A stretch of DNA of 64,000 nucleotides from Fasciolopsis buskii (taxonomy: Eukaryota; Platyhelminthes; Trematoda; Plagiorchiida; Fasciolidae): positions 38,375-102,374 of the forward strand of contig LUCM01005693.1 in the NCBI GenBank assembly GCA_008360955.1. The letters are read 5' to 3'. The notes under the pieces were generated by a model. That model saw only the letters and a list, made by a program, of their open reading frames with translations. It did not search any database and was not told where the DNA came from. Below are positions 1-64,000 of this stretch, piece after piece (position 1 is the stretch's first letter; the number at the start of each line of letters is the position of its first letter). The translations under genes were made by a program, and so were the position numbers.

Positions 1-3000
1 CTTTTCCGGAAATATACCTTTTTCACCTACTTCCAAAAAGTCTTGTAACTTCAGAGAGCTCGTACCCTTGAATCCAAATTCCCAAACTTCCTTCGTCAAC
101 TGCAGACATTTTCGGAGAAGGAGGGCAAGTATATTCCTCTACGAATTTCACTATTCTGTCCGACTTTCCTCTCTTCTAAGCTGATCATTTCGGAACGGCG
201 GAGATATTCGTATTGTATCAGGCTCAGCGTGTCCTTCCTCCGAAAGTACATGCATCGCGAAGAAAACGCCAGCAAATCCACCTGTGCAACATAGGACCTC
301 TGAAAGCTAAATGAAAATCATGGCGCTTGCCAGCGGGGAAAATTGATCCACCCACATGAGTGGACTTATCTATCTGTGACGCAGTGATCAGCATACACTA
401 ATTGCAATAGAAAAACTACTAACTGGGTGCAATCCTAAGCAGAAAGTTGCACAATAATTCAGCACTTGCGTTAGAGTATTTTTGTCCCCAAACAGGCAGT
501 TTTACGAGCAATAAAATTTTCCCGAAGACTGGAAGCATTTACAAGCACAATCAGTTTCCTAATCCAAAATCCTGCGATAGTTAACTCCAAACCCCTGATT
601 TTCATACTAACTAGCAAGCCACTGTACTAGTCTTGGTAAGAGATATCTAATTTCATTTCTCCCAGATCGTTCCTCTTCCTCTGCGATTTTCTAAAGCACC
701 ATGACTGCTCATAAGAATGTCAATAGTTTTTGATGGCATATTGTCGCTGAATTCACCGGAAAAATTTTTCGTCATGATCCTGAATAAAAGTTAAAAGCAC
801 ATTTCTATCCATATTTATTAATGAAACCGCAGGATTAATCATACTGCAATTGTACATAGTTGCGGATATCTGCAACTCGGTCAGTCCGATTAGTTAAATG
901 TGCATGATCATTTTCCATGGAATAAGCTAGTAACATTGTTTAAGACTACTTATTTGTAAAATATAACTGCTCTGATCGAACTTCTGATGCACCTCTATAA
1001 CTGAGCTCTGGATATCTTATTAGTTATCTGACACCATTAATATATTTCATACGGTTTCAGTAAACTAAGCAAAGTAATCTAATTTTCCGGAGAATACCAG
1101 GCACAAAATAAGATGAACTCGCAAACAAGGTTGCATAGGACGAAATCTGACAAGCTGAATGAACACGCCAAAATAGCTTCAAATGAATAGCGCAAACCTA
1201 CCAAACAGACATAACAAGACCGAGCTTGTTAGTAGTTCAGCATACGGTTGTGTTCATTTATACCAGATGGTTGACACTTTATGCTGCATTTTTACTCGCG
1301 CTTGTTCATCAGTACTGGACCAAGTAAACTGAATAAGGCGAATACAAATGTGACTTGAATCCCCATGCAATCTTCAAAAGCCAACCAAAATTTTAGACAT
1401 TTTCTTCCATTTGGTGTAAACGTTTTTCTATAACAGAACAGTAGTCTACAGTCAATTCTCAATTCATCACTGTCTGGCTCAGAATGTAGGCGAATCAACT
1501 GTGACATTTGGGCTCTCTAAAGTCTGTGAATTGAATTGGTGAATTCAGGCAACACATGTCTCAAAACGGAAGCTGGAAACAATTCCATAAATCTCACACT
1601 TCAATAACTGGATGAGAAACTTGACAAATTAAATCCTGGAAATAACAAGCACGCTTTCTTCGTCTCATGGACCGAAATCATCCAAAGTCAAAAGAGGAAC
1701 AAGCTTATTAACCCCTAATATGAACTTAGATGCAGATGGTACATCGCACCCTAGATGTGCAAACAAATTAATTACGTATAGTCTTAGTATAGACAAAGGA
1801 ATCCTTGAGTTGAAACACTTTCTTTAGCATTTCCCCCTTTAGGCCAGAAGTACCTTAAAAATTTTCTTCCCACGACATCTGGAACCCGTAATTTTGCATG
1901 CTAATTGTTTGCTAATTCACATGACAATGATCCTTCCTGCAGCACCGCTATGGAACGTTTCTCCTATATGATTTGTCGCATTTCAAACACCAGAAATCTC
2001 GATAAACTAAATCGCCAACTAAATATTAGAACACGTTGTTACAAAACGACACAAAATCATTTTGGTGGACTACACCAAAATGTGTCATATCGCACGCACA
2101 ATTTCCTGATGCCATCGCTAAAACTGCTTGAATTTCAATTAGTGGTAGACAACGGAACATTCTCGGATCTTTAATATATACCTGACAAAACAATTTTTAC
2201 TTTTTTCATCTGTATTAGAACAGAACCGTCAATTTCGACTCGGAATGAATAATGCCGCACGTTTGTGCCAAGCCCATTCCCAATCAGGCAAATTGCCTGA
2301 TTACCATAAACTTCCTTTTCTAATGATTTTTTTACCCGTTTTATCGTTATTCTTTGACTTCACAATCATACGGTTGGTAATGTGGTGCAAAAATAAGCCA
2401 CTTTAAGACATCACCGCCAGCTCAGAACACTGTACTCCGCTGATTCGATGACTTGTGAGATTTTAAGGAATATTTAGAAAGCAGAATTTGATAACTGAAA
2501 CTCGCCAAATTGGACTTAATTGTTATCCCTGAGTGCTTATGTTTCCCCGCAACATCACGGTTATCAAATGTGATCTGCGAAAACGCCTATTCCGCACATC
2601 ACAGGTAGAGCTATTTTGTCTAGCGAGCTTTTTCGCTACGTTCTAGGTAGATTCTTCGCATGAATAAAAATTGTGCTTTTATAGTGGTCAGAACGTCCGT
2701 GTGTAATGGATTTTTAAAATCCATTTACGTTTCTTAACTGAAAGATTAAAGGCGGATCAGCCATTATGTGAAATTCTGACGTGCAGCTTGTTGTCTATCG
2801 TGCCTTATTTATACACTGTGCTTCGAGTGAATGAAAGGAGAATGAAATGCTCTTCCTGTCTGTGAGTTTCTTCTTTTTGACAGAATCGCCTAACGGATGA
2901 GTCCTGTTTGCAAATAAGTGGGAAAAGAAGACTATTGGATAAACAAGGAAACAATTAGCTAAATAGACAAATAGACAAATAGAATCAGCCAACAACAGTG

Positions 3001-3550
3001 AAAATGACTTCGTGGACGACCGGAAATAGCCACACCTCAACAGCCCAACCGGAGTAAATTTTTAGAAATATGCCGCAGAATGCACTGACACAAGCAGCTA
3101 CTGCAAAATGCCATATACGAGGTAGCTGGACAGTCTACCAGGAAATTTTGCATAATTGCAAGCGGCGTTTACGTCTACTCATTAGTAACTGGACAGAAAG
3201 AAATGCAATTCCTCCAGAACACTGTTGAGGGCGACACGTTAGCAAGCGAGCCATTGCAGATCGTGCGGAGACGACCAGGTCAGAGATCGTTGGTATTATA
3301 AAATCGGATATGAAACCACATGTCTACTTGTTTCCAATAACGCAACTGCCACCGCAGACGAAACCATTGAAATATCAGTTTCTATTCGGAAGCTTCAAAT
3401 GCGAGTTCATTTGTGTGGGTTTGACCGACTCAGAGCATCAGTTTTTTTGGTGTTGTCTCGTGAAGACACACGATAACTCATCCTTATTTGTCCTATTTGA
3501 ATAAACGTTGGTCTCGTTTATGAGGTGATATCTGACAATCATGTACTCAC
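1..3550. other. No recognisable gene or repeat
   Basis: I read both strands and found only short open frames that do not look like known proteins or elements. A short direct repeat (AAATAGAC, about 2.5 units near 2,955-2,982) is the only simple-sequence feature. The stretch could be intergenic or intronic. Confidence 0.5.
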
Positions 3551-3759
3551 GTCATTTGAGGTGAGGGCAATTTGGCACTTAACACTAGGAAAGTTGACTT
3601 GCAGTCTGATATAAAGCCAGCAATAACAATGCATAACCTTGATGAATGCCTTTGAATAGAGGCATTCTGTTCAGGATTGGTCCAGAAATGGCCAACCAAG
3701 CAGGATAATTCCCGCGCAGACAGTGTTATAGGAAACATATGTGTCCTCTTAGAATTCAC
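3551..3759 (-). CDS. Possible internal exon, unknown protein
   Basis: On the minus strand a pyrimidine-rich tract ending in TGCTTTAG lies directly before position 3,759. A strong donor (GAC|GTGAGT) lies directly after position 3,551. The 209-bp interval between them is open in only one frame, about 69 codons, with a hydrophobic middle part. No domain is recognised. An interval of this size with both splice signals can occur by chance in AT-rich DNA, so this is a weak exon call. Neighbouring exons were not found. Confidence 0.22.
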
Positions 3760-5027
3760 CTAAAGCAGAAAACTTCAACTGACTCCAGTGAGCAAGCCTA
3801 TCTCTGCATGCAATTTTGTGGTAGGGCTGCCTGTTGAGAACAAATCCCGTGACTTTGAACAGATGCACCAACCGTCGGATTATTTAGCATGTGTTGGCTA
3901 GAAGTGTCTTTGGAAATAGATCTGCAATCATTTTGTCAAGACAGAAAGCCATCGACTTTGAAAAACAGAGAATTTCAATCTACCAAATCTGGTTAGAAAC
4001 AGAACTGAGTCATGTCAGTTATTATAAAATGGTCGAACGGCCTCACGAAAAACCCGGATCTTTTTGCTTGGTTGCGAATTTCGTGTGAAAGTCATGCTGA
4101 CATTTCCGGACAAACTTGTGGTATAAGAGGCAGTTAGCAAATCGAAATATCATGGAATGTACGGAACAATATCCGTAGTTTTGCTTATATTTTGGGAAAA
4201 TTATGAATCACAAGTAAATCTCATGAGTTTATCTTTCGTAATATTTTTTTTGACATTCACGTCTGTGGCTAGATTTTTATGAAAATCAATATTTATGCCT
4301 TTTCACCCCAAGTCACCACCAATCAATAAAAAGTTATCTTATACATTCGCCACCAAAACATTACGTGAAATTATGAATCGCAAATGCATTTAAACTGGTC
4401 GCGGTGCGTTTCGCTATTCAATTTATTAATCATTCCACTTAATAATACTCAAAAATGCAGCACTACCGAAAAATCTATGGGTCACCAATAGTGGGTAACA
4501 GTTTTCTTTTGACAAGTCATCGAAATTTATTACCTGCTTGATTGAAGTTAGAATCTATTGGTTAGTAACGAAGTGATATCCAAACGTACGTCTTCTTTTC
4601 CATTGTACAGTAAAAATAACCAACTTTAAAGTTCTACATGTTGTTCTGAATTCTGCACGCATAAAAGCCCTCGACTCAGGCAGGATTCTTTTACCCATAC
4701 CAAAGTACCTGGTGGATTTTCTGATTATTTGTAAGAGCCATTTTCAGTTTTGTTGTATACTGAGACCGCTTCGAATGAATTTGTACCTTAAAAGCCGATT
4801 TCCGCTAAGCACGGTGGTCACTTATGAATTAATCCGTGGCCAAACTGTGTTCAGAGTTGTGGCTCATCTCAATATTTTCGTAATATTCGTGCATAACTTA
4901 GCACAGTGCAGTCCACTCCAGGAACCCGGCACTGGCAAAACGGCTTGTAGTAATTACCAGAAACTTAACCGTTAAAATTTCATGGAACGCATGGATTAAT
5001 TGATGGAACCTATCGTGTGATAAAAGC
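3760..5027. other. No recognisable gene or repeat
   Basis: Nothing beyond short random-looking open frames was seen between the possible exon at 3.6 kb and the retroposon pair at 5.0 kb. Confidence 0.45.
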
Positions 5028-5312
5028 GGTCAACTCGCCATCAAGAAACCATGGAAGCGCTGTACAGCTGCTTTATCCTTGTCAGAAATCATCAGTAGTG
5101 CATTTCCATGGCGCCCTAACTGGGATACGAACAAGTGACGAGCAATTTCCAGTCGAACGCCCTAGTCATTACGTTAACGGGTAGGTTCTGAAGGACTTGT
5201 TGAACTTCACCACATGATGTTGTACCTATCCGCCACTGATTTGCACGGCTACGGGCTGCTAAGTCATAGCAGCCGACCCCAACTGATGATATATAATCTT
5301 CTAATGCTAACA
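5028..5312 (-). mobile_element. Hammerhead/tRNA-like retroposon, copy A
   Basis: This is a minus-strand copy of the short retroposon described at 39,105-39,500. Read on the minus strand it contains the degraded tRNA-like head, the hammerhead core CTGATGA (complement of 5,089-5,095), a stem II hairpin and an intact palindrome ACAGCTGT-like helix III region. The conserved GAAA block is altered to AAAG, so the ribozyme should be inactive. Its 5' end faces the 5' end of copy B, giving a head-to-head inverted pair with almost no spacer. Confidence 0.75.
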
Positions 5313-5315
5313 CAC

Positions 5316-5690
5316 ACCAAGTAAGTAGGTTCTGCTTGTCATTTTCAAAGCCTTGATCGTATTTAGGCTACCTGCAGAAAGGTCATCAGTAGAGATCAAC
5401 TGCTTGCGCTAGCGGCCCTTGGCCGGGCGAATCAGTGACAGATAGGTGCAACATCATCATGTGGTGAAGCTCAACAGCGCCTTCCCAGCATGACAATGGC
5501 TAAGGCGTTCGACTCAGAATCGTTCGTCCCGGGTTCGTGTCCCAGTTCGGGCGCCGTCCATATGCATTGCTCATCATTCCTAACAAGGATGAAACAGCTC
5601 TACACTGCTTCCATTGTTTCTTGCTGGCGAGTTGACCGCTGATATCATAGGCTGAATTATATGATGAAAACGCTTAATTTTCTGCTACGA
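5316..5690 (+). mobile_element. Hammerhead/tRNA-like retroposon, copy B
   Basis: This is a near full-length plus-strand copy. It starts at ACCAAGTAAG, carries the 5' segment, then a tRNA-like head (about 5,480-5,552). The A-box region is disturbed, the anticodon-loop region contains CTCAGAA, and the B box is GGTTCGTGTCC. The hammerhead-like motif follows at 5,564-5,612. Its core reads CTCATCA instead of CTGATGA, while GAAA (5,591-5,594) is kept. It ends near CTGCTAC, a worn form of the CTACTACTAA end seen elsewhere. Confidence 0.8.
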
Positions 5691-8112
5691 GCAAACAGTA
5701 ATTGCCTATGAGCAGCCCCTGGATGAAAACTGACCCAGCAGTTCCAGTTCTCAAAATCTCAGCCTATAACTCCAGGTTGGTCTTACTACATCTCCAATTT
5801 TGTGTGGCGTCTTTGTCTGAGGCAGCACGAAAATTTTTCGATAGATTTTGGTATTTGCACGCTTTCTTTAAAAGCCAGTAGCAAAGCAAGTATTTCATAA
5901 TGGTATCGGGACACTTCATATACTGAGTTTAAACTTCAAATAAGTGCCCAAAGCCGCGCTTTTTCATGTTACCAGCAAAACATGGCTCACGTCCCACTGT
6001 CGGATTGGCTGTTTTTCTGGTAGCCGGTGGATGATCTCGTTCGCGTAACATTCGATGGTTTCCGTTTAAGCCCTACCACTTTTTGGCTTCGTAGTTCACA
6101 TCTGTGACCCACCGAGCATTTTGGTCTAGCTACTGACGATTGATTTCGCTGCTTGTAAGACATCATCCTAACGGGTATCGAACCGCAAGCAAGCTTCTGC
6201 AAACTTCCCTTCACATTCCACACATAAATAAACGAGCTCAATTAGTTAATCCCTTTTGAGTAGTTTACTGCTCATTCCCTCTTCCAGTGAGTCTTGACGA
6301 AAAATTAGTTGCATCCGTTTCCCACTAGTTTTACCAAGCAAAGAATGACAAACTGATTAACCTAACCAGCTTTTCATTTCGCTGGGAAAATACGCATCTC
6401 GATAACTTCTCGACCCAGACTACGTCTTCCTCAGCTAACGGAAATCGTTTATAACAGGCAGTTCTACTACAAGCATGAATTCAAAGACCTCTCACTTACA
6501 TTTGCCCACTCGGCGGTGCACATCTGGTTTTATAGAACATGGCCTGTGTAAAGTTGATATATTATTATTGCTGTCTGGATGGTCACTTCTCGGCCAGCCA
6601 AAACAGCCTCGATAGGTGATTGTGAACCAAATTATTTTTTATCACAGCTTGCATATGCTCGTCTTGAAAGTGAATGTATGATACAAATAGTCAGATGTCA
6701 TTCTGATACACAAGAAGTTATTGGAAATCCTATCAGGGTTTCGGCAATAATCTTTGAGAATGAGTACTAGTCGTTACGTACGTGGCGAGTCAGATCTGCT
6801 TCAGTGTGCTGAAAATGTTCAAAATGCAAACTGACAGTCTATAACGTTCATAGAAGCATGGAATCTAAACATCAACATCAACGATTGTGATTTCAGTGGT
6901 AATAAATACAGGATTTGGTGACAAAAATTCCGAACAGGGAGTTTTTCGATGCGTCCGTGACATTTTCCTACTATTTTCGCGAGTAGTGATTCGCGTACCG
7001 TTTGCGTTTGTACACTGTCTTCCAGGTTTCTAAAGAAGACTGATATCTGTTTTGGTGTAATAAGTTTTTCAGCGATCGGTTGGCCCCATAGTCAGACAGA
7101 ACGGCCCACCAGTCTTATAGAGGTGTCATATTGTTCGGTAATGTTGATGCAAATCAGTACTGTTAATGTTGATTTTGTCTCATGTTCACATAGATCGGGG
7201 TTGGCGAAATTTGTTGATTCGTTTTGGACTGGTCAAAACAATCAATCCTTTTATTCAGTTAGGTAAACGGTTCTATACCTCATTCGGCTGCATAAACCAA
7301 ATGATTTAAAGGCTTTTAATCAAGTCACTGCAGGCGGAACTCTTCCATACTATGTCTTCGTTGCATTATTCCACACACCGGTTGTGTAATCTAACGTAAG
7401 TCGTTCATGTATTCGGATGCTGTTAAGCGAGTTAAAGAATTGGTATTGACTAAATTAATTAAGCACATGAACAGTTGGTTGTGAAAACAGGCTACCCGAG
7501 ATGGGCACTCTGGGACACCTGATCAGTTCAGTATGAGTTCTTTTTTGCCAATAGTGCTGTGGGTCGTGCTCTGTATTGATCGTTAGCTTGCGACGTTTGT
7601 TCGACTGTTTTGTTGGTGTCCTGAAGTCCACGTGCCTGTATCAACTAGGTACCAACGCCTTAACATGCACATTTTTCAAGGTCACTTGCTATGGAATTAG
7701 ACCATCCTTGTCAGTGGTGACCTTGAGGTAGTCTTGCTTTGTGTGCACGAACATGAATACACACCAGCAAACACACGCATATAACAGTATCCGAGTCAAA
7801 AACGCAAAATGCTAATCAGCCCTATTGCAGATTGATCATGATCCGTTTCCGCGTGAAGGTTTGCTCTCCATGTAGCATAATTCCAAATCAACAGTTAGTT
7901 TTACAAACAAGATCGAATGCATGATTGCAACCATAGGAAGTGATTTTAATTCTGGTGCCACCGTCGTTTAACTACCTGCTCTCTCACTCAGTTAGTTAGT
8001 ACACGCACGCACTTCAAGACAAAGTGAACCACACGTGTAAATGCGTGCATGTGTGTATGCAAATTTTTATCCGATTTCGCGCATCACACCGTCCGCAAAT
8101 AATCTGTGCTAG
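5691..8112. other. No recognisable gene or repeat
   Basis: No open frame with recognisable protein character, no tRNA and no clear repeat was seen in this stretch. Confidence 0.45.
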
Positions 8113-8551
8113 GTGATAATCACACTGACCATGGGCCAAAATACAGGAAAGTTGATAACCTATACTACACCGGACGATGATCCAGGGAATTATCACCAAA
8201 ATGACGATGACGACGCTTGGGATGCATTTTATTCGGCTAACGAGAATGACAAGGAAGGTGACAAATTGGGCTCAAAATTGGGTTATTCTGGCAATTCTCT
8301 TCCCTCCTTTAATCACCAACATTATTCGCCTCGTATTCGGACGTCAACTCGAAATATCCATAGTGGAGAGGCAGAAAAAAATTTCCTTTGGCATCTAACT
8401 GTTAAAGAGGTTCCGATTAAGTTAGGCACAGCTGCTCCGCTTGAGACAGCAGAAACGGAAGAACAAATTGAGTTACAACAAGGTTTACTCCAAAAAGATT
8501 TCACTGCACCATCGCGTGTGCAACAAAATTACAACGGGAAACAAACGGAAA
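8113..8551 (+). CDS. Possible coding exon, acidic unknown protein
   Basis: An open frame begins at the only good ATG (8,131, context GACCATGG) and runs to a near-consensus splice donor (GAAA|GTAAGT) after 8,551. This gives about 140 codons ending in phase 1. The N-terminus MGQNTG has a glycine after Met and could be myristoylated. An Asp-rich stretch (DDDP and NDDDDAW, about residues 16-32) is followed by a mixed, charged region. Alternatively the exon is internal and starts after TGCTAG at 8,112. No family is recognised. The exon-like ORF at 11,356 cannot be its direct partner, because the phase brings a stop within six codons. Confidence 0.35.
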
Positions 8552-8917
8552 GTAAGTAGTAATTTTTGTCTTCCTTTGAGATTTTGCAAATACTTACACA
8601 CTCACTGAATCACTTGGATCATTGACATGGAAATTCTAGTTTTCTGAAAACCAAACACAAAAAACAGTTAGTCATATGGATAAAGAGTCAGTTGAAACCT
8701 ATAGTCGAGCTTTCTATGTATATATTGTACGGTGAATTGGAGGCTTTCATATCAGGTATCAAATGGGACATTGTTTGCGTCGAGAACTTGCTTATTTCTG
8801 TCCATTGATTAACACTTTCAGTGCACGGTTTTAGGGAATTTGCAATCAGCATGAAATATTTTTTTATAGTAGAACAGTTCAGTGATTCAATAATTATAAT
8901 CAGTGAAGGATAGGCGT
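8552..8917. other. Possible intron start, no other feature
   Basis: AT-rich sequence follows the candidate donor. Nothing else was recognised. Confidence 0.35.
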
Positions 8918-9178
8918 GATATCATCATGTGGTTTATTTCAACAAACCGTTCAGAGCCTTCCCGGTAGCGTAATGGCTAAGGCGTTCGACTCACAATCGT
9001 TCGTCCCGGGTTCGTCCCGGGTTCGTGTCCCAGTTCGGGCGCCGTCCATATGCATTGCTCATCATTCCTAACAAGGATGAAACAGCTCTACACTGCTTCC
9101 ATCGTTTCTTTATCGTCAGTTCACCGATCATATCACATGGTCAATCATTTCATCAAAACATTCAATCTCCTACTACTA
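8918..9178 (+). mobile_element. Hammerhead/tRNA-like retroposon, copy C
   Basis: This copy is 5'-truncated but contains the complete tRNA-like head (from 8,961, A box region TAGCGTAATGGCTAAGG). The B-box region is duplicated: the string GTCCCGGGTTC occurs twice in a row near 9,002-9,025. The hammerhead motif at 9,052-9,096 has core CTCATCA (9,058-9,064) and GAAA (9,079-9,082). Its helix III palindrome is broken (ACAGCTCT). The copy runs without a break into copy D. Confidence 0.82.
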
Positions 9179-9408
9179 AAATGTACCAAGTAATCAAGCT
9201 GTGTAGGTCATATGCAAAGCGTTCGTCGTAGTTAGACTACCTGCACAGAAGTGATCTATGAGTAGGAGTCAATGGCTGTGAGCTAGCGGACAGTGAGCGT
9301 GCAAATCAGTGACGGATGGGTGCAATATTATCATGTGGTGAAGTTGAACAAACCGTTTGGAGCGTGCCCGGTAGCGTAATGGCTAAGGCGTTCGACTCAG
9401 AACCGTTA
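9179..9408 (+). mobile_element. Hammerhead/tRNA-like retroposon, copy D (3'-truncated)
   Basis: The second unit is head-to-tail with copy C. The distance between the two tRNA-like heads (8,961 and 9,367) is 406 bp. It contains the full 5' segment and the A-box half of the tRNA-like head, then stops inside the anticodon region at GACTCAGAACCG. It therefore has no hammerhead motif. Confidence 0.8.
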
Positions 9409-11355
9409 TAGAGAGAGTGATGGAATGTTGTGTGGCATACCTGTGTGACACTGTTCGCTTTCTTCTTCCCAATATGATATACTGATATCATTGGGAGAAG
9501 TGGTCAGTAAGGTATTTGACAAGATTAGAAAGACAGCCTAATGCTTATGATCAGCTAAGTGAAAAAAGTGGGACACAGAGTCAATGAGTGACGAATAATG
9601 TAAAACTTACTTAGCACGCATTTCTCTATCGTTTAAAAGCTTGCGAAAGAATCAACCTGAGGAGGAAATTACACCTGCGATTTTGCTTATGGTCGAACTG
9701 ATGGAGGCATATGAGAATAGCAGCGAATGTAGAAGTAAGAGCTACTGGTCAGAAAGCTTTTGTATTTGCGAGTGTGCTTAATTCTCAGCGGACCTCAGCT
9801 GCCTAGAACAAACTTCAGTTCTAATACAAGGTTGGTCTTGTGCAAAAAAGCGAAATACTGATGTCGAATGGCATTTAAGCTGTGTAAAACTGAAGTTGTC
9901 TGAACCAACAGCCGATGAAACCTCAAGGCATCTAAATTGTTTGCACAGTTCAGCAGACTTAATCAAATCAATTGAAGAACGAGTGTTTGCAGTATACGGA
10001 GCCAGGTAATCGGCAGATCAACCAGTCGAGGAAATAGTGAATGTAAAGTCCACCTGCCCAATTTCTGCCAATGAAATCGGAGTAGGTTCTTTCTGCCTGT
10101 AATGCAATTCAGTCTCACGTCACATAGAGCTGTCTTCACTTTTCCATGAATTGGCTAATGCTAATGGTATGTAGGCCTCTTATGGCTGCTTTTAAGGACA
10201 ATGAAAGTTTCTCCATTTCACTTATATTACAGAGTTTACAAGGGCGTGTCTTTCTGATAACTTAGGTGAAACGGAAGTATGGTAGGCGCTTCAAGTTGTT
10301 GCCACATTGAACCCATTTCTGAATCGCTATAATGGATCGTTTTCTGACCAAGCTGTTCGAAGAATCTTGCCGCCCTATGTGTTGCCCAGGTGCACATTTG
10401 CCATATCCCACAGTCTGAAGGAAATTTTATTATATACTCAATGCACACGTTGATAACTGCACCCAAAACCAAAAGTTACGAAACGAACAAAACGTGGATC
10501 CTCGGAAAGTAATGGAAGCTGCGGTCGGCGGAATATCTTTACGCATGACTTATGTAGAACAGTCATGTAATCAAGTTTGTAGCTCATTAGCAATCACTGC
10601 AGTATTGAAAGTTTCCCTTCGAACCTCCTAGTAAAACCCTTTTTCTCTAGCCCAGTGTAATATGAAAAAATATTCGTTTATCTACCTCCTCTGTATTAGG
10701 GCGTTAATTCCCCTGAATTTGATCATCTGAAAACTGGAAAGCAAGTTGACCACTGTTTGTGAACCCCACACACTTAATCAGCATAGTGAATCATTCATGG
10801 CACCCCCAAAGCAACTCAAACTTTCCCTCACTTCGAGGCTCGTGCGACATCAGCGCTACTCAGTTTTAGTTCCATCTACTTACCTCAGTTGTAATTCGAT
10901 CTGATTTAGTCAAGGTCAAACAACTGTCCTCAAATTGTTGATCGACAGACCTGAGTAGGAGTCCAAAGGGACACTGTAACTCTCGTTTGCCTGAGGCCAA
11001 AATTGTGCGGCTTATTCAAATTTGTTAATTCCGTGAGACCGTCACCCTTGGCAGGGAGCTGTGATAATAAAATCATAAACGGGAAAACGATTTCTTGTTC
11101 CCTTGAGGCCAGTGACTAATATTCGCGAGAATACCTCCAGCCAAGCAGTGCATTTAGTGTGCATCATGGAGTAGACATTAGTATCACATGCACGAGATGC
11201 GATGGGATACATTACTCGGCGCAACTTGAGTATTATGCCACAAACACCATGATAATGAGGCATATGCCGATTGTATAGCAAAAGGGGAAAGTTAAATAAA
11301 CAACCCATTTTTGTTCATTTGAACAATGTCGACAGTAATAATTCTTTCATTGCAG
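9409..11355. other. No recognisable gene or repeat
   Basis: Only short frames without recognisable character were seen. An 88-codon minus-strand frame with a reasonable ATG context at 11,308 is not supported further. Confidence 0.4.
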
Positions 11356-11730
11356 AAACAACTTCAATGTAACTCGAAGACAATGCATTTATTCGATTCA
11401 CTGAATCATCTCACTGGTGTGAAAGACATAACCAGTCTCAAGAAGCAATCAGCACCAGAGTTGCCTATAAAACCGCCGGCACCGGCATCCACTCTCAGCT
11501 GCGCACTTAAAATCAGTTATTCAGAGCGGCGAAAATCGAAACAGTTCACCTTCGTTGCGTCACATGCCGCATGCCATGACTACATTCACACTATAATCCG
11601 AGAAAAACAATCAGATTCCAGTGGCTCATTACGTCACATTTTCTCGTTTTTAGAAAGATCTCAAATTTATTGGCTGATTTTTCATTCATTCCCAACACTA
11701 GCCCTTTCGGCTGTTCATATCGGCCAGTAA
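11356..11730 (+). CDS. Possible coding exon, unknown protein
   Basis: A good 3' splice site (TTCTTTCATTGCAG) ends at 11,355. It is followed by an open frame of 124 codons to a TAA at 11,728-11,730. The middle has a proline/alanine-rich piece (PIKPPAPAS) and a basic patch (SERRKSKQF). The protein is not recognised and no upstream exon in matching phase was found. It could be a terminal exon or a chance ORF. Confidence 0.28.
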   Translation, partial: KQLQCNSKTMHLFDSLNHLTGVKDITSLKKQSAPELPIKPPAPASTLSCALKISYSERRKSKQFTFVASHAACHDYIHTIIREKQSDSSGSLRHIFSFLERSQIYWLIFHSFPTLALSAVHIGQ

Positions 11731-11910
11731 TGCTCAAGCACGATATCTTCGGAAAAATATCTGAAGCTATCAATCGAACGTCATTCATGTCCCCCTGTAA
11801 TGCGTTTGATGATCTGTGAAATTATGTAAACATACATACTGACAAGCGGGACCGTTCAACAGCTATGGGATTTGGTTAATTCCAATTACATCCTTTTGTT
11901 TCCTGAGCAG

Positions 11911-12096
11911 TGGTTTGCAATTTCACATGATTCAGCCCCACGAAATGGAGAAGCAAAGCTGGATACACATGAAGGGCACATTTGTGTCTCATTCCCTTTA
12001 AGATGCATTGGCGATATCGAGTCCGTTAAACGCACCGAATGTGGCCTCGCATACCACTCATTATCCCAAAGACATAACGGGAAGAACCGTGAATGA
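11911..12096 (+). CDS. Possible coding exon, unknown protein
   Basis: A strong acceptor (CCTTTTGTTTCCTGAGCAG) ends at 11,910. The following frame is open for 61 codons to TGA at 12,094-12,096. It contains no recognised motif. The frame of the 11,356 exon shows no usable donor that would join to it. Confidence 0.25.
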   Translation, partial: WFAISHDSAPRNGEAKLDTHEGHICVSFPLRCIGDIESVKRTECGLAYHSLSQRHNGKNRE

Positions 12097-13437
12097 AGCT
12101 AGTTTTCTTTATAACTAAGATCCGTTTTGCTGCACATTACCGCTCACTACTTGTCTTAATATCAGTTGCTTGTTTCTAACCCCCAAGTACTCTTCATAGT
12201 CTTTTCGAAATTAACGGACTGAACGCCGTCTGGACAGTTTCCAGTTGAACTATGATTGCTCCCGCTGAATCAATTAGAAATTAAATCACGAGAGAATGCA
12301 TGGTAGAGAAATCCACGGAACTCTAAATAAATGAAGATTACACCATTTGGAACGCGTCCATTCAGTTAGAGTCTATCGTTAATAGCTCAGTTGACACATG
12401 GTCTATGCGGATTTACGTGAGAGGCTGGATATCATCCAATAAAAGATTATTCATCATGCCTTACCAAAGTTCATATCACTGAAGCAACTGGAGCATTGTA
12501 TGGCTATTTCGTTCTTGTTAAAAATCACCAACGATACATGATCATCATACCGAAACTGGGCCCCAAACTCAGAACTAATTATTTTGAGTTGGACGCTCTT
12601 ACACGTAAGCCACCGGGCGAAACCTCAACAACTTATTTCCAAATCAACACATCATATGGCATCTATACTTTGCTGACCGCTTCAGCCAAAGTAGACTGAC
12701 GCCAATAGATGAGGTGTTTCCAGATAGCCTTATCATGACAAAGGTTTTGAAAATGACAGGCAAAGTTTGGCTGCTTGGTCAGTGTCAGTCGGATGGTTAC
12801 CACGTGCCACGGTTGTGCATGTATTATGCAAGTAGATAGGCCGTTATTCAGTTTGCTACATATTAGCCTTCTGGCCCAAATGAGATCTGGATCAGTAGTA
12901 ATACTGGCCCATTTTCTGATCTCACGTAATCTGACAAGAAAAATCTGGTCATTGGTTGTGGCGCACAAACATTTCTTCCTAAATGATACTCAACCATTCA
13001 CAGTGCTGGGTAAGATCGAATGTCTCAGGAAATAACTGTTTCGTTTATTAACACTGTTTTGATTGCTAATTTTGAGTGATTAGAATTTCTGACTTCGAAC
13101 TTATCTATGATTTTGGGCACCAAATAAAAAGCCACATCCCAGTGGTTCAGTCGGACCATTAAACCCAGTCTAATAAATCCAGTTGGTAGTAGCCTTTCTA
13201 TTCTAACACCGTAGGCAATTTGAATACCTGATTATTTTTGGGACGATTATTACCAAACGTTCTTCCATCATCTTTCCCAAATTCCATATGCCATTAACGA
13301 AGAAGCGTCCCAAGTAACAGTACAACACAAATAAGTTTCATTCACATTTTAATAGTTACGGAATGAGTCGTGATTACCACACCCGCCTGATAATTGTTAT
13401 CTTTTCCCCATGTCGTAACCCATAAGAAACTTAAAAA
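12097..13437. other. Unassigned; one protein-like open frame
   Basis: A plus-strand frame is open from 12,421 to a stop at 12,697-12,699, about 92 codons, without a convincing splice site. It is protein-like in composition but not recognised. The rest shows nothing. The 3' edge touches the truncated end of the RTE LINE. Confidence 0.3.
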
Positions 13438-15374
13438 TCTAACGCAGATAGGCCAGGACTCGCAATCGTAAAGTAAAACACTACAAACTGTGGCATAGTA
13501 CACCCTTCCCTTGAGGGAAAGTCAGATGTCATGATGGCGCCACAATTGTCACAGGTTCGCGAAATCTGCCCCGGCTTTCGTAATTCGTGAAAGGACCCCT
13601 TCCCCAACACCTTCGCCATTTGTAGTCAGGCACCTGAGGTGCTTGAAGTTATTGACTACTTTTAACCGAACACCAAGAAGGGTAAGTGCAGGCACACGCT
13701 CCTGCCAGCCCTGGAAAAGTACCTTGCATTTTGAAGGCGGAAAGCACATACCGTACCTAGATACCTTAATCGCCAAGCAGTCTAACGCGCGGTAAACTGC
13801 CCGATACATTGTCACTCAGCAAGGCGATATTATCGGCATACTTTAAGTCAAAACTGTGATCAGATAAAGCTTTCTGTAAAAAATCCATCGCAAAGTTGGA
13901 AAGAAATGGGGATATGGCTCAGCCTTGTTGTAGTCCCCCGGGGACGACGAAGAGTGGTGAAAGCTGGCCATAAGCCCTAGCTCGACCTCACGTACGACGG
14001 TACAACTCTTTGAGGACCGACATATACTTCTCAGCTACTCCATTCCACAACAAACAGTCCCATCGCGCACACTTATCAACAGAGTCAAAGGCTGCGCTAA
14101 TGTCCAAGAACACGATAAACATTGGCCTTTGGAAGGCAAAACGGTACTCTAACCCCTGTCGTAAGGTGGAGATTTGGTCGATGCATCCACGACCATCGTG
14201 AAACCCGATCTGTTCCTTACGAGGTTCCCTTTCGCGCGCTTTGTACAGCCTGCGAATAATAACGGACGAAATCAAATTTGACAAGATTAGGCTAATACCC
14301 TATGATTAGCGCAGTCACTACCCAGGCCCTTTTTGACGATGGAGACAACGATCGACTCCCCTAACGAGGAGAAGACTTTCTCTGAAAACCAAATCTTCGG
14401 GAACAAAACCTGAAATTCCCTCACCGGTTACATTCCTTCATTTTTAAATATGGCTGGGGAAAGCCCATTGGAATCCGCCGATTTATGACGTTCTAAGCTT
14501 CCGATTCCCTTTAAAATCTCCAACTCAATTGGTGGATCTGTTGTAACAGGCCACCGGACGCTTGCCAGAAGAGCTGTGGGAGGCGTTGACACTAAGGGCA
14601 AGCTAAATTGTGCATGAAAATGCTCCGCCCAAAGTACAAGTCGGTGCTGCAAGTTGTGGATAAGCGAACCGTCAGCTCTCATATCTCACTCGCAAATCGC
14701 CTCGCTCACACCTAAAGCGTTCGATCAGTAAATCGGATCAGGTAAAACAGCTTGCGGGAATTTCCCATACCGGCAGCACGTTCCATATTCAAAGCACATT
14801 GAGACCACCGAACCTCGCGATCCCTAGGCAAGTTAGCATTGAGTTCACGTCCCGTTTACTATTCGTGCCTCATTACACTCGCTGCCAGCTGGGATAGACT
14901 AGCGTGCGTCAAGAAGACGAAAAGACTCAGCAGAAATCCAGGGTGTCACAACGTGATGGGTCAAACCATAACTCATCAAGCCATCATAATACAAATCATT
15001 CTTAATAAGCTACCAGTGATCAGTGTTTTGAGGTAACGCCAACCCTAGCTTTTCAGCTAGTGCACTCCGAGAGGTCGATAGGCAAGTCGGATCAGACGCT
15101 TGTCGTAATCTGATCGACGCTGCACCATGCTTTTTGGGAACCCACCGAAGCACATGAACAGCTTGGTGCAAACTACCGCGTGATCGGCGTCGAGAGGAAT
15201 ACTCCAGTATGACCGAGTCTACCACAGAGTCCCACCATCTGTAGCTCATAAAGATTTGATCGATTTGAGTCCAACGCTGATTAGAAGCGAGCAGATAACA
15301 GATGACATACCGACGATTGAAAGGTTTGAAGCTCATAAAAACGAGAAACAATTGGTCTCAGTCCAAAACCAACA

Positions 15375-15945
15375 GTCATCATCATCATTGACCGTTGCTT
15401 TTTCCCAAAAGTTGCATGTTTCTATAAAAAGAGTGAGTATGCAAGAGAAATAGGGAGCTGACCTACGAATGTGGGAAAAGTTAAGATGCTGTTGCAGTCA
15501 ACACACGAAACACAGTCTAACTGTACAAACGCACGTGTTTTCAATCATTCTGATTCGATAGAAAATGACAACACGATCGCCACTGTTCACGGTTTACTGC
15601 CATATCCATCAGTGTCTCCAGCCAGCTAGTTGACGAGTCTTTCGGACCCCAACCACGAAGGCGTGAGACACCTACTTTACCCAAGTTCGCTGTACATTTT
15701 CTCATTCCACGTTCCCACGTCATCTGTTGATCTCCATATGGCCTCTTCCACTCCTTGGGAGGAACACAAAATAGGGCACGGTATGGTAAACACGTGACCC
15801 AACCAGCGGAATCTACTAAGTTCCATACACCGAAATAAGGTATTCTCAGAGCCGGCGTCTAATACTAGATTCTTGACCCCCACATTACTCACCAGGTCAC
15901 TCCATCAAATCTGAGCCACACTGCGTAGACATCAGTGGTCGAAAA
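15375..15945 (-). mobile_element. 5'-truncated RTE LINE nested in the older copy
   Basis: The last part of the RTE polyprotein and its 3' end are inserted in the endonuclease region of the surrounding LINE, in the same orientation. It begins near the RT C-terminal domain (KNLVLDAGSENTLFRCMEL, 15,870-15,810). It continues through SRLRGWGPKDSSTSWLETL (about 15,670-15,610) and a short 3' UTR, and ends in a TGATGATGA-type tail at about 15,370-15,380. The same stretch occurs in the plus-strand LINE at 33,000-33,597, clearly the same subfamily. 5' truncation plus a short tandem-repeat tail fits target-primed reverse transcription by RTE elements. Confidence 0.85.
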
Positions 15946-16479
15946 ACTCCAGCCGGCGAACATCTCCCACACACATACCAACAACCGTTATCCGTTTCCT
16001 GAATCGAGATCAAAGGGACGTCCTAGATGCGCCTCATTCGAGGACATCCGACCTACTCTAGCATTCATGTCTCCTGCCAACATCGCCATGTCACCCGGCC
16101 TTGTTGTGCGTAACGGGCCGTGCAGCTTTTGATAGGAAGTGGCCTTGACTGTATCTGGGCTGCAATCTGTTGACGCGTACGCTAATGCAACAAACAAGTT
16201 GCGTCTATTAGAGCGAAGTGTATTTACTTTGCATGAACTTCTAAGTCTCACTGCGCATAGCCGGCCGTCAACTAGGATCCACTCAAGTGGGGCAACCTCA
16301 GCCCTCCCACTGAGAGCCACACCAGCACCAACAACACCAGAAGCCGCAACCTCAAGTTCCCCAGAAATCTTACGAAGGACTAGATGGGGATATCAGTCAG
16401 ATAACAGAGCTGAATCAAAGTCTTTTGAATACAACATACATCGATGGCTAGGGTTTCTAGCTAAACACCCCTGTTGACT

Positions 16480-17260
16480 CGTGCGAACACGCACCAGTGT
16501 TCGCAAATTGAAGGTCGCCAGTTTGAAGGGGCATCGAGGACGAAGAAGTGCATCAGCCAGCGGAAGCGGGTTCGGCGAGATTTGGATGCTATCTGAGGGA
16601 GAACGGGAGAGAACAGGAACAGGAACTTATTCCACCGACGCTAATACTAGCCTGGCCGACTGCAGTTCACGAAGAATGCAGGGAAATAGGTTGGGAAGAG
16701 GAAGAATAACACGAATTAGGAGAGGAACAAACAGTTGTGTACGGTGGGAAATCACTTTTGCAACTGAGAGAAAACCTATAAACGTTCGTGCGAAGATCAG
16801 TCACGTTCATGGTTGCATACGTTGTGAGCCGTTCTACGTCCCTGTCGCCCAGTCCAGAGTAGTTCTTTTAATTCGAAGATGCACCCCTAACCTTTGCGCA
16901 GCCAAGAACTTTCTGCAAGACAGCAGAACGATTTCAAACAAGCCGGTGGCCGTTGACCGGTTCATACAACTCTTCGGGAAACCTGACCGGGTCAGTGGAC
17001 GCGGCAAGGGGTAATGGCCTTATTTGGTTGGCGGGCCACATTCCCCACGTGGCAGTGCCACCAGCGGGCTTTTGTGGTACCTTTTAGGGAGGTCACTTCC
17101 CAGGCGAAAACCCAACACATCCTCGACGCTCCCGCTGCTCGTCCGCGGCCGCTTGTTCGGTGGGACTGAGTCTACCTTATTCATGGCTAACCACCTGGAT
17201 GGTGGCCGTCCTTTTACCCGCAACTCAGAGAGGCGCTCAGTTGCAGGCATCTAAGACATC
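16480..17260 (-). other. GC-rich 5' region of the RTE LINE
   Basis: This stretch is clearly richer in G and C than its surroundings and lies just upstream of the endonuclease start of the minus-strand LINE. It probably holds the LINE 5' UTR and promoter. Overlapping open frames on both strands (17,020-17,254 and 16,481-17,014) reflect the base composition and are not treated as genes. Confidence 0.55.
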
Positions 17261-19619
17261 CATCGTGAGACGACTTTTTGAGTTCTTTTATTCATTATAT
17301 TTATCAGACGCACAATTCTTCTGTAAGGACTCCTGAATGAGGAAGCTGCGGACAGGTGAGAATTCCACTTCACGATTTTTTCGACCAGATACAACCTGAC
17401 GATAGCCGGTCATTAACCAAGCCCCATTTCACTTTCTAAACAACTTTATACAATAATAGTGAAGCTTTGCTAAAGCTATTTTTGCTCATTGAGGTCATTA
17501 TTTTCTCCACATAGTTGAACTCTCAAGCCCAAACGATGAAGCTTTGGGGATTATTGACATTCTCTGGAAATTAATTTTGCTGGATCAACCATAGGTACTT
17601 TTCCATTCTTTAGACTACATTGACCCAGCTTTTCGTCAGTCGCTTTTGCACTGACTTGTGCTATTTGAGAGGCCCAACCTATTTGCCCTCAAATACTCAG
17701 TGCTTCTCGTGGAATCGTACATTTAATTTCTGTTTGCTTAACTGTTGAACCGTGTGAATGTTTTTCGTGTCCCTCAAACGAATGTGTGGAAATGCCCTAA
17801 TGAAGTCCAGACTTAATCAAAACAGCACCAGATGGAACACAAATTGAAATCGCATATTTTAACAAATCACGGTGTTTTATGAGTAGGAACAAGTAACCAA
17901 AGGAAACAACTAACTATTTCATGAATAGTCATCACAATAACGTGTTCAGCTTGTCCTGAACTAGACAACTGATCTTCGCTAATGGTGTCACTCCCAAGCT
18001 TTCCCTAGGTGTCACTGTCTTCTGACTGACCTTCGTTTATGGGTTTTCCACTTTTGTCAACTGCGTATAAATTTACTCCCAACTCAGGGGGATTTTCCAC
18101 ATGTCCCCCGTGCTCATGATTCATGCGCAGGTCCTTTTGACCCCTCCTTCACTCAAGCCAAACAAGCTTGTCTGTTTCTATCTATCAATGTTGGTTTCTT
18201 TAAAGTCTGTTCACTGATTTGTTATATTCGCTTTATCTATCTTTCACACATAACAAGAGTCCTAGTTCCCGTAGAATTGCCAGAGTGAATGTGAAATTTA
18301 ATAAAAGTGATCACCTGTCATTTGTTGCTTGACCTATGGTTTACAAGCCTTAGGGCCATATTGTCTGCTTTCGTGCAATATGTCCCATTCCGGTAGTTGC
18401 CTATCAGTGCATGCATCCTTCGATATCTCGTCCTCAGGACCAAAATGATATCATATTACTAAGAGTCGCCCAGTATAGTACCACAGCTAGGTAAGGCAGT
18501 AGAAAACATTACTATATAGTTTAAATATGTTGTAGTAAATCCAGTGAATATTAATGCTAGCCCAAAACAGCCAGCAGTATATGTATTCCGTCTGTACCGT
18601 TATGAGCACAGGTATTCGAATTCCTGCAAAGAGAATATGTATGCAGTCAGTCCCGACAGTATTCACCCATGATAAGAGCAAACTACTTTCGGGTTGAACT
18701 CCTCTACAAACTTATTTGGAGCCATTATGGGATCGTCTATCATGCAGCTTTTGCCACGGAATAGCTATCGGTAAGTAGCAACCATAAATCCTCTGCAAGA
18801 GAGCCGATCTCGGCCTCAAACTGTGAAACTTGATTGACATACTTGGGTCATTCCACCCATATTTTAGCCAAGTTTTCACTATCAGGTAACCACAAAGTCT
18901 TTTATGTGCTCAACAAAGCGGAAGCAAAATAAATATTGGTTTACATGACACATACAAAAGTAATTCGTAGAGACAAATTAGCACGTAGTATTAACGCAAG
19001 TTTGCCACAGATATAAAGCAAATCCATCAAACTAGAAATTAGGAAGTCCAACACTAAGCTTACCTATTTGAATTGACACCTGATCCACCAAGCTCACTGC
19101 AAGGCGGTAGGAACCCAGCCAAATTACGGCCAACGGAATCATCAGAGCTACTTTTGCGAAGGAGAAGATGCAAGGTGGAGATGTCATTTTCTGGGCGGAA
19201 CAGGTTTTCCTAATTGACATAAGTGTGCCTGTGCGTGTCAATATTTAAACAATCATTTGACTGGACTTTCCGTGAGATTCGCTTGATATTAAAGCCTACG
19301 ACATTCGCTTACTTCCAATGAATTAGAAAAAATGTGGCATTTCACCAGTCCTAAGTTTACTCATTTCTTGTACAAATATTAGGTATTATAATGAAAACAG
19401 ATTGATTAAGATTGATTTCACTAGAAGAGACCCTGAGCCAATATAAATATAAGTATCCAACCACCGAGGCAGAGTTTCGTTTCCTTATTACTTGAGCAAA
19501 ACCTCGCAAGACCAGAGATTTTACAAATAACATGTGGTGACCCGAAAAGCACAGCGCATAGCGCTTTTGGCATAGATCAAGACAAAATCCGATTTCCATG
19601 CCTAATCCGGGAATCACGT
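17261..19619. other. No recognisable gene or repeat
   Basis: AT-rich sequence. A short frame ending at a perfect donor-like GGTAAGTAG (18,771) is open for only about 33 codons and has no good acceptor. It is not called. Confidence 0.4.
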
Positions 19620-20099
19620 CCGGATTATCTGGCATGCTAGGACGCAGTCCATATGCTTCTTCCTTTGCAATTTGGACCAAATGCTCTCAGAGACACACTA
19701 GAGGTTCAGAATTATTCAATATCCGAATTGTTTGCAACTGCTACGATGGCGCTGATAAATATAGTTGGTCCCCACTTTGGCGCCCACCCCTACAAAGCGT
19801 TATCACTGAGACTGGTTGCAGATGTCTCCGATCTAGAAACAGATCCCGAATTCTGAGTTTCGCCCCAGAAGTTGCAACGTCTATCATTTTTGATGAAACC
19901 CAGAACAATGGAGGATCAAAGCAAAGTCTACAGGTGGACGAAGCAAGTTGCGTTTTGTAGTGACTTCGTTATTAGCCGGAAGTACTTCAAAATGTAACTC
20001 ATCCGATGCAATTACGCACATAACTGGTAGACTAACTCCACAAACGAATCTTCGATCACTCACCCACGTGGGCGCTGGCCTAAGAAACAAACTGTTACT

Positions 20100-20800
20100 C
20101 TTGTATTGCGTCCGATGCGACGAACAGTCATGTGAATTAATTATCCGATAGCGGAATACACTGCAAACAGCTTGACCTCAGACAATCTTTTGAGGTTTGT
20201 AAATCTGAGAAGCTGCATCTCTATCAGTGATGGTATCGGAAACGACATCTCGCACGCATTTCTATGGCTCGTTTGGCTTTTGTTAATCTCGCCCACCCAT
20301 GGCATTGTCGCAACACTGGGCTTTCCTTAAAATATAGAGTCAACAAAGTCGTAGTTCGGTAGGCATTTCTGTACAGATTCTGAACCTGGATAGGTCGACG
20401 AGTTCGATCACCGAAGTTTGCAATCACTTACGCAAGTACGGTCGCAGTATCAGATCAGTAATGACAAAGCACGAAGGAGAGTATTTGGAATTGATTGTGC
20501 GTTACTCAGAGGAGCTGTCTCAAAGCGCCCACTACGGTGACTAGGAAACATCTAGCGAATGTTCACCCACCATTTGTGGCAAAGTGCTCTGTCGGCGCAA
20601 AAAGAAAAGAATTGAAACGGTGGTGTGGCGGAAAACCAATAATTTGGAAAAAGAGCCTCAAAGGTTGACTTTCAGTTCATCGTATGCAGGGACGCATTGT
20701 CTGCCAGGTTGTTGTAATAATGACACTTTAAACCGCTGGTAGGAGAAACTGACAGATATGGATCGAAACCGGATTCAGTGGTATATGTGCATACAAAAAA
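20100..20800 (+). mobile_element. RTE LINE 3' fragment a (duplication copy 1)
   Basis: Reading across frames shows the RT thumb (RFVNLRSCIS, then after a frameshift ARISMARLAFVNL at about 20,255-20,295). The C-terminal domain follows (VFGIDCALLRGAVSKRPLR at about 20,490-20,545) and the polyprotein end (EKLTDMDRNRIQW at about 20,745-20,785). Several stops and at least one frameshift make it a pseudogene. The 3' end runs into an A/C-rich tail (about 20,795-20,832) against which the next fragment is placed. Confidence 0.75.
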
Positions 20801-20839
20801 CAAAGAAAAAACAAACAAATAACAACGACATTGACATCT

Positions 20840-21760
20840 GCTCAGACAGGAAGCTGTTCGACTTCGAATGTGCTGATGATGTTGAGGTACTGGGCAAAGA
20901 TTCAAGAAAGGTGCAGATGTTTCTCGATCATCTGAAGGATAGTGTAGGTATGTTTGGGATGCGTTTTTCTCATTCCAAGTGCAAAATGTTATTGCAGAAT
21001 GGCACTAAATCAAACCTGAGTATTGTTCTTGTTGGGAAACAACTGAATGAGGTGGATAGATTTAGTTGCTTGAATAGTTGTATCTCATCTGGTAGTCATG
21101 CGTCAGATGAGATGTCTTCGTCCATACAGAAGGCCCGATTGATATTCGCCAACTTGAAGCATTTGTGGCGTCGGCGTGACATCCGGTTATCATTCAAAGG
21201 TCGAGTATACACGCCAGCAGTGAGGTCATTATTGCTCCACGGCAAGGAAACACGGCCGTCGAGAGCAGAAGATATGAGGATGATTTTGGGTGTTTGAGTA
21301 CGTTGTCTTCATAATATTGGTGGAATATGGTGGGAGAATTTTGTGAGTAACTCAGAAGTTAGACATTAGGTACTGGGTATTAGGGTTCATTCTTTAGAAC
21401 AGTCACTGAATCAGAGTAGTTTGAGGTGGTTGGAACTTGTTTTGAGTAAATCACAGAACGACTGCCTTTCTCGTTACACACTGTTCTGTGAGACAGATAA
21501 TGGTTAGAAGACGGTTTGAAGTGGCCCGTTGATGACGTGGAAAAAAGTATGAAAACTTTAGCCAGTGGATTGACTCATGTAGGGGCAGTCAGAATACCGG
21601 GTTTGGATTCACGAAATCTCCTCTCTCCTAAGCGATGGCTGGAGGCAGTGATTGATATGGCTCAATGTAGCAGCCGATGTCGTTCTTGCATTCGAAACCT
21701 CACTTCTTCTGTTTAGTTTTTCAACTTCATATTTTGCCGTCGGCCTTTACTACTCTTCGA
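20840..21760 (+). mobile_element. RTE LINE 3' fragment b (duplication copy 1)
   Basis: This second 5'-truncated RTE copy lies directly behind fragment a in the same direction. It starts at the catalytic box region (FECADDVEVLG, YADD changed to CADD). It continues through the thumb (FSHSKCKMLLQNG, NLKHLWRRRDIRLSFKGRVY) to a TGA at 21,296-21,298. The frame then goes on with the C-terminal domain (SLRWL near 21,420; SGLTHVGAVRIPG near 21,560-21,600) to the real stop at 21,714-21,716. The open frame 20,758-21,297 is a read-through that joins the tail of fragment a to the start of fragment b. It is not a gene. Confidence 0.85.
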
Positions 21761-23650
21761 TCTTTCTTCTGTTTGAGCGGATGGTGCTGTGAGTTGGTAA
21801 CGAAAATCAGAGCACGTTGGCTCATGGTTAATGGTTGTGCAAAGTGAACAGAATACAGGCGTGACTTGAGCAAGACAGTGAAAACATCTGCTCATCAGAA
21901 TTTCAAGAGTATTTATATCTTTACACTTCGTTACTGAAATACTGACAGTTTCTAAAATAAAGTTGAGAAGATGGGTTTAACAATCCCATCATGGCTGAGA
22001 TTATCTATCTCATTCGTAAAGTAGATGACGGAGGAAAACCTTCCAAAGGAGAGACGGGTTACTTGTAAAATCTATGTAATCAAATCAAAAGTCTTACATG
22101 GCTAGAACGCTCCCTCAGAGTGAATATTGTTACAAGAGCGTCTGCTTCATTTGATCATCCCAATGGTTCCTTACGTTTAAACCTTACATTCAACCTTACA
22201 TTCAAACCGAACTTGTAATGTATGATGCCGCCTGAAGAGAGAGAATATAGTAACACGAAACTTACAAAATCATCGGAGTTAGTTGAACGATTTTGAAAAA
22301 TCTTGAGGAAATACGCTAGTGGCACTTGTCATTCGACTAATAGCCTTCGGAATCGCTACTGCTGCTAGCGGCGGGAAACCTTGGTTTTAAATTATTTATC
22401 ACCAATCCTTCTTCCTATACTACGGCATTATTCCACGTTTCTTTCCCCGATGATTGAACATATAAAAATAGGTTAATGAGATGGGAAATTGATAAACAAA
22501 TCACCTGAACAAAAAGCCCGACCATTTTTTTGCGTTCTGTACATCTGCTATCTGCTATGCAGTGTACAAAACGTCAGACACAAAAAAGCAACTTATTTTC
22601 TCTTCTTGATTTTTATTGTCATGTTTTCTACCACAGTATTTTTTCGCAGCATTGCCACACGTCGCCCGGTGAGGAATAAAGTGCGTGATGTCACAAAATA
22701 TACAAGTATCTGCAGTTATTGTGGTTGAATTGGATAGTGCTATCACTATGGCTCTTGATTTCAGCTGCGAATCTGTGCCGAATCGGTGTAGGTTCATCGA
22801 GATATTGACACATTGGTGAGCTAAAAATCTTGATCTGTAATAGCTTCATGAAGCTCCTTGCTACTCCATACGCTTTTGTCATCTGGCAGCTTCCACTTTC
22901 AGAATCAACGGTATTTTGTGAATTCTTCAAACCATAAATTCACAATCCGTATTCTATTGGAGATTTTGTTGGTCGAATGCAAACCGGTTACCTATTTTAG
23001 CAAATCCCTGCCAATACAACCGAACTCCCTTCTTGTTTGGTCTAAAAATTAAGCGTATTTTCAATAACCTAATAACTGCCCTCCTTGGGATGACTAAAAC
23101 TGCTCTTGTTCAGCCCCAAAGATTTCTGGCATTCCTTCCGTCTGCACTTGGTTGCCCGCTACACGGGGTGAAAACGTGTAGGCGAAGTCGGCTTGATGAT
23201 CGGAAGCGTGGTGGATTGCGAGCATAAACTCAAGTAAAACATTTGGTCATCACTGTTTCCCCTTGGATCGACCATGCCTGCGATTTGCGGTCCGCTTTTA
23301 CGTACGGTTAAATACATGCGATTATGTACTCTGCATACTTCCGTGTGCAGATTATGTGTCATCGGAATGATGGAGAAGGATAAAAATGTTGGTTAAAAAA
23401 GGACAGAAAGAAACAATACAGAGAGCATACTACACATGCTAGTTACTTCATTCTCCATCTCCACATCTTTGGTAATCCATCGAGATTCATAATTCTTTTG
23501 TGGATTCGGTACTACCTCGTTGATCAAACCGAGATAGAGCGTTGACTTGGGGAACCCTACACCGAGCTTTGAGCAAGCTATCTAACCCACCAGGCAGTAA
23601 GACCACCTGAGGGTCACGTAATCTACTGAGGACCGGCAACTGACAGCTAA
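21761..23650. other. Duplicated block, no gene recognised
   Basis: This part of the duplication has no recognisable coding sequence. The 335-bp piece around 23,080-23,397 is the one that appears twice around the N in the second copy. Confidence 0.45.
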
Positions 23651-26400
23651 GTTTGCATTTTCTTTGAATGAATGTAGATATTCTGTAATTTTGACCTTTG
23701 TATTCAGCAGTATTTGCACGACGAATTATTCCCATTCACACTTGATTAAGGCGTGAAATGCTGAATACATCGGTGTATCTTTAGCGTGATTAGTTGGGTT
23801 CGGCTTTCTAGGTAGTTTTGTTTCCTGACAGCCTCCGATAGCCAGTGTAAGTGGCTGAATGACGTATTGATTATCACCAAGCAAAATTTGCTGTTACGCA
23901 GTGAAAGTCCTCGCTGACTCCCTGTCAATTTAATTGTACCCATAACACCTTGGAGATGTTGGGTTTTTAATATGGTTAAGTGTGATTGGTTTAATTCTGA
24001 TGTTAGTCAAAAGCTATTACTGTTGAAAATCAGCATCGCATGCACATCATTTTCCACGTTTCTATAACGGTTCCTATCCTTCAGTTTAGACAGCCCTAAT
24101 TTACATTAACGTACCGTCAAAACCAAGCAAATCAACTGGCCATCTGTACATTGTTCCATCCTACTGAATTTTTCTACCTACCATAATGGCTTTGACCGTA
24201 ACTTCAGCTTCAAATTTTTCACTTCAGTCTGTGTGGTTTCCACAATCGCTTTATATAATATTTTAAACTGTAAAGAAGCAGCAGATAGTTTTCTCCATGT
24301 GGTGTTCATTATAACTGCCCCACTTTCAACACACACAAGTAGGGCCGGCTTTGAGGTTCCTTCCTCGTGATGTATTTTGTTACTTGTTGAAATTGGCGTT
24401 TAACAAATTCAATGAAAGTTGGCTTCGAAAAGGAACTTCGATTTGATTGACCTGAACTGCGCAAAATAACTTTTGTGCAAGATTCACGTATTTTCAGTGA
24501 GACTGAGTATGCCTCGGTCATTGGAGGCATTCAGTACATTTTTGTCCTGCTCGATCTCCCATCGCATATTCAGCAGCCTCGGTGACGATGGTTTCTACTC
24601 GTCACTAGTGTCCAACAAAACAACTGGTCAATTTTTAGGAAAATCGTCAGAAGCACAAAACTCATACGTCTTTCTATCTTGGTCTATTCATGAGTTCGTT
24701 GGCGTCCGATTTCGGAGCCCTCAGTCATATATGGCTGAATCCACAGTGATTTTCAGGACCAATTTTCTGCTGTTTTTACTCTTAGCTGTCCAGATACAAA
24801 AGCTTCTGAAAATTTATGCTTTACTCTAGGAATAGAATTGGAAATGTTTGCATCTATTTTAAACCTGGGTACGAAATTCAGAATCATGATGGGGAACGTG
24901 ATAGGTAAAGTCAGTGATACGGCTTTGGTGGATTTCTTGTTTTACGTTTTGAAAGACGGTTCTTTTAATGCATACTAGCGGAACGGAATGAACTGAAATA
25001 ATCCATTCATAGCTCTATGTCCACCGGCTTACTCTTTCCTCTTGTTAAATGTCAATGTGGTAATCCGAGAGCAAATTCGTTTGTCCGTACCTGAGTCTTT
25101 TGAGAAGTCTTTGGGAACTGTCTGCCAGGATCGTTTTTATGCATGAGATTAGTTTGTACCAAGTGAGACTGGACACGCTGGTTCTTAGTGTCATGTGTAT
25201 ATTGGGTCAGCACACGGTAATTAACATTCATAATGGTTAGGAATCCATGGAGTACTTATTATGCCTCCTGTAGCCGATACTCGGTCTCATTCATTGAGGT
25301 TGTCATTCTTTGACCATAACTGAAGTACATCGATTTATTCTACATTATTTAGGTAATGTTTGTCCTAAAAACTAAATTTTGGGCCTCGAAATGATAGTTT
25401 TCTTCTTTGGGTAGCCGGAATGGCTTTTCAGCCATAATAAAGTAGTATTGCTTGGAGGTCCATGTTCGAACGCGGATAACATCTTCATATCTTGCGCAGA
25501 ATGACCCCCACAATCCTGAACTGTAACCCAAGACCTATTAACATACTGATATGTGGATTCTAAATTCGATGGATAATCGAATACGAAGCGAACACCAAGC
25601 AGCATTTTTGCACATGCGACGCCAAATTTGATCCGATATCATCACATTCAATGAGACTTAACCAAAAATTTAGAAGAACTGATCGTATTCATCTTCTCCA
25701 TTTTTGAAAGAACAGTGTCTGACTTCGGGCTAACTCGTTCATGTTGCCGAAAGATTCACTCCGGAAGTACAGAATGCATTCCAAAAATCGACACACCATC
25801 GTTCACATTGCTCGAAGAATAGAGTAACTCATCCGAATAACCACCCAAAAGTAAAATTCTCAGTCCTGCAATTTATTGTTGGGAAAATTAAATTTTTCTT
25901 TTTTCTAAGGAATGCAGGACTTTCAACATGCATCTCAGTTGTAACGTTGAAAACCGTTTGCATATAAAGTCTTCGGTCCGTGCCACTTTCCATGATGAAC
26001 TGAAATAAGACTGATTGTAAGCACGAACTGGGCTATGGCTGGCCAAAAGCAGTAACTGAAATGGGGAACGAAATTGTTTCTTACATTCCTGCATCATTAT
26101 CATTGTTCGAAAACCGCACGTGCAGCGAGGCCGAACCTATCTTTTAGACTAGAGTAGATGGAAATCAATAGACTGCACAAAGTGCTTCTGCGTTTTGGAG
26201 TTTTTTGAGTTCTAACTTGAAACATTAAGCCTTGAAGCTTTCCTGATATTAGAATTTTTGAGAAGACCTGAGTTTTACCATACGATGAATTCCATTCAGG
26301 GATAACAGATGAAGAAAACAAAAAATATTCGTGAGTAACGTGATACAATCTGCATTTTCCATCCAGTTGCGATCTAATCAAACCCTGTTCCATAGATTAC
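23651..26400. other. No recognisable gene or repeat
   Basis: Minus-strand frames at 26,100-26,393 (97 codons with an ATG) and 25,372-25,605 were examined. They show no recognised motif or convincing splice sites. Confidence 0.35.
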
Positions 26401-27038
26401 CCGACTGCAACGCTTTAGATAGCGAGCAGGAACAAGCCTATCAGCTCTTAGGTTAGGCGGCGGCATATGGGTTAGGCTAATATTGATATATGGATGGCCG
26501 CTAACGCTTCCCCTAAAACCGCCAACCAAACCGTGAGTTCAGAGCATCACCCGACACTCCGTCCAGTTGTAGATCCCAATGACATCGGGCTTGACCATAA
26601 TCTAACTGTTGCTTGTCTCAAACATCCGGCAAACCATAGTAGAAGATTGTCAACGTGATCCCAATTTACTTGGGACCAGCAGTCACGTGCAAACAATATC
26701 GCAAGGCGTTCAAACCGCGGCCAGTAAGACTTGAATTTGTAAGGAAACGAATCTGTCCGCAGGAAGGCGCTCTACCTAGGTGGCGCATATCCCGTGCGAA
26801 TCCAAAATAGCTCGACTAGCTAGTCGCCTGTACCTATGTACGTGCCTGTGCTTATGTGTGTCTGCGTGCGTGCGTGCGTGCGTGCGCATGTTTGCTTATT
26901 GGAACCCTAGCCTGCCGTGCTTTTATGCCACACGGTGGGTCACCGACCCACCGTTTGCGGGCACGTGGAAATTTGCAACAGTTATCAATACAGGGCGAGT
27001 TAAAACACCTACGAGAAAGCTAGAATGGATCGTAAAAT
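26400..27038. other. GC-richer stretch with hairpin and CGTG repeat
   Basis: The base composition differs from both flanks. It contains a run of CGTG/TGCG units (26,862-26,887) and a perfect inverted repeat GGTGGGTC-ACC-GACCCACC at about 26,934-26,952. It sits just before the putative gypsy LTR. It may be the 5' part of another retroelement or a separate GC-rich repeat; no protein is recognised. Confidence 0.4.
26853..26888. repeat. CGTG microsatellite
   Basis: A short tandem repeat of alternating purine/pyrimidine character, CGTG repeated about six times, with related GTGTGTCTG just before it. Confidence 0.85.
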
Positions 27039-27513
27039 GTCACGATTAAACGCAAGTGTTCCGTGCAGTGATTAGGAAAGCGATCCACACATAATTATGT
27101 GACCACCAAATAATTCTGGCACCGATTTATCTTATGGCAGGAGATTCTCGAGAAGAAGTAGAAGCAGAAGCACATGAGGTCGTTCCACTGAACAGTCTCT
27201 CGTTTCGTAATTTCATATGACAATTAGGACAGCTTGATAGCAGTCTTGTAATGTGTATAGACATTGACACCAGCAATAATACGCTCATCAACGAAAACCT
27301 CGTGCTTCTTGTCTCGTTAGAATTTGGAGACAAGTAAATCGTTAACTCAATGTTGTCGAACGTACAATGCCTTCGCGCGCCCTATGTAACGTTCATTATG
27401 AATATTTAAATTGAGAACCTCGAAACACCCCTGACATACAATCGACTGAGGAACGTGACTTGATTAAAGCTTAGTAGCGCTTGGTGTGAAGACGTGGCAT
27501 CTATTCCACAACA
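27039..27513 (+). repeat. Putative 5' LTR of gypsy remnant
   Basis: The interval begins TGTCAC and ends ACA. It is followed at 27,514 by TTGGTGAGCCC, which resembles the TGGTGACCCC-type primer-binding site used by CsRn1-like elements with tRNA-Trp. The protease and reverse transcriptase of a gypsy element follow downstream. No matching 3' LTR was seen, so the boundaries are inferred from the TG...CA ends and the primer-site-like sequence alone. Confidence 0.3.
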
Positions 27514-27839
27514 TTGGTGAGCCCATTCCCAGCTCTTAGGCCTAATGTTCCTCAATTCTTTGCAATTAACCGCACAACGCATTGCTTCAGTTTATGTACT
27601 ATTGAAGTCGGCATTAGATTTATGCAACGCAGTCAATTCCAGCAAGCCTGTTTTTAGTGCTTTACAGCTGTTTCTTTAATTCGCGCACATAGAAGCAGTC
27701 TTCGCACCCAACAAGTAGGTTCTCAGTCTTTAAAGTAATTCTATGCTGCACACAGCCTACTAGTTAGGATTAAACTGAAAATATTCCAGCTAGTGATACT
27801 TGTGAGATCCTGATCAGATCAGCGTCGCCTAAATCGGAA

Positions 27840-30000
27840 TTCACGAACTAACTCAAATCTTGAAAATACGTATAGCAACTCACGGATCTCCGCAAAATAT
27901 ATTGAGCCAGACAGTAGTGAATATATCTGTTATTAGCTCTGAACCTGGCCGCGTCTACGACTTTGATTGGTCTACTTCTTCCAGGTTTCTAGCTGGATAC
28001 CACTGCTCAGCATTTGATATCCGTGTTTCACCAGGCAAACAACACCTGCTTCCTGCTGCCCTCATTCTACAAACACCAAACACTTCTATAAAAGTACCTT
28101 CGGACACAAGCTACTGTTCTGGGTTTAAGGCAACATTTTCCTTCGAATTTCATAAGCCCTCCTGTCTTCCCGCCGATTCTAAGAATTGACTTTTTGCCAC
28201 TTTGATACAAAGTGCCGCATATTGTTGGACAGTTTCAAATCTCTGCGAAAGTACAACATCAGAACCGCATCATTTCTCTTGGAATTAACCCAGTAACACT
28301 CTAGTCACCAGTTTTTCCACCATAGACCGATTCTCGCCATGCCTCTGAGGTCGATGTTTTCGACACCATGTAACGCTTAATAGGAAATTGTTAATAGTAA
28401 ATCCCGAATACCAGTACACCAGCCTAGACTGTTACCAAAGAAACTCTTTGCAGCACTAGAAGAATTTGAACATATGTTCGTACGGGTAATAATTCACCCA
28501 TCAAACCGCCCATTCAACCTAGTCCCAAAACGCAGCTGCGACTGGCACTCAACCAAACAACTATATCTGCCCATTAGCCGATCCTAAACACTGACGATCA
28601 CGAGGCAAGACCATTATCTCAAGGTATGATCTGGTGTGGACGCATTTTCACATCACTTTTACACCGAATTATATCACCACGACTATGGTAAAAATAGAAA
28701 TTGGCATCTGCGAAATCTTCATATGTTCTGGTCTGATAAATGTAGCATAAACCTCCCAGTGGTTCGCAGATGAGGTGCTCGTTGATACTAGTTTTGCCCT
28801 CACGTTAACTGATAACGTCTTTGTTACCAGTGTAGACGAACACAAACATGGTGAGCATACCAGCTATTTCAGAGGATACCAATGAACAGCATTTCTGTTA
28901 TTAATCCTCAAAAAATCTCTGGCTCTTTAATCATCAAATTTCCTGGTCATTACATTGAAACTGAAGGTATTCTGTTGTTAATAAGCAGACTGAGTGGCAT
29001 AAGTTATTAACCCTGAACCTCACTCTTTAAGGAGTCTCTGATGTTTACGGGATAACATCAACCATTATTGTTTCTTTTTGCACAGTTTGTCAGTGGTCTC
29101 ACAAGTAGTCACTGAGCTTTTAGAAAATGGACCGCCCAATTTATCCATTTCTCCGAAAACGAAAACAACTCTACAAACATCCAAGGAAACTTTGGGAACC
29201 ACTTTTTCATGGGCATATTGACAGTAACAAGAGGTTTCTGTTAAAAAGCCATCTGCCATAGCCCTTGGTGAAGAGTGGCAGAAGAGGGCTGATAGGGCAT
29301 TTTCCTGGATGTTACTTTTGGCATAGTCGAAATACAGCACATGTGGGTGTGAACTAACCATCCCCCAATCCGGTTTGCAGGAAAATAATTTCAACATAAT
29401 ATTGAAGGGGAAACTTTAGCATAAGTGTTGGTCATAAGTCACTGACGTACGTGTTGGCTTTCTGCAGCGACTGCTATTCTCCGATAGGAATTCGACAACG
29501 CCTTTTCATCTTCTAGTACACCACCAAAGTCAGTTTTGTAACAGAATTTGATAACCTTGTGATGAATAATCTGTCCCATACAAGTATGCACATGGTTTCT
29601 GACCCAATGTCACCCAGCTGGTCGGATATTGCGAAAGTACACAAAGATGACGATGAACTAATTGTCACAACTCATCTTCCTCCGCAGTGCCAAAATATTT
29701 GTCCCTTGCGGATGCAGGTGGTTTCATTGTTTGTGATATTACCATTGGAAAGCCTCGACTTATTATCTCTTGTCTGATTGCTCCTCGTGGTTTCTGCGAA
29801 TTTTTACACCATATTCATCCCGGAACATGATTCCACCGATCCTGTTCCTAATATAACTGAAGCCATTCGTGTTTGAACAAAAGTACTATCCAAACAAAAG
29901 AACCAGGGTCCACAAACATGCCCGATCCGGGCCTTCCCAGTGGCCAACTAACAATGGATTACTTCTTTCATTAACCTGAACATATTTTTCCATTGTCATT
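27840..30000 (+). mobile_element. Decayed Ty3/gypsy pol (PR-RT-RH-IN)
   Basis: Conserved blocks appear in the right order across changing frames. Protease-like: DWSTSSRFLAGY near 27,965, with the catalytic DTG lost. RT start: EEFEHMFVRVI and VPKRSCDW, 28,460-28,540. RT catalytic region: TLTDNVFVTSVDEH at 28,802-28,843, YxDD changed to LTDN. RT end: FPGHYIETEGI at about 28,940-28,972. RNase H: EEWQ near 29,270, SKYSTCGCEL near 29,330, GHKSLTYVL at 29,430-29,456, DNLVMNNLSH at 29,550-29,579. Integrase N-terminal region: IAKVHKDDDEL near 29,625, CDITIGKPR near 29,735. The order and motifs are those of Ty3/gypsy pol. Many stops and frameshifts make it inactive. Gag is almost absent, and the integrase core is cut near the start of the RTE LINE. 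Confidence 0.8.
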
Positions 30001-30189
30001 GGACAATGTTTACAGTTTTTCTCTAAAGAGCATCGATTATCCCACGTGTATCCCAGTAAAAATGTCCGCTATAAAATCCTGCAGTGAAGTAGTTTACAAA
30101 GCTTTATAACAGCAGTCGACTTCCAAATTTGGCGATCCTTTAGCTACGAAGAGTTGCACTAACTCACTCCAAACCGGTAAGCGATTTTC

Positions 30190-33100
30190 CTTCGTTTTGC
30201 TTAAAATTAAGCATATGCGAACAAATTCCCTTTCTTATATCCAACATGTCTCTTCTGTCTCAAACCCAATCTCTTCGCCCCTTCTGCCTATCCATAGTGT
30301 CCCCATTGATAACACGCCCGATACTCGCAACGGTTTATTGTCAAGTAGTGTAGTAGGTGGTTTTCAGTCTGTTAGCTCACATTTTCTCAAGCCTCGTCAG
30401 CCTTTGAATCTTGGTTCCTTCAATGTGCCCACTTTAATGCAGGCTGGCCAACAGGCCTGTTTGGCTCTGACAGTGGACTGACTCACGCTCGATTGATATC
30501 TGCTGCATGAGTGAAACACGAATTCAGGATTCGAGTAGAGTAATTCAACTGACTGGGCCTAATGTCTCGTCAAGATATTTCCTTCATAGTTCAGGAGACT
30601 AAGCAGCTCAAGCTGTGGGTCAACGCGGTGTAGGGATAGTCTTGAGTGAGAAGGCTGAAGCAGCCCTTTTAGACTGGATCCCAGTCAACAGTCGCTTGTG
30701 TGCCGCGGGACTGCATGGATCAGTCGGCGTCCGAAAGGATAGTAATGTTAGGCGTAGTTTATTTGTTATCTCAGTATACGCTCCAAAAGACTGCAGCACT
30801 TACATGGGGAAGGACGAGTTTTACGATGACCTGGTCACCCTTGTTCGGAAGAGCAAAGGCTCTGACATTATAGTGGTGGCAGGTGACTTCATTGCACAAG
30901 TTAGAAAACAGAATGCATCGGAATCCTGTTTAGGTGCGCGATGCGCCTTGCCGGCACAGCGAACAGACAACGGGGAAAGACCTCTCCAATTCTGTGCAGA
31001 CAACCACTTATTCTAATCTAGTACGAATTTCGGACACAGTTCGCGTCGCACAGCGACATGGCATTCTAACTCGACAGGTACTCTGAGTCAGATTGACCAT
31101 ATCGCAGTTGGTTACCGTTGGCGCGGTTCTTTCCAGAACTGTAGATCACACTAGACCACGTACGTCGAATCGGACCATGCGTTAGTTTTAATGCGATTTT
31201 TGCTGAAGCTCAATAGCCATCGACGTAGGCCACAAACCCGATTGGCTGTCGAACGTTTGTCTGATTCGGCTGTTCGAAACAGCTACGAACATAAACTATC
31301 GGAGGAATTAAGAACTTCGATGAGCAGCAATATAGACGATCAGTGGGATCAAATTAAGCAGGCGATGCATTTGGCAGCAAATTTAGCTTGTGGTCCTAGA
31401 TCTAGCGTTCATCAAAGACAATGGATCTCGCAAGCGTCACTAAGTCTAATGGAGCAAAATCGCCAGCTGTCTAACTGCAAGAAAGTGAATAAGATGCGTC
31501 GGCAGTTGCAGCATCAGTTGACGATAAGCCTGAGGAATGACCACGAAAACTGGTGGGTTAAGGTAGCCGAAGAGATGGAAGTGGCGTCCGCTTCAGGTAA
31601 CAGTCAAAGACTGTTTAAGCTTATACGTGACAGCGGTGGGCGGCGAATGTCGGTTAGTGAAGTCCTGTGCGATAGGACTGGAGAGCTCATCCATGGTAGA
31701 CAGGATTGACTGGACCGTTGGGCAGAGCATTTCAAGGATCAGTTTAGCTGGCCATACGCTATCGCATCTAGTCCGACGCCTGGAGCTGTGAATCCTTGGA
31801 AGATGTCACTTGATCCCCCAACGGAAGTGGAAGTGGGGTCGAATATTCGGCTTCTGAAGAGGGGAAAAGCTGCCGGCCCTGACGAACTTCCCTCAGTTCT
31901 TTTCAAATTGGGTGGAGAAGTGCTGATGAAATCACTTACCTCCTTGCATTGTAATATTTAAAACGAGGAGCGCATCCCGCTATCGTGGGGTAAGTCACTG
32001 ATTATACCCATTTTCAAGAAGGACACTCGATGTGACTGCAGCAATCATCGTGGGATTAGTTTAATTCCGATAGTCACTAAGGTGTTAGTTTCGATAATGC
32101 TGCGCCGTTTGACACCGATTCGCGAGAGTAATATCCGCGACCAACAGACCGGATTTCGTCCAGGTTGAAGTTGCATCGACCAGATATTCACTCTTTGACA
32201 GATACTCGAAACGCGCCACACGCACCGGAACCCTACAATCGTGGTCTTCCTGGACTTGAAAGGTGCTTTCGACTCCGTGGATCAACCAGCACTACTCAGT
32301 GCTCCCCACCGAAAGGGTATGCCAACGAAGTTTGTGAACCTGTTGCGAGCATTGTACTCGCATACCTATGGTTGCGTTAGGGTATACGGTGAACTGTCAC
32401 GTTCATTCGAAACAACTAGCGGCGTTCGACAAGAGTGTCCCATCTCCCCATTCTTGTTCAACTTCGTCATGGACGAGGTGATGGAAGATGTTGTGGGAGG
32501 TCTCCGGGATGTAGGAGTCGAACTAAGAAGTGGAGGAAAGCTATGTGACCTAGATTACGCAGACGACGTCGTGCGCCTGTTCGAGTCTGCGGACCGTGCA
32601 AAACGGGCACTAGTAGACTGTCGAGATCGGTTGCTCGGTTTGGCATGTGCTTTGCACGTTCAAAGTGCAAAGTGGTGTTAAAAAATTGGACGACAGTAAC
32701 GCCGAACTTGATACTGGATGGAGAGGAACTTACGACTGTGGACCGTTTCACCTAGCTTGTTAGCTGCGTGTCCAACGATGGTAACTCGGGAGTGAAGGTA
32801 AATATGCGTATATCGAAGGCTCGGGCAGCTTACGCCGGATTGAAGCACTTGTGGCGTCGGTCTGATATTTCGCTGAAGTTGAAAGGTCGTGTGTACTGTG
32901 CTGCAGTGCGTTCAGTTCTGTTGTACGGTTGCGAGACGTGGAGTATGCGTGTGGACGATGTTCGTCGGCTAGAGGTATTCTACCATCGATGTCTTCGTAG
33001 TATGGCTAGGATTGGATGGAGTGACCGGGTGAGTACTCTAAAGGTTGGGAATCTGGTATTGGGTGCCACTTCTGAGAATAGCTTGTTTCAGCGTATGAAA

Positions 33101-33600
33101 CATAGTAGCCTGCGCTGGTTGGGTCAAGTGTTGCGTATGACGAACACTCGTCTACCATACCGTGCCCTATTTTGTGTTCCTCCCAAGGAGTGAAAGAGGC
33201 CATATGGAGATCAACAGATGACGTGGGAACGTGGAATGAGAAAATGTACAGCGAACTTGGGTAAAGTAGGTGTCTCACGCCTTCGTGGTTGGGGTCCGAA
33301 AGACTCGTCAACTAGCTGGCTGGAGACATTGATGTATATGGCAGTGAACAGTGAACAGTAGCGATCGTGTTGTCATTTTCTATCGAATCAGAATGATTGA
33401 AAGCACGTGCGTTTGTACAGTTAGACTGTGTTCCGTGTGTTGGCTGCAGGAGCAACTTATCTTTTCCCGCTTGTGTAGGTCCACTCCCTGTTCCCGTTGG
33501 ATATTCACTTCTTTTTATATAAACGTGTAACTCTGGGGAAAGGCAGCGGTCAGTGAGGCTTCCCTTGCTATTTAACGCTGAACGATGATGATGATGCTAT
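30190..33600 (+). mobile_element. RTE-clade LINE, nearly complete, inactive
   Basis: One non-LTR element holds all main parts in order. Endonuclease start: LNLGSFNVPTLMQAGQQ near 30,405-30,455. Endonuclease body 30,615-31,016: LLDWIPVNSRLCAAGL, then VAGDFIAQV where family members have GDFNAQVG, so the catalytic Asn is replaced. Linker 31,191-31,709. RT 31,830-32,680: GKAAGPDELPS, FRPG, VVFLDLKGAFDSVDQ, GVRQECPISPFLFNF, and an intact YADD at 32,556-32,567. Thumb and C-terminal domain 32,768-33,360: LKHLWRRSDISLKLKGRVY, SSLRWLGQVLRM, LRGWGPKDSSTSWLETL. The 3' end carries GATGATGATGATG at 33,584-33,597. Stops (for example near 30,480, 31,708, 31,960, 32,166) and frameshifts make it a pseudoelement. 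Confidence 0.92.
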
Positions 33601-36600
33601 TCATATAATATATTAAAAGAAATATTTCATACCGAAGCAAAAACTTCTGTCATCCTCAAATCTAACACCGCTAAATGTACGGACGTTCCTACTGTATTAC
33701 GCTTTCAAACCATCTTAAAAGAAAAATTCGGGGGACGTCCCTTTGATGCCACCTAGCGAAGTCTTCCGTCACAATATCGATGTCATTACCCATTTCATTC
33801 TCTCAGTCATTTTTAGTCACATGAATAAATTCAGGTTCTTTTAATCATAAGGTTGTAGACTTGGCTTGAAAAATGCCACTCACGGCAATGAAAAGATCAC
33901 GTAACTATAGACACTCTCAACCAGGTTGTCTCCATACTGGAAGCATTTCAAATAAAACAGGGTCCTCCCAATCCGTCTGACGTTTACTCCCTTTGTAGTT
34001 CTATAGAACCACACACGCACATATTCTTATTGGTTTAGATTCTGTTTAACCCCTATTGTGCTCCACTTAGTCAGGCCCATTCCGCTTTACTTCCAGTGGC
34101 AATTTTTTCTAGTTAATGGCCTGACCACACGGGCCCTTTGCGTTTGAAAGTGTTTTGTTCGGTGTGGACTATATGACTCGAGGATTTTGCGCATAATCCG
34201 TGAATAAAGGTTCCGAAGCCATAAGAATGGTAAACGGCATTTTCACAGATGGTGGAGTTTCTTCCCATAATCACCGCCCACTTTGGCAAATCTGTTTTCC
34301 TACTCGTTATTTTTGCGCGACGCTAAACTGATCCAAGCATCTGCACTCTTTCTACGCCCTGGAATGGGGCATTGAAGATGGTGAATTGAGTTTGCACGTT
34401 TACCTCTGAACCTCAGAACATCACAGACTTGCATTTGACCGGATCGAAGCGTGAAAAACATGATCGACTGTACATATTTTGAGACTTAACATTGAAAGAA
34501 AAAGGAAAAGAGACCTGATACGAAAACGGCGGCCTTTTTGTTACAATACTGAGTAGTGGGTTGTATTTAAAAGCTACAAAGAAGTCCAACTGAAGCCAAT
34601 GAATGCTATTTTTCCTGGACTATGCTTGAATGTTCATCATGAGGGGCATTACCCAAATGAGTACTATCGGCCGTAAAGAGAATGAAAAAGTGCGCTCTTA
34701 ATATTTAGCATTGTTCAAGCAAACTCAAAACTATCTTTAAGTCCTTCACAGTGTAAATCATCTACGTGAAATTGCCAAAATGAACGTGATCACCAATACT
34801 CGGCATTCTGTCACATTCAAACCGAGAAATCAGTCACAACCAATATTATTGATGCTTTAGATGGTGTAATCCATGGACAAGCGGTCGTCGTGTCACACAC
34901 ACACGCCAAATCCTTCAGCCAACTAATCGTGATCACTACACTGTTAAATGCACTGTTGATTTAGTTTCTAATACATGCCAGTTGAATAAAGCGAAGTAAA
35001 ATCCGTCGTCCTATGTGGCTTACTTGTGAACTTTCCGAAGATTTTACGAAGTACTGGTGCACTCCGTGAGTTATTTCTCCAGTAGAGCATTTCATGATGG
35101 GTTTCCTTGGTCTTTAGATGTACCATGAATATCTAGAGTACTGCCAAAAACAACCAACATATATGCACTTTTCTCTTTGCGAATGACCCAGTGTAATTTA
35201 CATTAACATTTAGTGCTCGGGTTTATCGCGAAAAGTGCTCTGCTAATCGATTTTATCATTTAATGTGATTCATCAGTGATTTTGTCGTGGACCTACGTGG
35301 ACCCGTATTTTGTCCCGATGTGCAAAAAGCACAGAGTTGGGAGTAGGAATAAACTGTGAAAGAGAAATCCACGGCAAACATGACCGTGTCAACTGCTTGC
35401 AACTTAAATATCACACTGTTTTTGTTCTAGCGATGTTATAAATTATTTGTCCTCATTTTGTATATCGTACTTTCAGACTAATGAATGTGTAAATTATCTG
35501 GCTTGAGTTTGACGTGATAGACTAGAATTAGAGCAAAATTGCTTTCTGAATATGACGGTTAATTTCCTTTCTGTGCTATCCCTCAACAGTAACACTGGTA
35601 GCAATCAACTTGCTGATGTGCACTCGAAGCCTGTCATTACAGTAAGATATCTAACCAAACTCTGAGTATAAGTCGCCCGTAAAAATGATGTACAAACTGT
35701 ATGATCAAACTGCAGGATATGGTGCCCTAAATTGTTCTAGCTTGCAAAAAATATTTTACTCCCAAAATGTGACCGACTGTTAGTATTATTTCCCTAGGTG
35801 GATCTTAGTTACTAAAATTAAATCATGGCTAAATCTAGGCATGTTTAGCTAAATAAATCGCATGTTTGAAATGCAGGACATTAGGTTCGAAAGACTACAA
35901 TGATAGCCCCTTGATAACTGCCGGTTATCCGTCTATTCAGAATATTAACCATCTGAGACTAGAATGCGTGGCCCAGAGATTGAAGAATGTAGTCCTTGGA
36001 TTAATGATAAGACTCGGAAGCATTTACGTCTTTCCACGTTTAAGTAGCTCTGATAGATAAGTTGTGTACAGTCTAGTCCAAACTAGAGTAATATCAGATT
36101 CAACTAGGCAGAACCTTATACATCAGCATGGTGTCAACCAGGTAAAAGGAGTAAATTAAGACGATACTCTTTTTGGCGAGTTTTAGGATCTTTATTTCGT
36201 TAGGTATTACTCTCTAGTCCATTGCATCATCTGATACCAGTATCGAATGTGTGACCTTTCGATGTGTAGAAGTTCTGATATTTTTCTGCATTTCTTTTAG
36301 GCAACCAGCGTGAGTCATAATCTAGTCTTCAAAACAGAAACTAAGCACTTGTTTCATGTCATCTTATTGACGTGGCTCTAATTAGCACATCTGATTCCAC
36401 AATTCTGAAGGTTTGCACAACACCAATCTCATAACTACTATCTATCAACTCGTATGAGAACGTTTCTATTGATGTGCCATGTGTCATTCACCTCAAGATG
36501 CAGCTTATATCATGTTGCCAAAGTTATCTCCGGGACACAAAAGCTTGGTACAATGACCAAACAAATCAATAGAGTAAGAGATCTTTTGACGGCACATTAG

Positions 36601-37147
36601 TCGCGGTCAACTTCAGTAGTAATACGGAATTTAGTGAGAACAGTTTTGCACAGTTAACAACCCTTGCCACCACGATGCACCCTGCGTATACCCGTAACTC
36701 AGCGCACAACATTGAAGACGCAAGAAGACCCGGCAATGACATTGTTATTTTGCTCAACAACTATGTTTTGGGCGGGGGGTTGATAAGCAATATGATAGAT
36801 TTATTGGGCCGAGGGACAGAGAATCTATAAAATGAGGAAAAGAGATAAAGTTTAATATACGACAGACAAATAGGCTAGGTGATTTGAAGAGTAAAATCAC
36901 AACCATAGGTTTGCTTCTCGTATGTCAGTAGGTTAATGCTGTTGCATCTTACGGAATGCGGAAGTAAAACTGTAATAAGTTTAACTTTCCCTAGGAAAGA
37001 GAGGCCTTCGGATTTGTCGATCCACTGGACACAAAAATGCGCAAACACTGGGTATGAAGACAATTACCACAAAATCTATTTTTAGTACCAAGCCTAGAAG
37101 GTTTTGATTAAGTGATTTCTTAAACAACATTTACATCCCAATCACCA
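33601..37147. other. No recognisable gene or repeat
   Basis: AT-rich stretch with only short frames, including 64-codon frames at 35,866-36,060 (plus) and 36,566-36,760 (minus), neither recognised. A short CA run occurs near 34,896. Confidence 0.4.
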
Positions 37148-37265
37148 TTGAGAAACCATGGGAGCATTGCTCAGCTTCTCAATCCTCCTTAGGAGTTAAC
37201 CGGGCTCCAAACAGGGAAATAGCGACTGAGTTGAACGTATTCGTCACCAACCTAATTGGTTAGTT
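37148..37265 (-). mobile_element. Hammerhead/tRNA-like retroposon fragment, copy G
   Basis: On the minus strand this shows the tRNA-like head remnant (CGTTCAACTCAGTCGC) and the region after the ribozyme core (AATGCTCCCATGGTTTCTC). It is much diverged. With copy H it again forms a head-to-head inverted pair. Confidence 0.6.
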
Positions 37266-37374
37266 CCCAGCAGTTTCATGTTGATCTCTTTTCAGATCCG
37301 TCGACTTCCGTAAACATGATTTCTCTCTAAAGAGCTTTAATAAAATAGCCTTTACAGGTGCTCTACAGGTCAAC

Positions 37375-37545
37375 ATAACAGATGAGGGGTAAGGCACACA
37401 GTCGTCTGTCCCGGGTTGGCCTCTCATTTTGGGAGCGATGGATATGCGCAGTTGATGAATGAAACAGTTGTGCTTGCACTGTTTACAGTAGTTAGCTGGA
37501 TTTGGATATCACGCGGTGAATCACTTAAGAGATGCATCAGGTCTC
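37375..37545 (+). mobile_element. Hammerhead/tRNA-like retroposon fragment, copy H
   Basis: A plus-strand diverged copy: GTCCCGGGTT of the B-box region, then GGATATGCGCAGTTGATGA and GAAACAGTTG. The ribozyme core is TTGATGA, stem II is deleted and GAAA is kept. The body ends in the usual TATCACGCGGTGAATCA region. Confidence 0.65.
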
Positions 37546-38462
37546 GTGCCACTCGAGTTGATTAAAAGCTGATTCCAAAATGGAGTATATGGAAGAAGGG
37601 ATATGACACTTTTACGGATTTGAAAAAAATGCAACCAAATGTAGTAGTGCTGCAGATTAGAACAGACATTTCCAACTGACACCAGCTGTCTGTGCACAAA
37701 GGTTGAAGTCAGAAGAGAACTGTAGTTATTGGAAGCAAAACATCGAGACCAAGAACTGTGATCATATCGATGAAAAACGGTCAACGGGTTAGCCTCTTCA
37801 CTATGGGCTACTCGATACTGGCTGGAAATTACAGTAGGGCCTCCAGGCTTTCGGATTCCCAGTGAGCTGGAAAAATGAAAAAGTCAAATAAGATAATAAG
37901 GATGTACAACAAACTAGGTTGTAGCCTCTAAAATGGACTTCTTTGAATGTTTGCAAGATAGATATCTAAGTGGATAAAACAAGATGAAGTATGCGACGGA
38001 AAACACAACCGATGTTTTCCCGGCTCCTGGAGGACTAAGCGGAACAAATACAACAAAGTGATCAGGATTGGAACTGATCGAAACAAAAAGAGTGGCACAT
38101 GACGGCGGATCGATAAGTAAGTCAATGTGTCTGTTTATCGATCTTCCTGAGGAGCACCAAGCTTCGAGAAATTCCCTCGAATGCATCATTCTACCATGGG
38201 AGACAATCCTCACGTTTTCGAATTTGAACGTGTAAACTTTCCGGTCTTCGTGAACTGGAATTAGGGAAAGCGATCGTGTCATTTTGTTGCCACCTGGTGC
38301 TCATGGATCCGTGTCACGAGTTTCTTTCCGGTTTGTCCGGTGTACTATTTTCGTAGTCTTTTCAGTACAGTTGACAAACAGCGTCAATTAGATTCTTGTC
38401 AGCTGACGTTTCTTTGGTCTTCGATGGAATCTTTCGTAGGGTTTCCACTGTTTTGTGTGCCA
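37546..38462. other. No recognisable gene; one 122-codon minus frame
   Basis: A minus-strand frame from an ATG at 38,282 to a stop at 37,914 is longer than most here and protein-like. It has no recognised domain, and an overlapping second frame is open too. Left as unassigned. Confidence 0.3.
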
Positions 38463-38530
38463 TTCATATACATATATATATATGTATATATATATGTATA
38501 TATATACGTATATATATATGTATATACAGG
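38463..38530. repeat. TA/GTATA microsatellite
   Basis: Imperfect tandem TATATATGTATATATACGTA units. It lies left of the foldback element and may give cruciform-prone DNA. Confidence 0.9.
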
Positions 38531-38670
38531 CAGGAAGTAGTATCTGGATTCGCAAATAAAATTTGCCCAGGAGCACACGACCGGTTTCGCGGTTATTGTC
38601 GCTCGTCAGGTATGCGTACCCGATGCTCTCTTGTCCAAACATCCACATACTTGTACCCTCCGGATTGATG

Positions 38671-38996
38671 GATATTTCTTACCAGAATCGAATCTGTAGC
38701 ATGAGGAGTGTGCATGGAAGCTGTTCGTCGAAGATTCTACAGAAGAACGAGAACAGTGATTGGTTGATAATTGTTTGTCAGTTTGGCTGAGCGAACGTTA
38801 GGAACGAGGGCAGAATGCTCCTGCTTCTATATATACCTACGTATATTCTGGGGCATTCTGTTCTCGTTCCTAAGGTTGGCTCAGCCCAACTCACAAAGAA
38901 TTACCAACGAATCACAGTTGTGATTCTTCTGTGGACTTTTCGACGAGCAGCTTCCATGCACACTCCTCATGCTACAGATTCGATTCTGGTGAGAAA

Positions 38997-39000
<4 letters not shown>
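38671..39000. mobile_element. Foldback (MITE-like) inverted repeat
   Basis: The left arm starts at GATATTTCTTACCAGAATCG and the right arm ends with its complement (CGATTCTGGTGAGAAATTCA). The arms stay alignable all the way to the centre near 38,836, for example GTTAGGAACGAGG against CTCGTTCCTAAGG. Each arm is about 160 bp with scattered mismatches and a central loop of about 12 bp (ATACCTACGTAT). There is no coding capacity. An (AT)n run begins directly at the right end. A TA-targeting MITE is one explanation; an inverted duplication of a local repeat is another. Confidence 0.8.

Positions 39001-39036
<36 letters not shown>
39000..39036. repeat. (TA)n microsatellite
   Basis: About 18 TA units directly attached to the right end of the foldback element. 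Confidence 0.95.
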
Positions 39037-39037
<1 letters not shown>

Positions 39038-39104
39038 TCGGCTGAATACCTTTGCGGTAATGATTTTGGCGATACGCTTTCCATCCTCGTTTTTGGGTTG
39101 TCAC

Positions 39105-39500
39105 ATACCATGTAGCCAAGTTCTGTAGGTCATGTCCAAAGCCTTCGTCGCATTTAGGCTACCTGCAGAGAAGTTGCCAGTCAATGGGGGTCGATTGGTG
39201 TGAGCTAGCAGAGAGTAACCGCGCAAATCAGTGGCGGATATGTGCAATATTGTCACGTGGTGAAGTTCAACAAACCGTTCAGAGCCTGCCCGGTAGCGTA
39301 ATGGCTAAGGCGTTCGACTCACAATCCTTCGTCCCGGGTTCGCATCCCAGTTCGGGCACGGCGGATATGCACTGCTCATCATTCCTAACAATGATGAAAC
39401 AGCTGTACAGTGCTTCCATGGTTTCTTAGCGGCGAGTTGAGCGATGAAATCACATGGTAAATTATTTCATAAAAACATTCAATCTCCTACTACTAACACA
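39105..39500 (+). mobile_element. Hammerhead/tRNA-like retroposon, copy E (full length)
   Basis: This is the reference copy. It begins TACCATGTAG and carries a 5' segment of about 185 bp conserved in copies B, D and F. Next is a tRNA-like head (39,288-39,357): acceptor arms GCCCGG and TTCGGGC, A box TAGCGTAATGGCTAAGG, anticodon loop CTCACAA, B box GGTTCGCATCC. The hammerhead motif is at 39,369-39,413. The unit ends CTCCTACTACTAA. The layout (tRNA-like pol III head plus hammerhead in a short retroposon) is that of the schistosome Smalpha family. The conserved segment before the head is unusual for a SINE. Here stem I is perfect (GCACTG with CAGTGC) and helix III is the palindrome ACAGCTGT, but the core reads CTCATCA. 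Confidence 0.85.
39288..39357 (+). promoter_or_regulatory. tRNA-like head with pol III A and B boxes
   Basis: The 70-bp region matches tRNA organisation, with acceptor halves GCCCGGT and GTTCGGGC, A box, B box GGTTCGCATCC and an anticodon-position CAC. The anticodon stem has only three good pairs, so it is a tRNA relic inside the retroposon and not a functional tRNA gene. It could act as an internal RNA polymerase III promoter. Confidence 0.7.
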
Positions 39501-39844
39501 AACAAAACCTTTGTCTCTCGCTGCGAAAACTGGAATTGAGGACCATATAGGCAGTAATTAAATAAACAGTGTCATGCACTTAGTGAAGACGATGAGGTGG
39601 ACGTTGTACTGCTGCCAATCTGGATGAGAACAGCAACCTCGAAAAAAATACAGGCAGTACAAAGGGAATATACCTTAATTCGATGCGATTGAAATTAAAT
39701 ATCGTCAACCTGCAGCCAAAATAGTTGGGTATCCACAGCTATTTTCAAATTTCCGGATTTAAACTAGCCAGTTTCCTTCGATGAACTAGTAAGCCTTGGT
39801 ATCACCATGAAAGTGCAGCATACGTTCATGTCAGCAATTTGCAG

Positions 39845-40010
39845 TTAAAGGAAATCAATCTGTTTCGTGTCTTTATTAACATCGTGATGGCAGTCACAGA
39901 CAGAATACTTTCATCGGGTTCTACAGCGTTCGTCTGTTGCCCTGCACTTGGGATCACAAGTAGGGATACTTTAGGTGCGATAAAGATTTCCTGCTTCAAA
40001 GATTATGTCC
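39845..40010 (+). CDS. Possible internal exon, unknown protein
   Basis: An acceptor (TCAGCAATTTGCAG) ends at 39,844 and a strong donor (GTCC|GTAAGT) starts at 40,011. The 166-bp interval is open in the frame starting at 39,845 and ends in phase 1. It encodes a mixed hydrophobic stretch (LFRVFINIVMAVTDRIL). The next downstream acceptor-led open frame (44,440) starts in the matching phase. The function is unknown. Confidence 0.4.
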
Positions 40011-41424
40011 GTAAGTTTACTTCATGAAAGCCAATTGCACTATTTCATTATCTGTTTCGCGGCTGTCTCTCCTGCATAAAGAGAACCACCAATCAAAGTT
40101 ATACTCTAACTGGACAGACAAATTAAGATTCGTTTGTGCTATCACTATTGTTTGATTCTTTGTTGTTGACATCCTCAGTTAACTTTATGGGTTCTAATTT
40201 AGCTTTCATAGATTAATGCAGTTCAGTGTTCCTCATTTATACGAAACTTTTCGTTACTCATATGCAGTAATGCCCATAAATATTCCTTTGCATTTCTACT
40301 TAAAGCAGATCCACATCAAACTCCCAAACGACTTTCACAATCTGTCACAAGAAATCGGTCATCATCTGAGATGGAAGTGGATGGCGAGAAGGGTGTAACA
40401 GAGAAGTCTAACCTGCTTCAACTCTCCGACGCAAACATGTGATTTTCGTTTTTACCTGAGTGGAGCAGCCTTTATTTTAAAGCACAACCTCATATAGTCC
40501 GTCTCTTGATTGGTGACTGACATGCACGCCGTGTTGAGGCATATTTGGGCAGATGACAGATGATTTATTGTCCTTCCACTTCGATGGACTTGTGCCCAGG
40601 GCTAATTCAAGTGTTACATATTCTCAACCCGATTCCTTCCCTCCTCTGCTGTTCACTGACTGCTATGATCAGTTATATCAACATGTATATACGTATATTT
40701 TCACAGTATCTTCGATGTCGCATTGATAAGTCATTACTAAACGACAAATGATGATGAGACATGTCCTCCAGACCTTCCAAAAATGTCTCTCTGCTTCCAG
40801 AGAAGTGGCCGTTGTCGTGATAAATCAGCCTGTGGATATTTTATTAACCCGAATTCAGCCTGGCTTTTAAATAACCTCGAGAACACGACATTGCACCTTA
40901 AACAAAACTAAACCAGAAAATCACAACTGTCCACTGCCCGGTGCACTGATTCCATTGCGTTACCTCCACAATGGGGATGGGCGGTGAACTTATGTGAAAA
41001 CTGAATATTTCTTCCCTGATTTGATCAATAAAACAATTTCTGTGATGCAAGCTCTTAACCTAGCCAGTGAGGCAGGTATGTTGCCACATCCTGGGTGGAG
41101 TCCATAGGCTGGCTTGGATCCCGTTAGGGCCTGTGATTATATGCACTGGTATCATATCCAATACTTCATCCTTACTCTCGGTAGCCTTTTGAAGACTAAA
41201 TCAACACAGTCTTTTCCGAACCGCGGTGACTTCTAATCTACGAAACAAAAGAGAAGCAGCATAGAAACCGGTATCGGGATTCTAATTCGGAATATTTCAC
41301 GTCAGAATTTCAATCACATTTTCATAAACTGCTTACCAGAGAGACAGAGAGAGAGAGAGAGGAAGAGCGGGGGGACTTGGACACATTTGTAATGAGTAAT
41401 TTAATGAACGTAATTTACTGCTAC
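40011..41424. other. No recognisable gene or repeat
   Basis: If the flanking plus-strand exon is real this is intron. Only short frames were seen. A purine/GA tract precedes the minus-strand exon end. Confidence 0.35.
41337..41362. repeat. (GA)n microsatellite
   Basis: An AGAGAC/AGAG run of about 12 dinucleotides followed by a purine-rich GGAAGAGCGGGGGG. Confidence 0.9.
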
Positions 41425-41761
41425 CTCGACAATTTTTATGGTAAGCCCACGACTGAGTGGATGTAATAGCATCAACTGGGCAAAGTCTGCTTCGAACAGA
41501 TGACCACGAAAGCGAAGGAATTTCTGTGTGAACAACCCACTTCTGTGTAGTTTCCTTATCAAGACAAGTTCGGTAAAACAAGCAAGTCCCAGTCATGAGT
41601 AAAACAGAAAGCGAAGTAAATAAAAGTACAGACGCATACCGTAATCTTCTTAAATAAACGCTAGAAAGTCTGCGCCTTTTTTGACGAATGTACGCTGGGC
41701 AATGATAAAAAATGGGCCGGAGCGTTTGGCTGCTATTCATCTGTGGTTCACTGTGCGTCAT
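41425..41761 (-). CDS. Possible first exon of a type II membrane protein
   Basis: From an ATG at 41,761 the minus strand is open for 112 codons to a donor-like site (CGAG|GTAGCA) after 41,425. The predicted protein has a short N-terminal tail rich in basic residues (RQKRRRLSSVYLRRLRY, about 30-46). A single hydrophobic helix follows (ASVLLFTSLSVLLMTGTCLFY, about 47-67), then a polar region with two cysteines. A basic tail before one helix near the N-terminus is typical of Golgi type II enzymes such as glycosyl- or sulfotransferases, but no catalytic domain is visible, so that is only a suggestion. The frame continues past the donor into the GA repeat and ends at 41,333. Downstream exons on the minus strand were not found. 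Confidence 0.38.
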
Positions 41762-42379
41762 ACATTTTTCAAAAAAAGATACTGCGGATAGTAGTTACTT
41801 TCGTAGTTGAGATAAAATTTCAAATACTGCGGTACATATTCAGCATCAACAAGCACTCATTCTGATCCCCCTGCCTTTACTTTGGACAACCATAAGATTC
41901 TGTATTATTTCAAATTTAACAAATTAAAATACCCTGGAAACCGCTGCTTGGAGAGATCGCTTATGTTAGTGGAACTCTGACTGACTGCTAACATTATTTC
42001 AGCATTGATTATTGATAAGCGAACATTCGTATACCATACTTAGGCACGTGGGCACAGCCCGTAATTCGTGATACATTCATACATATTTCGCATCGTGAAC
42101 AAAGAACAAGATCAAAAATAAATTAGGTAAACATATTATAGCAAGCTAACGTATGAATGTCTACAACACAAATTTTGGAATTGTTTAAATTATGAATATA
42201 TTAGCTAATAGTTTGCGTAGCACTACTAGAACCAGTGCTACAATGGAAAGACCAAATTTCATTGTGTACAATTTGTATACAACATGTCGCATTTCAGTAA
42301 AAAGAACACGGGGGAAAAGAAGAACAAATTTACGCTGACCACTTTGCAAAAATGAAATAACAACACATGGAGGAACGAT

Positions 42380-43990
42380 CTGAGCACTTTATGAAAGGTT
42401 ACTCAGGAAATCGACCGAAACACGGTCACGGCTTTTCAAGGTGCGCGGTAAGTATGGGACCGTGGAGGTCTTATAGATATTGATCCTAGAGGGTATGGAA
42501 TAAAAAGTGGATCGTGTTGAAATCTGTGAGTGGGGCTTTGAAAGATCGTAGTGCAGAGAATGCATGGGATCCGAAAGAAGTCTGTGAGCCGATTCCTCAC
42601 GTGTTGATAAGTGCTGACCACATAGATTGAAGGACATTCCAGTTAGTGGTGTGAAAGACACGGCTAATAATTGATAGTCCCGGCGAACAATTTTACGATC
42701 TGTTTTAAGTAAACCTGGAAATATAACTGGGGAACAGTAAAGAAGGATTAGAGAAACACATTGGTAGGCAAATCGGGAAGCGATGCTTTATTTCACCTTG
42801 TAGTGTCGAAGCTTCCTGATTTGAAATGACAACCATCGGAGACTCTTCACACAGGTAGAAATGTGAGAAGTTCACTTCAGATTTTTGTCAATAGCAACTT
42901 CTTGATATTTCACAGAACCAACCCTGGTAAGAGATTTTGAGTTGATGGAAGCCGTTTCGGATGGCTAGGCCGACCGAGGGAGACATATAGATGTGTTGGG
43001 ATTTAAACCAGCTCGTGCAGATAAATCATAAACAGAAGATAGGTTATTGGAAAAACTCTGAAAATCATCGTTGTTCGAAACGACTTGGGACAGGGCAACA
43101 TCATCAGCATGCTTACACAGATGACAAGAGGAACTAGCAGATAAGTCACTGATGTAAGCAGAAAAGAGGAACGGTGAAAGAACAGCACCCTGTAGCACTC
43201 CTGAGTTGTTAATCAACGGTTTCGAAACTTTACCGTCCATTCGTGTGCACTGGGTTCGGTTAGTAAATTCATCAGACAGCCATACTAATAACGGACTGGG
43301 ATAACCAAATGTTTGCAGTTTGTGGAGTGGACGAGACCGTGGGACTGAGTCAAATGCCGATGAGTAGTCTAGGGAGGTGCAACGCACAGATTTCATTGAT
43401 GTGTTTAAGGACTCACAAATGTGGTGAATGAGGGAGGCGACAGCGTCCAAAGTGGACCTGCTAGATATATAGGAAAACTGAAAAGAATCGTCAGGGGCGA
43501 CACATAGAAGAACACAGACGCTTAAGTAAAACACCCTATAACAGTTTAAGACCAGAGGTTAAGGCGATGGGGCGAAAACGTTTTGCTAAAGCAGTAGAAC
43601 AGTTAGATTTAGGGATGGGAATGCTGGTGACGGGTCTCCAACAGTCAGCGATGGAAGAAGAGATTAATGGTGAGTTAATCAGAGGCGTAAATGCATCTGT
43701 CAGAGTCACAGCACCGCGCCTTAAAATAACTGAGGACAGACTGAGAAGACCAATCCCTGCGATAATTTTAGTGGTGTGCAGAAGGTCGAGCACCTATTCT
43801 CCAAGAAACTTGTAACCGTCCTATCAACACCCTCACCAAATACGACCGGAGTATAGGTGGAAAGATGGATGAAAGTACGAGTGATGCTGTCGACATCCGC
43901 AGTTTTCGTATGCTTCTTCTTCTTCCCACACAACGGTCAGTTGCCTTGCTATAGGAATCGATCGTTGTTACCACTCAAGAGTTGGTTGGC
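42380..43990 (-). mobile_element. CR1/Jockey-like LINE remnant
   Basis: Minus-strand RT blocks appear in order. LILRRGAVTLTDAFTPLIN-like and ADCWRPVTSIPIPKS with FRPIALTS fall in 43,793-43,540. SSRSTLDAVASL, SLDYSSAFDSVPR, FTNRTQCTRMDGK and GVLQGAVLSPFLFSAYISDL fall in 43,480-43,150. The catalytic box reads KHADDVALS at 43,100-43,111 (Y of YADD changed to H). The C-terminal region goes on to a stop at about 42,389 (DRVSVDFLSNLS). The endonuclease is not seen, so the copy is 5'-truncated or decayed. Frame changes near 43,535 and 42,965 make it a pseudoelement. It belongs to a different LINE clade from the RTE copies. Confidence 0.85.
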
Positions 43991-44439
43991 GAATGTCATG
44001 TCGATGCGTTGGATTTCCGCTTCTATTAGGTCGGAAATCTGCACTTATAGGGAAATCCTGCTGGCTATTTGAGTGTGATGAAAAAATCGCATCTCAGCTT
44101 AGCTCTGAAAATGCGCCTCAAATTCAAATCCTAATCAAAATACCATAATAGGTCCTTGGCCTGTTAGAGAACTTCCGATATTTAGACAAATTTCGATTTG
44201 TTGATTTGAATCCCTACATAAATTAGCCGGTATCGTACTTTTATAGTGCAAAAATTACTGCATATTTGATCACCATTGAATTGCGTACGGAACACTTCTA
44301 AAATGACCCATCTTTTCCATATATCTATCTGTCTTACTTTCCGTGACACATGATTATTTATTTATTTATTTTGCTCAATCACGAGCATGATTCTCGGAAA
44401 CGGTTGAAATTGAAGCAAATCATATTGTTTTTCCGGCAG
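43991..44439. other. Intergenic, with ATTT repeat
   Basis: The sequence contains an (ATTT)n run at 44,353-44,371 and otherwise no recognised feature. Confidence 0.45.
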
Positions 44440-44648
44440 TGGATCTCAGTAACGTTTTTGCTGCATCCCCGCTAGTGACCTATTTTGGTAATCCCGACTT
44501 GGCCCCGCTGTCGTCAATATGCGGTGGTTGCGAATCACCATTTACTGAAAAGTACCATTTCCATATCGACGAACATGAAAGCGACCTAGTGATGGTGCAC
44601 CCAAAAATAACATCCACCAAACGCCTGTGGGATAACCATCGTTTTTGA
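44440..44648 (+). CDS. Possible terminal exon, unknown protein
   Basis: A strong acceptor (CATATTGTTTTTCCGGCAG) ends at 44,439. The frame after it is open to TGA at 44,646-44,648, about 69 codons, with a protein-like mix: SICGGCESPF with two cysteines, and FHIDEHESDL. It starts in the phase left by the donor at 40,010, so both could belong to one transcript. The duplicated block begins 180 bp downstream. The family is not recognised. Confidence 0.38.
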
Positions 44649-45306
44649 TACGACGGATCTCTATACCACGTGTAGTTTCATTGCAAGCCTGCATCCGAAG
44701 ACACTCACTCAGTACGGCCAGTTGACGCCTGCTTGCCCGGCTACAAACCCTGAAGGCACGTCTGCTTTCTCTCGTTTAAAACTTTGTGAAATCTGTGTGA
44801 GAATTCTTTTACTCGGACAGTCACTTCCAGATTATCTGGCATGCTAGGACGCAGTCCATATGCTTCTTCCTTTGCAATTTGGACCAAATGCTCTCAGAGA
44901 CACACTAGAGGTTCAGAATTATTCAATATCCGAATTGTTTGCAACTGCTACGATGGCGCTGATAAATATAGTTGGTCCCCACTTTGGCGCCCACCCCTAC
45001 AAAGCGTTATCACTGAGACTGGTTGCAGATGTCTCCGATCTAGAAACAGATCCCGAATTCTGAGTTTCGCCCCAGAAGTTGCAACGTCTATCATTTTTGA
45101 TGAAACCCAGAACAATGGAGGATCAAAGCAAAGTCTACAGGTGGACGAAGCAAGTTGCGTTTTGTAGTGACTTCGTTATTAGCCGGAAGTACTTCAAAAT
45201 GTAACTCATCCGATGCAATTACGCACATAACTGGTAGACTAACTCCACAAACGAATCTTCGATCACTCACCCACGTGGGCGCTGGCCTAAGAAACAAACT
45301 GTTACT

Positions 45307-46007
45307 CTTGTATTGCGTCCGATGCGACGAACAGTCATGTGAATTAATTATCCGATAGCGGAATACACTGCAAACAGCTTGACCTCAGACAATCTTTTGA
45401 GGTTTGTAAATCTGAGAAGCTGCATCTCTATCAGTGATGGTATCGGAAACGACATCTCGCACGCATTTCTATGGCTCGTTTGGCTTTTGTTAATCTCGCC
45501 CACCCATGGCATTGTCGCAACACTGGGCTTTCCTTAAAATATAGAGTCAACAAAGTCGTAGTTCGGTAGGCATTTCTGTACAGATTCTGAACCTGGATAG
45601 GTCGACGAGTTCGATCACCGAAGTTTGCAATCACTTACGCAAGTACGGTCGCAGTATCAGATCAGTAATGACAAAGCACGAAGGAGAGTATTTGGAATTG
45701 ATTGTGCGTTACTCAGAGGAGCTGTCTCAAAGCGCCCACTACGGTGACTAGGAAACATCTAGCGAATGTTCACCCACCATTTGTGGCAAAGTGCTCTGTC
45801 GGCGCAAAAAGAAAAGAATTGAAACGGTGGTGTGGCGGAAAACCAATAATTTGGAAAAAGAGCCTCAAAGGTTGACTTTCAGTTCATCGTATGCAGGGAC
45901 GCATTGTCTGCCAGGTTGTTGTAATAATGACACTTTAAACCGCTGGTAGGAGAAACTGACAGATATGGATCGAAACCGGATTCAGTGGTATATGTGCATA
46001 CAAAAAA
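45307..46007 (+). mobile_element. RTE LINE 3' fragment a (duplication copy 2)
   Basis: Identical in content to 20,100-20,800: RT thumb, C-terminal domain and polyprotein end with the same stops and frameshift. The shared lesions show the block was copied after the LINE had decayed. Confidence 0.75.
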
Positions 46008-46046
46008 CAAAGAAAAAACAAACAAATAACAACGACATTGACATCT

Positions 46047-46967
46047 GCTCAGACAGGAAGCTGTTCGACTTCGAATGTGCTGATGATGTTGAGGTACTGG
46101 GCAAAGATTCAAGAAAGGTGCAGATGTTTCTCGATCATCTGAAGGATAGTGTAGGTATGTTTGGGATGCGTTTTTCTCATTCCAAGTGCAAAATGTTATT
46201 GCAGAATGGCACTAAATCAAACCTGAGTATTGTTCTTGTTGGGAAACAACTGAATGAGGTGGATAGATTTAGTTGCTTGAATAGTTGTATCTCATCTGGT
46301 AGTCATGCGTCAGATGAGATGTCTTCGTCCATACAGAAGGCCCGATTGATATTCGCCAACTTGAAGCATTTGTGGCGTCGGCGTGACATCCGGTTATCAT
46401 TCAAAGGTCGAGTATACACGCCAGCAGTGAGGTCATTATTGCTCCACGGCAAGGAAACACAGCCGTCGAGAGCAGAAGATATGAGGATGATTTTGGGTGT
46501 TTGAGTACGTTGTCTTCATAATATTGGTGGAATATGGTGGGAGAATTTTGTGAGTAACTCAGAAGTTAGACATTAGGTACTGGGTATTAGGGTTCATTCT
46601 TTAGAACAGTCACTGAATCAGAGTAGTTTGAGGTGGTTGGAACTTGTTTTGAGTAAATCACAGAACGACTGCCTTTCTCGTTACACACTGTTCTGTGAGA
46701 CAGATAATGGTTAGAAGACGGTTTGAAGTGGCCCGTTGATGACGTGGAAAAAAGTATGAAAACTTTAGCCAGTGGATTGACTCATGTAGGGGCAGTCAGA
46801 ATACCGGGTTTGGATTCACGAAATCTCCTCTCTCCTAAGCGATGGCTGGAGGCAGTGATTGATATGGCTCAATGTAGCAGCCGATGTCGTTCTTGCATTC
46901 GAAACCTCACTTCTTCTGTTTAGTTTTTCAACTTCATATTTTGCCGTCGGCCTTTACTACTCTTCGA
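46047..46967 (+). mobile_element. RTE LINE 3' fragment b (duplication copy 2)
   Basis: Same as 20,840-21,760, with one amino-acid difference caused by the substitution at 46,459 (KETRP against KETQP). It has the same CADD box, the same stop at 46,503-46,505 and the same final stop near 46,921-46,923. Confidence 0.85.
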
Positions 46968-48245
46968 TCTTTCTTCTGTTTGAGCGGATGGTGCTGTGAG
47001 TTGGTAACGAAAATCAGAGCACGTTGGCTCATGGTTAATGGTTGTGCAAAGTGAACAGAATACAGGCGTGACTTGAGCAAGACAGTGAAAACATCTGCTC
47101 ATCAGAATTTCAAGAGTATTTATATCTTTACACTTCGTTACTGAAATACTGACAGTTTCTAAAATAAAGTTGAGAAGATGGGTTTAACAATCCCATCATG
47201 GCTGAGATTATCTATCTCATTCGTAAAGTAGATGACGGAGGAAAACCTTCCAAAGGAGAGACGGGTTACTTGTAAAATCTATGTAATCAAATCAAAAGTC
47301 TTACATGGCTAGAACGCTCCCTCAGAGTGAATATTGTTACAAGAGCGTCTGCTTCATTTGATCATCCCAATGGTTCCTTACGTTTAAACCTTACATTCAA
47401 CCTTACATTCAAACCGAACTTGTAATGTATGATGCCGCCTGAAGAGAGAGAATATAGTAACAAGAAACTTACAAAATCATCGGAGTTAGTTGAACGATTT
47501 TGAAAAATCTTGAGGAAATACGCTAGTGGCACTTGTCATTCGACTAATAGCCTTCGGAATCGCTACTGCTGCTAGCGGCGGGAAACCTTGGTGTTAAATT
47601 ATTTATCACCAATCTTCTTCCTATACTACGGCATTATTCACGTTTCTTTTCCCGATGAATTGACATATAAAAATAGGTTAATGAGATGGAAATTGATAAA
47701 CAAATCACCTACAAAAAGCCGACCATTTTTGGTTCTGTACATCTGCTATCTGCTATGCAGTGTACAAAACGTCAGACACAAAAAAGCAATTATTTTCTCT
47801 TCTTGATTTTTATTGTCAGTTTTCTACCACAGTATTTTTCGAGCATGCACACTCGCCCGGTGGAGGAATAAAGATGCGTGATTCACAAAAATACGAAGTA
47901 TCCTGCAGTTTTGCTGGTTGAATGGATAGTGCTATCACTATGGGCTCTTGATTCAGCTGGAATCTGTGACGAATCGGTGTATGTTCATCGAGATATTGAC
48001 ACATTGTGAGCTAAAATCTTGATCTGTAATAGTTCATGAGCTCCTTGCTACTCCATACGCTTATTGTCATCTGTCAGCTGTCACTTTCAGAATCAACGGT
48101 ATTTTGTGAATTCTCAAACCATAATTCACAATCACGTATTCTATGGAGATTTTGTTGGTCGAATGCAAACGGTTACCTATTTTTAGCAAATCCCGCAATA
48201 CAACCGAACTCCCTTCTTGTTTGGTCTAAAAATTAACGTATTTTC
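46968..48245. other. Duplicated block without genes; indel-rich from 47,590
   Basis: Up to 47,590 it matches copy 1 base for base with one substitution. Beyond that, short frames differ from those of copy 1 only because of single-base indels. Confidence 0.6.
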
Positions 48246-48916
48246 ATACTATACTGCCCTCCCTTGGGATGACTAAAACTGCTCTTGTTCAGCCCCAAAG
48301 ATTTCTGGCATTCCTTTCGTCTGCACTTGGTTGCCCGCTACACGGGGTGAAAACGTGTAGGCGAAGTCGGCTTGATGATCGGAAGCGTGGTGGATTGCGA
48401 GCATAAACTCAAGTAAAACATTTGGTCATCACTGTTTCCCCTTGGATCGACCATGCCTGCGATTTGCGGTCCGCTTTTACGTACGGTTAAATACATGCGA
48501 TTATGTACTCTGCATACTTCCGTGTGCAGATTATGTGTCATCGGAATGATGGAGAAGGATAAAAATGTTGGTTAAAAAAGNATACTATACTGCCCTCCCT
48601 TGGGATGACTAAAACTGCTCTTGTTCAGCCCCAAAGATTTCTGGCATTCCTTCCGTCTGCACTTGGTTGCCCGCTACACGGGGTGAAAACGTGTAGGCGA
48701 AGTCGGCTTGATGATCGGAAGCGTGGTGGATTGCGAGCATAAACTCAAGTAAAACATTTGGTCATCACTGTTTCCCCTTGGATCGACCATGCCTGCGATT
48801 TGCGGTCCGCTTTTACGTACGGTTAAATACATGCGATTATGTACTCTGCATACTTCCGTGTGCAGATTATGTGTCATCGGAATGATGGAGAAGGATAAAA
48901 ATGTTGGTTAAAAAAG
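48246..48916. repeat. 335-bp direct repeat flanking a single N
   Basis: 48,246-48,580 and 48,582-48,916 are the same sequence with one visible difference (CCTTTCG against CCTTCCG near 48,320). The N at 48,581 sits exactly at the junction. The corresponding part of copy 1 contains the piece only once. This is what an unmerged overlap between two contigs looks like. Confidence 0.93.
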
Positions 48917-49172
48917 AAGGACAGAAAGAAACAATACAGAGAGTATACTACACATGCTAGTTACTTCATTCTCCATCTCCACATCTTTGGTAATCCATCG
49001 AGATTCATAATTTTATTTGTGGATTCGGTACTACCTCGTTGATCAAACCGAGATAGAGCGTTGACTTGGGGAACCCTACACCGAGCTTTGAGCAAGCTAT
49101 CTAACCCACCAGGCAGTAAGACCACCTGAGGGTCACGTAATCTACTGAGGACCGGTAACTGACAGCTAATTT

Positions 49173-51168
49173 TGTATTTCATTTAAATGAATCTACACAT
49201 CCGTAGAGCCCGCACAACCGTCCCCCGCAGATTCCTGTGAGCAGTGAGCCGTAACTTTAATACGCAGTTCATGGTTGTTTTTGTCTCAGTGTTTAGCCAT
49301 TTCCGCAATAGTGTTTACAAATGACCACTCATCTTAATGTTTTGGGCCTGGCATTTGTCTCTGTTGCTTCATTTTTTGGGAGCACCTCTGCCCAGAAAGT
49401 CCCTATCAGCGGCTTTCTAAGACACGCTGGTATCTGGTTGCATTTTGAGTGATATTCAGGGCTAGTATCCGACCCGAAATCATCCCGAAGTAATCAGACG
49501 ATTAAGATTAAGAACTATACACAATGCGTTTTCCGCTTCACCAGAGTTGAGGTGTTAACGGATCATTCCTTCTCCATGATTGGCCACTTCCTGTGATGTA
49601 TGTGACGACCACTGAAAAGGGTGGCAGTTCACCCTTAATACAAAAGCACCTCAGATCAGTGCATACCGATATCACTAGTGTTCAACGTCCACTTTTAACC
49701 TTGTCATCTCTTCTGTGTCAGTCTCAGCTTATAAATTTCAAATTCTTGCATTTCCAGCCGGGAAACAATGAGGATGTTCCATAAAACCTAACTACCCATG
49801 AGCAGATACTGACCATCTGCTTCACACAACGTTGTTATTTTTACCTTCTCCCGGAATATCGATGAAGTGTTTTCGTTCCATCCAGGTACTTTATTGAAGC
49901 ACTCTCGACGGACCAATAGGTTTCGGAAGAAGTAGTTGCTGACCGCGTTATTTTGAATGCTAGTTGCGCTTAATCTTTCTACTTATCAGTCACCATTAGC
50001 ATTTGCCTGAAATATTTTGCTTACAATAAATGAACCTCTGTATAATAGAGGGTGCTTCAGCCCCTACCCGAAATTACTGAACTCAGAGCCAAAAATTATA
50101 TCCTTAGCCTGCACACTTGACTGCCCTGATTTTTTGCAAAATCTTCCTGTGTAGCTCTACTATCATACGCTGCCGGAGTTGGTCAAGCAATCATGGACGT
50201 GGTAATTCAAGCTGAAGATCCAAAGTGCGAATCAGCTCACCGGCGATCAGTGCCCTAGTTGGCTGCCTTGTGTTATCGGGGCCCCTTTCCTGAAAAATGG
50301 TGTATATTATTCTCTAATTAATGGAAAAATTTAATGATGAAAGATAAAAGGAGATATGGGATAAAATATCTGGGGAAGCATCAGTTAGGTAATCACTCGT
50401 CAACAGCGTCTGTAACTTTACCTCCAGTGAGTTTCCATATAACTCACAATCGTCATTCGGTTCATGGTAAATGGAACCACACACCCATGTGTTCTTGCAT
50501 GCATCAGTTTATCGACCCTTAAGTTCAGCCTACTCGAAAGTTCGCAAGATTCACAGGTTTTCAAAAAACATTCGCCATCGAGATAAGTGACCGTAAACAA
50601 GCGGTTAGCATTGATAGAAACTAATGTACCTTCATCAATATAGAATAACAGACCATAAATCAACATATCCGACGTTCGTCAGGCAACTCCAAGAACCTGC
50701 TTCCAGGTAAATAATCCAGTGATAAGCTATCACTCTGCCCTTCTTGTTTTCTGTTTGGCATTTTATTGTCTTTCGACCTTCGCTACCACAAACGTTACGG
50801 TTCAATGCAAGATAATAATAACGGAATAATTTGCATAAATTAATGCAATATGAATCTGAGATCCACGCACAGTCCCGCAGTGACCAGATAGTTGCCTAAA
50901 AGTTGGCTACCAATAGCATGTGCAGTAAAGTCTTGAGGTTCCTTCTCTAGGTAATAATACTAGAATAGGATCGAGCCATGGATTCGGAGGATTAATCGTA
51001 GAGGTCAACATGTGGAAGGTGGGAGGGACCTTCGAGCGATTGTGCTGCAAAATTCTTAGAGTCCTGACAAAAATGCAAGTCCTTTTGCTCTGGTCACATC
51101 GATTCAAAGAACACGTTACCCACAGCCTACCTCACACTATTCAGTTCTTTTCTATATTCTTCAACTAG
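49173..51168. other. No recognisable gene or repeat
   Basis: AT-rich sequence with short frames only. None shows a known motif or paired splice sites. Confidence 0.4.
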
Positions 51169-51638
51169 AAGAAAGCCGAGTGACCTTCGAAGAGAACTTA
51201 TCACAACCAGCTTTTTGTGTACCGGTTGTTCGTTCTGCAGCGTGGTTTGTACTTATTTGGTGCATGCTTCCGGCAAGACCTTTCCTCACTGGACTGTTTC
51301 TCTTGAACAAGCCTATGGTTTTGGTCACCTTAATATTTTGCTCGATAGTAATCGTTAGTCTAACAAATATTACGCCGTCTCAGAGATATGAACTTCAAAT
51401 CTCTTCTAATTCCAGCCCATCCTGTTTCCCCCATCTATTTCGTTCTTCTCGGAATTACTCTCACTGTCCCCGTCATTCTGAATGTCTCCTCTTCACGGGA
51501 TCTTACAGTCGACTGGGATTCTTGCTGCGATATGGGTGTGCTCTGATGAGGCTCTCATTGAGGGTCTTATTATCTTCAATAAAGCCTTCACTCTTTCTTT
51601 TATCACTTCAATTCGTTTGGTGGACGAGGTTTGTTTGA
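51169..51638 (+). CDS. Possible exon with hydrophobic segments
   Basis: An acceptor (TTTTCTATATTCTTCAACTAG) ends at 51,168. The frame is then open for 156 codons to TGA. It contains hydrophobic stretches that could be membrane helices (FVLIWCMLPARPFLTGLFLL and MVLVTLIFCSIVIVSL). The region is T-rich, and T-rich DNA gives hydrophobic frames by chance, so the support is weak. No family is recognised. Confidence 0.25.
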
Positions 51639-53936
51639 TAATCTTTTAGAAGAACGGGGACCATAAATTAAGTGGAAACAGCCTTTCCCGAATCGACATC
51701 ACTGCCGTATGATGACACCGATAAATTGCAAGTCTTACAAGGGTCGATCACCAATTCAAAAGAAAATCCTGCAAAGTAAATGTGACGGCAAAATTCCATG
51801 TCTTGCAGAGTTGGGTTAGAAAATAAGTTGTTGACGATAAGCCCGGATGGTTTGTTGATGCGGTATACAAATTTATACCAGGCTTCCCAGCCTTAATTAG
51901 ATTCCGATAGCTATGCAGTGAGGCGTAACTGGCCGAATTCGACAAACGCATCGTATTCCCATTTGTCTTTAGCAGTGATTCTGATGCTATTCATGTAGGA
52001 TGATTCATTTTAGCGAGAGCACCATTCATCTGGAGCTTTTGTTAGGAGGTTGATAATTTAGTATACTGTGTACAAATTCATCACAATTAGTGGAAGGGCT
52101 ATGGGATCATTCGGCGTAACCAAGCGTGTTGGGGTAGGTGTCAACGTTTTCCGTTTGGAGAGCGGTTATGCTTCCGTGTCTTGCATTCAACAACCCAAAC
52201 GATGCAGCAGTGCAATAGGTCTAATTTGCATAATGATTAGGAGAACGCATTTTGCTAATAGGCCATACTGAGCCTAAAGACTCGAAAAATTATCTGGTCC
52301 GAGAATACATTGCTAAGATTAAACACGGTCCGATTTGCTAAATCATCGGAAGAAAGCGACAACCTTTGGAGTAAAGAAAACGACGCAGCTTCGATAAGTT
52401 GCCTTCCAAGTGTCCGATTTGGGTACTGTATGTATCAACATTATTTTGACTAATCTTACTGTTGCTGCGAGGCTATAAACGGTCTGTATAGACCACAGGA
52501 TCTCTAGGGTTTTCAAGGCACCTACTTGCTGATGTCGGAATCTGGGGCACATCCAAATTATAAGAAAACTGATCACAATATGGGGTAGTGAATTTGTTTC
52601 CAGCGGTTTTTGTACCAACGACTGAAATACTAATTTTACCGTTCGGTAACTTGAAGTAGCCCTAGTAACAACCTTTGGTTAAAGAAGCTTTCACTTTTCA
52701 CTAACACATATATACTGCCCTCTCAAATTGAATGCCAATAACTATTAAATAATATGCTCAATTTGTGTGAAAAAAAGACCAAACTATCATCATCGTAGGG
52801 ATTGCATTTCGGTGAAGGCTGCTGACCCAAAGAAGTCGATTAGTTGCCTCTTCCTGAACCCATATTCTAAGCAGAAGATTCATCGATTTCTAAGATGTTG
52901 CACTTATTATGCAGAAAGCAACACCTGCACGGTTCTAGATTCATAACTAAGGAGCAATCAGTCCTGAATTCAAGATAATAGTGATGATAAAAATTAAGGC
53001 TAGTAATGCCGCCAGAAACCAGATGATCACTCTAAAGACAAAACAGTCAACCAGCCCACTTTGGTCGAACATTAGCAAGCCAATAACAGTATACTGATAT
53101 CGATAGCATAAATCTGACAAAGCATAGGTCCAGATCTTGCAACGGAATGGATCAAGGTAACAGTGGATACCAATACAATGTCGCTTATTCGGATTATTTT
53201 TTGATTGATTAGTTTAGTGTAATGATATCACCTGGGACAAGACAACCACAAAATTTTCAGGGCTTTTGCACATAAAGCAGGGAGCTACTCAGATAACTCG
53301 CGTTTGATTCATCAGCATATATTTCCATCTTCTTTTTAGTATCTCTTTACTTTTGCCTCTGTGATGCAAAGTAGGTTCGCAGTACCTGGAACAAATGGAT
53401 GACTGTGTTCCAGACTTTCGTTTCACCTGAAAAACTGTTCCAGCCAAAAAGAATGAAATGGCAGCAACTTTCAGGTATCTGGTCAGAAGCAGAGGCCTCA
53501 TTACAGTAGTCCAAGAGTCCTTTAGACCAACCCACATAATTGTCGGCTTCGGATCTACTACTAGGTCCATCCCGAATGGTTTAAACAGTACGGTATTTTG
53601 TACGAAAACAACTAGTCAGTGCCCAAAATTTATACCGATCTCCTTAAGCAAAATGGTGATATGATATACTGTTTTAACCATTTATAAATAAATTAAAACA
53701 GGTGAATTTGTGTCCATAAAAATTTCCCATAGTTCATACAGAAAAATGATGAAGCGCACAAGTCCTTTCAATTACTCATTTTTGAGCTTTCGTAACGATT
53801 TAGAGGTTAGAAAGAACTCGAACCAAAACAATAAGATAACTGTCAATGATGGAGAGTATATATAATTAGGATTATGTTGCCTCCGCTAGGGTAGCTGCGG
53901 ATTATGGAACAACTGTTTTTTGTTTATATAGTTCAG
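51639..53936. other. No recognisable gene or repeat
   Basis: Short frames on both strands (for example 53,289-53,570 minus) show no recognised motif. Confidence 0.4.
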
Positions 53937-54352
53937 GATTAAAAATTTTGACCATTACTTCCTCATCAACGCATAACTTAACTTCTACTCAAGTTAGATT
54001 GGTTTTCTTGAATTCAGCAACCCAAAGTAAGGTTGCCTCATCAGTCCCACTTATTTTGTTCCGTATCAGTTTTCGTACTTCTGTTGTGCACAATAAATTG
54101 ATCACATACCAGCCCTCTGCCGAAAGGAATATCGAAATACATCCCAGGTTCTCAGCACAAAGGACCATTTTGGACAGTCACAGACACAATTTAGACCATT
54201 TGACTGGTAGTGTTCACCACATAAACTTCCCAACAGTCTTCACACCGATTCTAGCAACTCTCAGATTTTACACTAGAGGATTACGTTTACAACCGCTCAT
54301 GACATCTGAAGCTAACACAGTTCAGCTATTGAAACTGGCGCTGGAAAAGTAA
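53937..54352 (+). CDS. Possible terminal exon, unknown protein
   Basis: A pyrimidine-rich acceptor (TTTTTTGTTTATATAGTTCAG) ends at 53,936. The following frame is open for 137 codons to TAA at 54,350-54,352. The composition is protein-like, with mixed polar residues and a C-terminal leucine-rich end (VQLLKLALEK). There is no known domain and no partner exon in sight. Entry is in the phase that completes a phase-1 donor. Confidence 0.3.
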
Positions 54353-56990
54353 CACAATCTCGTGCAAGAGCTGTTTCACATGGCCAAAATAAGTTTTCCC
54401 TCGTCCTAAAGATACAGATTAGCTGGTCTGCCTATTCGTCCACACGTCCGTTGCTTATTTACACCTTCCGCTCTCTAGAGATGTCTTTCATTTACCGGTA
54501 ATTTCGCACTTCACTTACGATTTCACTTTATAACAGCGTTACTAGGATCATCTGCTTGCAGTAGATTGCTGTCAAAATAGCGGAATTTCGTTGGACGCCT
54601 GCTCATTTACTGTGTACTACGGTCACATATCTTCTTTTTGTTGTTTAACGCTTGGCACAAGTCTTTAACAATTTGCTCACAAGAAAATTTAATATCACCC
54701 AATCTCATTTGAGGCAGTGCACAGATGTGCGTGTGCGCACCAAAGGGCCGCCATTTAACCACTTCCAGTAAAAATTTGTGATTCGTTACACAATTGGATA
54801 ATTAGAATAGAACTCAAACTATTACGAATATGACCGCATCATGACAGTGCAACACTTGATTGTATTCGATGCCCAAAGATTATAAGTAATAATAGCGCTC
54901 GCTATGAGTGATGTGCGCCAAATTCAGTCGTCTAGCTAAGCTTTACGTCGATCACTGGATTCGACTTTCAGTTGTTTGTTATAACTTGTCGACCACATTC
55001 TGTCGTAGTAATTCCTATCAGATTTTCAGCCTGGGGTGGGAGCCGACTGCCGCATTTACGTAATCATCCCAAGAGGATCAATTCGTGTTAGTTTAACTGA
55101 ATTCAGTCATGTTTCCGATGGTTTTCGACCGAATACCGCACCGATCTGAATAAAGAAACTGTTTGGCATTAATATTTATTTGAAATGCAACGTAAAAATA
55201 AACCGGCTTTTCAATAGATCACATGAAGTCAATTTCCGGCCTTAGTCCGGGCAAATGATTCACCAGATATAATTCTGCGGATCATTTTAAAGTGTTTTAT
55301 TTTTGTTATACAATCTCTTTCAACGCTGTTCCGGAACAATCTGGTTTGCTGGATTCATCTCAGTTTAATAAACTTCAATCCAGGGATCTTTTACCACCAG
55401 TGATTTTTTCAAGGCACTAATTAGAACTTATGTTAATTAAACTGTTTCAGATGAATATCTCTGACATGAGACAACTTTTGAGGATGGTATTCTTCAGGAA
55501 ATATGCAGCAAATTGTTCATCTCGGCAGCTTTACCTAAATGGCATTATCAGTCTGGTTGTGTGATCGACCACTATCCACGTGGTTATTATTGGTGTCAGC
55601 ATTACTTCGGTCCACCATTCTGATACTAAAGGCATTATCAGATCGCATACGTACCCGTTTCTCTGTTGCTACGTGAATGACCGGCTACAGCAATTGGTCA
55701 CCTGATGCTGCCGACCAGTTGATCCAGTTGACTGATGAATCTGACAATGGATGTCTATCAAGCGTCATGTAGTCTGGAGTGATGAATAGTCCTTGTTTTC
55801 TCACTTCCGCCTCGTTGACCCGAACCTGTTCCAACGCTGGCTTTACGTGCTTTCCGTGTTTGATTCTCATGGTCATGTTAATATGGCAGTTTCTGCGTGA
55901 ATATGAATATGTCTGTTTTGTCAGGACATATGCTTCTACCACAGCTGCAGAGTTCAAATTTTATCTGCCTTATCACTTTCATTTTTGCACAGTTCGTCAA
56001 GTGTTTTGTGATTTCACGTTCGAAATCCTAAATAGTGATTTTCGAACCGTCTTCTTTTTTCATGCATTTGCTCCTGCTCACTCATTTTCGAGTTCGTCAA
56101 ATTTTCCAATCCGTATAAGTAACTAGACATTATGTTTATTATGACTGCTTTCTTTGTATTTGCTTCCGATTTGAATATTTTCTTTGCCTGTGCGCATTCT
56201 TGAGTGTAGCTTGAACGCTGTTATTTCTCAGTTTATTCGGATAACGCATATGCTCACCATTTTTCATCGTCAACCGTCTAGTTTTCCAAGCATTATTTTT
56301 GTCTATTTCTGTTTCCAGATATAAAGTTTTTGGTTCTACTTTCTATCAATGCGCCTCCAGTGCACTACATCCCATACTCGTCGACCAGGGCTGCTTTATT
56401 AATTTTAAAGAACTTGTGCTTTTAAACGACGCATGCACTTACCGCTCCAAATTACCATCAAGTGTTCTGTTCTCCACTTGTGGTGTGCATTCCTTGAACA
56501 ATCTATTGGTATTTTCTGTCTTTCTCAGTCGATGTTCGCCTAACTACTCGTCCCGTACGTTGGCCTGCTCTTTTGTTCCTCTCATGTTACGTGCGTCTCT
56601 TTTCCCACCATCGTTGTGGTATTCTAAACACTTGCTGCATTGTGTTTGCTGAAAATCTGAGTTGCTCTTTCGTATTCTTCTTTAAATGAAGACACAGTAT
56701 CGTGTGGTTAGGGAATCGTGATTCGTGCTCCGAAACCGTAAATCATATGTTGTTAAGGAGCAGAAGGCAGATGGGTTTTTTCCCACGACTGTCGGTCGAC
56801 ATCTTGGATATAATATATCACATCCGGAAACCCGTTGCTCATTTTTATGTCATGTGTCTGCTTGTATTCCGAATCAGGTGCGTTGTTATTTGCTGAAAGT
56901 TTGGGTGTAAAAGTCACTGTTCACGAGCTTAATGGATGCCATCGCAATTTTTGACTGGTAATTATGCAAATGTGCTATGAAATCTCACTA
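54353..56990. other. No recognisable gene; T-rich frames
   Basis: Frames of 115-117 codons at 55,779-56,126 and 56,299-56,652 are rich in Phe, Ser and Cys. Part of this could be the decayed upstream half of the LINE fragment that follows, but I could not match specific blocks. Confidence 0.35.
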
Positions 56991-57480
56991 TTTATCTAAA
57001 GTTCATTACTTGCATCCATCTTCCTACTAGTTAATGATCTTCTGTCCTCTAACTCTAAATCAATTCATTCTTTTGCGGATGACAGTGCTCTTCATGGCTT
57101 CTTTTCTTACCATTTCCCTCGTCATGCAAAAACCAACATCGACCGATATTATTTTCGTTCCTGTTTTTCGGAGTTCCTCTCAGTAATTCCTCTTCCTATA
57201 TCGTTTTCTCGCTTCTTTTGCACACAGGGAGCTAGACTTCATCAAAGTTCTGTTACTTTGCGTCGCACAGTTTTCTTTTAATTTTCGCTTTTTCCCCCGG
57301 ACTTCCAAACTGTGGAACACCTAACCACTCTCTGTATTCCCACTCACTCAAAACCTTCTCTTTTTAAAAAGCAAGAACAATAGATTCTTTAGTAAGCTTT
57401 GTCCTCACTTCCCGCCATCACAATATGCCTTCTGACCACGGGGTTTTTCTCTTACACTGTATTTCACGTTGTGTAATAAA
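56990..57480 (+). mobile_element. LINE (CR1/Jockey-like) 3' fragment, deleted
   Basis: The RT catalytic stretch is visible: LLVNDLLSSNSKSIHSFADD around 57,026-57,082, with FADDS as in CR1/Jockey-like LINEs. After an internal deletion comes the typical C-terminal block, FFPRTSKLWNT at 57,289-57,324 followed by a stop and PLSVFPLTQN. The 3' end goes into an A-rich tail (AATAAAAACAAAAATG) near 57,475. The fragment is inactive and differs from the minus-strand element at 43 kb, which has HADD. Confidence 0.75.
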
Positions 57481-58147
57481 AACAAAAATGATATTCATGA
57501 CTATTAAACAGTTTTCGGAACGGGCATCACACTCATCAAATGTCTTAAAGAAGACCAAATTAGTCTTCACTGCAACTAGTGCCCGCACTTAGACCAAAGC
57601 GGCTATATATCTCCATAGACGAGAAATACAATTAAATAACTCACTTCCTGATATTCTATTTCAATCGTGGTGCCCATGGACGTTTGGAGGAGGTTCTACA
57701 CTTCCAGGTGTTAAAATGCCTCAAAACTTTCGAGTTATTCAGTTATCTGTAAATCACTGGATAAATTTCTGTTACCTAGCCTGTATATGGGAACAATGTA
57801 ATGGGCATACGCCAGAGCTGGCAGAGTTCACTATACGAAGGAGGGGGAACCGGCAATCATGGCCCGGAAACTTGAAGTAGTAGCCGGTCATATACAATTT
57901 CAACAAATTAAGTGCGATAACGAAAGAATTGGCGTCTACCATCAAAGTGGAATTTGGATCTGGAAATCCAGGCTCTGATGTTTTTGGAGTAAGAGGTCCT
58001 CATACCACTTGGCCACTGCCGGTCCAAAGATGGTATTGCTAAGTAAGTTTTCTCTGGTATATATCAAGGGATTTGATTTCCCAATTCGGAAGTGTTGGTA
58101 GGAGGAGATCCGACGATTCGCAACATTATTGATCATGTTATATCAAA
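57481..58147. other. No recognisable gene or repeat
   Basis: Nothing was recognised between the LINE tail and the next retroposon. Confidence 0.4.
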
Positions 58148-58470
58148 GCTCAGCTGTTCATTAAGAAACCATGGCAGCAGTGAACAGCTGATTCACTCAT
58201 GTTATGAACCATCAGTAGCTCATATTCACCGCATCCGAAGGAATGCTAGTCCGATGTGAACTACTACGAATCATGCGCCTTAGCCATTACGCTGCCGGGA
58301 AATACTCCCAACTCTCTTTTGAACTTCACCACACGATGGTGTACCCATCTGCTACTGATTCTTAAAGCCAGGAACCCCTGGCGCACAGTAGTTGACTCCC
58401 ACTGATAGGCTACTACCGTGCAAATAGCCTAAGTACCACGAAGGCTTTATACTTTTCATAATTTGTTACA
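58148..58470 (-). mobile_element. Hammerhead/tRNA-like retroposon, copy F
   Basis: A nearly full-length minus-strand copy. Read on that strand it has the 5' segment (complement of about 58,330-58,460), the tRNA-like head with CGTAATGGCTAAGGCGC (complement of about 58,277-58,293), and the ribozyme region. The core is CTGATGG (complement of 58,209-58,215), GAAA is changed to GAAT, and helix III reads TCAGCTGT. It is older and more diverged than copies B, C and E. Confidence 0.75.
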
Positions 58471-59885
58471 AGTCACCGAGATTAAGTTCTCAGCTTATAA
58501 TACTTATTCTGCTTAAATCTGGAACATATTTCATGAAAGTATTTCACATCTTCAAACAGGAGTCCGCAAGGTGGCATGTTATGTTCATTACTGATTTGAC
58601 AATAGTCAAAAAATTACTTTTCTTACGAATAATTTCACCACACTTTTGATAATCCCAATCCTTAGGGCCCGACTACTGAATAGTGGCTGAAGCTAAATGC
58701 TAACTGTCTTGAAAGGTCCAAATTCGTCTTTAGAATTTTTGCGGTTTTATTGCCAATCATTTTGGCGCAACTAGTTTGATACTGTTCACCGAAGAAATGC
58801 TTGATGGAAACGTCAAACCGGAGTAGCGCAGTGCTCATGCAAGGCAGATGGAGGGAATCACACAGACTTATTGGGGTATTTTGCGCGAATACGTACTGAA
58901 AGAAACATCTCGCAATTCCAATAATGAGTACGTTATGAAATTATGATCTAAGCCTTTAATCTGCCATGTCTGGGTAGAAAGTAGCAGGTGTGAAACAGAG
59001 TTAACAACCAGGGTGACTACTGGCTACTCATGAGTAGGCTGTGAATAATAAACTGGATATGCTCATTTCAGGGTTGATCACCAAGGCGGTATGGACGACC
59101 TCAAGCTTCCATTTTTTTATTTATGCTCTATGGAATACCATCACCAAATCTAGAAAACACCTTGAACTTTATATTCGTGGGACCAAAACGATTTCAACAT
59201 GTCTCAAAACCCCGAGAAGAATGAGGAAAACCAATATATCAATGAAACGTGCAGAAATGTTCTAACTTTTCTCGGGTCATTTCGAGATTAAATCAGAAGT
59301 AGTCCGGTTAATGTCGAGAATATTTGGAACTGGGTAAGAAGGTGTCCTGGGTTCACAAGACTTCTCAGTTGTGCATCGGCTCCTAGATTTTGGGTCAGTG
59401 CATAGATAACCAGTTCATCCTACATTACGTAAGTTCAAACGACCCGTGTATGACGGAGCGCGTTTCAGATCTCTGCAAACTAGACCTCAATAAGTCAGCT
59501 GAACGATAGTTCCGAATAATTTTACAACTCAAAGCAATTTTGTGTGAATTCCGAAGTGATGTGCGAAATAGCACAGTCGGGAAGGTCAGAAATTGGAAAA
59601 TATTCTTGAGAGTGCTCTATCAATAAAGGTAAGTTAGTCGAATTTGCTTTGATGACAACCAAACTTAAAAATATTGTCACATGTAGTAGGTTAAATAATG
59701 TCCAGATCGGGTAAACAAAAAGCATCAAGCGCATCCGCAGTGCCAACTAATTCATTTTTATAACCATCTCTCATGAAATCAACCAGCTCTACTTAGGGGT
59801 AGGTGATTTGATGAGTTTCGTCATTTTAATCTGTGAAGCAGCCCATTACCGTTTCACAAAATTATCTGCGCTGGGAAACATTTAG
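58471..59885. other. No recognisable gene or repeat
   Basis: Only short frames without recognised motifs. Confidence 0.4.
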
Positions 59886-60080
59886 TGCTATAATAGAATC
59901 GGCAACAACGACCGCAAAAACGCTTCAGCTGCAACTACAGCGGAAGCGGCAACAGCAAAGGAAGCAACAATGACCGCTAAAATAACGACAGCAGCAGCAA
60001 AAACAATTGCTTCAACAGAGACAATGATAACAACAACAAAAAGAGCGCGGATGACAATTGTAAGAAGAACACCGGCGATA
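59886..60080 (+). repeat. Degenerate ACA/GCA triplet-rich tract
   Basis: A purine/C-rich region built from CAA, ACA, GCA and GAA triplets with a period of three (for example GCAACAACG, AGCAGCAGC, ACAACAACA). A frame through it is open from 59,886 to 60,329 and gives an Ala/Thr-rich start. All three frames give low-complexity peptides here, so simple sequence is the safer call. Confidence 0.6.
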
Positions 60081-61586
60081 CTGCTTGATGTTTATTATCT
60101 TTACCCTTACTACGTGTGGCAACTAATCACGATTTGTTGCGTTTGTATTCATGACCAGAAAAGGTACAGTTCCAACGACAACAAGGCAATTAGAAATATC
60201 CAGATATTTCATTCACGCACTGGCAGTACTTTGTGGATTTGTTTCCTCCAACCGTTCGATCCGAATCCAAAACAACTATCAAAACAATTTATGGTATCAA
60301 ACTGCAACGCGAAAACAATGCCGGACTAATTAGGAACTTTCCTTCCTACCGAGGGGTCTCCATTCTGTGGTCAGTTTGGACCGATAACAGTTCCCTTCTG
60401 TTACTGATTTATAAAGTGATAATGGCCTGATTGCAGGTGAGTGCAGTTTTTTAATTCCATTCAGTTTCTAGTCTTAACTGCCTTCAATGAGAGAACAGTA
60501 CTTCACGGTGCTGATTGACTTTTTGATCAAATTGATACCTAGGGAAAAAACAATGTGTATGTTTGCAACTGTGACTAAGAGTGCGTCGAAATATCGGTCG
60601 CAGCATGTGCACTAATGTGATCAGCTGTCTGACACACCATAGTGATTACCAAATAGAGACTTCCAGTAGTCCCACATGAAGTTTTATAGTATGCCGTTGT
60701 TTTGTGGCTTAGTATAGGAAAGATGTCCCTAATACTTCGTCCAGGAAATCCTCAAGCGATTCCATATATCAGCCGTTATTACCGAACCCCAGTAAGCACA
60801 GTAGAAAAAACGAAGTCGAATAGATACAGACCTTCATTCAATACACAAAATCAAATCATCCATATCGGTTTTCTGTTATTAGGACTTGGTGATCGACTGA
60901 TGTGCTGGATAATCTCGCCCACCGCTGTTAACTGACTTTATCATGAGTGGTTTTCGTTCAGCTTACCGTTTCACATAGCCAGTGTGATGTTGCCACGGTA
61001 GTGTTGACCTTCGACCGGGATAATGGATGTGATGATTCATTACCTATTGCCCTTACAATTGCATTCTCGGTGTTTTCGTCCAATTTCGTCGCTGGCCTAC
61101 GTTGGTTTAAGGGCCACGGTTACAAACTTCTTGTTTCAAAGCTCAAAGGGTTGGATATAAGCTTACTTTGCAAGGTGAAATTATTTGAGTCCAACAGAAA
61201 TAATATTTTATCGTTTCGAATTATTTGCATAATGCATCCTAGACCCATTGGCTGCATCTGTACACGCGCTTACTGTAGTCATTCCCATTTGTTTAGATTT
61301 AGCATAAATTACCAGCAACACTGAGGCTAGATTAAAGTGACTAGTGCGTGAAATGACGGAAAATAACATAGGTAGGGAGGATTTTATGCACGAAAATAAG
61401 TAAAAGGTTGCTCAGAACTTCCGAAGCTTTGATTAGCATTGATATTAACACCAAATGGATTATTAGTTTGACGCTGCCCTGACATATGAACAATTTATCA
61501 CACCCCCACCCCCACTCTCATCCCTACCCCCATATCCCTGTTCACTTTCGTTATTTCACTCACCATTCACTTCATTCTTGCCTCAG
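60081..61586. other. Unassigned; C-rich pyrimidine tract near the end
   Basis: Frames at 60,702-60,935 and 60,947-61,324 (125 codons) are not recognised. A perfect donor-like CAG|GTGAGT at 60,437 has no open frame in front of it. 61,500-61,586 is a C/T-rich tract that could be the pyrimidine tract of the next acceptor. Confidence 0.35.
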
Positions 61587-61877
61587 TTCCCGTTGATTAT
61601 TCAGGACTATGAAGTGATCACACTTACTACGGTATCCACGCAGCAGTCCGGTCCTGGACACATCGCGCAAGTCGACGATTTTGACTGCTTCGGTCAGCTA
61701 CGGATGTTCCTCTTTGGACTGGATAAATTCACTTCAACACAAACCAAACAAAATGAGTTCAATCCGTTCATATATGTGTTTCACAACGTAAACTATCATG
61801 TTAATGTGTCCGTTAATAAAGGCAATGGGAGCAACCCTGGTGATGCATTGCGAATTGCAACTTGGAAAAGAATTTAA
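61587..61877 (+). CDS. Possible coding exon, unknown protein
   Basis: The acceptor is one of the best in the window: a long pyrimidine tract ending TTCATTCTTGCCTCAG at 61,586. The frame then runs 96 codons to TAA at 61,875-61,877. The composition is protein-like (VDDFDCFGQLRMFLFGLDKF; NPFIYVFHNVNYHV). A possible donor (CACAAC|GTAAAC) at 61,788 would shorten it. No family is recognised. Confidence 0.35.
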   Translation, partial: FPLIIQDYEVITLTTVSTQQSGPGHIAQVDDFDCFGQLRMFLFGLDKFTSTQTKQNEFNPFIYVFHNVNYHVNVSVNKGNGSNPGDALRIATWKRI

Positions 61878-63859
61878 AGACAATATCGATGAGAGATAAA
61901 AGGATGAGCTTTAAGGTTTCAATCATAAAAATCATTTGCTTTCACAGGGCTAGATCATTATTGTCTAGACAAATCTAGGCGATACACTGCTTTCCGCCAA
62001 GAATAACCAAAAAGGCAACTGCTTTTGAAATGTGGGATTTCTATTTTTCTGAGGTTGTCCCAGAAACTGAATAAATTTATTCACATTGCATGCATCAATG
62101 TCTGTGAAATATTTTCTTAAATTGGTTAAGGAGCGCACCTTAGCCAATGTTGATATGACGACCAAAAGGTCACAGCTTTTCACTTGATTGAACAGCTGGA
62201 AAATCAATATACCCGAGTCAGCATTGTCCTCTTCGAATCTCACTAAATCAACGCTACCAAGTATTTGAATTTATCTGCCGGTTGAGACCGGAAAGATCAC
62301 GTGACAGAAGCATAGGTCAGTGCAAGTGAACTGACTATAATATTCACATAAATCGTGTTAATTTATCAACTGTCCCCAATTAGCCCCATTCTGTCCGTTC
62401 CATAATAATCCACTTATTACGTTTCCGGGTTGACTAGTCACTATGTCTGTGATAACCAAGCAGTGCAACTTTGATATGGCAAGTTTTGAGACGGTTTGTG
62501 ACGTTCGCAGTTCCGCACACAAATATACTCAAGGTCACAAAGTCGCAGTCCTTGTCTTGTAAACTGAGCAGTTTATGTATTCATCCAGTGCGCGCTAAGA
62601 CAGGACTTTCCGAGATGCAACTTATCTTTGTTTAAAATAAATACTTCTGTTTGACTGAACTAGTGCTGAGAAGCAAGATGCGAAAACCTTAGACTGTTGT
62701 GGTGGCAATGTGAGAATATCATCGGACTGTAAGACAGGCAAGTCGACAGACAACGAACAAAGATAACTGTCACGAATCCTCATTGGAACGTAGAGGCCGC
62801 TAAAGGATGGATTTAATCCGCTGTGTTTGATTTTCCTGTCGCGTGTTGTGTAAGTTTACTTACACCTGCGTCTTATATTCGCAGATGACCCATTAGTTCA
62901 ACCTAATAGCCATCACTTGGATAGCAAATACAGCAAGGTTATCACTTAAGTAGATAGCATCTAAGTGCTTAAGTGAATGCAAAATTTTGAACCAATTCTC
63001 AAAATCCCAGCCAGACTAAAAAAGCTCGTACGAAGAAGAGCAATGAGCGATTCATAACTTTGTGCATCTGAGTGCCTCAACTCAACTGTGTGTTGTGTGT
63101 TAACCTTGAAACACCGGTCAGGCACGATTGTTTATTGAATGTAATGAGGTCGTGTGTACTTTGCCGGTGGGCACAGAGAACAAGAGAAATCGACAGTTTT
63201 TAATGTGAATAACAAATCAGTAGCCGTGATTGTGAGAACTGAATAGTAGCAGTATACGAAGTCTGAAGGTTGTATTAGGCCGGTACTCCATTTTCATGCA
63301 CTGTATGTTAGTAGATATGGTTACGTTCCGCATTCGCTGCCGAAGTTTCTAAATTAAAGACTCATCATGGTTACAAGGGAAACGATTTATAATTGCTTCT
63401 CAGCCCAATTATGTGCAGGCCGAAAATGTTGGCATGCACCCAGCTTATTCTTATTCAACAATCATTCAATGCCCGGTGGGCATACCGACAGGAATTTAAA
63501 AATGAATTTATGTTAATCAGCATTCATCAGGCCTCCGGATAGCTTTGTGTCACTGTAGGTGCAAATCCTAATCTCGGCCTAGATTTACATTTTGTATTAT
63601 ATTGGCATGTGCAAATATCGACGGTTGAATATTATTCAACATGTTTTGTACATTGCCCCGAAATCGTCAGAAGATTTGTAGACAGCGACTTTAAGCAGTG
63701 ACCTAGGTGGATCCTGCCAGTGTCGATCAGGCGAACTGTGGATAACAATGAACGGGCAAGTGGATCATTACTGCGCCGATCTCGTCGTGACCTGATAAAT
63801 TAAAAGACCACATGCTGAAACCGATTACGTTCCTCCAAGTGCATATCATATATACTGGT
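61878..63859. other. No recognisable gene or repeat
   Basis: A 92-codon minus-strand frame at 61,965-62,243 is not recognised and lacks clear splice sites. Nothing else was seen. Confidence 0.4.
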
Positions 63860-64000
63860 GGATATGCAGTGCTGATGATTCCTAACAAGGATGAAACAGC
63901 TGTACAGTGCTTCCATGGTTTCTTTATGGTGAGTTGAGTGATGATATCACATGGTGAATTATTTCATGTAAACATTCAATCTCCTACTACTAAAATGTAT
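63860..64000 (+). mobile_element. Hammerhead/tRNA-like retroposon, copy I (5'-truncated)
   Basis: The ribozyme and tail part of the retroposon continue to the window edge, where the sequence reads CTCCTACTACTAAAATGTAT, the junction type seen between units C and D. The tRNA-like head is absent. It holds the best-preserved hammerhead core of the window. Confidence 0.85.
63861..63915 (+). ncRNA. Hammerhead ribozyme motif (type I, palindromic helix III)
   Basis: Core elements in order: stem I strand GCAGTG (63,866-63,871), CTGATGA (63,872-63,878), a stem II hairpin TTCCT-AACA-AGGAT (63,879-63,892), and GAAA (63,893-63,896). Then comes the palindrome ACAGCTGT (63,896-63,903), cleavage-site base A at 63,904 (GUA triplet), and second stem I strand CAGTGC (63,905-63,910). 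Stem I has one mismatch, and the stem II base pair next to the core is U-U. Helix III is self-complementary without a loop, so efficient cleavage would need two copies pairing, as described for the small dimeric hammerheads of animal satellite and retroposon RNAs. All invariant core bases are present. Confidence 0.72.

Follow-up and report, generated by a model that had tools for sequence, protein, structure and literature searches.

Metazoan non-LTR retrozymes have been described as tandem units of a few hundred base pairs (150-450 bp) with a type I hammerhead ribozyme in each, a GC content below 50% and target duplications longer than 4 bp (PMC7229834, PMC7761336). A weak stem III with dimeric cleavage has been described for amphibian and Penelope-type hammerheads, and the minimal hammerheads of Penelope-like elements, whose stem III is self-complementary, are expected to act as dimers (PMC7761336). 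The same accounts left open how the ribozyme circles of animals return to the genome and named Penelope-like elements or LINEs as candidates (PMC7229834, PMC7761336). Among schistosomes, the elements Smalpha and Sjalpha are tRNA-derived and carry a type I hammerhead (PMC2770079, PMC8490949). Platyhelminths are mentioned in general for hammerheads in PMC7229834; hammerheads in flukes other than schistosomes did not appear among the matches listed in a literature search, and a search of the literature with sequence strings matched a schistosome-type string only.

The window analysed here, a stretch of 64,000 nucleotides from the trematode Fasciolopsis buskii, is the end of a 102-kb contig in a 703-Mb assembly. 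A hammerhead-like motif was found in register at positions 63857-63916 of its plus strand (Table 1), and the observation of the motif at this place is confirmed. Its CUGANGA...GAAA...NUH core elements follow each other in order and stem I opens toward the flanks, as in type I hammerheads. An earlier reading of the letters (hereafter the sequence-only reading) had named these parts in this order and place, and they were found as it described them, with an intact core. However, its account of the stems needed correction: stem I of the window copy has a G-G mismatch at 63869 and so 5/6 pairs, stem II has a U-U at its base, and stem III (ACA-GC-UGU) encloses a 2-nt loop.

Table 1. Coordinates of the hammerhead-like motif and of related copies in the 64,000-nt window
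Feature	Position	Strand	Remark
Stem I outer 5' strand, GUGG	63858..63861	+	pairs with CCAU at 63913-63916
Stem I inner 5' strand, GCAGUG	63866..63871	+	GCACUG in array units; one pair lost through G at 63869
Core CUGAUGA (CTGATGA in DNA)	63872..63878	+	
Stem II, UUCC-UAACAA-GGAU	63879..63892	+	three pairs and U-U at base
Core GAA (G12 A13 A14)	63893..63895	+	GAAA is 63893-63896
Stem III region, palindrome ACAGCUGU	63896..63903	+	2-nt loop as monomer; 8 bp between two copies
Predicted cleavage after A63904	63904..63905	+	GUA triplet 63902-63904; predicted from sequence
Stem I inner 3' strand, CAGUGC	63905..63910	+	
Stem I outer 3' strand, CCAU	63913..63916	+	
Young copy, unit 1-144, stops at contig end	63857..64000	+	one difference from array unit, C to G at 63869
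Part of 3'-end zone, unit 110-144	63966..64000	+	most sampled family insertions terminate in unit 110-121 or 139-154
Old one-unit copy, unit 122 to 134	5295..5688	+	core CTCATCA (dead)
Old copy, unit 216 to 95	5016..5287	-	G12 changed to A
Old 1.3-unit copy, unit 262 to 362	8898..9407	+	core CTCATCA (dead)
Old one-unit copy, unit 153 to 137	39117..39496	+	tRNA-like part 39288-39358; core CTCATCA (dead)
Old copy, unit 174 to 106	58125..58448	-	core broken

The last 144 bases of the window matched many places in the genome, mostly at 95-100% identity; at least 84 matches were listed (1,959 first-look candidates, 40 scored), many of them spaced 392 bp. From these 84, 38 stretches were read (20 + 18, including the end of the window itself). 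They revealed an element built of a 392-nt unit, occurring in arrays of one to at least seven units, such as those with 6.3 laps (locus L021) and at least 7 laps (L089). The hammerhead occupies unit positions 1-62, with the predicted cleavage site at 48|49 after GUA, and is followed by a body to about 145, a linker to about 321 and a tRNA-like part at 322-392, after which the next hammerhead begins. The older copies of the window are permuted pieces of this unit, and the copy at its end differs from it by one base, so that a single young copy, broken off, stands beside several old ones in the window. The sequence-only reading had proposed a short retroposon with a tRNA-like head. These data uphold the presence of a hammerhead-type motif within a mobile element that has a tRNA-like promoter; the short tRNA-headed retroposon is replaced by a circularly permuted tandem unit of 392 nt in which the tRNA-like part is internal, present in the family unit and in other copies of the window, but not attached to the terminal copy within the window.

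The tRNA-like part lies directly upstream of the hammerhead and comprises an A box, TAGCGTAATGG, at unit 327 and a B box, GGTTCGCGTCC, with one mismatch, at unit 370. It scored 22.5-23.8 bits with the tRNA model RF00005 (cut-off 29), and ARAGORN found no tRNA in the sequence. As TTTT is absent within the 392-nt unit, Pol III could transcribe across several units. Smalpha and Sjalpha likewise combine a type I hammerhead with Pol III boxes of tRNA origin (PMC2770079, PMC8490949), and the Smalpha analogy drawn by the sequence-only reading is a fair one, as is the difference that it saw from the GUC-cleaving type, GUA standing in place of GUC. In a comparison of features and of the hammerhead, the element also departs from Smalpha in its palindromic stem III, whose loop has 2 nt, in having U-U or G-U at the stem II base, and in its stem I letters. 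The S. mansoni-type hammerhead of a selection pool (PMC7118274) has an identical core, and its stem II is of equal size (4 + 6-nt loop + 4).

With metazoan retrozymes, as described in PMC7229834 and PMC7761336, the element shares tandem units within the 150-450 bp range (arrays of 392 bp), each with a type I hammerhead, a GC content below 50% (0.472) and target duplications longer than 4 bp (9-15 bp in 17/42 gap-free composites, see below). The U-U at the base of stem II is also shared with one axolotl retrozyme motif, a hammerhead reported as active (22% in one hour; PMC7229834). In contrast with metazoan retrozymes as described in these two papers, the present element has a tRNA-like Pol III promoter adjoining the hammerhead, a fixed zone of 3' ends and head-to-head arms within one target duplication. 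Metazoan non-LTR retrozymes are further characterised by the lack of LTRs, of a primer-binding site and of a polypurine tract, and by expression as circular RNA; for the 392-nt element, such circles are predicted from the genome sequence. The self-complementary stem III recalls the minimal hammerheads of Penelope-like elements (PMC7761336); stem I is longer, with an internal loop, the motif lies in a unit of 392 nt, and no Penelope reverse transcriptase was linked to it. By its anatomy, the element fits a non-LTR retrozyme with a Smalpha-like promoter, putatively copied from circular or multimeric RNA, and it is probably a non-autonomous retroelement of the retrozyme kind that moves by the ribozyme and circle cycle proposed below. 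Searches of viral and bacterial collections gave 11 places matching a 17-mer, a bare count, and other searches of these collections gave no match.

A resemblance to hammerheads could arise by chance in a conserved SINE body. A descriptor (core, stem I with at least 5/6 pairs, stem II with at least 3, and stem III), drawn up after the window copy had been viewed, matched both strands of the window only at 63857-63916 and 38609 (-), and gave one match in 300 simulated 64-kb double-stranded windows (first-order Markov), or about 0.003 expected per window; a chance motif was rejected on this count. Moreover, the array unit has a complementary pair at the sole mismatch of the window copy, bringing stem I to 6/6. 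Profile scores lend the chance origin some support, as the copies stay under Rfam's cut-off. At gathering score, Rfam found nothing in the whole window, and the motif at 63857-63916 was absent from the whole-window results at E<=10; in a local scan of 701 nt it scored 18.2 bits with RF02275 (E 0.12). A covariance-model search across copies, proposed by the sequence-only reading, did yield matches: in the four loci that were scanned, 17 places scored 26.7 bits with RF00163, below its gathering score of 34 bits. At least 8 places were listed when the genome was searched with RF00163 (111,921 first-look candidates, 73 scored), seven of these 8 being diverged copies of the 392-nt family with 33-33.9 bits. 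There, GUCC (six copies, sharing this arm with the S. mansoni-type hammerhead of PMC7118274) or AUCC (L065) replaces UUCC, and the base of stem II is paired by G-U or A-U. These replacements also speak against chance, although picking by covariance model favours paired copies, so that they are no test of pairing. Taken together, a chance origin seems very improbable.

Compensatory changes in stems I and II, which the sequence-only reading had set as its own touchstone, were absent: over 15 copies, mostly decaying and therefore a poor test, 82.9% of cells were paired against 83.2% after shuffling. Among 82 arms, again mostly from decaying copies, double changes at hammerhead pairs left one paired and three unpaired. 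Because the Rfam scores and covariation fall short in this way, and cleavage and circles are predicted, the element is worded here as of retrozyme type and its motif as hammerhead-like.

The intactness of the motif was compared between two samples. Loci L021-L057 were chosen for likeness to unit 1-144, hence to the window copy, and are a biased set for core intactness in which 5' ends falling in unit 50-144 are under-sampled; the linker-chosen set comprised 30 loci, 17 of them new and 16 counted for core and joint-repeat tallies (L078 overlaps L077). An intact core in at least one lap was found in 36/37 likeness-chosen loci and 12/16 linker-chosen loci, the complete motif in 36/37 versus 9/16, and a perfect stem I (GCACUG/CAGUGC) in 79/85 and 31/42 laps, respectively. 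In the unselected contig of the window, where identity to the unit ranged from 70 to 99%, one of the nine copies with the full hammerhead span had an intact core. The other copies that the sequence-only reading had aligned with the terminal one do align, nhmmer included, but the intact core is confined, among these nine, to the copy at 63857. Several old copies share motif changes in which G5, G8 and G46 are replaced by C, and core G5 (unit 18) was changed in 11 arms.

Such copies bear on another possibility, namely that the element is mobilised like any ordinary SINE, or through multimeric Pol III RNA that stays uncut, its hammerhead being an ancestral leftover with no present role and its arrays linear multimers or products of template jumping. 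Dead-core copies with changes in common must have been amplified, and at locus L097 both arms of one insertion carry G5 to C, so that a ribozyme-dead RNA served as template. The lack of covariation in stems I and II points the same way, as do unlike laps within one array (L027, L031, L092, L094, L089, L095), which are easier to reconcile with template switching or a multimeric RNA than with a single monomer circle. Against this, the youngest copies mostly have a complete motif and a perfect stem I (the likeness-picked ones being biased), and L021 contains six full laps joined seamlessly, with zero differences. Arm lengths also show an excess at one lap, and insertions do not start at the tRNA-like part (see below). 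A simple SINE copy was rejected since the tRNA-like head is internal to the unit and, unlike in a canonical tRNA-derived SINE, 5' ends are spread round the unit. On balance, this origin without ribozyme function appears unlikely. An identical GAT insertion at unit 286 was also observed in a single lap of two arrays (lap 2 of L089 and lap 3 of L095), which suggests a shared multimeric source.

A dimeric mode of cleavage would blunt the evidence from dead copies. The 8-nt palindrome ACAGCUGU can pair with that of a neighbouring unit over 8 bp (-11.1 kcal/mol), and the minimum-energy fold of the monomer differs from the hammerhead in that the core CUG pairs with CAG. Given this palindromic stem III, cleavage probably needs two hammerheads. 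In a dimeric hammerhead, the core of one unit cuts the site of the other; dead units could thus be cut by live neighbours, which could explain L097. A weak stem III is shared with metazoan retrozymes as described, where it favours dimeric cleavage in some animals.

Insertion ends were mapped on pieces of at least 60 nt, and the tallies excluded ends adjoining N and pieces of less than 80% identity. Most 3' ends fell into two narrow groups, at unit 110-121 and 139-154; 50/56 lay in unit 91-168 and, for the linker-chosen set, 26/30 in unit 100-160. On the other hand, 5' ends were variable, with 23/50 between unit 360 and 27. This stretch covers the hammerhead and the tRNA-like part, whose structure may halt the enzyme. 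Neither the 50 5' ends of the first set nor the 29 of the second included one within three bases of unit 49, the cleavage site, which makes a linear cleaved monomer unlikely as the usual template, with the proviso that such single-lap pieces were under-sampled.

Insertions often consisted of two head-to-head arms. Initial scans of the joints for repeats of at least 6 letters found them in 18/48 and 9/21 composites and none in 30 and 12; as some of these words were letters of the element (L025, L077, L078), a controlled count was preferred, restricted to the 42 of 66 composites that were gap-free and allowing an overlap of 6 letters with the element edge. Direct repeats of at least 9 bp (range 9-15 bp) then occurred in 17/42 composites, against a mean of 0.6 (maximum 4) with swapped flanks, and repeats of at least 12 bp in 9/42, against a mean of 0.26 (maximum 3); in 25/42, no joint repeat of at least 9 bp was present. 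When only letters strictly outside the aligned element were counted, joint repeats amounted to 2/42, the alignments extending a few bases into the repeat. In 11 of 20 head-to-head composites, a repeat of at least 9 bp lay beyond the two arms, implying that both arms there came from one event. Multi-lap arms were likewise enclosed by joint repeats, with 1.84 + 1.79 laps at L030, 1.46 at L036, 1.35 at L037 and 3.69 at L095 (9-bp repeat).

These joints also bear on a third view of the arrays, as satellite DNA that unequal crossing-over or rolling-circle replication of DNA has expanded, the dispersed copies being fragments. Several arrays are indeed homogeneous within their locus, with variants common to their laps (L022, L023, L025). 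However, direct repeats flank entire multi-lap and head-to-head composites far above the swapped controls, and 3' ends in one zone with variable 5' ends are the mark of reverse transcription at the target. Satellite formation by crossing-over, already disfavoured, was rejected on the joint repeats, and the satellite view as a whole is very improbable.

Arm lengths and end tracking were analysed on 76 of 112 arms, those below 80% identity or adjoining N being dropped. Lengths peaked at one lap, 15 of the 40 arms of at least 0.6 lap falling within 0.9-1.1 (p 0.003, with bins chosen post hoc). Such a peak is predicted if copying of a circle halts at its own start, and equally if the template is a linear RNA whose 5' end lies in the zone. 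The 5' ends did not track their own 3' ends (10/40 within 16 nt versus 9.0 permuted, p 0.39), a result compatible with a linear RNA ending in that zone.

For the favoured retrozyme cycle, we infer Pol III use, cleavage, ligation, a circular template and the origin of the reverse transcriptase as follows. Tandem units would be transcribed by Pol III read-through, adjoining hammerheads would pair through their palindromes ACAGCUGU and cut as dimers after GUA (unit 48|49), and a cellular ligase would make circles of 392 nt. A reverse transcriptase from another element would prime in the zone at unit 110-154 at a staggered target break and circle the template for anything from part of a lap to several laps; it would at times do so on both sides of the break, and direct repeats of 9-15 bp would be left. 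What the sequence itself displays is the unit with its arrays, boxes and motif, the narrow zone of 3' ends, the variable 5' ends, the head-to-head arms and, for part of the composites, the joint repeats. The joint-repeat control left the odds of this mechanism unchanged. A more specific and more tentative proposal, for which the odds fall somewhat short of even, is that the insertions are the footprint left in the genome when RNA circles made by the hammerhead undergo target-primed reverse transcription, in many cases from both ends of a staggered break and over anything from part of a lap to at least seven laps, and that the 392-nt RNA may keep a viroid-like rod fold of body against linker. 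If true, this footprint would show the integration route of metazoan retrozymes. Many insertions of this family are young and have joints that can be read, with a narrow start zone, repeats at the joints, arms of several laps and head-to-head twins. Genome data can therefore be used to test the circle model, the priming mode and the enzyme. The family also combines a Smalpha-like promoter with the way of life of a retrozyme.

The rod fold is treated as a lead. In the circular minimum-energy fold, the body is predicted to pair with the linker in a branched rod of -123.9 kcal/mol (z -3.1, 60 shuffles). Over 82 arms, double changes preserved pairing in 23/45 cases against 84/275 over eight slid versions of the fold (Fisher p 0.006, the slid sets not being mutually independent). 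Shuffling of labels gave a mean of 3.5 and a maximum of 9 in 300, and a maximum of 10 in 300 in a second run, figures that exaggerate the contrast because the copies are related; the two best rod helices (9/10) were selected post hoc. RNAalifold, run on 13 diverged rows with a majority row, had zero pairs in common with the rod fold.

It is worth noting that G to C was the commonest change among the 112 arms (177 versus 92 C to G), 46 of the 177 lying at units 386 and 241. Copies with such an excess, for example that at 8898-9407 of the window, were changed at unit positions 1, 4, 5, 18, 21, 46, 51, 75, 82, 87, 112, 241 and 386. On the contig, mismatches between G and C made up 290/1,234 in family copies versus 23/251 in other repeats, the pairs not being independent. 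A reading of this excess as hypermutation is weakened by one copy in which G has become C in the body while C has become G in the linker, and by some G/C changes that are helix flips; most of the changes lack such an explanation.

Other hammerheads were observed besides the 392-nt family. A minimal hammerhead of the kind described for Penelope-like elements lies at 38556-38627 (-), with CUGACGA, GAAACCGGUC and no stem III loop. At 31.9 bits with RF02275 (E 4.5e-4), it was the sole hammerhead listed for the whole window at E<=10, and it scores higher than the terminal motif, which the sequence-only reading had ranked as the best candidate for a functional RNA in the window. It adjoins a large imperfect inverted repeat (38674-38997, 83% over 330 nt) with AT microsatellites on both sides, and a second copy, 90% alike over 144 nt, occurs near 192 (-) in L062. 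Another hammerhead family was met near position 1507 of L058, just downstream of a B-box-like stretch, with a palindromic stem III, ACUCGAGU, cleavage triplet GUC and an RF00163 score of 35.4 bits, above the cut-off.

Open frames resembling fragments of reverse-transcriptase genes were seen by eye at 13988-14299 (-), 20743-21297, 31155-33193, 42965-43558 (-) and 45950-46504, and a protein search of 32199-32681 gave 17 matches, PF00078. These frames, fluke-like in look, are possible sources of the enzyme. The window also contains a 3.8-kb duplication (19614-23401 and 44821-48580, 98.2% identical), with a near-perfect tandem pair of 335 bp at the end of its second copy (48246-48916).
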